Shown here: piece after piece, positions 1 to 35,529 of the stretch
How positions within the stretch are numbered: the stretch's first letter is position 1
How the letters are laid out: each line of letters starts with the position of its first letter
Virus record (IMG/VR): IMGVR_UViG_3300009414_002491
Location: 1 to 35,529 of that record
DNA from: a virus
Length of the DNA: 35,529 nt
Direction: 5' to 3' (one strand)
Translations under genes and position numbers: made by a program
The notes under the pieces: generated by a model
Seen by the model: only the letters and a program-made list of their open reading frames with translations
The model's database searches: none
Told to the model about the DNA's origin: nothing

Positions 1-708
1 GACCGCGATATGGCTTTGCGTCACGCTGAGTTATTATCTGAGGCAATGACAGGACTTAGCTGGATCTGGAAATCGTCTTACGATAAAGCAAATAGGACCT
101 CTATCCATTCTTTTCGAGGCGTCGGTATTGAGCGCGGGCTCGGCATCTTGGCCGAAATAAAAGAACAGTTTGGTATTCCTGTTTTGACAGACGTGCATTC
201 CCCAGCTGAAGCAACCCTCGCGGCTGAGGTTGTGGATATGATTCAAGTCCCTGCCTTTCTGTGTCGTCAAACTGATCTACTTGTGGCAGCGGGGCAGACG
301 CAGAAGCCAGTAAACCTCAAGAAAGGGCAGTTTCTCTCTGGTCAGCAGATGGCCTATGCAGCGGAGAAGGTCGCCACAACAGGGAACAAGCAAATCACCT
401 TGACTGAGCGAGGCTCAAGTTTTGGGCAGGGAAATTTAGTTGTAGACTTCCGAGATATCGTGGATATGAAAGCACTTAGCTACCCTGTCATTTTTGACGC
501 AACTCATAGTGTTCAGCTCCCCGTTGCCGAAGCTTCTACAAGAGGGCAGCGGCAATTTGTTGAACCCCTCGCCGCTGCTGCCCTCGCGGTAGGCGTGCAT
601 GGTCTCTTCTTTGAGGTCCACGAGAATCCCGCCAAAGCTCTTTCTGATAAAGAGACACAAATCCCCCTTGCTGATTTCCGGCCCATGCTCGACCGCCTCT
701 TTTCTTGA
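1..708 (+). CDS. kdsA: 3-deoxy-8-phosphooctulonate (Kdo-8-P) synthase, 5' end outside window
   Basis: The product condenses phosphoenolpyruvate with arabinose-5-phosphate to give Kdo-8-phosphate, the precursor of Kdo in lipopolysaccharide and some capsules. The reading frame is open to the first base of the window, and comparison with Escherichia coli KdsA from memory suggests about 30 N-terminal residues are missing. Family signatures visible in order are KSSYDKANRTSIHSFRG, LTDVHSP, PAFLCRQTDLL, VNLKKGQF, ERGSSFGQGNLVVD, FDATHSVQ and, near the C-terminus, FFEVHENP followed by an SD pair. These carry the substrate-binding Lys, Arg, His, Glu and Asp positions of the family. The first methionine in view, at base 10, lies inside the conserved fold and is not a credible start. 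The N-terminal Cys/Asn position that separates metal-dependent from metal-independent enzymes is out of view. A metabolic gene beside phage head genes is a host-derived accessory (moron-like) gene. Confidence 0.93.
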   Translation, partial: DRDMALRHAELLSEAMTGLSWIWKSSYDKANRTSIHSFRGVGIERGLGILAEIKEQFGIPVLTDVHSPAEATLAAEVVDMIQVPAFLCRQTDLLVAAGQTQKPVNLKKGQFLSGQQMAYAAEKVATTGNKQITLTERGSSFGQGNLVVDFRDIVDMKALSYPVIFDATHSVQLPVAEASTRGQRQFVEPLAAAALAVGVHGLFFEVHENPAKALSDKETQIPLADFRPMLDRLFS

Positions 709-744
709 TCTTTTTTGTCCTTTTTTGTCCTTTCCTATTGATTT

Positions 745-770
745 ACCATACGGATGAGTATACGTATGGT
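745..770. promoter_or_regulatory. 8-bp inverted repeat in kdsA downstream spacer
   Basis: ACCATACG at 745-752 is the exact reverse complement of CGTATGGT at 763-770, with a 10-nt loop. It lies between the end of kdsA, which is followed by two T-rich TTTTTTGTCC copies, and the first NNGAC array. It could be an operator or an RNA hairpin; nothing in the sequence decides between them. No convincing promoter is visible in 709-948. Confidence 0.4.
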
Positions 771-795
771 CATGGGTTTCACTTTTGTCTCATGC

Positions 796-915
796 AGGAC
801 AAGACAAGACGGGACCCGACAAGACAGGACTCGACACGACATGACAAGACAAGACGCGACATGACCCGACACGACATGACCCGACACGATATGACACGAC
901 AGGACCAGACTCGAC
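796..915 (+). repeat. NNGAC pentamer array 1 (24 units)
   Basis: Twenty-four consecutive 5-nt units NN-GAC run without an indel; only one unit (886-890, ending GAT) departs from GAC. The first two bases vary freely (AG, AA, GG, CC, TC, AC, AT, GC, CA). A local 15-bp higher-order repeat (AC-AT-CC) is visible near 866-895. The array ends directly at the leader and ribosome binding site of the zinc-ribbon gene that starts at 949. The period of 5 is not a codon multiple, so translation across it gives a meaningless 5-residue cycle; it is best treated as a DNA- or RNA-level element. Confidence 0.9.
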
Positions 916-948
916 TTGTTTATCTTCTTAGAAAGGAGGACCCCAGAT

Positions 949-1101
949 GTGGAAGTATCAATTTCACCTGAATTAAAATGCGTGCGTTGCGGGCATATGT
1001 GGCGGCCTCGGCAAAAACAAGTCCGTAGCTGTCCACGTTGCAAATCCGCTCTCTGGGATATCCCAAAGAGAGAAAGGGGAAAAAATGGCGATGAAATTTG
1101 A
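949..1101 (+). CDS. small zinc-ribbon protein (50 aa)
   Basis: A 50-residue protein with C11-x2-C14-x-H16 and C28-x2-C31, separated by an Arg/Gln/Lys-rich loop (WRPRQKQVRS), and a basic tail. This is a minimal four-cysteine zinc ribbon, probably nucleic-acid binding or a protein-interaction module (inference). The GTG start at 949 was chosen because AAGGAGGA at 933-940 lies 8 nt upstream in the right frame. An ATG at 947 would give only nine residues. The 3' end overlaps the next gene by 17 nt, suggesting translational coupling. A clear paralogue lies on the minus strand at 4031-4240. Confidence 0.75.
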   Translation: MEVSISPELKCVRCGHMWRPRQKQVRSCPRCKSALWDIPKRERGKNGDEI

Positions 1102-1615
1102 GGTATTGGAGGCTGTACAAGCGGCAATTAATTTGCTCGTTACTCGCCTAAACAAATTACAGATGGGTGAGACAATAACATATGATGAGCTGAGAACAGT
1201 GGCTGCTCTGAGTTCCCTCGACGGCAGTTCTTATGCTCTTAGACAAGCCCGAAAAATGCTCCAAGGAGAAGAAAATAAAGTTTTTCTTTGTTTGCGTGGT
1301 CAAGGATTGAAGTACATAACCGATCCTGAGATTGTGTCGAGCACTGAACAAGCTCGAAAGAAAATAAACCGTGCCGCTATACGTGGTCTGAAACGCCACC
1401 AATGTACGAATATCATGCAGTTGAGTCCAGAGGAGCAGAACTCTTATCGGGTGCATGCAAGTTTGCTGGCAGTGACACATGACATCACAAAAAGACTAGT
1501 TGTCCAACGGCTTGCCGTTCGGATGGCTGAGACACAAGAGGCGATGACCAGAGAAGCAACACTTGAGTTTTTGATGCGAAGTCAGAAGCAACCTATAGAG
1601 GTTACGGATACATGA
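1085..1615 (+). CDS. hypothetical phage protein, possible winged-helix DNA-binding N-terminus
   Basis: A 176-residue protein. Residues about 25-80 read GETITYDELRTVA, a run of helix-forming residues ending in ARKMLQGEE, then VFLCLRGQGLKYI. This resembles the helix-turn-helix plus wing pattern of a small winged-helix protein family seen in phages of Gram-negative bacteria. The remainder is helical and basic. That assignment is from general pattern memory, not from a search. AAAGGGG lies just before ATG 1085; a second in-frame ATG at 1091 is possible. The gene overlaps the zinc-ribbon gene and is followed after 11 nt by NNGAC array 2. A regulatory role is inference only. Confidence 0.7.
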   Translation: MAMKFEVLEAVQAAINLLVTRLNKLQMGETITYDELRTVAALSSLDGSSYALRQARKMLQGEENKVFLCLRGQGLKYITDPEIVSSTEQARKKINRAAIRGLKRHQCTNIMQLSPEEQNSYRVHASLLAVTHDITKRLVVQRLAVRMAETQEAMTREATLEFLMRSQKQPIEVTDT

Positions 1616-1626
1616 TTTTCTTTATC

Positions 1627-1706
1627 TTGACAGGACAGGACGCGACGAGATCGGACAGGACTGGAGCTGACGATATCTGATAAGACGCGATAAGATTCGA
1701 CTTGAC
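1627..1706 (+). repeat. NNGAC pentamer array 2 (16 degenerate units)
   Basis: Sixteen 5-nt units stay in phase over 80 bp. About ten end in exact GAC and the rest are GAT, GAG or TAT variants, so this is the more decayed member of the family. It sits directly between the gene ending at 1615 and the hairpin leader of the gene starting at 1772. Confidence 0.7.
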
Positions 1707-1718
1707 ACAAACGTGAAA

Positions 1719-1743
1719 CCGAGAGAACGGCTAATTCTCCCGG
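1719..1743 (+). promoter_or_regulatory. hairpin in leader of the 1772 gene
   Basis: CCG-A-GAGAA (1719-1727) pairs with TTCTC-C-CGG (1735-1743), leaving a 7-nt loop and one internal A·C mismatch. It has no T tract, so it is a leader hairpin rather than an intrinsic terminator. The ribosome binding site AAGGAG of the next gene follows about 17 nt later. Confidence 0.45.
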
Positions 1744-1771
1744 CTTCTAACTGCCCGCAAGGAGAGGACCC

Positions 1772-2398
1772 ATGCGAACTGTAAAAGTACACTTATCATC
1801 TGTAACCCTTATGCAGCAACGTCGCCCGATAAGCTTGGCAGAATATCCTAAGTTAAGTGGCGAAACAGCTGATGAATATGAGCGTCGTATCTGGCCAGAA
1901 GTTGCACACTGGACTTCAAACAAGCCTGACGCAAAGATGTTCATTCCCGCGATGTCTTTTAAGAAGTCTGTGGCTACGGCTGCCAAGCGAACTCCCATCA
2001 AAATTCCCGGGCAACGTAATGCGACATACACGAAGTTTTTTGTCAGTGACGTGATGGTCATGGCTGATGTGGTCTTATCAAACACCCGTAGGTCTGAGGT
2101 TGAAGGAGCTTGGGTATATGTCCCTGGACAACCGGGCTCGGGCGGGGGATCGAAGGTGTGGAAATGTTTCCCACAAGCACAGTCTTGGAATGCAGCTGTG
2201 GATTTTGCAATTTCAGAGGACATAATCACGAAAGAAGTTTTTGAGCTTTACCTGAAAAAGGCTGGGGCAAGTGTTGGAATTGGTGTCTGGCGTCCTGAAG
2301 TAGGCGGGTTGAATGGGCGTTTTATGCCGACCAAGTTTGAATGGAGAGAGGATGTCCAAGAGGATCAATTCTTGAAGAATCTGGCAAAACGGGTTTGA
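1772..2398 (+). CDS. hypothetical phage protein with C-terminal glycine-rich GxGxWRP...GRF segment
   Basis: A 208-residue protein starting at ATG 1772 behind AAGGAGAGG. The N-terminus (MRTVKVHLSSVTLMQ) is strand-like. The middle contains FIPAMSFKKSVATAAKR, and the C-terminus contains an aromatic stretch (VWKCFPQAQSWNAAV) followed by KKAGASVGIGVWRPEVGG and NGRF. This order recalls a widespread phage hypothetical family that often begins like MxxTLxGTSPLLMHN and ends in a G-rich GRF segment, and which looks vaguely like a ferredoxin-fold RAMP-type protein. That fold is speculation. The gene is isolated between NNGAC arrays 2 and 3 and has its own leader. Confidence 0.65.
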   Translation: MRTVKVHLSSVTLMQQRRPISLAEYPKLSGETADEYERRIWPEVAHWTSNKPDAKMFIPAMSFKKSVATAAKRTPIKIPGQRNATYTKFFVSDVMVMADVVLSNTRRSEVEGAWVYVPGQPGSGGGSKVWKCFPQAQSWNAAVDFAISEDIITKEVFELYLKKAGASVGIGVWRPEVGGLNGRFMPTKFEWREDVQEDQFLKNLAKRV

Positions 2399-2409
2399 GG
2401 ATTTATAAC

Positions 2410-2534
2410 GAGACACGACACGATGGGACAAGGCTCGACACGACCTGACACGACGCGACTGGACGCGACGTGACTGGACTCGACACGACGTGACCAGACA
2501 GGACCTGACGTGACGCGACACGACCAGACTGGAC
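2410..2534 (+). repeat. NNGAC pentamer array 3 (25 units)
   Basis: Twenty-five in-phase units, of which 23 end in exact GAC (the exceptions are one GAT and one GGC). It begins 11 bp after the stop of the 1772 gene and ends exactly at the first copy of a 33-bp direct repeat (2535-2567). Confidence 0.9.
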
Positions 2535-2567
2535 GTGTTTATCACTCAGACAAGGAGGCTGTTTTTC
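2535..2567 (+). repeat. 33-bp direct repeat between NNGAC arrays, copy 1
   Basis: These 33 bases are identical to 2688-2720. The element contains GTGTTTATC, then AAGGAGG (a perfect Shine-Dalgarno sequence), then GCTGTTTTTC, with no start codon at a useful distance. Its first part resembles the leader of the zinc-ribbon gene after array 1 (TTGTTTATC near 916, then AAGGAGG at 933). It therefore looks like the leader of a gene that is no longer there. Confidence 0.85.
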
Positions 2568-2687
2568 CTGACGGGACCGGACGCGACACGACACGACACG
2601 ACGCGACTGGACACGACCAGACGCGACACGACATGACCCGACACGACATGACGAGACTGGACACGACTCGACCCGACCAGACAGGAC
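2568..2687 (+). repeat. NNGAC pentamer array 4 (24 units)
   Basis: Twenty-four units, all with exact GAC. Like array 1 it is 120 bp. It is bounded on both sides by the identical 33-bp element and restarts the 5-nt phase after it. Confidence 0.92.
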
Positions 2688-2720
2688 GTGTTTATCACTC
2701 AGACAAGGAGGCTGTTTTTC
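2688..2720 (+). repeat. 33-bp direct repeat between NNGAC arrays, copy 2
   Basis: Exact copy of 2535-2567, again preceded by GGAC and followed by CTGAC, and again carrying an unused AAGGAGG. The 153-bp spacing between copies equals one array plus one element, so array 4 plus an element forms a larger duplicated unit. Confidence 0.85.
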
Positions 2721-2835
2721 CTGACAGGACCTGACGCGACGCGACGCGACAGGACCGGACGCGACATGACCCGACACGACGGGACACGACAGGACAAGAC
2801 TGGACTGGACACGACAAGACAGGACAAAACTCGAC
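2721..2835 (+). repeat. NNGAC pentamer array 5 (23 units)
   Basis: Twenty-three in-phase units; one (2826-2830) reads AAAAC instead of NNGAC. The array stops 6 bp before the terminator-like hairpin that precedes the first head gene. Confidence 0.9.
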
Positions 2836-2841
2836 ATGCTC

Positions 2842-2873
2842 AAAAGCCTGGTTATACCGGGCGCGGCTTTTTT
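2842..2873 (+). terminator. terminator-like hairpin before the head genes
   Basis: AAAAGCC at 2842-2848 pairs with GGCTTTTTT around 2865-2873, and the interior CCTGG/CCGGG is itself imperfectly palindromic. The T tract follows at once. It would end transcription from the kdsA and small-gene segment before the head genes. The start codon of the MuF-like gene is only 17 nt further on. Confidence 0.6.
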
Positions 2874-2889
2874 GTGACATACTCCCCCT

Positions 2890-4077
2890 ATGCCTTCTGT
2901 GAATGAAACTCTTGTCGACTCGTTTACGACACATGCGGTTGATCTGGCACGAGTCGAGGCAAGTATCCAGTCTGATGTTTTTATTTTGCTCCGTAACTTG
3001 GAGCGCAATCTCGTCAAAAACCTTGCCTCCTCCGATCCGACGGGCCCTACTCGGACTGCCTTTCAGCGTCGGCGGCTCCAGTCCCTCTTGACTGAGACTC
3101 AGATGACGATTCGCGAGAGTTACCAAGACATACGTCGAATAACCCAGGCATCTGTCACGAGTATGGCGCAGGTAGAACAAACGTTTGTCATCCAATCTCT
3201 GAACGAAGCTCTGGGGATAGACCTCGTAACCCCGACACTTGATGCGGCTTCTCTTAAAACTTTGACAACCGATACGCTTATTCAAGGTGCTCCGAGCAAG
3301 GAGTGGTGGAAGCGACGAGCCTCTACTTTACAGGATCTTTTTATGGACGAAATGCGACAAGGCATGCTCCAGGGCGAACCGCTGGCTCAGCTGCTGCAAC
3401 GCGTACGCGGAACACGAGCAGGGGGCTTTAAGGACGGCATTATGCGGGTTTCACGTACTAGTGCGGAACGGCTGATACGCTCCTCTGTCCAGACAGCAGC
3501 AAATAAGATTCGTAGTGAGGTCATGAACGAGCATAAGGACATTATAAAGGGGAAGCTATGGCATAGCACTTTAGATGCAAGAACAAGCCTTATCTGTCAA
3601 GTTCGTGATGGGAGAGTGTACACACTTGATGATGAGCCGGTAGGGCACTCGTACCCTGCATTGGGCGGCGCAGGCGCTGCACATTTTTCTTGCCGTTCGG
3701 CCTGGGTGCCACAAACAAAGTCTTGGGCGGAATTGTCGAACAGTCAGGCAGTGACGGTTAATGGCCGCCGTTCGTCTATCCGCAAATCCTATGAGCGGCG
3801 TATGGGACAAGCAGGTTTCACTGATGCCGAAATAAAAGAGCGGATTTTCCAGGCTCGATCTTCCATGGATGGGCTGGTCCCTCGTACAACCACTTTTCCT
3901 ACCTGGTTGCGGCAAAAAGATGCTGCCTCTCCTGGTTTTGGCGCGCAGGTTCTTGGGCCTACACGCTGGAACTTATGGAGGAGTGGGCAGCTCAGTTTCA
4001 CCGACCTTGTGGATTTCAAAGGTCAGCCTCTTACTGTGGCTGCTTTGCAACAGAAATTGGCCGCTCAGACGGCGTAG
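2890..4077 (+). CDS. phage head morphogenesis protein, Mu gpF / SPP1 gp7 family (minor capsid)
   Basis: A 395-residue protein. The N-terminal 200 residues are largely helical. The family signature follows at residues about 224-269: WHSTLDARTSLICQVRDGR, then PALGGAGAAHFSCRSAW, that is the D-R...C...DG...HFxCR pattern. Members are minor head proteins that associate with the portal and are packaged in a few copies in the procapsid. The C-terminal third (FPTWLRQKD, ARSSMDGLVPR) also fits the family. There is no recognisable Shine-Dalgarno sequence before ATG 2890, and an in-frame upstream start is blocked by TGA at 2875. The last 47 nt overlap a minus-strand gene. Confidence 0.88.
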   Translation: MPSVNETLVDSFTTHAVDLARVEASIQSDVFILLRNLERNLVKNLASSDPTGPTRTAFQRRRLQSLLTETQMTIRESYQDIRRITQASVTSMAQVEQTFVIQSLNEALGIDLVTPTLDAASLKTLTTDTLIQGAPSKEWWKRRASTLQDLFMDEMRQGMLQGEPLAQLLQRVRGTRAGGFKDGIMRVSRTSAERLIRSSVQTAANKIRSEVMNEHKDIIKGKLWHSTLDARTSLICQVRDGRVYTLDDEPVGHSYPALGGAGAAHFSCRSAWVPQTKSWAELSNSQAVTVNGRRSSIRKSYERRMGQAGFTDAEIKERIFQARSSMDGLVPRTTTFPTWLRQKDAASPGFGAQVLGPTRWNLWRSGQLSFTDLVDFKGQPLTVAALQQKLAAQTA

Positions 4078-4240
4078 TCTCTTCTTTTTTTCTCTTTCTC
4101 GGGGTGTTCCAGTACGGGCTTCGGCATCGCGGACAGGTGAGCGGGGTCGCTTGTGGCCGTGGCGCCCATTCATGTGTGCATCGTATGCAGACTTGGATTT
4201 TAATCCTTGCTGAAATAGTCGAGTAACTGAGATTTTTCAT
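4031..4240 (-). CDS. small zinc-ribbon protein, paralogue of the 949-1101 product
   Basis: A 69-residue minus-strand protein with C18-x2-C21-x-H23-x-W25, an Arg/Pro loop (APRPQATPLT) and C36-x2-C39, then a basic tail (NTPRKRKKEE). It matches the 949 product across the whole ribbon (CxRCxHxW, RP-rich loop, CPRCxS, W-D/N-x-P). ATG 4240 is the best available start but has only a weak ribosome binding site; the frame stays open further upstream, where the residues look like translated repeat rather than protein. It lies convergent to, and overlaps, the end of the MuF-like gene. A promoter is not evident. Confidence 0.6.
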   Translation of the reverse strand: MKNLSYSTISARIKIQVCIRCTHEWAPRPQATPLTCPRCRSPYWNTPRKRKKEETTPSERPISVAKQPQ

Positions 4241-4242
4241 GG

Positions 4243-4282
4243 CGTGACAGGATAGGGTTTGGTCAGGCACGGCATGGTCTGG
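4243..4282 (+). repeat. degenerate NNG-phase pentamer remnant
   Basis: Eight consecutive 5-nt units keep G at the third place (GTGAC, AGGAT, AGGGT, TTGGT, CAGGC, ACGGC, ATGGT, CTGGA) while the following AC has decayed. This looks like a worn NNGAC array. It lies just upstream of the minus-strand zinc-ribbon start, as array 1 lies upstream of the plus-strand paralogue. Confidence 0.4.
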
Positions 4283-4319
4283 AAAAGGGCAGCAGGATAA
4301 AACCCTGCTGCCCTTTTTT
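4283..4319. terminator. strong bidirectional intrinsic terminator
   Basis: GGGCAGCAGG (4287-4296) and CCTGCTGCCC (4304-4313) form a perfect 10-bp GC-rich stem with a 7-nt loop, preceded by AAAA and followed by TTTTTT. It works on paper for both strands, separating the MuF-like gene from the scaffold/capsid transcript. The CAGCAG/CTGCTG stem core recurs in hairpins at 7486-7591 and 14226-14257. Confidence 0.88.
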
Positions 4320-4329
4320 GCGTTATCGA

Positions 4330-4359
4330 TTGACATTCCCCCTCTTTTCTTTTTAAAAT
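4330..4359 (+). promoter_or_regulatory. sigma70-like promoter for scaffold and capsid genes
   Basis: TTGACA at 4330-4335 and TAAAAT at 4354-4359 are separated by 18 bp, directly after the terminator and 134 nt before the scaffold start. The leader contains a CCCCG/CGGGG hairpin at about 4373-4390. It is the best promoter candidate seen in the window. Confidence 0.6.
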
Positions 4360-4427
4360 GCAGATAAACAAACCCCGTTTTCGGTCGGGGTCTGTGTTTG
4401 CTGGTTGCACACCAAACACTGCTCAAC

Positions 4428-4474
4428 CGTCTGTGGCGTGTTGAGACGCAGATAAGCTCGGGCGTCTGTGGCGT
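4428..4474 (+). promoter_or_regulatory. scaffold leader with direct repeat CGTCTGTGGCGT
   Basis: The 12-mer CGTCTGTGGCGT occurs at 4428-4439 and 4463-4474. Between and overlapping them, AGACGC (4444-4449) can pair with GCGTCT (4462-4467). An 11-of-12 copy lies in the loop of the hairpin at 14260-14298, in front of another segment of the operon. Its function is unknown. Confidence 0.45.
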
Positions 4475-4492
4475 ACCGGGAAAGGATAAAGA

Positions 4493-5317
4493 ATGGCAAT
4501 AGCCCCATTTGTAGAGACCCTTGACGGTGTAGAGGAGGCGTTTAAGCCGCTGTATGTAGAGACGGAAGGCGGATTCTTGCTCGATGCAGAAATGGATAAA
4601 CATCCTAGTGTTGTGACTCTAAAGACGGCACTCGATCAGGAACGAGAAAAGCGCAAAAAAGCCAATGAAGCGATAGGAAAGTTCAAGGACGTCGACCTGA
4701 CTAGGTGGGCGGCCTTATCAGCTATGTCTGATGAGGAACTTTCGGCGTTTCATACGTGGCAAGAAAAACAGACGGACGGATCGGACGACGGGAAAGGCGA
4801 CGATAATTTTGAAGAACGGCTGGACCGTGTCACACGAAAGATGCGGGCAGATCACAAGAAGGAACTGGAAGCCCGAGACGGCCGTATTGGAGAACTCGAT
4901 ACGGAAAAAGAACGGCTGAATAGTGATCTTCGGAACTTCAAAGTCAATCAGCGGCTTCTTGCAGTAGCGCAAAAGCAAGGTGCTCAAGACCCTCAAGATT
5001 TTCTTCTCCGTGCAAACGGGGTATGGAAAATGGATGAGGACGGTGAGCCTGCCGCCTATGATGATCTCGGCGATCTGATCCGAGGTCCCGATGGCGTAAA
5101 AAAGATCAGTATGGAAGAATGGATAGATGGGATTGGCGCAGAGGCCAAGTACCTATTCAAATCAAGTGCTGGTGGCGGCGCAGGTGGCAGTGGAAATGGA
5201 GACAGCAAAGGCAATCGGGCACACTCAAAAAAAGAATTGGGCACGCCTGAGAGAAAAGCTGCTTTCATTGGTGAGTATGGGCAAGATGCGTATCTAGATC
5301 TCCCGTCCGGTGAGTAA
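4493..5317 (+). CDS. putative capsid scaffolding protein
   Basis: A 274-residue acidic, charged protein directly before the capsid gene, where siphoviral scaffolds sit. It begins with a short conserved-looking segment (LDGVEEAFKPLYVETEGGFLL) typical of phage scaffold-like proteins. Coiled-coil stretches follow at about residues 41-60 and 104-150 (heptads rich in E, K, R and L), then a Gly/Ser/Asn linker (about 226-240) and a short basic C-terminal segment that may bind the capsid shell. No protease domain is visible. AAAGGA precedes the ATG at 7 nt. The function comes from position and composition rather than a catalytic motif. Confidence 0.78.
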   Translation: MAIAPFVETLDGVEEAFKPLYVETEGGFLLDAEMDKHPSVVTLKTALDQEREKRKKANEAIGKFKDVDLTRWAALSAMSDEELSAFHTWQEKQTDGSDDGKGDDNFEERLDRVTRKMRADHKKELEARDGRIGELDTEKERLNSDLRNFKVNQRLLAVAQKQGAQDPQDFLLRANGVWKMDEDGEPAAYDDLGDLIRGPDGVKKISMEEWIDGIGAEAKYLFKSSAGGGAGGSGNGDSKGNRAHSKKELGTPERKAAFIGEYGQDAYLDLPSGE

Positions 5318-5326
5318 TACGAAACC

Positions 5327-5353
5327 TTTGGTGTGGGGATATCGAGATGATCT
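5327..5353 (+). promoter_or_regulatory. conserved leader element of the capsid gene
   Basis: TTTGGTGTGGGG at 5327-5338 is followed by AGATGA at 5345-5350 and the GTG start at 5354. The same elements at nearly the same spacing occur before the tail tube gene (18467-18494). They may be a shared translation-initiation or RNA-binding element for the two most abundant virion proteins. Confidence 0.5.
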
Positions 5354-6340
5354 GTGGCAATTGGCAAAGCAAGTGATTTTACCATCTATGATGAGGAGTT
5401 CTTTGGCGGTTTTACCGAAATCCAGCAACAGATGTCGGATGCGTTTAATAGCGCAAGCCGAAATGGGCTGCGCCTTCAGCCGTTGCGTCGTAAAGGCGAC
5501 TACGAGAAAGAGAGTTTCATGCAGGAAGTATCGAGTCTAATCACACGACGCGATACGACCAGCGTAGCTACTGCTACGGACTTGGCGATGACCCAAGATG
5601 AGTTTATCGGCGTGAAGATCAATCGAAAAATTGGCCCTGTCTCCCAGACGCTTGACGCGTGGCGGAAGATATCAGAGAACCAACAGACCATGTCGTTTCT
5701 CTTGGGGCAGCAGATTGCGAAAGCCGTTATGGTTGATTATGTCAACATGGCTGTTTCAGCCGGTGTGGCGTCCTTACTCGGGCAAACAGCCTTGACCCAT
5801 GATGCCTCGACTGGGGCAGGGACTGATACCATGTCCCACACATTACTTCTGAGTGCCCTGGCTAAGTTAGGTGATGCAGGTGGCCGAGTTGTAGCTCTAG
5901 TCATGCACTCGAAACCATACTATGACCTCATGAAACAAGCGATTACCGATAACATAGTTGATGTTGCCGGTGTATCAATTAACACCGGTGATATTGCGTC
6001 TTTTGGCAAACCAGTGATCGTGACCGACAGTACGAACCTGGTGGAGACTTCTGGTTCTTCGGAATCAGTCTATCGGACCTTATTGCTTGTAGAGGATGCG
6101 GTTCGTGTCCAAGAGTCGGAAGAACGCGATGTGTTGAGTGAACCTGTCACTGGGCTAGAGAACTTGGCATTTAGAATCCAGGGGGAGTTTGCGTTCAATC
6201 TTCGTGTGCGGGGTTTTAAGTGGGATACCACTAATGGGGGATCGAATCCGACTGACGCAGCTGTTGCAACCTCAACGAACTGGGATCTGTCTGCCTCAGA
6301 TACTCGATCAGGTCCAGGGGCCTTGCTTATAACTGATTAA
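5354..6340 (+). CDS. major capsid protein
   Basis: A 328-residue protein directly after the scaffold gene. The N-terminal half is helical and charged (EIQQQMSDAFNSASRNG, EKESFMQEVSSLITRRD). It is followed by FIGVKINRKIGPVSQTLDAWRKI and then a capsid-like domain with VALVMHSKPYYDLMKQAI, VVDVAG-type turns and a FGKPVIVTDSTNL strand. The arrangement fits HK97-fold capsid proteins of siphoviruses, although the exact subfamily was not identified. The start is GTG 5354 (MAIGKAS), which matches the MAIAASD start and leader of the tail tube gene. The C-terminus is Ser/Thr-rich. A structured leader follows the gene and would allow lower expression of the cassette downstream. Confidence 0.85.
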   Translation: MAIGKASDFTIYDEEFFGGFTEIQQQMSDAFNSASRNGLRLQPLRRKGDYEKESFMQEVSSLITRRDTTSVATATDLAMTQDEFIGVKINRKIGPVSQTLDAWRKISENQQTMSFLLGQQIAKAVMVDYVNMAVSAGVASLLGQTALTHDASTGAGTDTMSHTLLLSALAKLGDAGGRVVALVMHSKPYYDLMKQAITDNIVDVAGVSINTGDIASFGKPVIVTDSTNLVETSGSSESVYRTLLLVEDAVRVQESEERDVLSEPVTGLENLAFRIQGEFAFNLRVRGFKWDTTNGGSNPTDAAVATSTNWDLSASDTRSGPGALLITD

Positions 6341-6368
6341 CCCATGTCCGGGGCAGGCTTTCAAGTCT

Positions 6369-6470
6369 GTCACTTGGTGACTTTCGGCGTCATCACGCCC
6401 CCCCCCTATGAGTCTCACGTTAGGCTCACCGTAAGTTTGGGTGGGATGTGAAGACGCCAAAAGTCTTTTT
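6369..6470 (+). promoter_or_regulatory. structured intergenic region, possible attenuator between capsid gene and glycan cassette
   Basis: GTCAC/GTGAC (6369-6381) and GGCGT/ACGCC (6386-6399) form short hairpins, followed by a run of eight Cs. GGCGTC at 6386-6391 can alternatively pair with GACGCC at 6453-6458. The latter overlaps a terminator-like stem, AAGAC (6451-6455) with GTCTT (6463-6467), followed by Ts. Mutually exclusive pairings of this kind are typical of attenuators, but the terminal stem is only 5 bp. Confidence 0.35.
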
Positions 6471-6505
6471 GTTCTTAGCCAAAAAACGACGTGTAGGGGA
6501 GTTTT

Positions 6506-7651
6506 ATGGCACGAGTTCTGATGTATGCAGGCCACGGCTTTCTGCCGATGGTCGCCTTTCAACGCGGCATTCGCACAGTTAGTACCCTTCCTCTTGTCCT
6601 TCGCGGCGCATCTACGTATGGAGCAAATGACTACGAATCATGCACCGTAGGCATCATGTTCGGCATGAAAGAGCCTCTTAATCGGATGCTCCCCGATCAA
6701 CGTGCACATGATACACACGTTCTTATTATAGATTTAGGATATCTGAAACGCGGAACAGTAGCAGAAGCACGACAAAACCCTGAAGAAGTGTATTGGTCTG
6801 TGAATCTTAATGGGCTAAACGGCTGGGGAGACCCGCCTCCCTCGCCTATGCCTTCTGACCGTTGGAAATCATTGGGTCTTTCTATGGCGAGATGGCAAGA
6901 TCCGACAGAGGGGCATTTCCTCGTGTGTGGCCAGAAACCACATGACGCTGCACTTGGTGGCGTACAGCCTGGTCAGTGGCTTGTCGAGACCGTATCTCGG
7001 CTACGAAGTCTGACAAACAAACAAATTGTTTGGCGGCCCCATCCAGATGACCATTCGAGTCGAAGATTACACATGGCCGCTGAGACAGGAGTGAGGCAGA
7101 GCAAGGGCAACCTACTTGCCGAAGATTTAAAGGGATGTGCGGGTTTGATTGCATATAATTCTAATTCTCTTGTCGAAGCTTTACTTGCTGGCGTGCCAAT
7201 TTATCCTCTTGGTCCAGGGTCAGTTTGCCCGACGATGGGCCATGCTGCTCTGACAGTAGAGACAATAAAGAATCCTCTCAGGCCGGAACGAAATCAGTTT
7301 TTTTACGACCTTGCATACCGTCAGTGGAATATCCCGGAATTAGAAGCCGGTTTGGCATGGTCTCATTTCTTTGATTCTAGTGGTATACTCAAATCTTCGG
7401 ATGCTTCGAGGACAGGTGGGGGTTTGATGTCCTCCTCCCCATCTCCGCGCCGGGGGGCAGCTCGACGCACGTCGAAGCAACCGTTCCCTGCTGTTTCCGC
7501 TCCATCACAGCAGGGTCTTTCTCCTGCTGCGCCACCATTCCTGCAGCAGGAGAACCTATCCCCTCCTGCTGCCACCCTTCAGCAGGAGGGGGATTTCCTT
7601 GACCCTGAAAATCTAGCGTCGTTAATCCATCCGGGAGAAGAGAAAAAGTAG
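6506..7651 (+). CDS. putative GT-B-fold glycosyltransferase (capsule/Kdo-transferase-like) with low-complexity tail
   Basis: A 381-residue protein. Residues 1-300 form the shared domain of a four-member family in this window: an N-terminal half with IIDLGYLKRG (about 74-83) and SVNLNG, a WRPHP motif (176-180), YNSNSLVEALLAGVP (217-231) and a C-terminal FFYDLAYRQWN...AGLAW (275-295). R-x-H/K-P followed by SN-x2-VEAL-x2-GVP resembles the nucleotide-sugar half of GT-B enzymes and capsule-synthesis proteins of the KpsC/KpsS type; the donor is unknown. Residues about 301-381 are Ser/Pro/Gln/Ala-rich, probably disordered, and encoded by three consecutive strong hairpins. GGGGAG precedes the ATG at 5 nt. 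This is the first gene of the cassette. Confidence 0.7.
   Translation: MARVLMYAGHGFLPMVAFQRGIRTVSTLPLVLRGASTYGANDYESCTVGIMFGMKEPLNRMLPDQRAHDTHVLIIDLGYLKRGTVAEARQNPEEVYWSVNLNGLNGWGDPPPSPMPSDRWKSLGLSMARWQDPTEGHFLVCGQKPHDAALGGVQPGQWLVETVSRLRSLTNKQIVWRPHPDDHSSRRLHMAAETGVRQSKGNLLAEDLKGCAGLIAYNSNSLVEALLAGVPIYPLGPGSVCPTMGHAALTVETIKNPLRPERNQFFYDLAYRQWNIPELEAGLAWSHFFDSSGILKSSDASRTGGGLMSSSPSPRRGAARRTSKQPFPAVSAPSQQGLSPAAPPFLQQENLSPPAATLQQEGDFLDPENLASLIHPGEEKK
7486..7591. repeat. three tandem CTGCTG/CAGCAG hairpins inside the 3' end of the GT gene
   Basis: Three inverted repeats lie end to end: CCCTGCTG (7486-7493) with CAGCAGGG (7508-7515); a perfect 12-bp stem at 7519-7530 with 7543-7554; and a perfect 12-bp stem at 7560-7571 with 7580-7591. 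All share the CTGCTG/CAGCAG core but differ outside it, so they are not simple copies. They are in frame and encode the low-complexity tail of the first glycosyltransferase, just before the next start codon. Confidence 0.8.
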
Positions 7652-7652
7652 C

Positions 7653-7892
7653 ATGCTCGGTGATTATATGGACGGCCGCTGGTGGCCGCATATTATGTAC
7701 TGGCTAGACTGGAACATCTCTACATATCGTGTGAGTTGGTTCGTGTGCGTGTTTGTGATGTATCTTCGTGCTTACTCCCCCTATTCTCAAGATTTCCCTT
7801 TTGATGTGACGGGCCTTGTCTTTGTTTTCTTTACGGGAACATGTCTCTGGATTGCTTACTGTGCCTTTTGGTATGGCTGGGGGGTAGGCTGA
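7653..7892 (+). CDS. small membrane protein (79 aa)
   Basis: A hydrophobic, aromatic-rich protein with two likely membrane segments, about residues 24-40 and 52-75 (the latter ending AYCAFWYGWGVG). It follows the preceding stop by one base, and its own stop overlaps the next start (TGATG). It is too short for a GtrA-type flippase. A role as membrane anchor or partner for the neighbouring transferases is inference; it was not recognised. Confidence 0.6.
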   Translation: MLGDYMDGRWWPHIMYWLDWNISTYRVSWFVCVFVMYLRAYSPYSQDFPFDVTGLVFVFFTGTCLWIAYCAFWYGWGVG

Positions 7893-8725
7893 TGCCTCAA
7901 GCCCTCGTGTACGAGACCTCCCGTAATCTTCCCAAGACTCGGCGTATCATGTCTGCTGTTGCGGCAGGATTAGAGCGTCGTCACTATGCTATTGAAATAC
8001 GGGATAGCTGGGAGTATCCCCAAGGAGATGAGACAGAAGCCGACCTTATAGCTATCTGGGGGGATTTCCACGGGACCGAGCGAATATTTGCAGACCGTCA
8101 TGCTTTTAAGCGGCTCTTGCATATCGACAACGGATATATTCAGCGGGGTCACTTCAAAGGGTATTATAGTGTCACCTACAATGCCAAACAGGCGCATCGC
8201 GTCCTCTGGGAATTGCCTTGCCCTTCGGGAGATCGTTGGCGGGCGCTAGGGGAGTCGATACACCGGTGGCGGAAAAGTGGCAGTAAGATCCTCGCCCTTG
8301 GGCTGTCTCGTAAGCAATGTGGAAACTTAGGATTCGAGTATCCCAGCGTGAATCGCGAATTGCAGAGGGCGTTGCATACTGCGACAAATATGCCTGTGGC
8401 CATGCGCGAGAAACGGTATGACCAGAAAGATGAACCCCTGCGGGATGTGTTACGCAAAGGATCGTGGCACAGTGTGGCGGGTTACCATACTAAAGGGCTA
8501 ATCGAAGCGCTCCTTGAAGGGCGTCCTATCTTAGCGTTACATCCTTGCGCTGCGCAGTCTATGGGAAATGAATCCTTGGAGGAAGTTCTCACGCCCTGTT
8601 ATCCAGACAACCGCGAGGAGTTCTTCATCCGCCTGGCCTATCACCAATGGACTTTAGAAGAGATTCGACAAAGCCATCCGTGGAGAAAAGATAGCCCGTT
8701 GCGGATTATTGGGAGGATTACCTGA
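7892..8725 (+). CDS. putative GT-B-like glycosyltransferase, paralogue 2
   Basis: A 277-residue paralogue of the 6506 product. Shared landmarks are LHIDNGYIQRGHFKGYY (about 76-92), PSGDRWRALGESIHRW (about 111-126), GYHTKGLIEALLEGRPI (197-213) and FFIRLAYHQWTLEEI (244-258). The R-x-H/K-P motif of the other copies is replaced by AMREKRYD, so the active site may differ or be degraded. ATG 7892 was chosen over upstream frame extension because it overlaps the preceding stop and follows GGGGGT. The 3' end overlaps the next gene by one base. Confidence 0.65.
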   Translation: MPQALVYETSRNLPKTRRIMSAVAAGLERRHYAIEIRDSWEYPQGDETEADLIAIWGDFHGTERIFADRHAFKRLLHIDNGYIQRGHFKGYYSVTYNAKQAHRVLWELPCPSGDRWRALGESIHRWRKSGSKILALGLSRKQCGNLGFEYPSVNRELQRALHTATNMPVAMREKRYDQKDEPLRDVLRKGSWHSVAGYHTKGLIEALLEGRPILALHPCAAQSMGNESLEEVLTPCYPDNREEFFIRLAYHQWTLEEIRQSHPWRKDSPLRIIGRIT

Positions 8726-9594
8726 TGCGTCACATTGCCCTGTACTATGATGCTTCCAGTTCTCGTGGGCGGTCTGTTATCAATACCCTTATGGCGGGTA
8801 TTGCGCAGGCAGACCTGGGTGATAAAGTCGCCATCTATACTGAACAGGAATACAAAAAAGGCATACACGGCGACATCGTGTGTTGGTATGGTCTCTCGGG
8901 AAAGTTGATGGACTTGGCCCATCTTCTCTGGGAAAGCAAGACCCCTAACGTTTTTTTTGACCTCCCGTATTGGGGCAGGAAGCACGAACCCCACCCTCAG
9001 CATCATCGCTTTGCTTTAAATGCCCATCAGCCTACTAAGTATTTTCAGCAAGGACGTGAACCAGAACGGTTTCTGGCGTTTAATCGGCCTATAAAACCGT
9101 GGCGAGAAACAAGTCAAGCTGGCGCGGTCTTGGTTGCTGGCATGAGTGACAAGCAAACGCAAGCCTGGGGATTGGGGCCGAGCTGGGAGTTTCATGTCGA
9201 GCTGATCGAAAAGTTTAAAAGGCAATGGGGCGACTGGGTGGGCAAAGATCCTCCCCCTATTGCCTGGCGACCTAAGCCTGCTTGCAGGGTAAGCAGACGC
9301 CCTATCCCAGGCACGCGCTACGCTGATGGGTTATTATCGGAGGAATTGCAGAGATCCCTTTTGGTTTATACATACCGGAGTAACACAGCCATAGACGGGT
9401 TGATTGAAGGAGTCCCCTGTGAAGTGGTAGGGAGCGACCACCCTGCGTATGTTTTGAGTTGCAAGGACCCGATTTCTCAAGACGTTCGTCTCCAGTTCTG
9501 TGCCGATCTAGCATACTGCCAAACGTCCATGCAAGAACTTCGGAACGGACGAGCGTGGAAGTTTATCAGCAATCAATTGGGAGAGCTTCCATGA
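8725..9594 (+). CDS. putative GT-B-like glycosyltransferase, paralogue 3
   Basis: A 289-residue protein. The C-terminal half keeps the family pattern: AVLVAGMSDKQTQAWGLG (134-151), AWRPKP (180-185), TYRSNTAIDGLIEGVP (216-231) and LAYCQTSMQELRNGRAW (262-278). The N-terminal half is the most diverged of the four (FFDLPYWGRK in place of IDxGY). It starts one base inside the previous stop, with GGAGG 8 nt upstream. A separate acceptor specificity from its paralogues is plausible but not shown. Confidence 0.65.
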   Translation: MRHIALYYDASSSRGRSVINTLMAGIAQADLGDKVAIYTEQEYKKGIHGDIVCWYGLSGKLMDLAHLLWESKTPNVFFDLPYWGRKHEPHPQHHRFALNAHQPTKYFQQGREPERFLAFNRPIKPWRETSQAGAVLVAGMSDKQTQAWGLGPSWEFHVELIEKFKRQWGDWVGKDPPPIAWRPKPACRVSRRPIPGTRYADGLLSEELQRSLLVYTYRSNTAIDGLIEGVPCEVVGSDHPAYVLSCKDPISQDVRLQFCADLAYCQTSMQELRNGRAWKFISNQLGELP

Positions 9595-9818
9595 TGGGCA
9601 ACGTTTGTATGGACTGTAGATACTCAGTTATTTTTACGAGTAATGAGCTTTATTGTAATTTATATGGGAACATGAAAACGGAAGACTATTTCGCTATAGA
9701 GGGGATAGAACAGAAATCAACTCCACTTTGTGGAAGAGAGGCGAAGGGGGGTATTCGTGCGGGATTTCTCCAGCGAGCGGCACGGCGAGTTCATTATTCA
9801 AGGGGATCAGGAGACTAG
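9591..9818 (+). CDS. small cysteine-rich phage protein (75 aa)
   Basis: Begins MMGNVCMDCRYSV and has C6-x2-C9, C22 and C47 (PLCGREA). This is the spacing of a common family of small phage proteins with two paired cysteine sites, probably binding zinc. The start can be ATG 9591 or 9594; both overlap the previous stop. The last 30 residues are basic and less ordered, and the stop lies just before the next start at 9820. Function unknown. Confidence 0.55.
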   Translation: MMGNVCMDCRYSVIFTSNELYCNLYGNMKTEDYFAIEGIEQKSTPLCGREAKGGIRAGFLQRAARRVHYSRGSGD

Positions 9819-9819
9819 C

Positions 9820-10686
9820 ATGCACGTCACCTTCTTTGCCGTGGAGAAAGACCGAGAAGACAAGCTGGCCGCCTCATTCTGTGAGGGGGTAAAGCGTAGC
9901 CGTACAGACACCTGTGAGGTCGTTCGTCCGGCTTCCTACCCTGCCCCGAATCCACGTACTGATGTGGCGGTCATGATTGGCGTTAAAGGGTATTCCCGTC
10001 GCCTCCTTGACAATCATCTTGAAGCAGGAAAACACACGGTCTATATCGATAAAGGGTATCTTGGCGGGCGGAGTGCCTATTTTAGGATGAGCGTAAACAG
10101 CTTCCAGCCGCTTGCCTACTTCCAGAAAACTCCACGGCCTGATGATCGGCTACGTGCACTGTCTGTGAACATGCTCCCGATGCGAACGCAAGGGAGCCAC
10201 ATTATTATTGCAGGAGGGTCACTTAAGTATGCCAAATGGCATGGGCTGCATACCGGGCAAAGTGTGGACCCGATGACCGAATGGGCACGGAAGTCCCTGA
10301 AGCGGGTTGGTAAGTACACAAATCGTCCCCTTATTTATAGACCGAAGCCGTCATGGAAAGAGGCGGTGTCCCTTTCTGGAGCACGGTTTTCGCGGCCGCC
10401 TGAACTGCTTGCTCACCTTCTCCCCGATGCTTGGGCACTGGTGACCTTTGGCAGCAATGCTGCCGTTGAGGCGCTTACTGCTGGGGTTCCTGTTATCGTC
10501 ACTGGGGATGGGATAGCGAGACCACTGGCTCGTACACAAGAGGAGAATATAGACGACCTTTTTATCCCCTCTGACGCAGTGCGCCGACAGTGGCTGGCAG
10601 ATATGGCGTATTGTCAGTTTAATGTCCAAGAAATGGAATCAGGACTGGCCTGGAAGATCCTGAGGGAACAAATTGCATGCCGCTGA
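9820..10686 (+). CDS. putative GT-B-like glycosyltransferase, paralogue 4
   Basis: A 288-residue paralogue of the 6506 product: YIDKGYLGGRSAYFRMSVN (75-93), a DDRLRALSVN segment, SHIIIAGGSLKYAKWHGLH, YRPKP (173-177), FGSNAAVEALTAGVPV (210-225) and MAYCQFNVQEMESGLAW (262-278). It has the best preserved SN-x2-VEAL-x2-GVPV motif. ATG 9820 was chosen because AGGAG lies 6 nt upstream; the open frame reaches back into the previous gene, where its residues match nothing in the paralogues. Its end overlaps the next start by 10 nt. Confidence 0.7.
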   Translation: MHVTFFAVEKDREDKLAASFCEGVKRSRTDTCEVVRPASYPAPNPRTDVAVMIGVKGYSRRLLDNHLEAGKHTVYIDKGYLGGRSAYFRMSVNSFQPLAYFQKTPRPDDRLRALSVNMLPMRTQGSHIIIAGGSLKYAKWHGLHTGQSVDPMTEWARKSLKRVGKYTNRPLIYRPKPSWKEAVSLSGARFSRPPELLAHLLPDAWALVTFGSNAAVEALTAGVPVIVTGDGIARPLARTQEENIDDLFIPSDAVRRQWLADMAYCQFNVQEMESGLAWKILREQIACR

Positions 10687-11258
10687 GTGACGAGGGCATC
10701 CGGCTTCAGAAGCAGTATCAGAAGATGCATCGAGAGAGGCATTTTCAAGGGATCGGCTGTTTTAACTATTACTGGGAGATACGGGATTTGGTGAAAGAGA
10801 CACACGCCCTTTCTCTGCTGGACTACGGGTGTGGGAAAGGGCGGCAGTTCAACACTGAGTCTAAGGTATTGCACGGCAAGCTTGGTGTTTATATCGACTC
10901 GTGGCAGGAAGGGCTCGGAGTGGGGGTATTAACGGGATATGACCCTGCCTGCGGTGAATGGGCAAAACGACCCGAAGGTTCTTTTGATGGCGTTTACTGC
11001 TGCAGCGTTCTGGAGCATTTATATGAACACGATGCACCGTTTGTGTTGCGTGACATTTTCCAGTATGCCCAGAAGTTTGTTTTCATTGCTGTGGGGACAA
11101 CTCCAGCCCAAAAGAATCTCCCTGATGGACGAAACGCCCATATTACCGTGCAGCCGATCAGTTGGTGGGAAGATATGACCAGATCTATTGCAACGGAATA
11201 TCCAGGTATTATATGGATGATTAGCGAAGAACGGGAAAAAGATGTCGTCGTGGGATAA
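10677..11258 (+). CDS. class I SAM-dependent methyltransferase, copy 1
   Basis: A 193-residue protein with the Rossmann-fold SAM signature LLDYGCGKG (47-55), an acidic-loop equivalent TGYDPA (86-91) and FDGVYCCSVLEHL (103-115), the post-II/IV motif. The target is unknown; its neighbours suggest a sugar or glycan. A paralogue at 14319-14858 shares the DYGCGKG, TGYDPA and VLEHL motifs, and in both places an FkbM-type gene follows with a short overlap. Confidence 0.8.
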   Translation: MPLSDEGIRLQKQYQKMHRERHFQGIGCFNYYWEIRDLVKETHALSLLDYGCGKGRQFNTESKVLHGKLGVYIDSWQEGLGVGVLTGYDPACGEWAKRPEGSFDGVYCCSVLEHLYEHDAPFVLRDIFQYAQKFVFIAVGTTPAQKNLPDGRNAHITVQPISWWEDMTRSIATEYPGIIWMISEEREKDVVVG

Positions 11259-11838
11259 AGTAGAGCGGGCTCTGCAAAACTCAGTTGATATCGTGGTCGC
11301 TGCTTTGCTACAAGGACGGGGGCGGCGGGCTATTGATGGCGGGGCCTATAAGGGATTCTTCGCCCGCTTACTCCCTCCCTTTTTCCAGCATGTCGAGATG
11401 TTTGAGCCAAACGGTTTTGTTCATCCAGCGCTCACTGCAAACACGTATGTATATGACTGCATGACGTTACACCCCGAAGGACTGAGCAATAAAGCAGGCT
11501 ATGCCAGACTAGGCAATCCTGATGCGAGCAATCGAGATTTCTTCTATCTTCGAGAAGACACAGGGCCTGTTTCCTTAGTGCCACTCGATGAGTTTGCTTT
11601 TAGGGATGTGGATCTCATAAAGCTGAATATTGAAGGAATGGAATTGGCGGCTCTTCATGGGAGCCGTCAGACTATTGCTCGATGTCGGCCACTGATCCTT
11701 GTAGAAGAGAAAGGGCATGGTGAGCGGTTTGGGGTGTCCGCAGGCTCTATTGCGGCTTTCTTAGCCCCCTTTGGGTATCTCCGCACGACTCGTTCAAAAG
11801 GAATGTGGCTGTATGCCACGAAGAAAAAGGGGGCGTGA
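11242..11838 (+). CDS. FkbM-family methyltransferase, copy 1
   Basis: A 198-residue protein with AIDGGAYKGFFAR (30-42), FEPN (54-57), VSLVPLDEF (110-118), the hallmark DLIKLNIEGMELAALHG (124-140) and CRPLILVEE (148-156). FkbM-type enzymes O-methylate sugars or small molecules with SAM. The protein is a little shorter than the family average and lacks an N-terminal extension. It overlaps the preceding methyltransferase by 17 nt and the following small gene by one. Confidence 0.85.
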   Translation: MSSWDKVERALQNSVDIVVAALLQGRGRRAIDGGAYKGFFARLLPPFFQHVEMFEPNGFVHPALTANTYVYDCMTLHPEGLSNKAGYARLGNPDASNRDFFYLREDTGPVSLVPLDEFAFRDVDLIKLNIEGMELAALHGSRQTIARCRPLILVEEKGHGERFGVSAGSIAAFLAPFGYLRTTRSKGMWLYATKKKGA

Positions 11839-12053
11839 TGCCTGCTAGTGGACGAAAACCGGATGAACAAGAAAAAGTCATTTGTCCCAATAGCCGGATA
11901 GGAAAGGAGTACGCTCCCCATCGCGTTTGGGTAGATTCTAAAGGGCGGCTTGTCGGAGAAATTGCTAAGCACGTTCACCCGAGACAAAAACGAGAAGATT
12001 GCGCTTATTCTGGTCATGTTGTGCCGGTTAAGCGGACAGATAAGAAAGAATAG
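11838..12053 (+). CDS. hypothetical small basic protein (71 aa)
   Basis: Starts MPASGRKPDEQEKV at ATG 11838, overlapping the previous stop (TGATG). It is rich in Lys, Arg and His, with VWVDSKGRLVGEIAKHVHP in the middle and two cysteines. It was not recognised. The overlap with both the operon and its reading direction supports it as a real gene; otherwise only composition supports it. Confidence 0.5.
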   Translation: MPASGRKPDEQEKVICPNSRIGKEYAPHRVWVDSKGRLVGEIAKHVHPRQKREDCAYSGHVVPVKRTDKKE

Positions 12054-12055
12054 CT

Positions 12056-12655
12056 ATGCTGAATTGGGACGTATTACGGGTAACAGATACCATTTTTCAG
12101 CCTTTTCCTCACGTCTTAGCGGAGAATGTCTTTCAGGAAGAAGACTATCAGCTTCTTCTTCAGACAATCCCCCCATCCGAGGTCTACGATGCCAAAATCA
12201 AGAATGAGCGGGGCAAGGCACATCGTCTAGATTGTCCTCTCGGGTCCTTAGACTCCGACATTTGGCGGGCATTGGATGCTGAATTGAGGAGCGACGACTT
12301 GTGGCACTGGGTACGGAAAAGGTTTGAGCGGCTAGACTTGCCTGACTACGGCATGATTGACATTCGTCTCTTTCAAGATTTGCCTGGCTACTACCTAGCT
12401 CCGCATACGGATGCTAAGAGCAAGATCGTAACGCTTATCTTTTACCTCGCGCAGAATCGCCAACACGCTGCTTGGGGAACTCGTCTTTATACCGCAGCGG
12501 AGGATACTCTGCCCAACACACAGCTTGTATCCTACCGCCCAAATACGATGCTTGGCTTTGTCCGATCTGCTACGAGCTGGCATGGGTGTCGCCCTATTAG
12601 CGGGACACGTAACACTCTACAAGTGATTTATCGTTCTGCCACGACGGGGAAATGA
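12056..12655 (+). CDS. putative 2-oxoglutarate/Fe(II)-dependent oxygenase
   Basis: A 199-residue protein with the facial-triad pattern of this superfamily: H117-x-D119 (YYLAPHTDAKSK), a strand VTLIFYLAQN, distal H176 (TSWHGCRPI) and R185 (GTRNTLQVIY), which would bind 2-oxoglutarate. The N-terminal PFPHVLAENVFQEEDY is typical of prolyl-hydroxylase-like members. Such enzymes hydroxylate or epimerise proteins, sugars or lipids; the substrate here is unknown. It sits between a small gene and the sulfotransferase with gaps of 1-2 nt. Confidence 0.8.
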   Translation: MLNWDVLRVTDTIFQPFPHVLAENVFQEEDYQLLLQTIPPSEVYDAKIKNERGKAHRLDCPLGSLDSDIWRALDAELRSDDLWHWVRKRFERLDLPDYGMIDIRLFQDLPGYYLAPHTDAKSKIVTLIFYLAQNRQHAAWGTRLYTAAEDTLPNTQLVSYRPNTMLGFVRSATSWHGCRPISGTRNTLQVIYRSATTGK

Positions 12656-12656
12656 T

Positions 12657-13316
12657 ATGGGTGTAATCTGCAATGGCTTGCAAAAGAGCGGTGTTCGTCT
12701 CCTACAGCGCGCTGTGGAGTTGATGGGCTGGACGCCTGCCCCTGATAAGTTCAGCCGAACGGTGACGAAAAGGGAATGGAGGCACGAGCCGTATGGCCCT
12801 GGATTCTGTACCCTTGGCGAGCACGAAGTTGCCTATACGCATATCCCCTATCCTGCCGATATCGGCAAGCATCAGTTTATCGGCATCATTCGCGATCCCC
12901 GAAATGTATTGATTTCGGCATATCGCTGGCAATACCGTCACAATCCTTTAACTGCAACAGAAGCACGGACATCTTTAGAGCACATGATGACGCCACGCTT
13001 TTTTATGCGAGCCTCTCAGTTTGTGGATTGGCCAAGACATCGTCTCGTCTTTCGTTTTGAAGATATGGTTGGGCCAAGCAGAGAAATACATGTTCAGGTT
13101 CTAGCCGACATTTTAGAGGTTGAGATAGACGCAGAAACAATCGCGGCGCAGATGATTGGGGGGACACGAACGTATCAGCCTCAACATAGCCGTTGGCAAG
13201 ACATCTGGACACCTGACCTTGATAAGCGATGGAAAGAAAGAGGCGGGGAGGATCTTGTTAAAGCGTATGGATACACCCAGGAGGGAGAAGAAGGCGGTGT
13301 CGAATGGAAAAGATAA
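12657..13316 (+). CDS. putative PAPS-dependent sulfotransferase
   Basis: A 219-residue protein. Residues 7-16 (GLQKSGVRLL) match the 5'-phosphosulfate-binding loop. FIGIIRDPRNVLISAYRW (74-91) matches the 3'-phosphate-binding motif, with the expected Arg and Ser. FRFEDMVGPSREI matches the following FED segment, and the C-terminal RWQDIWTPDLDKRW is where the KxGxxGxW-like loop lies in other members. It would transfer sulfate from PAPS to an acceptor, here plausibly a glycan. It is shorter than most cellular members. The start is ATG 12657, one base after the preceding stop. Confidence 0.82.
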   Translation: MGVICNGLQKSGVRLLQRAVELMGWTPAPDKFSRTVTKREWRHEPYGPGFCTLGEHEVAYTHIPYPADIGKHQFIGIIRDPRNVLISAYRWQYRHNPLTATEARTSLEHMMTPRFFMRASQFVDWPRHRLVFRFEDMVGPSREIHVQVLADILEVEIDAETIAAQMIGGTRTYQPQHSRWQDIWTPDLDKRWKERGGEDLVKAYGYTQEGEEGGVEWKR

Positions 13317-13552
13317 CACATATCTCAGTTGACAAGGAATCGCCCTATTATAGCAAAGAAAGTGACATTATTGCCGTCTACTTCAATGGAATTTTGCTTG
13401 ATAACTACTGTGAGGCAGACAGTGATGAGGGCTGGGTTGAGGTTTATGACCAGGACTTGAAAGGCAATCTGATTATGGAGAATGCGACTACGCCGCGTAT
13501 TATTCGCGTCTCTGGGAGAGTTCGGCTAGAAAAGAAAAAGCAGGCGGCATGA
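13304..13552 (+). CDS. hypothetical small phage protein (82 aa)
   Basis: Starts MEKITHISVDKESPYYS, with a beta-rich acidic middle (IAVYFNGILLDNYCEADSD) and a basic tail. Small proteins of this look accompany many phage structural regions, but no function is recognised. It overlaps the sulfotransferase by 13 nt and the next gene by 4 nt (ATGA). Confidence 0.6.
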   Translation: MEKITHISVDKESPYYSKESDIIAVYFNGILLDNYCEADSDEGWVEVYDQDLKGNLIMENATTPRIIRVSGRVRLEKKKQAA

Positions 13553-14217
13553 CGGAGTCGATTCGCATTTTTATTGGGTATGACGGCGGCGAGGGGCTCG
13601 CTAGCCTTATTTGTCAGAAGTCTATTTGGCGTCGAACAGACCACCCCTTGCAAATCTTTCTCCTAGATCAACGCATACTTCGTTCCCTCGGTTTGTATAT
13701 CCGGGACCGAGATCCTCGTGCCTCGACGGAGTTTACGTACACTCGTTTTCTGGTCCCCGCCTTGTGTGGCTACCAGGGCTGGGCACTCTTTGTTGATGCT
13801 GACTTCCTCTTCCAGGCTGACATTTCTGAACTCTGGGCACTGCGCGATTCAAGGTATGCCGTGCAGGTTGTCAAACATAATTACCAGCCAGAGGAGACAA
13901 CAAAGATGGGGGGCATTCCTCAGGCACAGTATCCTCGGAAGAATTGGAGTAGCCTCATCCTGTGGAACTGTGGGCATGAAGCAAGCCGAACGTTAGCCCT
14001 TCACACGATAAACTCCCAGTCCGGGGCATATCTCCATCGATTTCAATGGGTGTTGGATCAACATATTGGCTCTTTACCGGCTGCTTGGAACCATCTTGAA
14101 CCCCAGGGTGTGACTGACCAATTGCCCAAGGCTATTCATTATACAATGGGCATTCCTGGCATCCATCGAGGATCATTTAATTTCACCTCGGAGTGGGAGG
14201 ACGAAGTCCGAGCGTGA
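13549..14217 (+). CDS. putative GT8-like GT-A glycosyltransferase
   Basis: A 222-residue protein beginning with a nucleotide-binding strand (IRIFIGYDGGEG). It has the metal-binding FVDADFLF (D83-x-D85), then KNWSSLILWNC (131-141) and HYTMGIPG (197-204), the order seen in family 8 enzymes and related phage glycosyltransferases. It would transfer a hexose from a nucleotide sugar with Mn2+. It starts at an ATGA overlap. It is the last gene before the two tandem hairpins at 14226-14298. Confidence 0.78.
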   Translation: MTESIRIFIGYDGGEGLASLICQKSIWRRTDHPLQIFLLDQRILRSLGLYIRDRDPRASTEFTYTRFLVPALCGYQGWALFVDADFLFQADISELWALRDSRYAVQVVKHNYQPEETTKMGGIPQAQYPRKNWSSLILWNCGHEASRTLALHTINSQSGAYLHRFQWVLDQHIGSLPAAWNHLEPQGVTDQLPKAIHYTMGIPGIHRGSFNFTSEWEDEVRA

Positions 14218-14225
14218 ATCACCGC

Positions 14226-14298
14226 CTTCTGCTGATTTTCCTACACCACAGCAGAAGCTGAGGTCAGATGCTGCGTCTGTGGCGGAGCGTCTGACCTC
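14226..14298 (+). promoter_or_regulatory. two tandem hairpins in a cassette spacer
   Basis: CTTCTGCTG (14226-14234) pairs exactly with CAGCAGAAG (14249-14257). Then GAGGTCAGA (14260-14268) pairs with TCTGACCTC (14290-14298), extending inward by a G·U and two G-C pairs to a 12-bp stem. The second loop carries CGTCTGTGGCG, also found twice in the scaffold leader. No T tract follows, so neither is a standard intrinsic terminator. The next gene (14319) lacks a visible Shine-Dalgarno sequence. Confidence 0.65.
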
Positions 14299-14318
14299 TT
14301 AGCTAACATATAAGCAAC

Positions 14319-14858
14319 ATGAAATACTCTAGAGAACATCCAAGCCCTCAATGTCAGGCGCTTATTGCCAAGTATACGGAGTGGCATCGGCATGGCCAAA
14401 TCAAGCAATGGAAAGGGCGCGGGTTACCTTGTGCGCGTCAGATGCGCGAGGAAGTGCCTCCTGATGCAGCGTATACGGTTTTAGACTATGGCTGTGGGAA
14501 GGGGGAGTATATTCGAGACCAGACGTGGGATGTTCCTGGTGTTGCTTTAGTCACAGGATACGATCCTGCGGTTTCTGTCTGGGCTACGCCTCCTCAAGGG
14601 ACGTTTGACTATGTTGTGACAAAAGACGTTCTTGAACATTTGACGCCAGAGGATATAGACTGGGTATTAGAAGAAATGTTTTCCTTAGCGCAGCGGAAGG
14701 TTTGGGTTATTGTGGGTACATATGCGAGAGGAAAACCTTTCCCCGACGGTAGCGGGAACAGTAATACGCTTGTGTGGAAGCCTAACAAATGGGCGGAGAT
14801 ATTGAAGAGCTACGAGAACAGATTTGGAGTGCCTTGTTATGCCAGAATCAAAACCTGA
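14319..14858 (+). CDS. class I SAM-dependent methyltransferase, copy 2
   Basis: A 179-residue protein with VLDYGCGKGEYIRD (54-67), TGYDPAVSVW (79-88) and FDYVVTKDVLEHL (96-108). It is a paralogue of the 10677 product, with the same motif order and the following PDG motif (PFPDGSGN vs NLPDGRNA). The substrate is unknown. No clear ribosome binding site precedes ATG 14319; the hairpins upstream may matter for its translation. Its 3' end overlaps the FkbM gene by 20 nt. Confidence 0.78.
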   Translation: MKYSREHPSPQCQALIAKYTEWHRHGQIKQWKGRGLPCARQMREEVPPDAAYTVLDYGCGKGEYIRDQTWDVPGVALVTGYDPAVSVWATPPQGTFDYVVTKDVLEHLTPEDIDWVLEEMFSLAQRKVWVIVGTYARGKPFPDGSGNSNTLVWKPNKWAEILKSYENRFGVPCYARIKT

Positions 14859-15558
14859 TTTTTCCATGGGCCTGGAAATAGACGCAAAAACAGGGGATCT
14901 GGTTCAGGTCAACAATATCTGGCTTCCTGCATCCGACACGCATTTCAGGGAGACGGTTGAAAAGACCGGGAATTATCTTATTGAACGCCTATGGGCGGGG
15001 ATGAGCTACTGCCCGACGAAGCATGTGGCGATAGACATTGGTGCGCATGTTGGGTTGTGGACACGAGTCATGATAGAACAGTTTACTGAGGTGTACGCTT
15101 TTGAACCTGATCCGACTAACTATGCATGTTTGGTTAAGAACGTAGCAGCCGTGCCAGGAACGGTGCATCTTCACAATGTGGCAGTAGGCAGGTCCCATGG
15201 AAGAGGACGGATGTTGGCGGACCCGCTGCCCAAGCGGCAAGGGAATACTGGCGCACGTTTCATGCAATCTGGCCTAAACGGGCCAGTCCTTGTCGCTACC
15301 TTAGATGAATTGAATTTATCCCACTGTGACTTCATCAAGATTGATGTTGAGGGAGCCGAGCTGGATGTTCTCATAGGGGCTTATGCTACGATTCTGCGGT
15401 GTCGGCCTGTTATTATGCTTGAAGTAGGAAAGACCCCTCCTGAGCGTTTTGGGCATACAGCTGAAGAGCCTATGAGATACCTGGAAAAGATGGGCATGAA
15501 ATTGGAACTGGAGATGCGGGCAGATAAGGTGTTCATGTGGACGATACCAACACTGTAA
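14839..15558 (+). CDS. FkbM-family methyltransferase, copy 2
   Basis: A 239-residue protein with VAIDIGAHVGLWTR (63-76), YAFEPDPTNYACL (86-98), LVATLDELNL (151-160), the hallmark FIKIDVEGAELDVLIGA (165-181) and CRPVIMLEVG (188-197). This is a more canonical, longer FkbM than copy 1. ATG 14839 was chosen because GGAG lies 9 nt upstream; an in-frame TTG at 14824 is less likely. It is probably a sugar O-methyltransferase. It overlaps its two neighbours by about 20 nt on each side. Confidence 0.88.
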   Translation: MPESKPDFSMGLEIDAKTGDLVQVNNIWLPASDTHFRETVEKTGNYLIERLWAGMSYCPTKHVAIDIGAHVGLWTRVMIEQFTEVYAFEPDPTNYACLVKNVAAVPGTVHLHNVAVGRSHGRGRMLADPLPKRQGNTGARFMQSGLNGPVLVATLDELNLSHCDFIKIDVEGAELDVLIGAYATILRCRPVIMLEVGKTPPERFGHTAEEPMRYLEKMGMKLELEMRADKVFMWTIPTL

Positions 15559-16367
15559 CTCTTGTTACGACATTCAATCATACGCTCTGGGAGCGGTATG
15601 CTCGGCTGTGTTTACGTTCGTGGGCAAGCCATCTTCCTGAATCCATCGATGTTTGGGTCTATGATGAAAGTGGAGTTGGGCAGAGCAATGGGCAACAGGG
15701 AAAGTGGCCTGCTCACTGGGAGTGGCAAGACCCGTTTGAATATGCTGCCTACCGAGAGTTTATGAATGACCATACTACGCAGAATATTCAGGATTATCGG
15801 CGGGATGTTCGACGGTTTGCTCACAAAGTCTTTGCGCTAGGACATGCGTCCCTTCACTGCCGGTCCGAGTATCTGATATGGCTGGATGCAGACGTGTTCA
15901 TTTTTGAAGACATACCCGCAGACTTTTTCCCTTCACTTTTTAACGGACATTTTCTTTTTTACTTGAGTCGCCATGCCTATACTCACTCCGAGTGTGGCTG
16001 TTGGGGGATGGATACGCGTCTTGCTACACGACCTTTTTTTCCTCTTGCTTTGGAAGCACTCTATCGTTCTGGGTCAGTTCTAGATTTACCTGAACAGCAC
16101 GACAGTTTTGTTTTTGACTGGCTCCGTAAGCGTCAAGAAAGTGCGGGATTGATTACGAGTCACGATTTGACACCGCATGTTCCTAAGGGGCATGCTTGGC
16201 TAGCAAGTCCTCTAGCCTCGTACATGGACCACTGGAAAGGGGATCGTTGGAAGACTTTTAAGAGTTGGCAAGAAGATGTGTCAGGCATGACTGGACGGGG
16301 AATTAAGTTGAACCTGACTCATCCTTACTGGCGAAATCTCCCGAGTCGAGTAGGAGCACGAAAATGA
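15537..16367 (+). CDS. putative GT-A-fold glycosyltransferase
   Basis: A 276-residue protein starting at GTG 15537 (AAGGT upstream). The N-terminal VTLVTTFNHTLWERYARLCLRSW is typical of GT-A enzymes. YRRDVRRFAHKVFALGHA (87-104) precedes the DxD motif IWLDADVFIFED (D117-x-D119), followed by FLFYLSR and ECGCWGMD. The C-terminal half has DHWKGDRW and a glycine-rich GMTGRGIKL. Similar proteins occur in phages and in surface-polysaccharide loci. It is the last gene of the cassette. Confidence 0.75.
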   Translation: MDDTNTVTLVTTFNHTLWERYARLCLRSWASHLPESIDVWVYDESGVGQSNGQQGKWPAHWEWQDPFEYAAYREFMNDHTTQNIQDYRRDVRRFAHKVFALGHASLHCRSEYLIWLDADVFIFEDIPADFFPSLFNGHFLFYLSRHAYTHSECGCWGMDTRLATRPFFPLALEALYRSGSVLDLPEQHDSFVFDWLRKRQESAGLITSHDLTPHVPKGHAWLASPLASYMDHWKGDRWKTFKSWQEDVSGMTGRGIKLNLTHPYWRNLPSRVGARK

Positions 16368-16395
16368 AATCATGGACAGAAAGACGGTTGGCTGT

Positions 16396-16432
16396 GGCTT
16401 GACAAGCCGGCCCAATCCTCGGCCTAATAGGC
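16396..16432 (+). promoter_or_regulatory. short hairpins in the leader of the connector genes
   Basis: GGCTT-GAC-AAGCC (16396-16408) is followed by GGCC copies at 16409-16412 and 16421-16424 that can pair. It is a compact GC-rich structure ahead of AGGAAGGAACAGAGG and the ATG at 16452. There is no T tract, and its role is unknown. Confidence 0.35.
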
Positions 16433-16451
16433 TAGAGGAAGGAACAGAGGT

Positions 16452-16961
16452 ATGGCGCTTACACTTGATGCGACGGTTGGTGGGACAGATAGCAACACAT
16501 ACTGCACGCTTGCCGAGGCAGACACCTATCACGACAGTCGCCTAGATAACACGAATTGGACAGCGGCCACGGACGATAACAAGAACCGCGCTCTTGTGAC
16601 AGCTACGCGACTACTGGATGAATGGACGCGCTGGAAGGGGTCCTCTAATACAAGCACTCAATCCCTTTTATGGCCTCGGATAGACGTGTTGGATCGTCAG
16701 GGATTAGAATTTTCCGCTTTAATAATTCCTGCGTTCCTCAAGGACGCAGAAGCAGAGTTTGCATTCTGGCTGCTCGGGTCCGATCGCACAGCCGACTCCG
16801 ACACTAGGGGTTTCTCCTCCCTCAGTGCCGGAGCGGTGAGTGCGAACATTGATAAGTTTGATCGCCCGCACGTCGTCCCAGATAGCGTCAGTTCCATGCT
16901 TAGCTTTTATGGGGAGGTTCGCTCAATGCGTCCAAGCATGGCGCGTCTGGTGCGCGCCTAA
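16452..16961 (+). CDS. head-tail connector/adaptor protein (Ad1-type)
   Basis: A 169-residue protein beginning ALTLDATVGGTDSNTYCTLAEADTYHDSRL, the pattern of a phage head-tail adaptor family that databases sometimes label as DnaT-like. It continues with NRALVTATRLLDEW and WKGS, a mostly helical fold. It would attach below the portal in the connector. Gene order (adaptor, closure, gp10-like, terminator, tail tube) supports this rather than a DNA-binding role. It resumes the structural gene order interrupted by the glycan cassette. Confidence 0.75.
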   Translation: MALTLDATVGGTDSNTYCTLAEADTYHDSRLDNTNWTAATDDNKNRALVTATRLLDEWTRWKGSSNTSTQSLLWPRIDVLDRQGLEFSALIIPAFLKDAEAEFAFWLLGSDRTADSDTRGFSSLSAGAVSANIDKFDRPHVVPDSVSSMLSFYGEVRSMRPSMARLVRA

Positions 16962-16973
16962 AGAAGATAAGCC

Positions 16974-17591
16974 ATGGGACTCCAGGACACCTTTAAGAAT
17001 GTGGCGAAAGCGGCAGCTAACGCCCTGGGGGACGTGGTAGAGGTGGTGACCTATCGAAAAATCACCGCAACGGCGTATGCTCCGGCTACCTCAGCCACTC
17101 CTACAGAAACAGCAACAATCATTGCCGATATTGATGCCGTATGGTCTGATATCCGTAGTCAGCGTGTGGATGGGCAGGGTGTGAATATTCGACAGCGACA
17201 GGTGGTACTCTTTGGAAAGGACTTAGGAACGACTATTCCCACTGAAGATGGAGAAATCCACCGTGTTTCTGGGGATTTGTTTGATCATACCGGGGCAGGG
17301 ACAGCAGATGACTTTTCGTTTGAAGCCGATCCATACAACGCTATTCGAGGCGCGAGCCTAGGGAGTATTGCTGTAGGGCAGTGGATACATACAGCCTTTG
17401 CCGCAGAAAGCGGTAACACCGGAATCGCGAAGGTTACGGGTATCAACACAGATCTCATCGTTGTCGATAAATCTCTTACAGCAGAAGATTCCTCGGTAGC
17501 GCGGATTAGGGATGTAGAGATTTGGCGGATTATAGGGCCTGTAGTAGCCGATCCAGCAGGGGCCACGTATACCTGCCTAGTGAGACAATAA
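16974..17591 (+). CDS. head closure-type protein with an inserted beta-rich module
   Basis: A 205-residue protein. Residues 1-104 fit a head closure (stopper) protein: VVEVVTYRKITATAY, a segment on internal residues DIDAVWSDIRSQRVDG, then RQRQVVLFGKDLG and IPTEDGEIHRVSGD. Residues 105-180 (TGAGTADDFSFEADPYNAIRG, VGQWIH, TGINTDLIVV, E-x2-S-x-A-x-I) match a module in the tail tube protein (its residues 99-174). The C-terminus (WRIIGPVVADPAGATYTCLVRQ) returns to the closure-protein pattern. The insertion makes it longer than usual. The stop overlaps the next start (TAATG). Confidence 0.68.
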   Translation: MGLQDTFKNVAKAAANALGDVVEVVTYRKITATAYAPATSATPTETATIIADIDAVWSDIRSQRVDGQGVNIRQRQVVLFGKDLGTTIPTEDGEIHRVSGDLFDHTGAGTADDFSFEADPYNAIRGASLGSIAVGQWIHTAFAAESGNTGIAKVTGINTDLIVVDKSLTAEDSSVARIRDVEIWRIIGPVVADPAGATYTCLVRQ

Positions 17592-18016
17592 TGACAGGTA
17601 AGGAGTTCGCTGCGGGCCTGAATAAACTGGCGGAGGCTCTTGATAGCGAGGTTTCTACAGTCATTAGGAAAGTGACTATTGACGTCTGGGGACGCCTTAC
17701 AGAAGAGACGCCTGTCCTGTCTGGACGGGCACGAGCCAGTTGGCGTATTCGGCGGACAAATCCGGGCGAGAGGGCGGTAGGCGTCAAGCCCCCCGGGACA
17801 TATGCTCGCCCTACTGAGCCAGAAGGGCTTACTTCACAGCGAAACGTTGAAGGGGCAGCTGTTCTGTACATTGTGAATGGCTTACCGTATATTCAGAGAC
17901 TTAATGACGGCTGGAGTCAAAAGGCTCCAGCTGGATTTGTAGAAATGGCCGTCGCGGAAGTGCTGGCCAGTGTGGACGTGGAACTCGAAGCATTGTTACT
18001 CAAAGGTGTAGGGTAG
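17591..18016 (+). CDS. HK97 gp10-like neck/tail completion protein
   Basis: A 141-residue protein from ATG 17591. It has the family pattern: an N-terminal helix (FAAGLNKLAEALDSEVSTVIRKV), DVWGRLTEETPVLSGRARASWRI, then a segment ending YIVNGLPYIQRLNDGWSQKAPAGFVEMAV. The last part (NGLPYIxRLNxGxSxxAPAGF) is diagnostic of the gp10-like family. It acts at the head-tail interface. Confidence 0.88.
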   Translation: MTGKEFAAGLNKLAEALDSEVSTVIRKVTIDVWGRLTEETPVLSGRARASWRIRRTNPGERAVGVKPPGTYARPTEPEGLTSQRNVEGAAVLYIVNGLPYIQRLNDGWSQKAPAGFVEMAVAEVLASVDVELEALLLKGVG

Positions 18017-18032
18017 GGATGATGGACGAGCG

Positions 18033-18464
18033 GTGGGTTTTGATGCTGTTAGAGATGCGATAGAACAGCGCCTTGAGGCTAACTGGACAACGACTCCCAT
18101 CCGATGGGAAAATGTCCCGTTCGTGCAACCGAGCCGCAATGCAGCTGTTCCCGCATGGATTACCCTTTCGATTCGAGGTAACCGCGAAGGCGGCCGTGCC
18201 TCAGTCGGTACGACAGTGCCGCTCCGGCGCTACAACTACACGCTCATCAATCAGATCTTTGTTCCTGAAGAATCAGGGACCGAACTCGCATACCAATATG
18301 CTGACAGTGTAGGCAGCATATGGCGTGATGTGAGTTTTGCAGCGGGCGCAACCGGAACGATCCGCTGTTGGGAGCCGAATGTAGAAGAAATTGGGCCCGA
18401 CGGGACCGGCTGGTATCAGCTGAATCTTGTCACAAACTTTCAGCGGGATGACCGTTTTACCTAA
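18033..18464 (+). CDS. tail terminator protein
   Basis: A 143-residue protein beginning with a helix (FDAVRDAIEQRLEANW). It then has PIRWENVPFVQPSRNAAVPAWITLSI, VGTTVPLRRYNYTLINQIFVPEESG, ADSVGSIWRD and WYQLNLVTNFQRDD. This is the layout of lambda gpU-like/DUF4128-type tail terminators that cap the tail tube. The start is GTG 18033; upstream ATGs at 18019 and 18022 are out of frame. Position before the tube gene supports the call. Confidence 0.8.
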   Translation: MGFDAVRDAIEQRLEANWTTTPIRWENVPFVQPSRNAAVPAWITLSIRGNREGGRASVGTTVPLRRYNYTLINQIFVPEESGTELAYQYADSVGSIWRDVSFAAGATGTIRCWEPNVEEIGPDGTGWYQLNLVTNFQRDDRFT

Positions 18465-18466
18465 GA

Positions 18467-18494
18467 TTTGGTGTGGGGGAAGTACAGATGAGTT
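18467..18494 (+). promoter_or_regulatory. conserved leader element of the tail tube gene
   Basis: TTTGGTGTGGGG (18467-18478) and AGATGA (18486-18491) precede ATG 18495, matching the capsid leader at 5327-5353 with one base difference in spacing. The first coding bases after the start (GGCAATTG) also match. Confidence 0.5.
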
Positions 18495-19661
18495 ATGGCA
18501 ATTGCTGCGTCAGATCGTATGAAAGTGCGGCGCAAAACCACAGCCGAGGCATCGTGGGGGGAGACACCATCCACTCCGGCAATGACCGAATTCAATGCAA
18601 CCTCGGCGAATTTTAATTCGGGAAAAACAACCGCTAAATCTGCTATTATTCGTTCAGACAGACAAGTCACAGACATCATCCAAACGGGGTTCAGCGCTAC
18701 GGGTGATTTTGGATTTGAGCTGATTTACGGCGAACTCGAATGGGCAATGGAAAGCCTTTTCGGGAACACCTTTAGTGCTGCTCTTACCTATACAGGGGCA
18801 GGTAGCACCGATAATTTCTCTTTTGAGGCTGATCCCTATAATACGATCCGTGGTCCTAGCCTGGAGAACTTTGTTGTCGGTCAGTGGATTGAAATCTCCG
18901 GGGCCTCTGTTGCTGCAAACAACGGACGCTGGCGTATTTCAGGTGTTAATACCAACACCATTGTCGTCAATGGTCCGCTCTCTACAGAAGCTGATTCGAC
19001 AGCGACCATCAAAGGCGATGGGCACTTAGAGCTAGGCACGTCAGAAATCAGCTATCTCTTAGAACAAGAGTTCAATGACATTACTCGGTTCAAGTACGAA
19101 ACGGGTGCGCGCATGTCGCAGCTGTCCATGAACTTCACCTCACGCGCCATCATCACCGGTACGTTTAACTGGATGGCAAAGGACCTGACTCAGCAGGCGA
19201 CCACGATTGGAGACGGAGCCAGCACGGTTGCGTCTACAAACAATGTCATGAACGCCTCGACAGATGTGGGTGCGATCATGAAAGACTACGTCACTCTATC
19301 TACGGCTATCCGATCTATTGCCTTCACGGTAAACGGCAGTCTTCGTGCACCGGACAAAATCGGCAGTACGACCGTTGCTGAAATCAATGACGGGACATTT
19401 GTTGTAGACGGCACCCTAGAGGCGTATTTCGAGGATGCCACTCTGTATGCAGATGCTCTGGCTCATACGACGGTGGCCCTGTCCTGGGAAGTCTCAGATG
19501 ATGATGGCAACCGCTACGTATTTACCCTCCCCGCTGTGAAACTGACAGGCGATCCTAATGCCGGCGGTCAGAACCAGGACGTGATGGTCTCACTCGCTTT
19601 TGAAGGGTACCGCGACCCCGCTTCGGGGACAACTATCCAGGTCGATAAGTTTGCGGCCTAG
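18495..19661 (+). CDS. major tail tube protein with inserted beta-rich module
   Basis: A 388-residue protein before the tail assembly chaperone and tape measure. It has a small N-terminal domain (EASWGETPSTPAMTEFNAT, IRSDRQVTDIIQTG), which is typical of siphoviral tube proteins. Residues 99-174 carry the module TGAGSTDNFSFEADPYNTIRG...VGQWIEISGASVAANNGRWRISGVNTNTIVV. Then come the tube-like FNDITRFKYETGARMSQLSM, FNWMAKDLT and a C-terminal tube half ending ALSWEVSDDDGNRYVFTLP and GYRDPASGTTIQV. The inserted domain probably projects from the tube surface (inference). The gene shares its leader with the capsid gene. Confidence 0.85.
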   Translation: MAIAASDRMKVRRKTTAEASWGETPSTPAMTEFNATSANFNSGKTTAKSAIIRSDRQVTDIIQTGFSATGDFGFELIYGELEWAMESLFGNTFSAALTYTGAGSTDNFSFEADPYNTIRGPSLENFVVGQWIEISGASVAANNGRWRISGVNTNTIVVNGPLSTEADSTATIKGDGHLELGTSEISYLLEQEFNDITRFKYETGARMSQLSMNFTSRAIITGTFNWMAKDLTQQATTIGDGASTVASTNNVMNASTDVGAIMKDYVTLSTAIRSIAFTVNGSLRAPDKIGSTTVAEINDGTFVVDGTLEAYFEDATLYADALAHTTVALSWEVSDDDGNRYVFTLPAVKLTGDPNAGGQNQDVMVSLAFEGYRDPASGTTIQVDKFAA

Positions 19662-19684
19662 GATAACTCAATAAAGGATTCTGT

Positions 19685-20161
19685 ATGGCTCTGAATTTGC
19701 AAGCCGCAAAGATCAATGCGGCAGTCAGCTCTGAGGGGCGTTGGGTAATGCTTTCAGAGGGTGGGGAGGTACTGGTGGCACGCTGGGATAACCCGGCATT
19801 CCGCTCGTTACAGACGAAATTGCAACAGGAGTATCGCCGCCCCGCTCCGGGGCGGAAGCATATTAAAGGCCGGACTGTTCCTCCAGAGATTGCTGAGGAG
19901 ATGAACTACCGGCTTGTCTTAGACACCATCCTGCTTGACTGGAGGGATATTGAAGAGTCTCCAGGGGCAGCATTCCCTTACTCCAAAGGGAATGCAAAGG
20001 ACTTGTTAGGGAAGGAAGAATATCGTTGGATCTTTGATGAGATTGTGAATGCCGCTTTAGATGAGTCTTCCTACCGCGCAGAAGAACTAGAAGAAGACAT
20101 TGAAAATTTACCGAGGTCCTTACCTGGCAACTCGAACATGGTAAGGACGTTGACTGGCTAG
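19685..20161 (+). CDS. tail assembly chaperone, gpG-like
   Basis: A 158-residue protein translated in the zero frame. It is short and acidic toward the C-terminus (EELEEDIENLP) and lies between the tube and tape-measure genes, as lambda gpG does. The last 16 codons are dispensable for the longer product because the slippery heptamer at 20104-20110 shifts a fraction of ribosomes to the -1 frame. AAAGG lies upstream of ATG 19685. Such proteins coat the tape measure during tail assembly and are not in the final tail. Confidence 0.82.
   Translation: MALNLQAAKINAAVSSEGRWVMLSEGGEVLVARWDNPAFRSLQTKLQQEYRRPAPGRKHIKGRTVPPEIAEEMNYRLVLDTILLDWRDIEESPGAAFPYSKGNAKDLLGKEEYRWIFDEIVNAALDESSYRAEELEEDIENLPRSLPGNSNMVRTLTG
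20104..20148 (+). promoter_or_regulatory. programmed -1 frameshift signal
   Basis: In the chaperone frame the codons are GAA AAT TTA, which contain the canonical X-XXY-YYZ heptamer A-AAT-TTA (20104-20110). After a 5-nt spacer, GTCCTTACC (20116-20124) pairs perfectly with GGTAAGGAC (20140-20148), a 9-bp stem with a 15-nt loop. The -1 frame has a TGA at 20101-20103, so it opens exactly at the heptamer. Confidence 0.88.
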
Positions 20162-20457
20162 AAGAACTCGAAGAAGAAGGAAAAGCGATTCCTCGGATGC
20201 TACAGGACCGACCTGAGTTAGATGTCCATCTGAGGATTCCTTGGGACACGTTCTGGGTACTCACTTCGAGTCGAGTGGTGAGTGGTATGGGAGGTGTATC
20301 AGGGATTCTCCCCAGTGAGATCTTAGTACATCTTCAATGGCTCGGCATCCGAGAACACACTCTTCAAGACATTCTTTTCAGGCAAGTACTAGCAATGGAT
20401 GGCGTGTATTTAAAGTGGCAATCAGATAAGGCCGAACAACGGCGAAATACAAAGTAG
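20104..20457 (+). CDS. gpT-like extension, expressed as a gpG-T fusion by -1 frameshifting
   Basis: In the -1 frame the residues after the heptamer read TEVLTWQLEHGKDVDWLEELEEEG, then LQDRPELDVHLRIPWDTFWVLTSSR. This is the usual order of gpT-type tail chaperone extensions (helix, RP-x-L, then a W-x-x-F segment). The fused product would be 142 + 115 = 257 residues, close to the size of other gpGT proteins. An internal ATG at 20197 exists but has no good ribosome binding site, so independent translation is less likely. The stop at 20457 lies 1 nt before the tape measure start. Confidence 0.82.
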   Translation, partial: KFTEVLTWQLEHGKDVDWLEELEEEGKAIPRMLQDRPELDVHLRIPWDTFWVLTSSRVVSGMGGVSGILPSEILVHLQWLGIREHTLQDILFRQVLAMDGVYLKWQSDKAEQRRNTK

Positions 20458-20458
20458 C

Positions 20459-23400
20459 ATGGCACGTACTCTTACTATTAAGATAGATGCTTCAGGGGCG
20501 GTGACGGGGGGCCGTCTTGCCGAAAAAGCTATTGATGGTGTGGGTGATGCTGCCACTGATCTAGATAAAAAAACTCAGAGGATGCAGGGTTCACTTAATC
20601 GCGCTGCAAAAACAATGCAGTCAGCTGGGCGGAATATGTCGTTGTACCTGACGACTCCCCTTACCGCTCTTAGTGTTCTTGTTCTCCGTACTGCCGGTAA
20701 TTTTGAGGAGGGCATGAACCGAGTTCAAGCTGTGTCAGGAGCAACGCGAGTACAAATGGCGGCGCTCTCAACAGAAGCACGTAGACTAGGCGCAGAGACG
20801 CGCTTTTCAGCAGAACAAGCTGCTGATGCTTTGGGCTTTTTGGCCATGGCAGGTTTCGGTGCAGAGAAGTCTCTGTCTTCCTTAGAAGGCACTTTGCAAC
20901 TAGCAGCTGCCGCACAACTCGGTCTCGGTCAATCAGCAGATATCGTTTCAAATATTTTGACTGGCTTCGCTTTAAATACGGAGGACTTGACTCGGGTCAA
21001 TGATGTCTTGGTCAATACCTTTACGACCACAAATACAAATCTTGTTCAACTTGGGGAGGCTTTTAAATTTGTTGGGCCTATTGCTGCCTCGGCAGGGGTA
21101 ACAATCGAAGAAACTGCTGCTGCTATAGGATTATTGGGCAATGCCGGTTTACAGGCGACGCTTGGTGGGACCGCCCTACGTGGAATGTTCACTCGCTTAT
21201 TGAGTCCGTCAAACGAAGCAAAAGAAATCCTTGATGAATTTGGTATTAGTGCTGTAGATGCTCATGGAAAGCTCCTCCCTTTAACCGATATTCTCCGACA
21301 ACTCGGCCCCTTGGCTAGTGACACAGCACGTCTTATGGCTGTTTTTGGTGAGCGTGCGGGGCCTGGTGTTGCGGCTCTCTTGAGCCAGGGAGTAGATGCA
21401 TTAGAGGACCAAATAGAAAGGGTAAAACAAAGCGGCACAGCGGCGCGCGTGGCAGAGATCCAAATGCAAGGATTAAATGCTAAATTAGATGCGCTCTCCT
21501 CTGCTTTTTCGGAACTGCAACTAGCTATCGCTGACGCTGGGCTCTTGGAGTTCGCCACAAATGGTGCGACAAGCCTCGCAAACTTTACTCGGGAATTAGC
21601 TAAGCTAGACCCCGCAGTCTTATCATTTGCAACAGCCTTGACAGCCTTGACAGCCTTGACTGGGCCTCTTTTATTGTTTGCTGGAGCAACTGCGAAGGCA
21701 CTAGCCGCTTTGGCCGTATTTGCTGCCCCAGCAGCAATGTTGACGGGGATCGGTGCAGTAGTGATAGCGCTATCGGGTTTGTTTGCTATTGTCCAGAAAG
21801 CAAATGAACAAGATTTCAGTAAAATTAGTAACCTGATTAAAATACTTGAAGGACAACTTCCTGGTTTAGAAACAAAGCTACAGGCTGCAATTACAAAAAA
21901 AGACAAGGAACGTATAGACCTCTTCTCTAGAGCACTTGAGATTTTGAACAGGCGTATCCTTTTAGCTAAAGCTAGCACAGTACAATGGCAGGTTGCTGTG
22001 GGAACTTTTACCCCGGTCTTAGATGGTTTTCTAACAACGGCGAAAAAGATCCCTCCTGTGTTAGGCGAAGGAGGAGAGAAAACTGGGGAACTAAGTGATG
22101 CCAAGGAGGACCTGATAGCAGCCTTCGAAGCTGAAGAGAAGCTTCTCCATTCGACAATAGATATCCGACAGCAGCAAATACAAGGTCTTATTGATGAAAA
22201 AGAAGCCCGTATTTTGTTGTATGCCGAGACGCTTCGTGCTCAGGGAGCCTCGGAGGATACGGTAGGTGTTCTTGTTGACTTGATGCGAGAAAAGGAACGC
22301 CTAAAAAACATACTTGAACAGCAAATCACATTGGAAGAGGCCCTTAGCAGAGAACTAGAGAACTTCATTGAGCAATCGCTGGCTGCCTACGATGCTATGA
22401 AGCAACGTGAACGAGCGATTGACGATGCCATAGCAGCAGAACGGTCCCAAATCGCTGTCCAAGAAGTGGCTATACGATTAGAGAGAGAAGTTATTCTTGG
22501 TTTGAAGGATGCAGATAAAGCAACGACACAACTTACTATCGTAGAAATCCTTCATGAACGCACGCTTGTTGACACGACGAAATTCACGAACGAACAGAAG
22601 GATGCCCTGAACGCAAATACGGCGGCAAAGATCGCCAATGCGCGAGCCACAGGGGTACAAAACGCTGCAAATCGCGGGACAGCAGGCACACGTCCCGGAG
22701 ACCCTTTTTCTAGTATCCTCACAGATTTTGCTGTTACTACTTTCCCTGGTATAACAGACGAGTTTGCACAAGGTCTGAATGGCCTGTTACAGATTGGAGA
22801 GCAAAAACTTAGGGACTTTGCGGGGATCACAAGTTCTATTGCTTCAGAACTAGGCGGCAAGCTTGGTAATTTGATTGGACAAGGGCTTGCTAGGGCCATG
22901 GGACTAGGCCCCCTTGGAGGGGCTATTTTAGGGGCTATAGGGGAGCTCCTTGGCTCGGCAATCGGTAGTCTGCTTGATAAACTTTTTCAACCAGGACGAA
23001 TTGAACAAGCCAAGCAAGTTATCAATGAGTTCTTCGGCGAGGTTACCCGCAATCTCGACTTCGATGTTCTTTCTGAAGATTTAGTCGCTTCTGGTCTTGG
23101 ACGGTTTGAACGCACGCTCTCTGATGCCGCACAGAGTCTAGGGGCGGCCTTTGCCGGGGATTTTCGAGACGGAGGACAGGGCATTCTTCAGCGTTTTGGT
23201 GGACAGCTCCTTGCCAATGCCGAGCAATTCGGGCTTACGCTGGAAGAGACGCAGCGCCTCGTCTTAGAATTTGCTGATGCCCTCAACTTTAACCTTGTAG
23301 ATGCACTAGATAACCTGAATCGTCTAACCGCAACGCATGTGAATCAGCAGGGCCTACAACTGTTCGGAATGCGTGCCTTTGTTACGGAACTGGGGGATGC

Positions 23401-26400
23401 ACGTCAAAACCTCAGTAGCTATGCTGATACCACAAATATGACGGTCGATGAACTCACAGGCCTAGCCATTTCTGTTGGGAATGTCGGGTCACAGGTCAAT
23501 ACATTACGTGGGTCCTATGCCGGGCTGATCGACATTGAAACCGAATTTGATGAGCTGGTAGACTCTAATGCCATCGCAGCAGGTTTGCTTGCTGACCAAT
23601 TGGATAACGTTGGGACAGAAGCAGGTATCGCCGGAGACCGTCTCGGATTCTTTGTGGAGGAGGTGCGTTCAGGGGCACTGCATATAGAGGAAGCTATCCT
23701 AGCTCTGCAAAGCGAAGGGTTTTTAACTGGACTAGAGCTGAAACCGTTCATTGTAGATGCTGAGGTTATAGAACAAGAATTAGACCGTGTTCTGCATCGT
23801 ATTGAGGTGGTCGGGGGAGCGGTCGGGGCTACGCTGATCGAGGCAGCAGCAAACGGCATCAAGGATGCCGATGACATATCGGAAGCTTTTGACCAGACTA
23901 TCAAGCAAGCTATTCTGGATATTCGAGTTGGAGAATTTATCGGTGAGAGGTTGCCTGGCCTGCTCGCAGATATTGATTTCAGTAAACCTCTAGACGTCAA
24001 CTCGGCGGCTTTTCAGCGGCTGAGGATAGAGATCGGGCTAACAGGTGCTGAACTTGCTGACTTCATAGAAGGGTTTGATAGTTTTGATATTGATTTCAGC
24101 CTATTTCGTAGGGGCATTTCTTCCGCGGTGTCGCAGGGTATCCTTGACGGAGTAAGCGGGGAGTTTGATCAGGCTACGTTTACAACTACTTTACGAGCCG
24201 CAATCACTGACCCCATTATCGCGACTATTGTAGATGCTATTATTAAGGGGTTCATTGCTGCAGCAGGTATTGAAGGGATCATGCAGCCAGTTCTTGACGT
24301 GATTGCCCGAGATGTGCCCTTGGTTGCGAGCGGCGAACTTCCTCCAGAAGATATGGTCAGGAATATCGGTGTAGTTTTTGATGATATCGATGATAAACTT
24401 TTGGCCTTCATAGAGTCGGCCGCATTTGTATCCTCCTCAGTAGGGAACATGATTGCCTCGGCGCTAGGCATTCCGCCTGCGGTTGATTTAGCTGCGGAAG
24501 GATTTGACACTCTGATTTCCAGGGCGGACGCTTTCATAGGCAGGGCCCCTGACCTACGTACCACAGCTGAGAAAATTGAAGCTATTGAGGAGGAAGGGAA
24601 AAAACTTAGAGAAGGATTGGGCCGCCTCGGTGCTACTTTTGATGCAGGTAGTGAACAGGCGATAAAGCTTACAGAAGCTTACAATAAATCCATCATATCT
24701 CAGGAAGCACAGATTAAGGTTTTAAAAGACAAGGATGCTGCGGAAAAAAAACGTGCCTTTGACGAACAGCAGGCGGAAGCGAAACGTGCCGCAGAGGAAG
24801 CCGCAAATAAACTAGGAACTTTGAATGAAAGTATCACCGCCCTGGGAAACACGGCGGCGGGTCCGAATAGCCTAGCTGAGAATTTTCAAGAGGTAGATGA
24901 CCAAGCTACACAGCTTCGTGTAGATTTGCGGGCTCTTCAAGCAAGTACGGATACTCTGGGTACGTCCATCACCGAAGCCACGGACCGGATTGACGGTGCG
25001 GTGGCCCAAGCAAAGCAGGCTCTAATAGGCGAATTTGTAGACCGCACTATCCGGCCTTTTATTGATGCAGGTCAGGATGCCGGGGATGCCCTTTCCCAGC
25101 TTCAGACAGAATTTCGAACCACTCGGGACAATATCTGGGAACTCGTCACTGTGTCAGGTGACACAGCGTTGGGTATAGACCTCCTTAGTCAGGCTACAGC
25201 GAGTTACCTGGTCCAGGTCCAGGCACTGAGGGATGAATTGGTCGGCCCTATTCGTGATAGTATCACCACCCTTATCCCGGTATTCCGTGATTTTGATGAG
25301 ATTCTTGCTGACGTTGCGACTGCAAGTTCTCTCGAAGAATTACAGTCTCTCAGAGATGAGGCCATTCGCTCAGCTACAGAAGGATTGAATAAAGACATTG
25401 CTGATGCACGAGCCCGGTCTGCTAGCGATATTGCCGCACAACGTGCGGTAATACAGGACCTTATCACCGCGAATAGAGAACAGCTGGCCTTAGATAAACA
25501 GGCAGCTAGAGATGACGCCAGTGCAGCCATAAAAGCAGCTAGAGATAACGCTGACGCCACTATTGATGGACTACGGGAGCAACTAGCCGTACATGAAGAA
25601 TTAGTGCGTCTAGCCGAGGAATACGCAGAAATAAGTGCTGAGGCAACCCGCGCTTTTACACACGCTATGGATAACATCGTGCAAGGCCCTCTTCCCACCC
25701 TTGCCACTATGCTAGAACAGATCGCTTCGACAACAGATGCCAGTGAACTGAGACAGCTACAGGGGGATGTAATCAGTACGGCAGAGGAACGACTACGGCA
25801 GACGATCCAGGTAGCTGAAGAGGCATTCGATGCGGCACAGAAAATAGAAGTCGATCGCCTGCGTCTTCAGGAGGATCAGGTTGAAGAGTTGATACGGCTA
25901 CAGGATACTAAATTCCAGGCGGAGCAGACCGCCTTAAAAGATTTAGCCGATACTGCCCGAGGTGTTGCCGAAGCAGCGAAGTCCACACGCGAGGGCTTTT
26001 TAGGCGGTTCGACTTCCACGCTGGGAGCACGAGCGCAGCTTTCCTTTGTTCAGGGACTATTTGAGTCTGAAGCTGCTGCGGGGCTCGCAGGGGATGCTGA
26101 TGCAGCACGGAGTGCTATTGCGCGGTTTGGGAACCTCGTCAGCCTAACACAAGGGGCTTTTGCTGGAACGAATAAAGGACAGATTATCATTGACAATGCC
26201 TTGGCCACCTTAACGCAGCTAGAGACACAGTTCGGAGCGCAAGCAACAGAAGCCGAGCAGCAAATCATTGCTATTGAAGAAGGAAACGATACTCTTCTCA
26301 GGATTCAAGAACTCATAGATGCTTTGGGTCTTACAGGCACAGAAAGTCAAGAAACTCTACAGGCGCTCTTAGACAATACGGTGGCCTCGCGTGAAGCGGA

Positions 26401-28477
26401 AGAGGCAAAACAGCTCGATACGTCAGCATTTGAATCGGCGGCTATTGCCGAGTTGACCGCTTTAAAAAACGCATTCCTTGCCCAAGTCGGGGATTTAGCA
26501 GCGGGGGTGAGCGGTGGAAACCCTGCCGGGATACAAGCTCTTATTGACCAGGCAGAGGTAGATCGAGATGCCCAAATAGCAACGGCTGAGCGTGTACGTG
26601 ACGACCTTATTGCCGTCTTAGATACCAACAGCAAGAATGAAATTTCAGCGCTTGAGGGGTCACTGAAGGTCCTTATTCAAGAGAACCTGGATGCCTTACA
26701 AATTTTCATTGATGACAGGACTGAGGCCGTTGCTTCAGGATTGAAAGTCCTGCTCAAGGCTATTTCGTCTCGTTTTGAAGTGCTCGCTGCCGAGGCATTG
26801 GGAATTAACACAGAACTGCAAATGTTCATTGACCAGATTGTCCTTCTAGCCGACGCGGCGAACCCGGAGTCTTTGACGGCGGCTATAGCAAATTTTGTTG
26901 GAGCATTAAATACAGGAGATGCGCTCCTGGTCGGTCCTGCGATCACCACGCTTGTAAACAGTTTGACAGATGACCAATTGGCCAAGGTGATTCCAGAACT
27001 TCTTACTGGACTCGACGCATCTCTATTAGGTCCTGCCATTCAAGCAGTGGTGAATAGTCTAACGCATACACAATTAGTGACATTACTGCCTGATATCCTC
27101 AGCGCTTTAAATCCAGACCAACTTCCTATTGCGATTGCGGCGATCGTGTCCAGTCTAAATGTGTCTCAAATCCCCTCTGCCATTGCGATGGTCATTACTA
27201 GTTTGGATGCTTCCCAAATACCGGGAGCCATTACAACAATAATCACAGCAATCTCAGGCGCAGATGGGACAGCAGGGAATATCGTGTTGGCCATTCAGTC
27301 TGTAGTGAGTGCGCTTGCCCCGAATGGCACGCAGGCTGAAATCGCTACGGCTATAGATCAAGTTGTCACGGCAATGAATCCCAGCCAGGTACAATCCGCT
27401 ATCGGAGATATTTTTAATCTCCTCGCCAATGACCCGGCCAGCTTGGATACGGCAATCGACGTACTTATCAGTGAATTAGGCGACCCAGACATAGGACAAG
27501 CTATCACTAGTATTATAACAAATCTCAAGCCTACTGAAGTTAGGGCAGCTATCACTGATTTGATTGGGGGTATAGGCGATCCGGCAACTAAAGCAACGCT
27601 CAAAACCCTGATCGGGGCTTTGGACTTAGGGGGCCTGCTAGATGCGCAAAAGTCAGGGGCTAATGTGTTTGCTTCCCTCGCGCAAGATATTGCCGACTCC
27701 GCTTTTGGGTCGGATCTAGCTGCTTTTAACAGCGCGACTATAGCGGATTTGACGAGGATTCTGGTTAATCAAGCGCAGTTGAGCTTGAACAATGAAGATT
27801 TTCTCGGGCAGCGTCTCGGTCAGATAATGCATCGGATTGGAGACACAGACGTCGGAACGGAATCGGTGCAGGGGAAACTGAAGCAAGTTGGTGATTTGCT
27901 TGGGCGTAATGCAAGCGGTGATACGGTACGTGGATTGCTCCAAAGCATTAAAAATAACACGGGGGATATGGCTAATGATCTGCGATCCGAATCTATCGTG
28001 GCGTCGACAAATATCCCGCTTGGGAACGGTGGGATTGGCATTCGGTTCTTCCCTAACACGACGATTGACCCGCTCAATCATATTGCGGCATCTACGGATC
28101 TGACGGTCAGTCAGCTGGGAAAAATAAGCCATCAGCTAGGTCAAGATACGACGCGGACGACGCAAGAGTTATTGATTGATGTCGTCAAGAATACGGGGAA
28201 TACTGTGGCGGCATTAAACGCCATGGGGGGGCACTCCTTTCCTGCGATTCTCGCTGAGCAAGGATTGCACGGCTTTGTGACTGCCCCGGCCTTCCCGATC
28301 ATAGCCCATCAAGGGGAACGCGTAGATGTGTTCACAGCAAAAGAAACAGCACGCGGAATAGGGGCAGGCGGCGGCATTACCATCAATATAAACGGCGGGA
28401 ACAGTTCCCCTCAACAAATTGCAAATGACGTGGCGCGAGTACTCAGGAATCGCCGCGCGCATGGGGAGCAGATATAG
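20459..28477 (+). CDS. tail tape measure protein (2672 aa)
   Basis: It sets tail length and leads DNA entry. Residues about 1-350 carry the TP901-like tape measure domain: NFEEGMNRVQAVSGA, ARRLGAETRFSAEQAADALGFLAMAG, ALNTEDLTRVNDVLVNTFTTTNTNLVQLGEAFKFVGP and GNAGLQATLGGTALRGMFTRLL. Hydrophobic segments follow near 400-440 (ALAALAVFAAPAAMLTGIGA) and a glycine-zipper stretch at about 797-845 (LGGKLGNLIGQGLARAMGLG), candidates for membrane insertion. Long Ala/Glu/Gln/Lys-rich coiled coils fill much of the rest. Residues 2169-2264 form six 16-residue repeats, and the C-terminus has a Gly-rich ITININGG strand. At roughly 1.5 Å per residue the tail would be about 400 nm (inference). Confidence 0.95.
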   Translation: MARTLTIKIDASGAVTGGRLAEKAIDGVGDAATDLDKKTQRMQGSLNRAAKTMQSAGRNMSLYLTTPLTALSVLVLRTAGNFEEGMNRVQAVSGATRVQMAALSTEARRLGAETRFSAEQAADALGFLAMAGFGAEKSLSSLEGTLQLAAAAQLGLGQSADIVSNILTGFALNTEDLTRVNDVLVNTFTTTNTNLVQLGEAFKFVGPIAASAGVTIEETAAAIGLLGNAGLQATLGGTALRGMFTRLLSPSNEAKEILDEFGISAVDAHGKLLPLTDILRQLGPLASDTARLMAVFGERAGPGVAALLSQGVDALEDQIERVKQSGTAARVAEIQMQGLNAKLDALSSAFSELQLAIADAGLLEFATNGATSLANFTRELAKLDPAVLSFATALTALTALTGPLLLFAGATAKALAALAVFAAPAAMLTGIGAVVIALSGLFAIVQKANEQDFSKISNLIKILEGQLPGLETKLQAAITKKDKERIDLFSRALEILNRRILLAKASTVQWQVAVGTFTPVLDGFLTTAKKIPPVLGEGGEKTGELSDAKEDLIAAFEAEEKLLHSTIDIRQQQIQGLIDEKEARILLYAETLRAQGASEDTVGVLVDLMREKERLKNILEQQITLEEALSRELENFIEQSLAAYDAMKQRERAIDDAIAAERSQIAVQEVAIRLEREVILGLKDADKATTQLTIVEILHERTLVDTTKFTNEQKDALNANTAAKIANARATGVQNAANRGTAGTRPGDPFSSILTDFAVTTFPGITDEFAQGLNGLLQIGEQKLRDFAGITSSIASELGGKLGNLIGQGLARAMGLGPLGGAILGAIGELLGSAIGSLLDKLFQPGRIEQAKQVINEFFGEVTRNLDFDVLSEDLVASGLGRFERTLSDAAQSLGAAFAGDFRDGGQGILQRFGGQLLANAEQFGLTLEETQRLVLEFADALNFNLVDALDNLNRLTATHVNQQGLQLFGMRAFVTELGDARQNLSSYADTTNMTVDELTGLAISVGNVGSQVNTLRGSYAGLIDIETEFDELVDSNAIAAGLLADQLDNVGTEAGIAGDRLGFFVEEVRSGALHIEEAILALQSEGFLTGLELKPFIVDAEVIEQELDRVLHRIEVVGGAVGATLIEAAANGIKDADDISEAFDQTIKQAILDIRVGEFIGERLPGLLADIDFSKPLDVNSAAFQRLRIEIGLTGAELADFIEGFDSFDIDFSLFRRGISSAVSQGILDGVSGEFDQATFTTTLRAAITDPIIATIVDAIIKGFIAAAGIEGIMQPVLDVIARDVPLVASGELPPEDMVRNIGVVFDDIDDKLLAFIESAAFVSSSVGNMIASALGIPPAVDLAAEGFDTLISRADAFIGRAPDLRTTAEKIEAIEEEGKKLREGLGRLGATFDAGSEQAIKLTEAYNKSIISQEAQIKVLKDKDAAEKKRAFDEQQAEAKRAAEEAANKLGTLNESITALGNTAAGPNSLAENFQEVDDQATQLRVDLRALQASTDTLGTSITEATDRIDGAVAQAKQALIGEFVDRTIRPFIDAGQDAGDALSQLQTEFRTTRDNIWELVTVSGDTALGIDLLSQATASYLVQVQALRDELVGPIRDSITTLIPVFRDFDEILADVATASSLEELQSLRDEAIRSATEGLNKDIADARARSASDIAAQRAVIQDLITANREQLALDKQAARDDASAAIKAARDNADATIDGLREQLAVHEELVRLAEEYAEISAEATRAFTHAMDNIVQGPLPTLATMLEQIASTTDASELRQLQGDVISTAEERLRQTIQVAEEAFDAAQKIEVDRLRLQEDQVEELIRLQDTKFQAEQTALKDLADTARGVAEAAKSTREGFLGGSTSTLGARAQLSFVQGLFESEAAAGLAGDADAARSAIARFGNLVSLTQGAFAGTNKGQIIIDNALATLTQLETQFGAQATEAEQQIIAIEEGNDTLLRIQELIDALGLTGTESQETLQALLDNTVASREAEEAKQLDTSAFESAAIAELTALKNAFLAQVGDLAAGVSGGNPAGIQALIDQAEVDRDAQIATAERVRDDLIAVLDTNSKNEISALEGSLKVLIQENLDALQIFIDDRTEAVASGLKVLLKAISSRFEVLAAEALGINTELQMFIDQIVLLADAANPESLTAAIANFVGALNTGDALLVGPAITTLVNSLTDDQLAKVIPELLTGLDASLLGPAIQAVVNSLTHTQLVTLLPDILSALNPDQLPIAIAAIVSSLNVSQIPSAIAMVITSLDASQIPGAITTIITAISGADGTAGNIVLAIQSVVSALAPNGTQAEIATAIDQVVTAMNPSQVQSAIGDIFNLLANDPASLDTAIDVLISELGDPDIGQAITSIITNLKPTEVRAAITDLIGGIGDPATKATLKTLIGALDLGGLLDAQKSGANVFASLAQDIADSAFGSDLAAFNSATIADLTRILVNQAQLSLNNEDFLGQRLGQIMHRIGDTDVGTESVQGKLKQVGDLLGRNASGDTVRGLLQSIKNNTGDMANDLRSESIVASTNIPLGNGGIGIRFFPNTTIDPLNHIAASTDLTVSQLGKISHQLGQDTTRTTQELLIDVVKNTGNTVAALNAMGGHSFPAILAEQGLHGFVTAPAFPIIAHQGERVDVFTAKETARGIGAGGGITININGGNSSPQQIANDVARVLRNRRAHGEQI
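21632..21658 (+). repeat. three tandem copies of a 9-bp unit in the tape measure gene
   Basis: ACAGCCTTG is repeated exactly three times and encodes TAL-TAL-TAL. It is a recent slippage-type expansion in frame, in a hydrophobic stretch where extra residues do no harm. Confidence 0.75.
26963..27250 (+). repeat. region encoding six 16-residue repeats in the tape measure
   Basis: Residues 2169-2264 split into six 16-residue units beginning LTDDQL, LDASLL, LTHTQL, LNPDQL, LNVSQI and LDASQI, each followed by a hydrophobic helix of the form x3-P/A-x2-I-V-x-S. The DNA copies are diverged, so selection is acting on the protein pattern. It looks like a short helical solenoid. Confidence 0.75.
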
Positions 28478-30054
28478 TGGCTATTTCAGCAGCAATGAAA
28501 ACAGCCCTGGCTTCTCATGGAGTGCGCCTTGTTTTTGGCGTGGAAATCAATGGGATCAAGATCAGTATAGATGGCTCATCGACCTCGACTGTACAGCTCT
28601 TAGCAGGTTCTGAGCCGTGGTATAATGAAAGCACGTCACAATGGTTCCGCGAGCCCTGGGAGCTGGGCCTACGGTTCAAGCGGTCTGCACAAAGTGTGTT
28701 GACTGCAAGCGGGGCAACTGTGGTTGTCAATAATTACGGGTCCTTCATTTTCCCCAATTACAACAAAGAACTTGATGCAGACTGGGGTGCTGCGGGATAC
28801 AGCACGGCTGGGCAATCCACTACGGTAACCCTACAGGCCATTCCGAATCAATACTCTCGTTTGGCTCCCGAGGTGGGAACCCTTTTCTCTGGCTTACTGG
28901 AAGAGCACACGTTCACAGATGAGGCATTAACGGTACCGGCGGTCAGTCTCGCGTCTAAGTTGAATACCCGTATCGCAACAGAGCGTATCCTTGCCGTTGA
29001 TTTCGATAATCTTCCAGAGGTAAATATAGGACGGGTCAAGCCGCTTTTACTTGGGACGTGTTATAACGTCCAGCTCATCTCCGTTGACCCCCTCGATCAA
29101 GGCGGGAAGTTTCTTGTCGCCTATCATGGATGCGAAAGTGGCACCTTTTATCGGAATGGGTTAGTCATGGCAGAGGGGGTGGATTACACGATGGACTGGA
29201 CTGGGGATAGTGGCGGAACATTTCTCACGCTTATCAATGCGCGACAAGGAGCGACGATAACCGGAGACGTTGAAGGAATCCGCCCCGCCCATCTTGGCAT
29301 ATTCTCAGATAAACTCACGGAACTGAATCTTGAGGTTTTTATCCAAGCTGGTCTCGCCCTAGTGGACTTTGACACGGCAGGATTAGCCGACTGCCGCTCT
29401 GAATACGACTATAGTATGGGGTTGGCAGTGACTGAAGAAGCGTCTGCTCTGGAGGTCTTTACGCAGCTAAATGGGGGCATCCCCATTATCTTTGAGCAAT
29501 TCCGCGAAGGCGGCTACTTACTTTCTCCCTGGACAAATCCTACAGGAACCGCAGAGATCACGCTGGCAGAAGATATAGAGACGTTTTCTTCCACGTTGGC
29601 AGAGTCTCCTTTGATTCGTGAGGTGATTTATACCTACGCTCCCTATGAGACCGCACAGTCATTCGGTGACTTAGCGACCACTCTACAAGAAGATGATCCT
29701 GACCGTGTTGATCGCCTCGCGCAGTCTGTCCTTGAGTACCGAGATGAGATCAGCTCGACTTCAACGGACATCCCTCCGTTGACAGCTGCTACTCGTATTA
29801 ACTCCCTAGCAGACATTACTGATCTAGCCACAAAGGTACTGAGCCTGTACGGGAAGCCTCACATTCAGATCTCAACTAGTTTGCGGTCTGTAGGAGCCGC
29901 CATCCGGGGGATAGGGAGTGTGATCTCTTTTTCTCGGGAGCGGCAAGGGTTAAATAAGCTGCCTCTTTTAGCACGCGTCGCAGACATGGAAGAAGTCTGG
30001 GACTCTGGAGGAGTGACGACAAACCTTATTTTGTGGAAAGAGGCTACGCTATAA
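28477..30054 (+). CDS. tail-tip/baseplate protein, hub-like
   Basis: A 525-residue protein directly after the tape measure, where tail-tip proteins lie. The N-terminal domain (MKTALASHGVRLVFGVEINGI, WYNESTSQWFREPWELG) resembles a distal-tail fold. The middle has paired strands and turns (GKFLVAYHGCESGTFYRNGL, GVDYTMDWTGDSGG). The C-terminal segment (GIGSVISFSRERQGL, RVADMEEVWDSGGVTTNLILW) resembles the closing beta-domain of hub and tip proteins such as lambda gpJ. The start is GTG 28477, overlapping the tape measure stop. The exact role among tip proteins is not determined. Confidence 0.65.
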   Translation: MAISAAMKTALASHGVRLVFGVEINGIKISIDGSSTSTVQLLAGSEPWYNESTSQWFREPWELGLRFKRSAQSVLTASGATVVVNNYGSFIFPNYNKELDADWGAAGYSTAGQSTTVTLQAIPNQYSRLAPEVGTLFSGLLEEHTFTDEALTVPAVSLASKLNTRIATERILAVDFDNLPEVNIGRVKPLLLGTCYNVQLISVDPLDQGGKFLVAYHGCESGTFYRNGLVMAEGVDYTMDWTGDSGGTFLTLINARQGATITGDVEGIRPAHLGIFSDKLTELNLEVFIQAGLALVDFDTAGLADCRSEYDYSMGLAVTEEASALEVFTQLNGGIPIIFEQFREGGYLLSPWTNPTGTAEITLAEDIETFSSTLAESPLIREVIYTYAPYETAQSFGDLATTLQEDDPDRVDRLAQSVLEYRDEISSTSTDIPPLTAATRINSLADITDLATKVLSLYGKPHIQISTSLRSVGAAIRGIGSVISFSRERQGLNKLPLLARVADMEEVWDSGGVTTNLILWKEATL

Positions 30055-31208
30055 TGGCTGTGAACGACCGCCCCAAAATTCTTTTCCGGTCTCAGAATCG
30101 CGTGCTTGAATCCACGATTACAGCTGACGGGGCAGATACGGAAACCACGGCGTTGAGCGTCGGGACGACGAGCACCTATAACAGGGCAGCAGGCAGCTTT
30201 GTTGACGATGGGTTCTTGATTGACGATAGCGTAACCGGATCAGGCTTCACCAATAGTGCTAATAATGCGACTTCAACGGTAACGGCGGTCACGGCTACTG
30301 TGCTGACCATAACAGGAAACACTTTAGTTGTTGAGGCAGCAGGTGTCAATGAACGCATTGTGAAGGTGATTACTCCAGATACCCCCTTAACAGAAATGCA
30401 AGATCCTCGGCGACTTGTGTATACTAAGTTTCCTGCAAAGGTTGTCAACATCAACTTCGATCTCGGTCCGCGTTCGCCCTGGAACATCACGGCCGTTGGG
30501 ATTATTTTACAAAAGTCCTCTGTGGCAACAAATATCCGATTCATGAGCAAAGCAGCAACCGCTGATTCATATACGACACAACAGGCCATTACCCTGTGGA
30601 CACCTGAAACGAGTGATGGCGCAGATGGCTATAGCGCAGATGCGCGGCCTGCCGACGAGTACCCTTCGGATGATACACGGGAGTTCCCTAACGATCCTCT
30701 GTATTATTGCCTGCTGGCCAGTGCAAAAAATCATCGGTATTGGCGCATCCGCGTCACAGATACAGGTGGAGATGGCAACGTATACGCCTCGGTTCCTTTT
30801 ATTGGTATTCCATGGGAAGCCCCGACAGACAAGGGCATCAGCAGTTTCTCTCTTGTCCCGATTGATGACTCTACTGTGACAGAAACCCCGACCGGAGTAG
30901 ATACAATTAACCCTGGTCGTCGGCGCAAAGAAATTAACATTTCTTTTCAACAAACTGACTCTTCAGACACCTGGTCTACGGTAATCTACCGCCTAGAGGA
31001 GCATGGAATCACAGATCCTGCGTTCGTTTTTCTCATCCCTCCTGCGAGTGATAGCAACGTCATAACAGCAACGGATGCTGATGGACGTGTTTTGTATCGG
31101 TCGAGTTTATATGGGCGGCTAGCTTCGTTGCCAGATTTCAGCTACGCACCGAACGCCGGGCTGTCCTATGTGGATATCGGCGGGTTTAGTGTTAGGGAGA
31201 CATTTTAA
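30054..31208 (+). CDS. tail/baseplate protein with the shared beta-rich module
   Basis: A 384-residue protein from ATG 30054 (overlapping the previous stop). Residues about 41-105 (STYNRAAGSFVDDGFLIDDSV, SGFTNSANNATSTVTAVTATVLTITGNTLVVEAAG) repeat the pattern of the module in the closure and tube proteins: SF-x2-D, SG, NN, a V-x-T-x(2)-L/I-V/I strand and an L-x2-EA end. The rest is beta-rich with many aromatic and Asp/Gly turns (SPWNITAVGIILQ, YYCLLASAKNHRYWRIRVTDTGGDG). It is probably part of the tail tip or a spike support; no enzymatic motif is visible. Confidence 0.6.
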   Translation: MAVNDRPKILFRSQNRVLESTITADGADTETTALSVGTTSTYNRAAGSFVDDGFLIDDSVTGSGFTNSANNATSTVTAVTATVLTITGNTLVVEAAGVNERIVKVITPDTPLTEMQDPRRLVYTKFPAKVVNINFDLGPRSPWNITAVGIILQKSSVATNIRFMSKAATADSYTTQQAITLWTPETSDGADGYSADARPADEYPSDDTREFPNDPLYYCLLASAKNHRYWRIRVTDTGGDGNVYASVPFIGIPWEAPTDKGISSFSLVPIDDSTVTETPTGVDTINPGRRRKEINISFQQTDSSDTWSTVIYRLEEHGITDPAFVFLIPPASDSNVITATDADGRVLYRSSLYGRLASLPDFSYAPNAGLSYVDIGGFSVRETF

Positions 31209-31609
31209 TGCAGCAAGAAAAGAAGATGCCCTATATACCCACTGAGTTGACTTACCAAGAGCAGAAGGCTTTTGAGTCGCAGGTGAAATTAGATCAGGAT
31301 AAAGAGTTGAAAGATAGAAATAGACAAGCAAGGCATGCCGAACTCCCTGGCCCTGTATCAAAATCTGATGGATGGCCCACGGTACCGGATGCTGCTGCCT
31401 TGGCTCGACTCCAGCTACTATGGGTGTCCTATGAGCGCGATCAGGCGCGCTTAGTTGCCGCACAGCAACAACATCAACAGGCTCACCAGGTTCGCCAGAG
31501 CAGTGAACAAGCGTGGAATGAAGCATTTAAGACGTGCCAGGTAGAGTTTCATGCTGAAGGCCATGGCATCGACTTTGTGTCTGGCACCTGGATAAAGCCG
31601 AAGGAGTAA
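31208..31609 (+). CDS. hypothetical protein in tail-tip operon (133 aa)
   Basis: Starts at an overlap with the preceding stop (TAATG). Residues about 65-105 are helical and Gln/Ala/His-rich (ARLVAAQQQHQQAHQVRQSSEQAW), likely a coiled coil, and the end is HGIDFVSGTWIKPKE. It may be a fibre-attachment or assembly protein by position. It was not recognised. Confidence 0.55.
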   Translation: MQQEKKMPYIPTELTYQEQKAFESQVKLDQDKELKDRNRQARHAELPGPVSKSDGWPTVPDAAALARLQLLWVSYERDQARLVAAQQQHQQAHQVRQSSEQAWNEAFKTCQVEFHAEGHGIDFVSGTWIKPKE

Positions 31610-31615
31610 CATGCT

Positions 31616-32866
31616 ATGCCGGACCTACTCACGCAAACCAACACCAGTTTAAAGTATGTCACCGCTGGCTATCTGACTCCGAATGCAGACGCCTATAGTC
31701 CGAACACGACAACAATAGAGGCTTGGTTTGCTGCGGGGCCTGCGCTCAAGGAAGCGAACGGTGGAACGGGGGTCACCTCCCTCGCCTCAATTGCACCCAC
31801 AGCGGCATTTGGTGTAACGCCAGCAAGCGCGAGCAACGCGACGTTTACTCTTGCAGGCGGTGGCGTGTTTATCGTGACTGGTGGGGCAATGCGGCCTGCT
31901 CAGTCGGTTGAGGCTGCTACGGGCACGAGTGGCGGATATAGCTTTGCTGGGGATACAAACACACTTTTTTATCGATCAGGCGCTGATGCTGTGGCTATAA
32001 GGACGGGAGGCGTTGATGCTCTTCTTGTCAATGCTACGCAAGAAGTTACCGTTCAAAGCGCACAGGCAACAACGCTTTTAGAAGTTGATAACACTGCTAC
32101 CGATGGCGACCCAATCCTTGCTTTTTCGTTGTCAGGGACTCAGACGTTTACCATGGGTGTTGATGACGGAGACAGTGATAAATTCAAAATTGGTACGTCT
32201 GCAATCGGAACAAATACGCGCGTGACAGTTGATTCATCTGGTAATGTCGGCATCGGCACTACTGCTCCAGACGCACCCCTAGATGTACAGGGTGAAGTGA
32301 TGATTTCGCAGACTGGAGCAGTGGCAGGCAACACACCCAAGTTGCAATTTGCAACAAGCGGCGGCACAGCAGATCGGGCATGGATTCAAGGAGATGTTAC
32401 GGTCGTTGGTGATTTACAACTGCAAACGGAAGGTGGCCAATCACTTATTTTGCAACCCACAGGTGGCTCTGTAGGAGTAGGCACAACCAGTCCAGCGCAT
32501 ACCATTGATGTTGTGGGAACAGCGGGTCTTTCGACAGGAACGGCCTGGACAAATACCTCGGATGGCCGCCTAAAAATCGAATTAGGCCCTATTGATAATG
32601 CTCTTTTTATATTACGCAAGCTTCGCCCTATCCGCTATAAACGAAATGCACTATGGGCTGAAACATATGATGCCACACTAATAGAAGAACAACGCGAACG
32701 TATGGGATTCATTGCACAAGACCTTGAGAAAACAGCTCCTTTCTTTATCCGTGAAGAAGATCAGCATGGTTATATGACCTGGAATCCCGATGATTTTTAT
32801 GGCTTAGCAGTTGCCATGATGCAAGGATTGGATAATCGACTGACAGCGCTAGAAACATCTAAATAA
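31616..32866 (+). CDS. tail fibre with S74 intramolecular chaperone domain
   Basis: A 416-residue fibre. Residues 1-300 are Thr/Ser/Gly-rich beta repeats (VTVDSSGNVGIGTTAPDAPLDV, PTGGSVGVGTTSPAHTIDVVG), typical of trimeric fibre shafts. From about residue 311 it has the S74/endosialidase-type chaperone: TNTSDGRLKIELGPI (Ser315, Lys320), LRKLRPIRYKRN, ERMGFIAQDLEKTAPFF and a C-terminal coiled coil (MMQGLDNRLTALETSK). The family folds the trimer and then cuts itself off in front of the SD-x-RLK serine. Host recognition by this protein is likely but the receptor is not evident. Confidence 0.88.
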   Translation: MPDLLTQTNTSLKYVTAGYLTPNADAYSPNTTTIEAWFAAGPALKEANGGTGVTSLASIAPTAAFGVTPASASNATFTLAGGGVFIVTGGAMRPAQSVEAATGTSGGYSFAGDTNTLFYRSGADAVAIRTGGVDALLVNATQEVTVQSAQATTLLEVDNTATDGDPILAFSLSGTQTFTMGVDDGDSDKFKIGTSAIGTNTRVTVDSSGNVGIGTTAPDAPLDVQGEVMISQTGAVAGNTPKLQFATSGGTADRAWIQGDVTVVGDLQLQTEGGQSLILQPTGGSVGVGTTSPAHTIDVVGTAGLSTGTAWTNTSDGRLKIELGPIDNALFILRKLRPIRYKRNALWAETYDATLIEEQRERMGFIAQDLEKTAPFFIREEDQHGYMTWNPDDFYGLAVAMMQGLDNRLTALETSK

Positions 32867-32911
32867 AGAAGACTCTGAGATGGCCACCACACCAAATTAG
32901 AGGAGAAATAA

Positions 32912-33415
32912 ATGCCAGTTATTACGTATGACCGGGAAACCATCGTGGTCCAGAATCCGACCACAAACCTCACTTTTCGTTTCACCTGGTCGGCGGATAC
33001 CAGCGTGACACCCTCTGTCTATATGGCATCTGGAAAAATCGGGCCGATGAGCTTTTCCAAGACGTATATCAACCTCGACATTCTACAGACCGAATTGCAA
33101 GAATCGCTCGACTCTGTCCTCCCCTTTGCTGCTGAGATGCAGAAGATTGCCCAGCTCAAAAACCCGGACCGGCTGAAGACGGACACCTTTCCTTTTTACG
33201 TGAACGACGGCAGCGGCCAGCTTCCTTGCTCTTTCATCTTCAACTGGGACGGTGATGCAAGTCCGCCATCAGCGGACCTTACCTTGAACCTGAATGGGGT
33301 AAATCGAAAGATTCAGCGTGACACTCCGGAGGAGGTTCAAGAACTCCTTGCGATGTTCGGTCTTTTGAAAAAGGGATTGCTCGGCAGCCTGGATAATGAA
33401 AGGGAGAATATTTAA
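32912..33415 (+). CDS. hypothetical protein downstream of fibre gene (167 aa)
   Basis: Preceded by AGAGGAG at 8 nt from ATG 32912. Strand-rich N-terminus (ITYDRETIVVQNPTTNLTFRFTW), a helical middle (LQTELQESLDSVLPFAAEMQKI) and LTLNLNGVNRKI. It was not recognised. It may be a fibre chaperone or tail accessory by position. Confidence 0.6.
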   Translation: MPVITYDRETIVVQNPTTNLTFRFTWSADTSVTPSVYMASGKIGPMSFSKTYINLDILQTELQESLDSVLPFAAEMQKIAQLKNPDRLKTDTFPFYVNDGSGQLPCSFIFNWDGDASPPSADLTLNLNGVNRKIQRDTPEEVQELLAMFGLLKKGLLGSLDNERENI

Positions 33416-33469
33416 TACGATGAGGATATACCGCCTGGTTGATAAGAAAACGGAAACAGAGACGTAGTT

Positions 33470-33949
33470 ATGGCAGATCAATTTCCTGACCTCTTTAAAG
33501 GGTGGATGCGAGATACAAAGGATAGTCTCACACAGCTACAAAGGGATGTACAGGAAATTGGTGCTAAGCAACGGGTTATCGACTCAAAAATCACGGAGAT
33601 TAGCACCATTGTTTTGGGAAACGGGGACGCCCAAAAATCACATTTCGTACGTCTTCCCACCACGGAAAAAAGCCTTGTAGATATTCACACTCATGTAGAA
33701 AAACTCTCCTCATCAATCTTGTATCTGCGAGAGCAACTCGCGAGTTTACCGGAAGTTGATACCGCTGTTATTGCTGACCATGAGAGCCGATTGCGTACGA
33801 TCGAAAAGATGAGCTGGAAAGCAATGGGGCTTGTGATAGGCGTGTCCTTTTTAATGTCTTTGTTGATGCCTTCTCTCAGTAAAATTATAGTGGGACCTGG
33901 AGATGCCCCGCATAAGTCCCAGCAGCCTCATCTAAATCCAGATAAATAG
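33470..33949 (+). CDS. coiled-coil protein with C-terminal membrane segment, possibly XhlA/holin-associated
   Basis: A 159-residue protein. Residues 1-115 are helical and charged with hydrophobic heptads (SLTQLQRDVQEIG, VDIHTHVEKLSSSILYLREQLASL). Then KMSWKAMGLVIGVSFLMSLLMPSL (about 113-136) forms one membrane span, followed by a short Pro/Gly/His-rich tail. Coiled coil plus one terminal span is the layout of XhlA-type lysis-associated proteins, and the late position fits, but no endolysin is seen beside it. It runs convergently into the minus-strand genes with 9 nt between them. Confidence 0.55.
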   Translation: MADQFPDLFKGWMRDTKDSLTQLQRDVQEIGAKQRVIDSKITEISTIVLGNGDAQKSHFVRLPTTEKSLVDIHTHVEKLSSSILYLREQLASLPEVDTAVIADHESRLRTIEKMSWKAMGLVIGVSFLMSLLMPSLSKIIVGPGDAPHKSQQPHLNPDK

Positions 33950-33958
33950 CACGCATGT

Positions 33959-34252
33959 TCAGTGTGACTTTTTATCAGCTGGCGATGCCTCGTCCATTAG
34001 TGCATACAGTCTTCGCACCATTTCTGGTAGCCGCTCCAAGGATTCAGAGTAGAGTGTCACACGCTCAGGATGTAGGGCGGAGCAGAGTTTGTACTGCTCA
34101 AACGATGTTCTTTCGATCAGAATCAGATTCTTATTCCGGGCCTGCGCGGCTGCCTTTGTGGGCGGCGCAGATAGAAGAATGCGTACAGCCGTTCCGCAGA
34201 TATTGTCCCGATCGGCTTGTTGCTTCTCCTCTGTCATGTCTCGTTTTTCCAT
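33959..34252 (-). CDS. hypothetical small protein (97 aa), minus strand
   Basis: Starts MEKRDMTEEKQQADRDNI, 1 nt after the stop of the upstream minus-strand gene, so the two form an operon. An alternative start is at the second Met (34237). The middle (NKNLILIERTSFEQYKLCSALHPERVTLY) is an alpha/beta mix and the end is helical. It was not recognised. The reversed strand relative to the tail genes suggests a separate control unit. Confidence 0.5.
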   Translation of the reverse strand: MEKRDMTEEKQQADRDNICGTAVRILLSAPPTKAAAQARNKNLILIERTSFEQYKLCSALHPERVTLYSESLERLPEMVRRLYALMDEASPADKKSH

Positions 34253-34253
34253 T

Positions 34254-34553
34254 TTAGTCTCGTTTCTTTGCTAATTTTAAGTCGGGCTGTTGGGGTGGGT
34301 AGCACCGGGCATGCTCTAGCTCATACGCATACTCTAGTCCTTGCCGCGCCATGTGCAAATAACGGCACATGTCTACCTCGTAGCTAGGGAAGGCCGCTAC
34401 GAGGTCCTCCCACACATTAGGTGAACCTTTCCTCTCGGCCACCCATCTTGCTGAACGAGCCTCTTCAGGCAAGAGAGCAAGCATTTCACTCTGTATGTCT
34501 TTCACGTCGCCTAGTGCTTGGGCAATCTCCAGTAAACGATCGGCAGTTGGCAT
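34254..34553 (-). CDS. hypothetical helical protein (99 aa), minus strand
   Basis: ATG 34553 follows GGGGAAAG at 4 nt and gives MPTADRLLEIAQALGDVKDIQSEMLALLPEE, then WEDLVAAFPSYEVDMCRYLHMARQGLEYAYELEHARCYPP. The frame continues upstream into the 36-bp array, where it reads basic repeat residues; the internal start is preferred because of its ribosome binding site. It was not recognised. It is directly downstream, in its own reading direction, of the array. Confidence 0.55.
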   Translation of the reverse strand: MPTADRLLEIAQALGDVKDIQSEMLALLPEEARSARWVAERKGSPNVWEDLVAAFPSYEVDMCRYLHMARQGLEYAYELEHARCYPPQQPDLKLAKKRD

Positions 34554-34565
34554 AATACTTTCCCC

Positions 34566-35158
34566 GGGTTTCTTGAAGTGGCTGACACGCTTGAGGGTCC
34601 TGGTTTTCTTCCCTAACCTGGCACGCTTGGCAGATATGGTTTTCTTGCATCCTGTGACACGCTCTCTTTCCCTGGTTTTCTTGCATCCTGTGACACGCTC
34701 CCGATCCATGGTTTTCTTGTGTCCAATGACACGCTTAAACCTTGTGGTTTTCTTCCTCAGTGTGACACGCTTGACACGCTTGGGTTTCTTTCCTCTTGTG
34801 ACTCGTTAGCACGTCGTGGGTTTCTTATGTGGGGAGGCGCGTTTCGCCTTTTTGGATTTCTCGGTAGTCTTGGCACGCTCCTGGCCCCTGGCTGTCTCGG
34901 GTGAGTTGGCACGTTTGCAGGTATTGGGTTTCTCCTCCTGTGTGACACGCTAGTCCTTTGTGGTTTTCTTGCCAGGGGTGACACGTTTTCGCAATATGGG
35001 TTTCTTGAGGGGGATGACACGCTTGGCAATTGTGGGTTTCTCGCCTTCAATGACACGCTCCATCAATATGGGTTTCTTCTTCGTCGCGACACGCTAGCGC
35101 GTCGTGGGTTTCTTGTTGAGAGAGGCACGCTCACCCTGTTTGGTTTTCTTGCTTTCTC
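34566..35158. repeat. 36-bp-period array with two conserved boxes and two variable spacers
   Basis: Sixteen complete units and a partial seventeenth start at 34566 + 36n with no indel. Each unit is box A (10 bp, consensus GGKTTTCTTG), a 7-nt spacer, box B (9 bp, consensus TGRCACGCT) and a 10-nt spacer. The spacers are almost all unrelated; units 3 and 4 share the same 7-mer. Box A is lost or weak in units 9-10, and box B in unit 17. No single reading frame stays open through the array on either strand. The units are too short and split to be CRISPR repeats and spacers. It lies between two minus-strand genes. Confidence 0.95.
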
Positions 35159-35163
35159 TGGCA

Positions 35164-35514
35164 TCATGCCGCGTGTAAGGGCATGCTTAGCTTAGCGACA
35201 TAATAGGGTTGAGAGACGGGGAGTCCTTCGAGAGTCCGCCAAGCGACCCATAGGTCAAGGAGAAATATCTTGATCGCATACCGTGTGGCCATATTATGTC
35301 TATGGCCAGGGGTGACGTCTTTATACGTGGCGTGCTGTTCCATCCTGTGTTTGTAGTCATAGTATAGGTTTGCATACTTGTTCTGGGGAATCTTTCGTGC
35401 CTCTTCTAACATAGATTCAAGGTGTAGAGCCCAGGCCCCCGGTTCTTGTTTTTGTTCGTGCTCGACGGCAGATAGGATTTTTCGGGCGGTGGCTTTTGAA
35501 GTAGTCTTCCCCAT
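35164..35514 (-). CDS. hypothetical basic protein (116 aa), minus strand
   Basis: Starts MGKTTSKATARKILSAVEHE. It is helical, with aromatic-rich YANLYYDYKHRMEQHATYKD, a His-rich PGHRHNMATRYAIKIFLLDLWVAWRTLEGLP and SQPYYVAKLS. The HRHNMxxRYxxKIFLxDLWVAWRxLEGLPVSxPY segment looks conserved in type, but no family was recalled with confidence. The stop lies immediately beside the last unit of the 36-bp array. The upstream region is outside the window. Confidence 0.5.
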   Translation of the reverse strand: MGKTTSKATARKILSAVEHEQKQEPGAWALHLESMLEEARKIPQNKYANLYYDYKHRMEQHATYKDVTPGHRHNMATRYAIKIFLLDLWVAWRTLEGLPVSQPYYVAKLSMPLHAA

Positions 35515-35529
35515 AGTAGGCTCAAATGC

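Follow-up and report, generated by a model that had tools for sequence, protein, structure and literature searches.

A gene cassette beside the major capsid gene of a phage encodes a putative glycosyltransferase resembling bacterial Kdo transferases and may serve virion decoration

Why should a phage carry some ten kilobases of glycan genes inside its virion operon, and on what would their products act? The question is raised by the window analyzed here, the whole 35,529-nucleotide stretch of IMG/VR record IMGVR_UViG_3300009414_002491, in which a cassette at 6506-16367 has the major capsid protein (MCP) gene (5354..6340; PF20036, E=2e-89; phrog_247) on one side and a head-tail adaptor gene, Ad1 (16452..16961; phrog_477, 1.2e-25), which ends the slot, on the other. 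All these genes lie on the plus strand, and within the cassette starts and stops mostly touch or overlap. The first-pass annotation placed on one strand, from MCP to Ad1, six candidate glycosyltransferases (GTs) along with four SAM methyltransferases, one 2OG oxygenase and one sulfotransferase-like gene, with which our ORFs, strand and boundaries agree; the starts of GTb and GTd were taken as an internal ATG of each ORF. Small ORFs left out of that list encode a 79-aa hydrophobic protein (7653..7892), translationally coupled to GTb, and two products of 71-82 aa. The cassette gene order was found again at about 99.9-100% identity in contigs from other samples, and the cassette is therefore not an assembly chimera. 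PADLOC found no defence-system match in the cassette. The fibre gene of the window is located at 31616-32866, 15 kb away.

Four of the transferase candidates, GTa (6506..7651) and its paralogs GTb (7892..8725), GTc (8725..9594) and GTd (9820..10686), are assigned by family and predicted fold to a single group of GTs. Searches of Pfam and PHROGs gave no significant match for GTa-GTc and only a sub-threshold one, to DUF6716, for GTd, and NCBIfam had the same outcome. For the AlphaFold model of GTd (pLDDT 86.8), the best 15 PDB entries were all KpsC, WbbB or KrkA (Z 11.3-14.3 over ~230-249 residues), the next fold group reaching Z 9.8; a Foldseek search supports this match. The fold match is that of the GTd model, and GTa is placed with it by the shared sequence family. 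When a profile of the GT family was compared with the PDB, KpsC and WbbB were among the top matches, at weak E values (0.011-0.24), and the QXXXD, KXHP and base residue of both enzymes were aligned gap-free at those positions.

The QXXXD, (K/R)XHP and base motifs of retaining Kdo transferases have been defined previously (PMC12887879, PMC10148158). The QKPHD of GTa aligns with KpsC QTFND (QXXXD, with the Asp as nucleophile and the Gln binding the Kdo carboxylate), the CMP-binding (K/R)XHP is present as RPHP, and the position of the KpsC general base, Glu66, holds a conserved acidic residue (GTa has Asp, L017 and others have Glu). GTa, which also has a long C-terminal tail rich in Pro, Ala and Ser, thus looks like a bacterial retaining Kdo transferase, combining the predicted fold with both motifs of the group. 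QXXXD is missing in GTb, GTc and GTd, as is HP (RPKP in GTc and GTd, motif absent in GTb), and these three are not classed as retaining Kdo transferases (GT99/GT107/GT140) for lack of QXXXD.

The remaining genes can be named with differing firmness. Solid predictions are those of FkbM1 (11242..11838; PF05050, 5.8e-13) and FkbM2 (14824..15558; PF05050, 5.9e-20; TIGR01444, 7e-28) as FkbM-type methyltransferases, MT2 (14319..14858; PF13489, 5.7e-8, above cutoff) as a SAM methyltransferase and GT8 (13549..14217; PF01501, 8.1e-7, above cutoff; phrog_28018, 1e-48) as a GT8-family glycosyltransferase, the last without a match in the PDB. MT1 (10677..11258; phrog_24759, 9e-19), a probable SAM methyltransferase, has a Pfam match below curated cutoffs (PF13489, 4e-4) and is a paralog of MT2 at 7e-24. 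The 2OG-Fe(II) oxygenase-like protein (12056..12655; PF13640, 1.3e-5) scores 26.5 bits, half a bit short of the cutoff of 27, and keeps HxD...H, aligned with the solved hydroxylase 9blq (4.6e-4). GTe (15537..16367) is a candidate GT-A-type glycosyltransferase, recurrent in phage cassettes and with a DxD invariant in 10 relatives; Pfam gave no significant match and PDB profiles spurious ones only. FkbM-type methyltransferases often act on sugar oxygens, and with two such enzymes the "methylated" glycan of the first-pass annotation is a reasonable expectation. Its "possibly sulfated" goes back to a single, weakly assigned gene, the sulfotransferase-like ST (12657..13316), which matches PF00685 at E=0.014 only, carries a PAPS-loop-like GLQKSGVRLLQ and RDPRNVLISAY recognized by eye, had no IMG/VR relatives apart from the same phage, and gave an uninformative AlphaFold model (pLDDT 31.6, one relative in the alignment).

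The 165-bp spacer between MCP and cassette (6341..6505, plus strand) is predicted to form a strong RNA structure (MFE -61.2 kcal/mol, z=-3.43, equalled in stability by 0/200 shuffles), with a stem of 12-13 bp, GACUUU-c-GGCGUC ... GACGCC-a-AAAGUC, followed by UUUUU; it is a possible attenuator. Promoter-like sites in the region were not above chance (14 found vs. 15.6 expected), and terminator-like sites, which are short consensus matches, numbered 23 vs. 15 in shuffles (sd 4).

Is the position next to MCP peculiar to this phage? Relatives were collected with a degenerate motif scan, and the family alignment is very divergent. A GTa-type gene lies directly 3' of MCP in eight other contigs (L017, L026, L028, L030/L032, L031, L058, L101 and L108), in two of which, L026 and L028, it stands alone between MCP and Ad1. 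QXXXD is kept in 9/9 MCP-adjacent copies vs. 15/102 others (Fisher p=2.6e-7, within-genome copies not being independent), and six of the seven intact MCP-adjacent copies have a C-terminal extension of 39-93 aa, compared with a median of 6 aa elsewhere (p=8.5e-5); some of these tails terminate in short basic GRP/RGR motifs. In L128/L197 the slot is bounded by Ad1 and an MCP of unrelated type (phrog_283), and it too holds a cassette of similar composition. Other canonical copies adjoin tail terminator or head-closure genes, and in some other phages related modules lie away from capsid genes. Of 41 matches from a pattern scan run over bacterial genomes, only six belonged to the GT family, with no MCP-adjacent prophage copy among them, and Ser/Thr content of the MCP C-terminus, taken as an acceptor signal, did not separate GT-bearing from GT-free phages.

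The sugar Kdo, characteristic of the outer surface of bacteria, is a hallmark of lipopolysaccharide (LPS). At the start of the window, and cut by its edge, is a gene for 3-deoxy-8-phosphooctulonate (Kdo-8-P) synthase, kdsA (1..708, plus strand; TIGR01362, 332 bits against a cutoff of 314). L015, a contig of this phage that extends further, has the full kdsA (4438-5217) and, upstream, a kdsD-like SIS gene (2167-2913), both in the head module. The 248-aa product of the latter, in which SIS is the only domain found, matches KdsD best (NF008141, 1.4e-45, below cutoff) and falls outside NF008141 and TIGR00393 as defined; we would suggest only that it may work like an arabinose-5-phosphate isomerase. 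A kpsF/kdsD search of 12 GT contigs found such a gene only in this phage. In another contig, L195, the same GT/GTe/FkbM/GT8 module adjoins kdsA and a kdsB-like gene, and in L182, from a Prochlorococcus single cell, GTd-type and GT8 genes lie next to kdsA, kdsB, kdsC and kdsD. Contigs that carry a GT are modestly enriched in kdsA (5/50 vs. 0/48 controls, p=0.03; 4/49 vs. 0/48 without this phage, p=0.06), the control set being smaller in bases and some carriers sharing related neighbourhoods. The main clue, missed by the first-pass annotation, is this pairing of four Kdo-transferase-fold proteins among six GTs with Kdo-8-phosphate genes upstream.

Because GTa lies beside MCP and resembles a Kdo transferase, host-like sugar may be added by the phage to the surface of its own particles. 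From what is directly seen (which genes are present and in which order, the fold family, the state of the GTa motifs, the kdsA and kdsD-like genes that this phage carries, and the repeated occurrence of the slot) we infer a late virion-decoration cassette in which GTa puts Kdo or a related ulosonic acid on a virion protein, a reading to which we give about even credence. The cassette would be expressed late, and GTa, as a retaining Kdo-type transferase using CMP-Kdo or a related CMP-ulosonic acid, would work in the cytoplasm of the host; its substrate would be one of the abundant virion proteins, most probably the MCP encoded directly upstream, and the long tail of GTa may aid docking on the capsid. 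GTb-GTd, GT8 and GTe could then lengthen the chain with other sugars, in whatever order, and the methyltransferases, the oxygenase and possibly the sulfotransferase would cap or modify it. The KdsD-like isomerase and KdsA may boost Kdo supply, the last two steps (KdsC, KdsB) being left to the host, and the presumed benefit could be masking or an altered virion surface chemistry. Against this reading, three of the four family members have no nucleophile and must use a different donor or mechanism, and co-location with MCP could stem from linkage or expression timing.

The same enzymes might instead act late on LPS core or capsule intermediates at the cytoplasmic face, changing the receptor and so blocking superinfection or stopping progeny from re-adsorbing to debris. 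Since Kdo is an LPS hallmark, kdsA and kdsD fit such work equally well, and the nearest solved folds, KpsC and WbbB, make capsule linker and O-antigen (PMC12887879, PMC10148158); this interpretation was given for an ocean virus that encodes KdsA along with further LPS genes (PMC5332604), and the modules remote from capsid genes, as well as the small hydrophobic protein of the cassette, are in keeping with it. Against this, the nucleophile-intact GT is bound to the MCP slot in divergent phages, a cassette of similar make-up stands behind an unrelated MCP, nothing in the cassette was recognized as a flippase, polymerase, ligase or lipid-initiating transferase, and a late structural operon would leave little time for surface turnover. 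Host-surface modification therefore seems to us rather unlikely, if plausible in outline, and the first-pass preference for virion decoration is the better supported, with the qualification that the Kdo genes suit host LPS or capsule too and that the acceptor is deduced. It is improbable that the glycan is made for tail tube, tail tip or fibre, which would still be virion decoration: canonical copies do occur beside tail terminator or head-closure genes, and in Caulobacter phage CcrSC the related GT, GT8 and methyltransferase genes come after tail-fibre genes, but the canonical GT abuts MCP in this phage and the eight other contigs, far from the window's own fibre gene. Glycosylation of modified bases in phage DNA is very improbable: phage GTs are described as glycosylating DNA (PMC12619734) and the basic GRP/RGR tail ends might suit such a role, but the oxygenase is matched by PF13640 and by nothing of TET/JBP type, the closest fold is that of a CMP-Kdo-using transferase, and no base hydroxymethylase was seen in the available part of the incomplete genome.

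Extending the decoration reading beyond this phage, we tentatively suggest that several tailed-phage lineages keep, in a fixed slot beside the capsid gene, a Kdo transferase dedicated to the capsid and equipped with a tail for docking, and that the precursor supplied by this phage would serve to coat its particles with a sugar of the Gram-negative envelope, as camouflage or to control surface charge. If GTa-type enzymes do modify capsids, virion glycosylation reaches several other phage lineages, the sugar used is one of the bacterial envelope and not a common hexose, a QXXXD/RXHP GT directly 3' of MCP becomes a signature predicting sugar-coated phage heads, and at least some environmental-virus kdsA genes, so far taken as host-LPS genes, gain an alternative reading.

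Compared with the retaining beta-Kdo transferases KpsC (GT107), WbbB (GT99) and KrkA (GT140), the phage proteins share the overall fold, a modified GT-B, and GTa also QXXXD and RXHP, together with an acidic residue, Asp in place of Glu, at the Glu66 position. They differ in their low identity (~10-13% in structural alignment), in being single-module proteins inside a virion operon and, for GTb-GTd, in having neither nucleophile nor HP; donor and acceptor of the phage enzymes are putative. The giant viruses CroV and Fadolivirus have predicted Kdo pathways (PMC9614988) and resemble this phage in having genes for Kdo synthesis alongside glycogenes and those for sugar methyltransferases, but they are eukaryotic viruses, and that account, as far as used here, describes no MCP-adjacent Kdo-type GT. 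GTa/GTd homologs, mostly annotated as hypothetical, occur with GT8 or methyltransferase genes adjoining virion genes in Caulobacter phage CcrSC (gp170-gp173) and podovirus ct7QV12, in cassettes located beside tail-fibre or terminase genes and thus outside the MCP-Ad1 slot. Like CcrSC, the cultured Caulobacter phage CcrBL9 has a member of the GT family. In mycobacteriophages Che8 (gp110), Corndog (gp38) and Myrna, phage GTs are reported to glycosylate capsid and tail-tube proteins (PMC12363180, PMC11256854); the GTs are phage-encoded there as here, where attachment is putative and judged by gene content. The GTs of the related Maravista (cluster F1), in contrast, are described near the genome 3' end (PMC11256854), and the descriptions compared mention no Kdo genes, FkbM/2OG/ST set or MCP-Ad1 slot in these systems. 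Virion glycosylation by phages was thus already known, having been shown in a few mycobacteriophages; new here are the single family formed by GTa-GTd, with its predicted Kdo-transferase fold, the Kdo-8-phosphate genes of the same phage, and the recurrence of a GTa-type gene in the slot next to MCP.

This linear virus record (35,529 bp, an incomplete genome) begins with an edge-cut kdsA (Kdo-8-phosphate synthase gene), followed by two genes of unknown function, a MuF-type head protein, the scaffold, the major capsid protein (MCP) and the block of sugar-enzyme genes at 6506-16367 (the cassette), and continues with the head-tail adaptor Ad1, Hc1, tail genes, the tape measure and an S74-chaperone fibre. 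All named cassette genes were found by ORF and junction check, in one orientation and tightly packed: 12 of the 14 junctions from GTa, the first gene after MCP, to GTe are overlaps or gaps of ≤2 bp, the others being a 101-bp gap and a 225-bp gap with a possible small ORF. As a list of candidates, the first-pass count stands: six glycosyltransferases (GTs) and four methyltransferases, plus a 2OG oxygenase and a sulfotransferase. Support is uneven by gene (firm for FkbM1, FkbM2, GT8 and MT2; weak for the sulfotransferase-like ST and GTe). GC content is even throughout the cassette, and its sequence recurs at about 99.9-100% identity in contigs from other samples, with no substitutions counted in its genes among four copies checked.

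Contigs from other samples differ from the window mainly at long arrays of a degenerate 5-bp GACAC-type repeat (795-915, just downstream of kdsA, and 2436-2826, just upstream of the MuF-type gene; higher-order units of 15, 20, 25 and 148 bp). Near the right end, 36-bp tandem repeats (34622-35078) partly overlap a minus-strand ORF with repeated RERVTGCKKT. Hc1 (16974-17591) and the major tail-tube-type protein (18495-19661) have in common a domain of ~160 residues (37.7% identity) that includes a near-identical FSFEADPYN.IRG, and this head-closure/tail likeness looks as if a domain had been copied between them.

GTa, GTb, GTc and GTd are mutual paralogs. A profile of this family run against PDB sequences placed KpsC entries first and WbbB next, both retaining Kdo transferases, at weak E-values (0.011-0.24) with some spurious hits mixed in; in the same alignment the family columns fall on the QXXXD, KXHP and base residue of KpsC. 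GTd was modelled with AlphaFold (pLDDT 86.8), and in a Foldseek comparison of the model with solved structures each of the first 13 rows was either KrkA, a further such transferase, or KpsC. A second look with VIA-align returned only KpsC, WbbB or KrkA in its top 15 entries (Z 11.3-14.3), above UDP-GlcNAc 2-epimerase-type enzymes (Z 9.8). Two motifs define the group: QXXXD, in which Asp is the nucleophile and Gln binds the carboxylate of Kdo, and the CMP-binding (K/R)XHP (PMC12887879; PMC10148158). In a comparison of 118 distinct GT-family ORFs, some partial, GTa retains both motifs (QKPHD and RPHP) together with an acidic residue where the base lies, whereas GTb-GTd have lost both QXXXD and HP; GTa is therefore the predicted Kdo-type enzyme, and GTb-GTd are diverged paralogs whose motifs give no guess at the donor. 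Since the related KpsS1 (GT118) transfers pseudaminic acid (PMC12887879), another ulosonic acid is a possible donor.

A GTa-type gene directly follows MCP in the related-MCP contigs L017, L026, L028, L030/L032, L031 and L058, and a motif scan added L101 and L108. The slot between MCP and Ad1 holds this gene alone in L026 and L028 (Ad1 being phrog_477), a GT and a methyltransferase-like gene in L108, at least 13 genes in the window, other genes in L044 and L048, and none of this kind in relatives such as L018-L020. Mapped on a tree of the MCPs, the GT label switches five times, and supported branches force two of these switches; the slot has therefore been repeatedly filled or emptied. Contig L128/L197 carries a similar cassette (GTe, GDP-mannose dehydratase, methyltransferase, canonical GT, FkbM, sulfotransferase-like, GT8) in the slot before Ad1, although its MCP is from a different family (phrog_283). 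QXXXD is kept in 9/9 MCP-adjacent copies vs. 15/102 elsewhere (Fisher p=2.6e-7, an optimistic value as copies within a genome are non-independent). C-terminal extensions, mostly rich in Pro and Ala, add 39-93 residues to six of the seven intact MCP-adjacent copies; the median for copies elsewhere is 6 (p=8.5e-5). The MCP-adjacent GT is broken into two frames in L030, L031 and L032, by decay or sequencing error. In L117 (953-2421) a canonical QXXXD GT adjoins a sialyltransferase-like gene (phrog_4603) near a tail terminator, another CMP-sugar enzyme amid connector genes.

The predicted fold of the 165-bp gap between MCP and GTa is far more stable than those of shuffled sequences (z=-3.43) and closes with a long stem and, after it, UUUUU, features that may lower transcription into the cassette after MCP, which is needed in abundance.

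Upstream of the window, a longer contig of the same phage (L015, L196) encodes TerS, TerL, a KdsD-like SIS-domain protein, the portal and a full KdsA. With 332 bits, KdsA clears its curated cutoff of 314; the KdsD-like protein, which has a SIS domain only, stays below its own. Among deposited phage records kdsA is rare: 50,697 of them yielded 14 matches, several of these from records lacking annotation. It exceeds the cutoff in 5/50 GT-family records vs. 0/48 comparison records (p=0.03, or p=0.06 minus this phage), the latter comprising MCP relatives in which no GT was detected next to the MCP, further records that matched the pattern, and four short ones that do bear a GT. The kdsA neighbourhood is shared by G010 and G027 and similar in G007, and these records therefore represent approximately one lineage. 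More telling than this enrichment is gene linkage: in L195 a kdsB-like gene and kdsA directly adjoin GT, GTe, FkbM and GT8 genes, and in L182, a single-cell contig of Prochlorococcus sp. AG-402-K22, kdsA, kdsB, kdsC and kdsD lie within about 7 kb of GTd-type and GT8 genes. The full kds set of L182 can be read either as a host surface island or as cyanophage.

The first-pass annotation had proposed decoration of the virion, with late modification of the host surface as the alternative; we consider the virion the likelier target. Because the motif-intact enzyme stays in the MCP slot and is tailed there, its acceptor is inferred to be a virion protein, as the simplest explanation. A search of the literature, mainly of open-access papers, turned up no phage Kdo-type transferase reported to act on virions. 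Virion glycosylation as such is reported for phages Che8, Corndog and Myrna (PMC12363180), and Kdo synthesis is predicted for two giant viruses, CroV and Fadolivirus (PMC9614988).

What the first reader, a model, noticed from the sequence alone, without database searches (positions are those of the whole stretch)
34566..35158. Exact 36-bp array with two conserved boxes and two fixed-length, unrelated spacers
Boxes A (GGKTTTCTTG) and B (TGRCACGCT) recur in 16 full units at exactly 36 bp, with spacers of exactly 7 and 10 nt whose sequences are mostly unique. Strict conservation of spacing but not spacer sequence over about 600 bp means selection on geometry, as for a protein that binds two half-sites in a repeating frame or a DNA/RNA scaffold. 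It matches no standard CRISPR, iteron or simple tandem repeat. Stops interrupt all frames, although 36 is a multiple of 3, so an ancestral 12-residue coding repeat cannot be excluded.
Basis: seen in the sequence. Interest (0 to 1): 0.88.

Follow-up and report, generated by a model that had tools for sequence, protein, structure and literature searches.

The report
Phage TIGR guide-RNA array with Tas
The 36-bp repeats are a TIGR array, a string of genes for small two-part guide RNAs that a Tas protein uses to find DNA; the system was described in 2025, and this is another phage copy of it, with its Tas gene cut off by the end of the contig.

Summary
The true geometry is 9-bp box, 9-nt spacer, 9-bp box, 9-nt spacer. 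It repeats 17 times with no indel (34565-35176) and is read from the minus strand: edge AGCGWGYCA, spacer A, loop AGAAAMCCA, spacer B. The same repeat family occurs in about 100 other IMG/VR loci of 32-63% GC. In 836 pooled units the boxes carry up to 1.9 bits per column and the spacers almost none. Stop codons occur about as often as column shuffles predict, so the array is not coding. One protein cluster lies beside the array in 74 of 97 loci, always on the array's transcribed strand. It matches the solved TasH and TasR structures (E 7e-37 and 3e-34), and a model of one member is a Nop domain without a nuclease (TasA type). The window holds only the last ~70 Tas residues plus an unrelated N-terminal stretch; the contig ends there. 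Two additional results: 597 tigRNAs from 21 records show no exact or 1-mismatch target in their own records, and orthologous arrays with 92-97% identical flanks swap whole units inside the array. Natural targets remain unknown. Verdict: new member of a known kind.

The parts
34565..35176 (-). TIGR array, 17 units of exactly 36 bp, read 5'->3' on the minus strand as edge AGCGWGYCA - spacer A (9 nt) - loop AGAAAMCCA - spacer B (9 nt)
   Evidence: same repeat family in about 100 IMG/VR loci
35159..35167 (-). first, 5'-degenerate edge repeat (ATGATGCCA) overlapping the TGA stop of the tas-like ORF
   Evidence: an overlap of 9-11 bp between tas end and array is found in 25 adjacencies
34548..34556 (-). 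last, degenerate edge repeat (ATTATGCCA) that contains the ATG (34553-34551) of the next minus-strand ORF
   Evidence: sequence
35164..35529 (-). tas-like ORF, open at the contig edge; about residues 52-116 are the C-terminal part of a Tas Nop domain, residues 1-50 resemble no Tas
   Evidence: TasR 9mty E 4.5e-5, TasH 21kl E 4.7e-5; 52-58% identity of the best matches to the C-terminal residues of full-length Tas; PHROG 4285 'transposase', E 7e-12; pLDDT ~90 only for residues 51-110
34254..34553 (-). 99-aa ORF of unknown function directly after the array, presumably in the same transcript
   Evidence: no Pfam match; no minus-strand terminator-like site between

Best explanation
This is a TIGR-Tas locus of a tailed phage. 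The array is transcribed from the minus strand, downstream of a tas gene, as a long precursor. Tas would bind the box motifs of edge and loop repeats, and a host RNase would cut inside each edge repeat to give 17 tigRNAs of 36 nt. Each tigRNA carries two 9-nt guides; a Tas dimer would use spacer A to pair with one DNA strand and spacer B to pair with the other, opening about 18 bp of target without a PAM. The modelled relative and most of its aligned homologues have the nuclease-free TasA layout, so binding and bending of target DNA (a block, not a cut) is the more likely outcome. Shown here: array, geometry, repeat conservation, non-coding nature, conserved Tas neighbour, co-direction with tas, homology of Tas to solved Tas structures. 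Inferred from the published system: transcription, processing, targeting. Not known: whether the window's own Tas is full length, and what is targeted.
For: Array geometry. About 100 loci with the same boxes; 836 units with spacer columns at about 0 bits, apart from a weak preference at the first base of each spacer. One protein cluster in 74 of 97 loci, adjacent, and 94 of 94 array-tas adjacencies on the same transcribed strand. Profile of 33 of these proteins: TasH E 6.8e-37, TasR E 2.6e-34, IS621 3e-4. Model of L106 Tas: top Foldseek hits TasH 9w04 and TasR 9mty, E about 3e-9 and 4e-9. The window ORF itself matches TasR and TasH at E about 4.5e-5. [quoted passage not shown] The Tas search also recovers Salicola phage CGphi29, the published TasH phage.
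Against: In the window only the last ~70 residues of Tas are recognisable and the ORF runs off the contig, so an intact effector is not shown. Box D reads AG here, not the UG of TasR arrays. No terminator follows the array. No target was found in own or related DNA. No RNA data.
Confidence: 0.95

Rival explanations
1. A decaying TIGR relic: the phage has lost most of tas (only a C-terminal remnant joined to other sequence is left), and the array is no longer used.
For: Residues 1-50 of the ORF do not resemble Tas and fold with low confidence; several window units carry 2-3 box mismatches; L254 also has a broken tas.
Against: Box degeneracy of the window array is ordinary (rank 41 of 62 arrays); all 17 unit spacings are exact; the conserved C-terminal residues (GHRHNMA-RY-K-FL-DL-AWR-LEGLPV) are intact.
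Confidence: 0.3
2. DNA-level array: a phage protein binds the two half-sites as double-stranded DNA, for example for segregation, replication or packaging.
For: Strict spacing and two fixed boxes per unit; ParB-like genes are reported beside some TIGR loci (PMC12045711).
Against: The constant neighbour is a Nop-domain RNA-binding protein of the Tas family; arrays are always co-directional with it (94 of 94), which dsDNA sites would not need; some relatives have 35/37-bp units.
Confidence: 0.02
3. Degenerate protein-coding repeat of 12 residues (GFLxxx[DG]TLxxx in the plus frame).
For: 36 is a multiple of 3, and the plus frame GFL..DTL is open over long stretches in some loci (for example 0 stops against 3.6 expected in L014).
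Against: Over 62 arrays all frames contain stops, mostly near the column-shuffle expectation; the best frame has 128 against 161. The third base of otherwise free NNT codons is conserved, and frameshifting unit lengths occur.
Confidence: 0.01

Closest known systems
TIGR-Tas dual-repeat systems (Faure et al. 2025, PMC12045711)
   Same: 36-bp units; two alternating short repeats; two 9-nt variable spacers; A-rich loop repeat and CCA box C; first edge repeat 5'-truncated; adjacent Nop-domain Tas gene; carried by a tailed phage
   Different: box D is AG instead of the UG of TasR arrays; 17 units (published arrays most often 5-15); array runs into the next gene without a terminator; the window's Tas is incomplete
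TasR and TasH nuclease effectors (PDB 9mty, 21kl and related entries)
   Same: the Tas proteins beside these arrays share the Nop-domain part at E 1e-34 to 1e-37 and the fold
   Different: most full-length relatives aligned (about 285 aa) lack the N-terminal RuvC or HNH part and look like TasA; L018 may be a TasH (untested)
IS110-family bridge-RNA recombinases (IS621, ISCro4)
   Same: related C-terminal RNA-binding domain (E 3e-4 and 4e-3) and two-part guide logic
   Different: no DEDD domain seen in the modelled relative, no transposon ends sought or seen, many guides per locus instead of one bridge RNA
CRISPR arrays
   Same: repeats with variable spacers, guides presumably transcribed, fast spacer replacement
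   Different: two alternating 9-bp repeats, 9-nt spacers, Nop-domain effector; units change inside the array

Membership tests
TIGR-Tas | two distinct alternating repeats of 8-12 nt separated by ~9-nt spacers | tested here: met
   9/9/9/9 geometry in 17 units and 836 pooled units
TIGR-Tas | Nop-domain Tas gene adjacent to the array | tested here: met
   74 of 97 loci; homologous to TasH and TasR. In the window itself only a C-terminal part, cut by the contig edge
[quoted passage not shown]
   ATGATGCCA at 35167-35159 on the minus strand
[quoted passage not shown]
   ends with a 5'-degenerate edge that overlaps the next start codon; no minus-strand terminator-like site in 33900-35529
[quoted passage not shown]
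   edge and loop share AG...YCA; box C fits CCA, box D is AG rather than UG
TIGR-Tas | processing to 36-nt tigRNAs | not testable with these tools
   needs RNA sequencing
TIGR-Tas | tandem-spacer DNA targeting | not testable with these tools
   target search in own and related DNA gave nothing above shuffled pairs, which neither supports nor refutes it
TasA (nuclease-free Tas) | Nop domain without RuvC or HNH part | tested here: inconclusive
   met for the modelled relative L106 (287 aa); unknown for the window, whose N-terminus is off the contig
CRISPR array | single repeat of ~25-40 nt with spacers of similar length | tested here: not met
   9-nt alternating repeats and 9-nt spacers
coding tandem repeat | one open frame through the array | tested here: not met
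   stops in all frames

The most novel reading that the evidence does not exclude
The window's effector may be a rebuilt Tas: a complete 116-aa protein (ATG at 35514) that keeps only the C-terminal RNA-binding helices of the Nop domain on a new N-terminus and still serves a 17-unit array, a Tas architecture not described in the main text of the published work.
Probability: 0.15. Interest if true: 0.5.

Novelty: new member of a known kind. Interest (0 to 1): 0.4.

Why it matters
TIGR-Tas is a recently found RNA-guided DNA-targeting family whose natural targets and means of spacer gain are open questions. This locus and its roughly 100 relatives with one shared repeat family give a data set for both. 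None of 597 tigRNAs hits its own record above chance, which argues against regulation of the phage's own genes. Orthologous arrays exchange whole units at interior positions while their flanks stay 92-97% identical, which does not look like gain at the leader end as in CRISPR.

Tried and rejected
Coding repeat (six-frame stop counts against column shuffles): rejected. CRISPR and iteron readings: rejected on geometry and on the neighbour gene. Rfam: no match. Phage DNA search with the locus: no match. Literature search by repeat sequence: nothing. Longer contigs across the window's right end: a 20-mer search found none, and the sister contigs L255-L259 show no array or Tas and do not reach this region. 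Targets of spacers in 2.7 Mb of related loci and in 21 own records under the tandem-spacer rule (A + 0-2 nt + reverse complement of B, derived by me from the published 8-nt 3' overhang) and under the alternative rule: nothing above shuffled pairs. ParB-like gene near the tas of L253: suspected by eye, no Pfam match, not claimed.

Full report
What is there. The window's last kilobase carries 17 units of exactly 36 bp on the plus strand from 34565 to 35176.

It is widespread. In bacterial and archaeal genomes nearly all hits are single chance matches; the clear exception is a 13-unit array on a Neomarinimicrobiota contig (L209). In 836 pooled units from runs of at least 8, most box columns carry 1 to 1.9 bits (a few variable ones less) and spacer columns almost none, apart from a weak preference at the first base of each spacer. 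Stop codons in the six frames are close to the numbers expected when columns are shuffled (596/625, 128/161, 316/307, 348/406, 505/569, 458/475), so the array is not coding. Some relatives have units of 35, 37 or 38 bp.

The constant neighbour. Clustering all ORFs of at least 80 aa around the arrays gave one cluster in 74 of 97 loci, the next largest being in 8. All 76 members lie on the strand opposite to the plus-strand reading of the boxes, and 94 of 94 array-gene adjacencies are co-directional when the array is read as AGCGWGYCA-N9-AGAAAMCCA-N9. In 25 adjacencies the array begins within the last 9-11 bp of the gene. A profile of 33 members finds four PDB sequences: TasH 6.8e-37, TasR 2.6e-34, and the bridge-RNA recombinases IS621 3e-4 and ISCro4 4e-3. 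The model of one member (L106, pLDDT 88.5) matches TasH 9w04 and TasR 9mty best (E 2.7e-9 and 4.0e-9). It has long N-terminal helices and the Nop C-terminal part but no nuclease domain: the TasA layout.

Identification. The TIGR-Tas paper (PMC12045711) defines arrays of two alternating 8-12-nt repeats with 9-nt spacers, processed to 36-nt tigRNAs, beside a Nop-domain Tas gene, mostly in phages. Every sequence-level feature tested fits, apart from a terminator after the array (not found) and box D (AG here, UG in TasR arrays). The A-rich AGAAAMCCA is taken as the loop repeat and AGCGWGYCA as the edge repeat (inference from the published description). On the minus strand the window array starts with a degenerate edge ATGATGCCA, which overlaps the stop codon of the upstream ORF, and ends with ATTATGCCA, which contains the start codon of the next ORF.

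The window's Tas. The ORF 35164-35529 (minus) is open at the contig end. Its C-terminal ~70 residues match Tas (52-58% identity in the best matches to full-length relatives; TasR and TasH at E about 4.5e-5; PHROG 4285) and keep the invariant residues. The ~50 residues before them resemble no Tas and are predicted with low confidence. No other Tas is found in the 35.5 kb. Sister contigs of the same phage (98-100% identical, L255-L259) do not reach this region, and no viral contig holds a 20-mer from near the window end. Whether the gene is full length beyond the edge, rebuilt or a remnant cannot be decided. The array's box degeneracy is ordinary among 62 arrays, which argues mildly against decay.

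Mechanism. By the published biochemistry (not tested here) each unit gives one tigRNA; [quoted passage not shown] From the reported 8-nt 3' overhang I derived the target as A + 0-2 nt + reverse complement of B. In 20 fully or mostly fetched array-bearing virus records plus the window, 597 tigRNAs have 0 targets with 0-1 mismatch in their own DNA outside arrays, and the 2- and 3-mismatch counts (10, 104) equal those of shuffled pairs (5-10, 89-103). A wider search in 2.7 Mb of related loci is also at control level. So the guides do not seem to address their own phage; hosts or rival elements are the likely targets, untested.

Spacer turnover. Orthologous arrays were compared. L041 and L106 (flanks 97% identical) share only 2 complete guide pairs plus several half-shared ones; L062 and L101 (92%) share 4 exactly and 4 more within one mismatch, in largely the same order, while the other units are unrelated (7-11 mismatches of 18); L038 and L126 differ by one inserted unit in the interior. 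Units are thus replaced or inserted whole and inside the array, not only at one end. These are few pairs from metagenome contigs and should be seen as a lead.

Verdict. A real feature, a member of a known kind.

Noticed in passing
window 798-887, 2437-2536, 2570-2689, 2723-2827 (+): Four arrays of 18-24 consecutive GACNN pentamers (GAC fixed, two free bases) in leaders before ORFs; two successive blocks share the tail GTGTTTATCACTCAGACAAGGAGGCTG and the last is followed by a terminator-like sequence before ORF 2890. Sister contigs L255, L256, L258, L259 have one more block; more distant relatives have none. Period-5 triplets recall TRAP-type RNA sites (from memory, untested).
   Followed up: partly
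L038/L126, L041/L106, L062/L101: Orthologous TIGR arrays exchange whole units in the interior while flanks stay 92-97% identical; relevant to the open question of spacer gain.
   Followed up: partly
L254 5486-6123 (+): A tas gene that appears broken: 181 aa of the N-terminal part run into unrelated sequence, with a separate C-terminal piece, beside a 5-unit array.
   Followed up: no
L209 (Neomarinimicrobiota contig JALUTR010000058.1), about 7382-7849: 13-unit array of the same repeat family on a bacterial contig, no Tas in the fetched part; possibly a provirus.
   Followed up: no
L148, L175, L192, L194, L200, L210 (Phycisphaerae MAG DeMMO2_9): Pattern hits within about 100 bases of the ends of several contigs of one MAG, as if a shared repeat broke the assembly.
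   Followed up: no
L018 6589-7494 (-): Tas relative with an HNH-like N-terminal stretch beside arrays of this repeat family, possibly a TasH; not tested.
   Followed up: no
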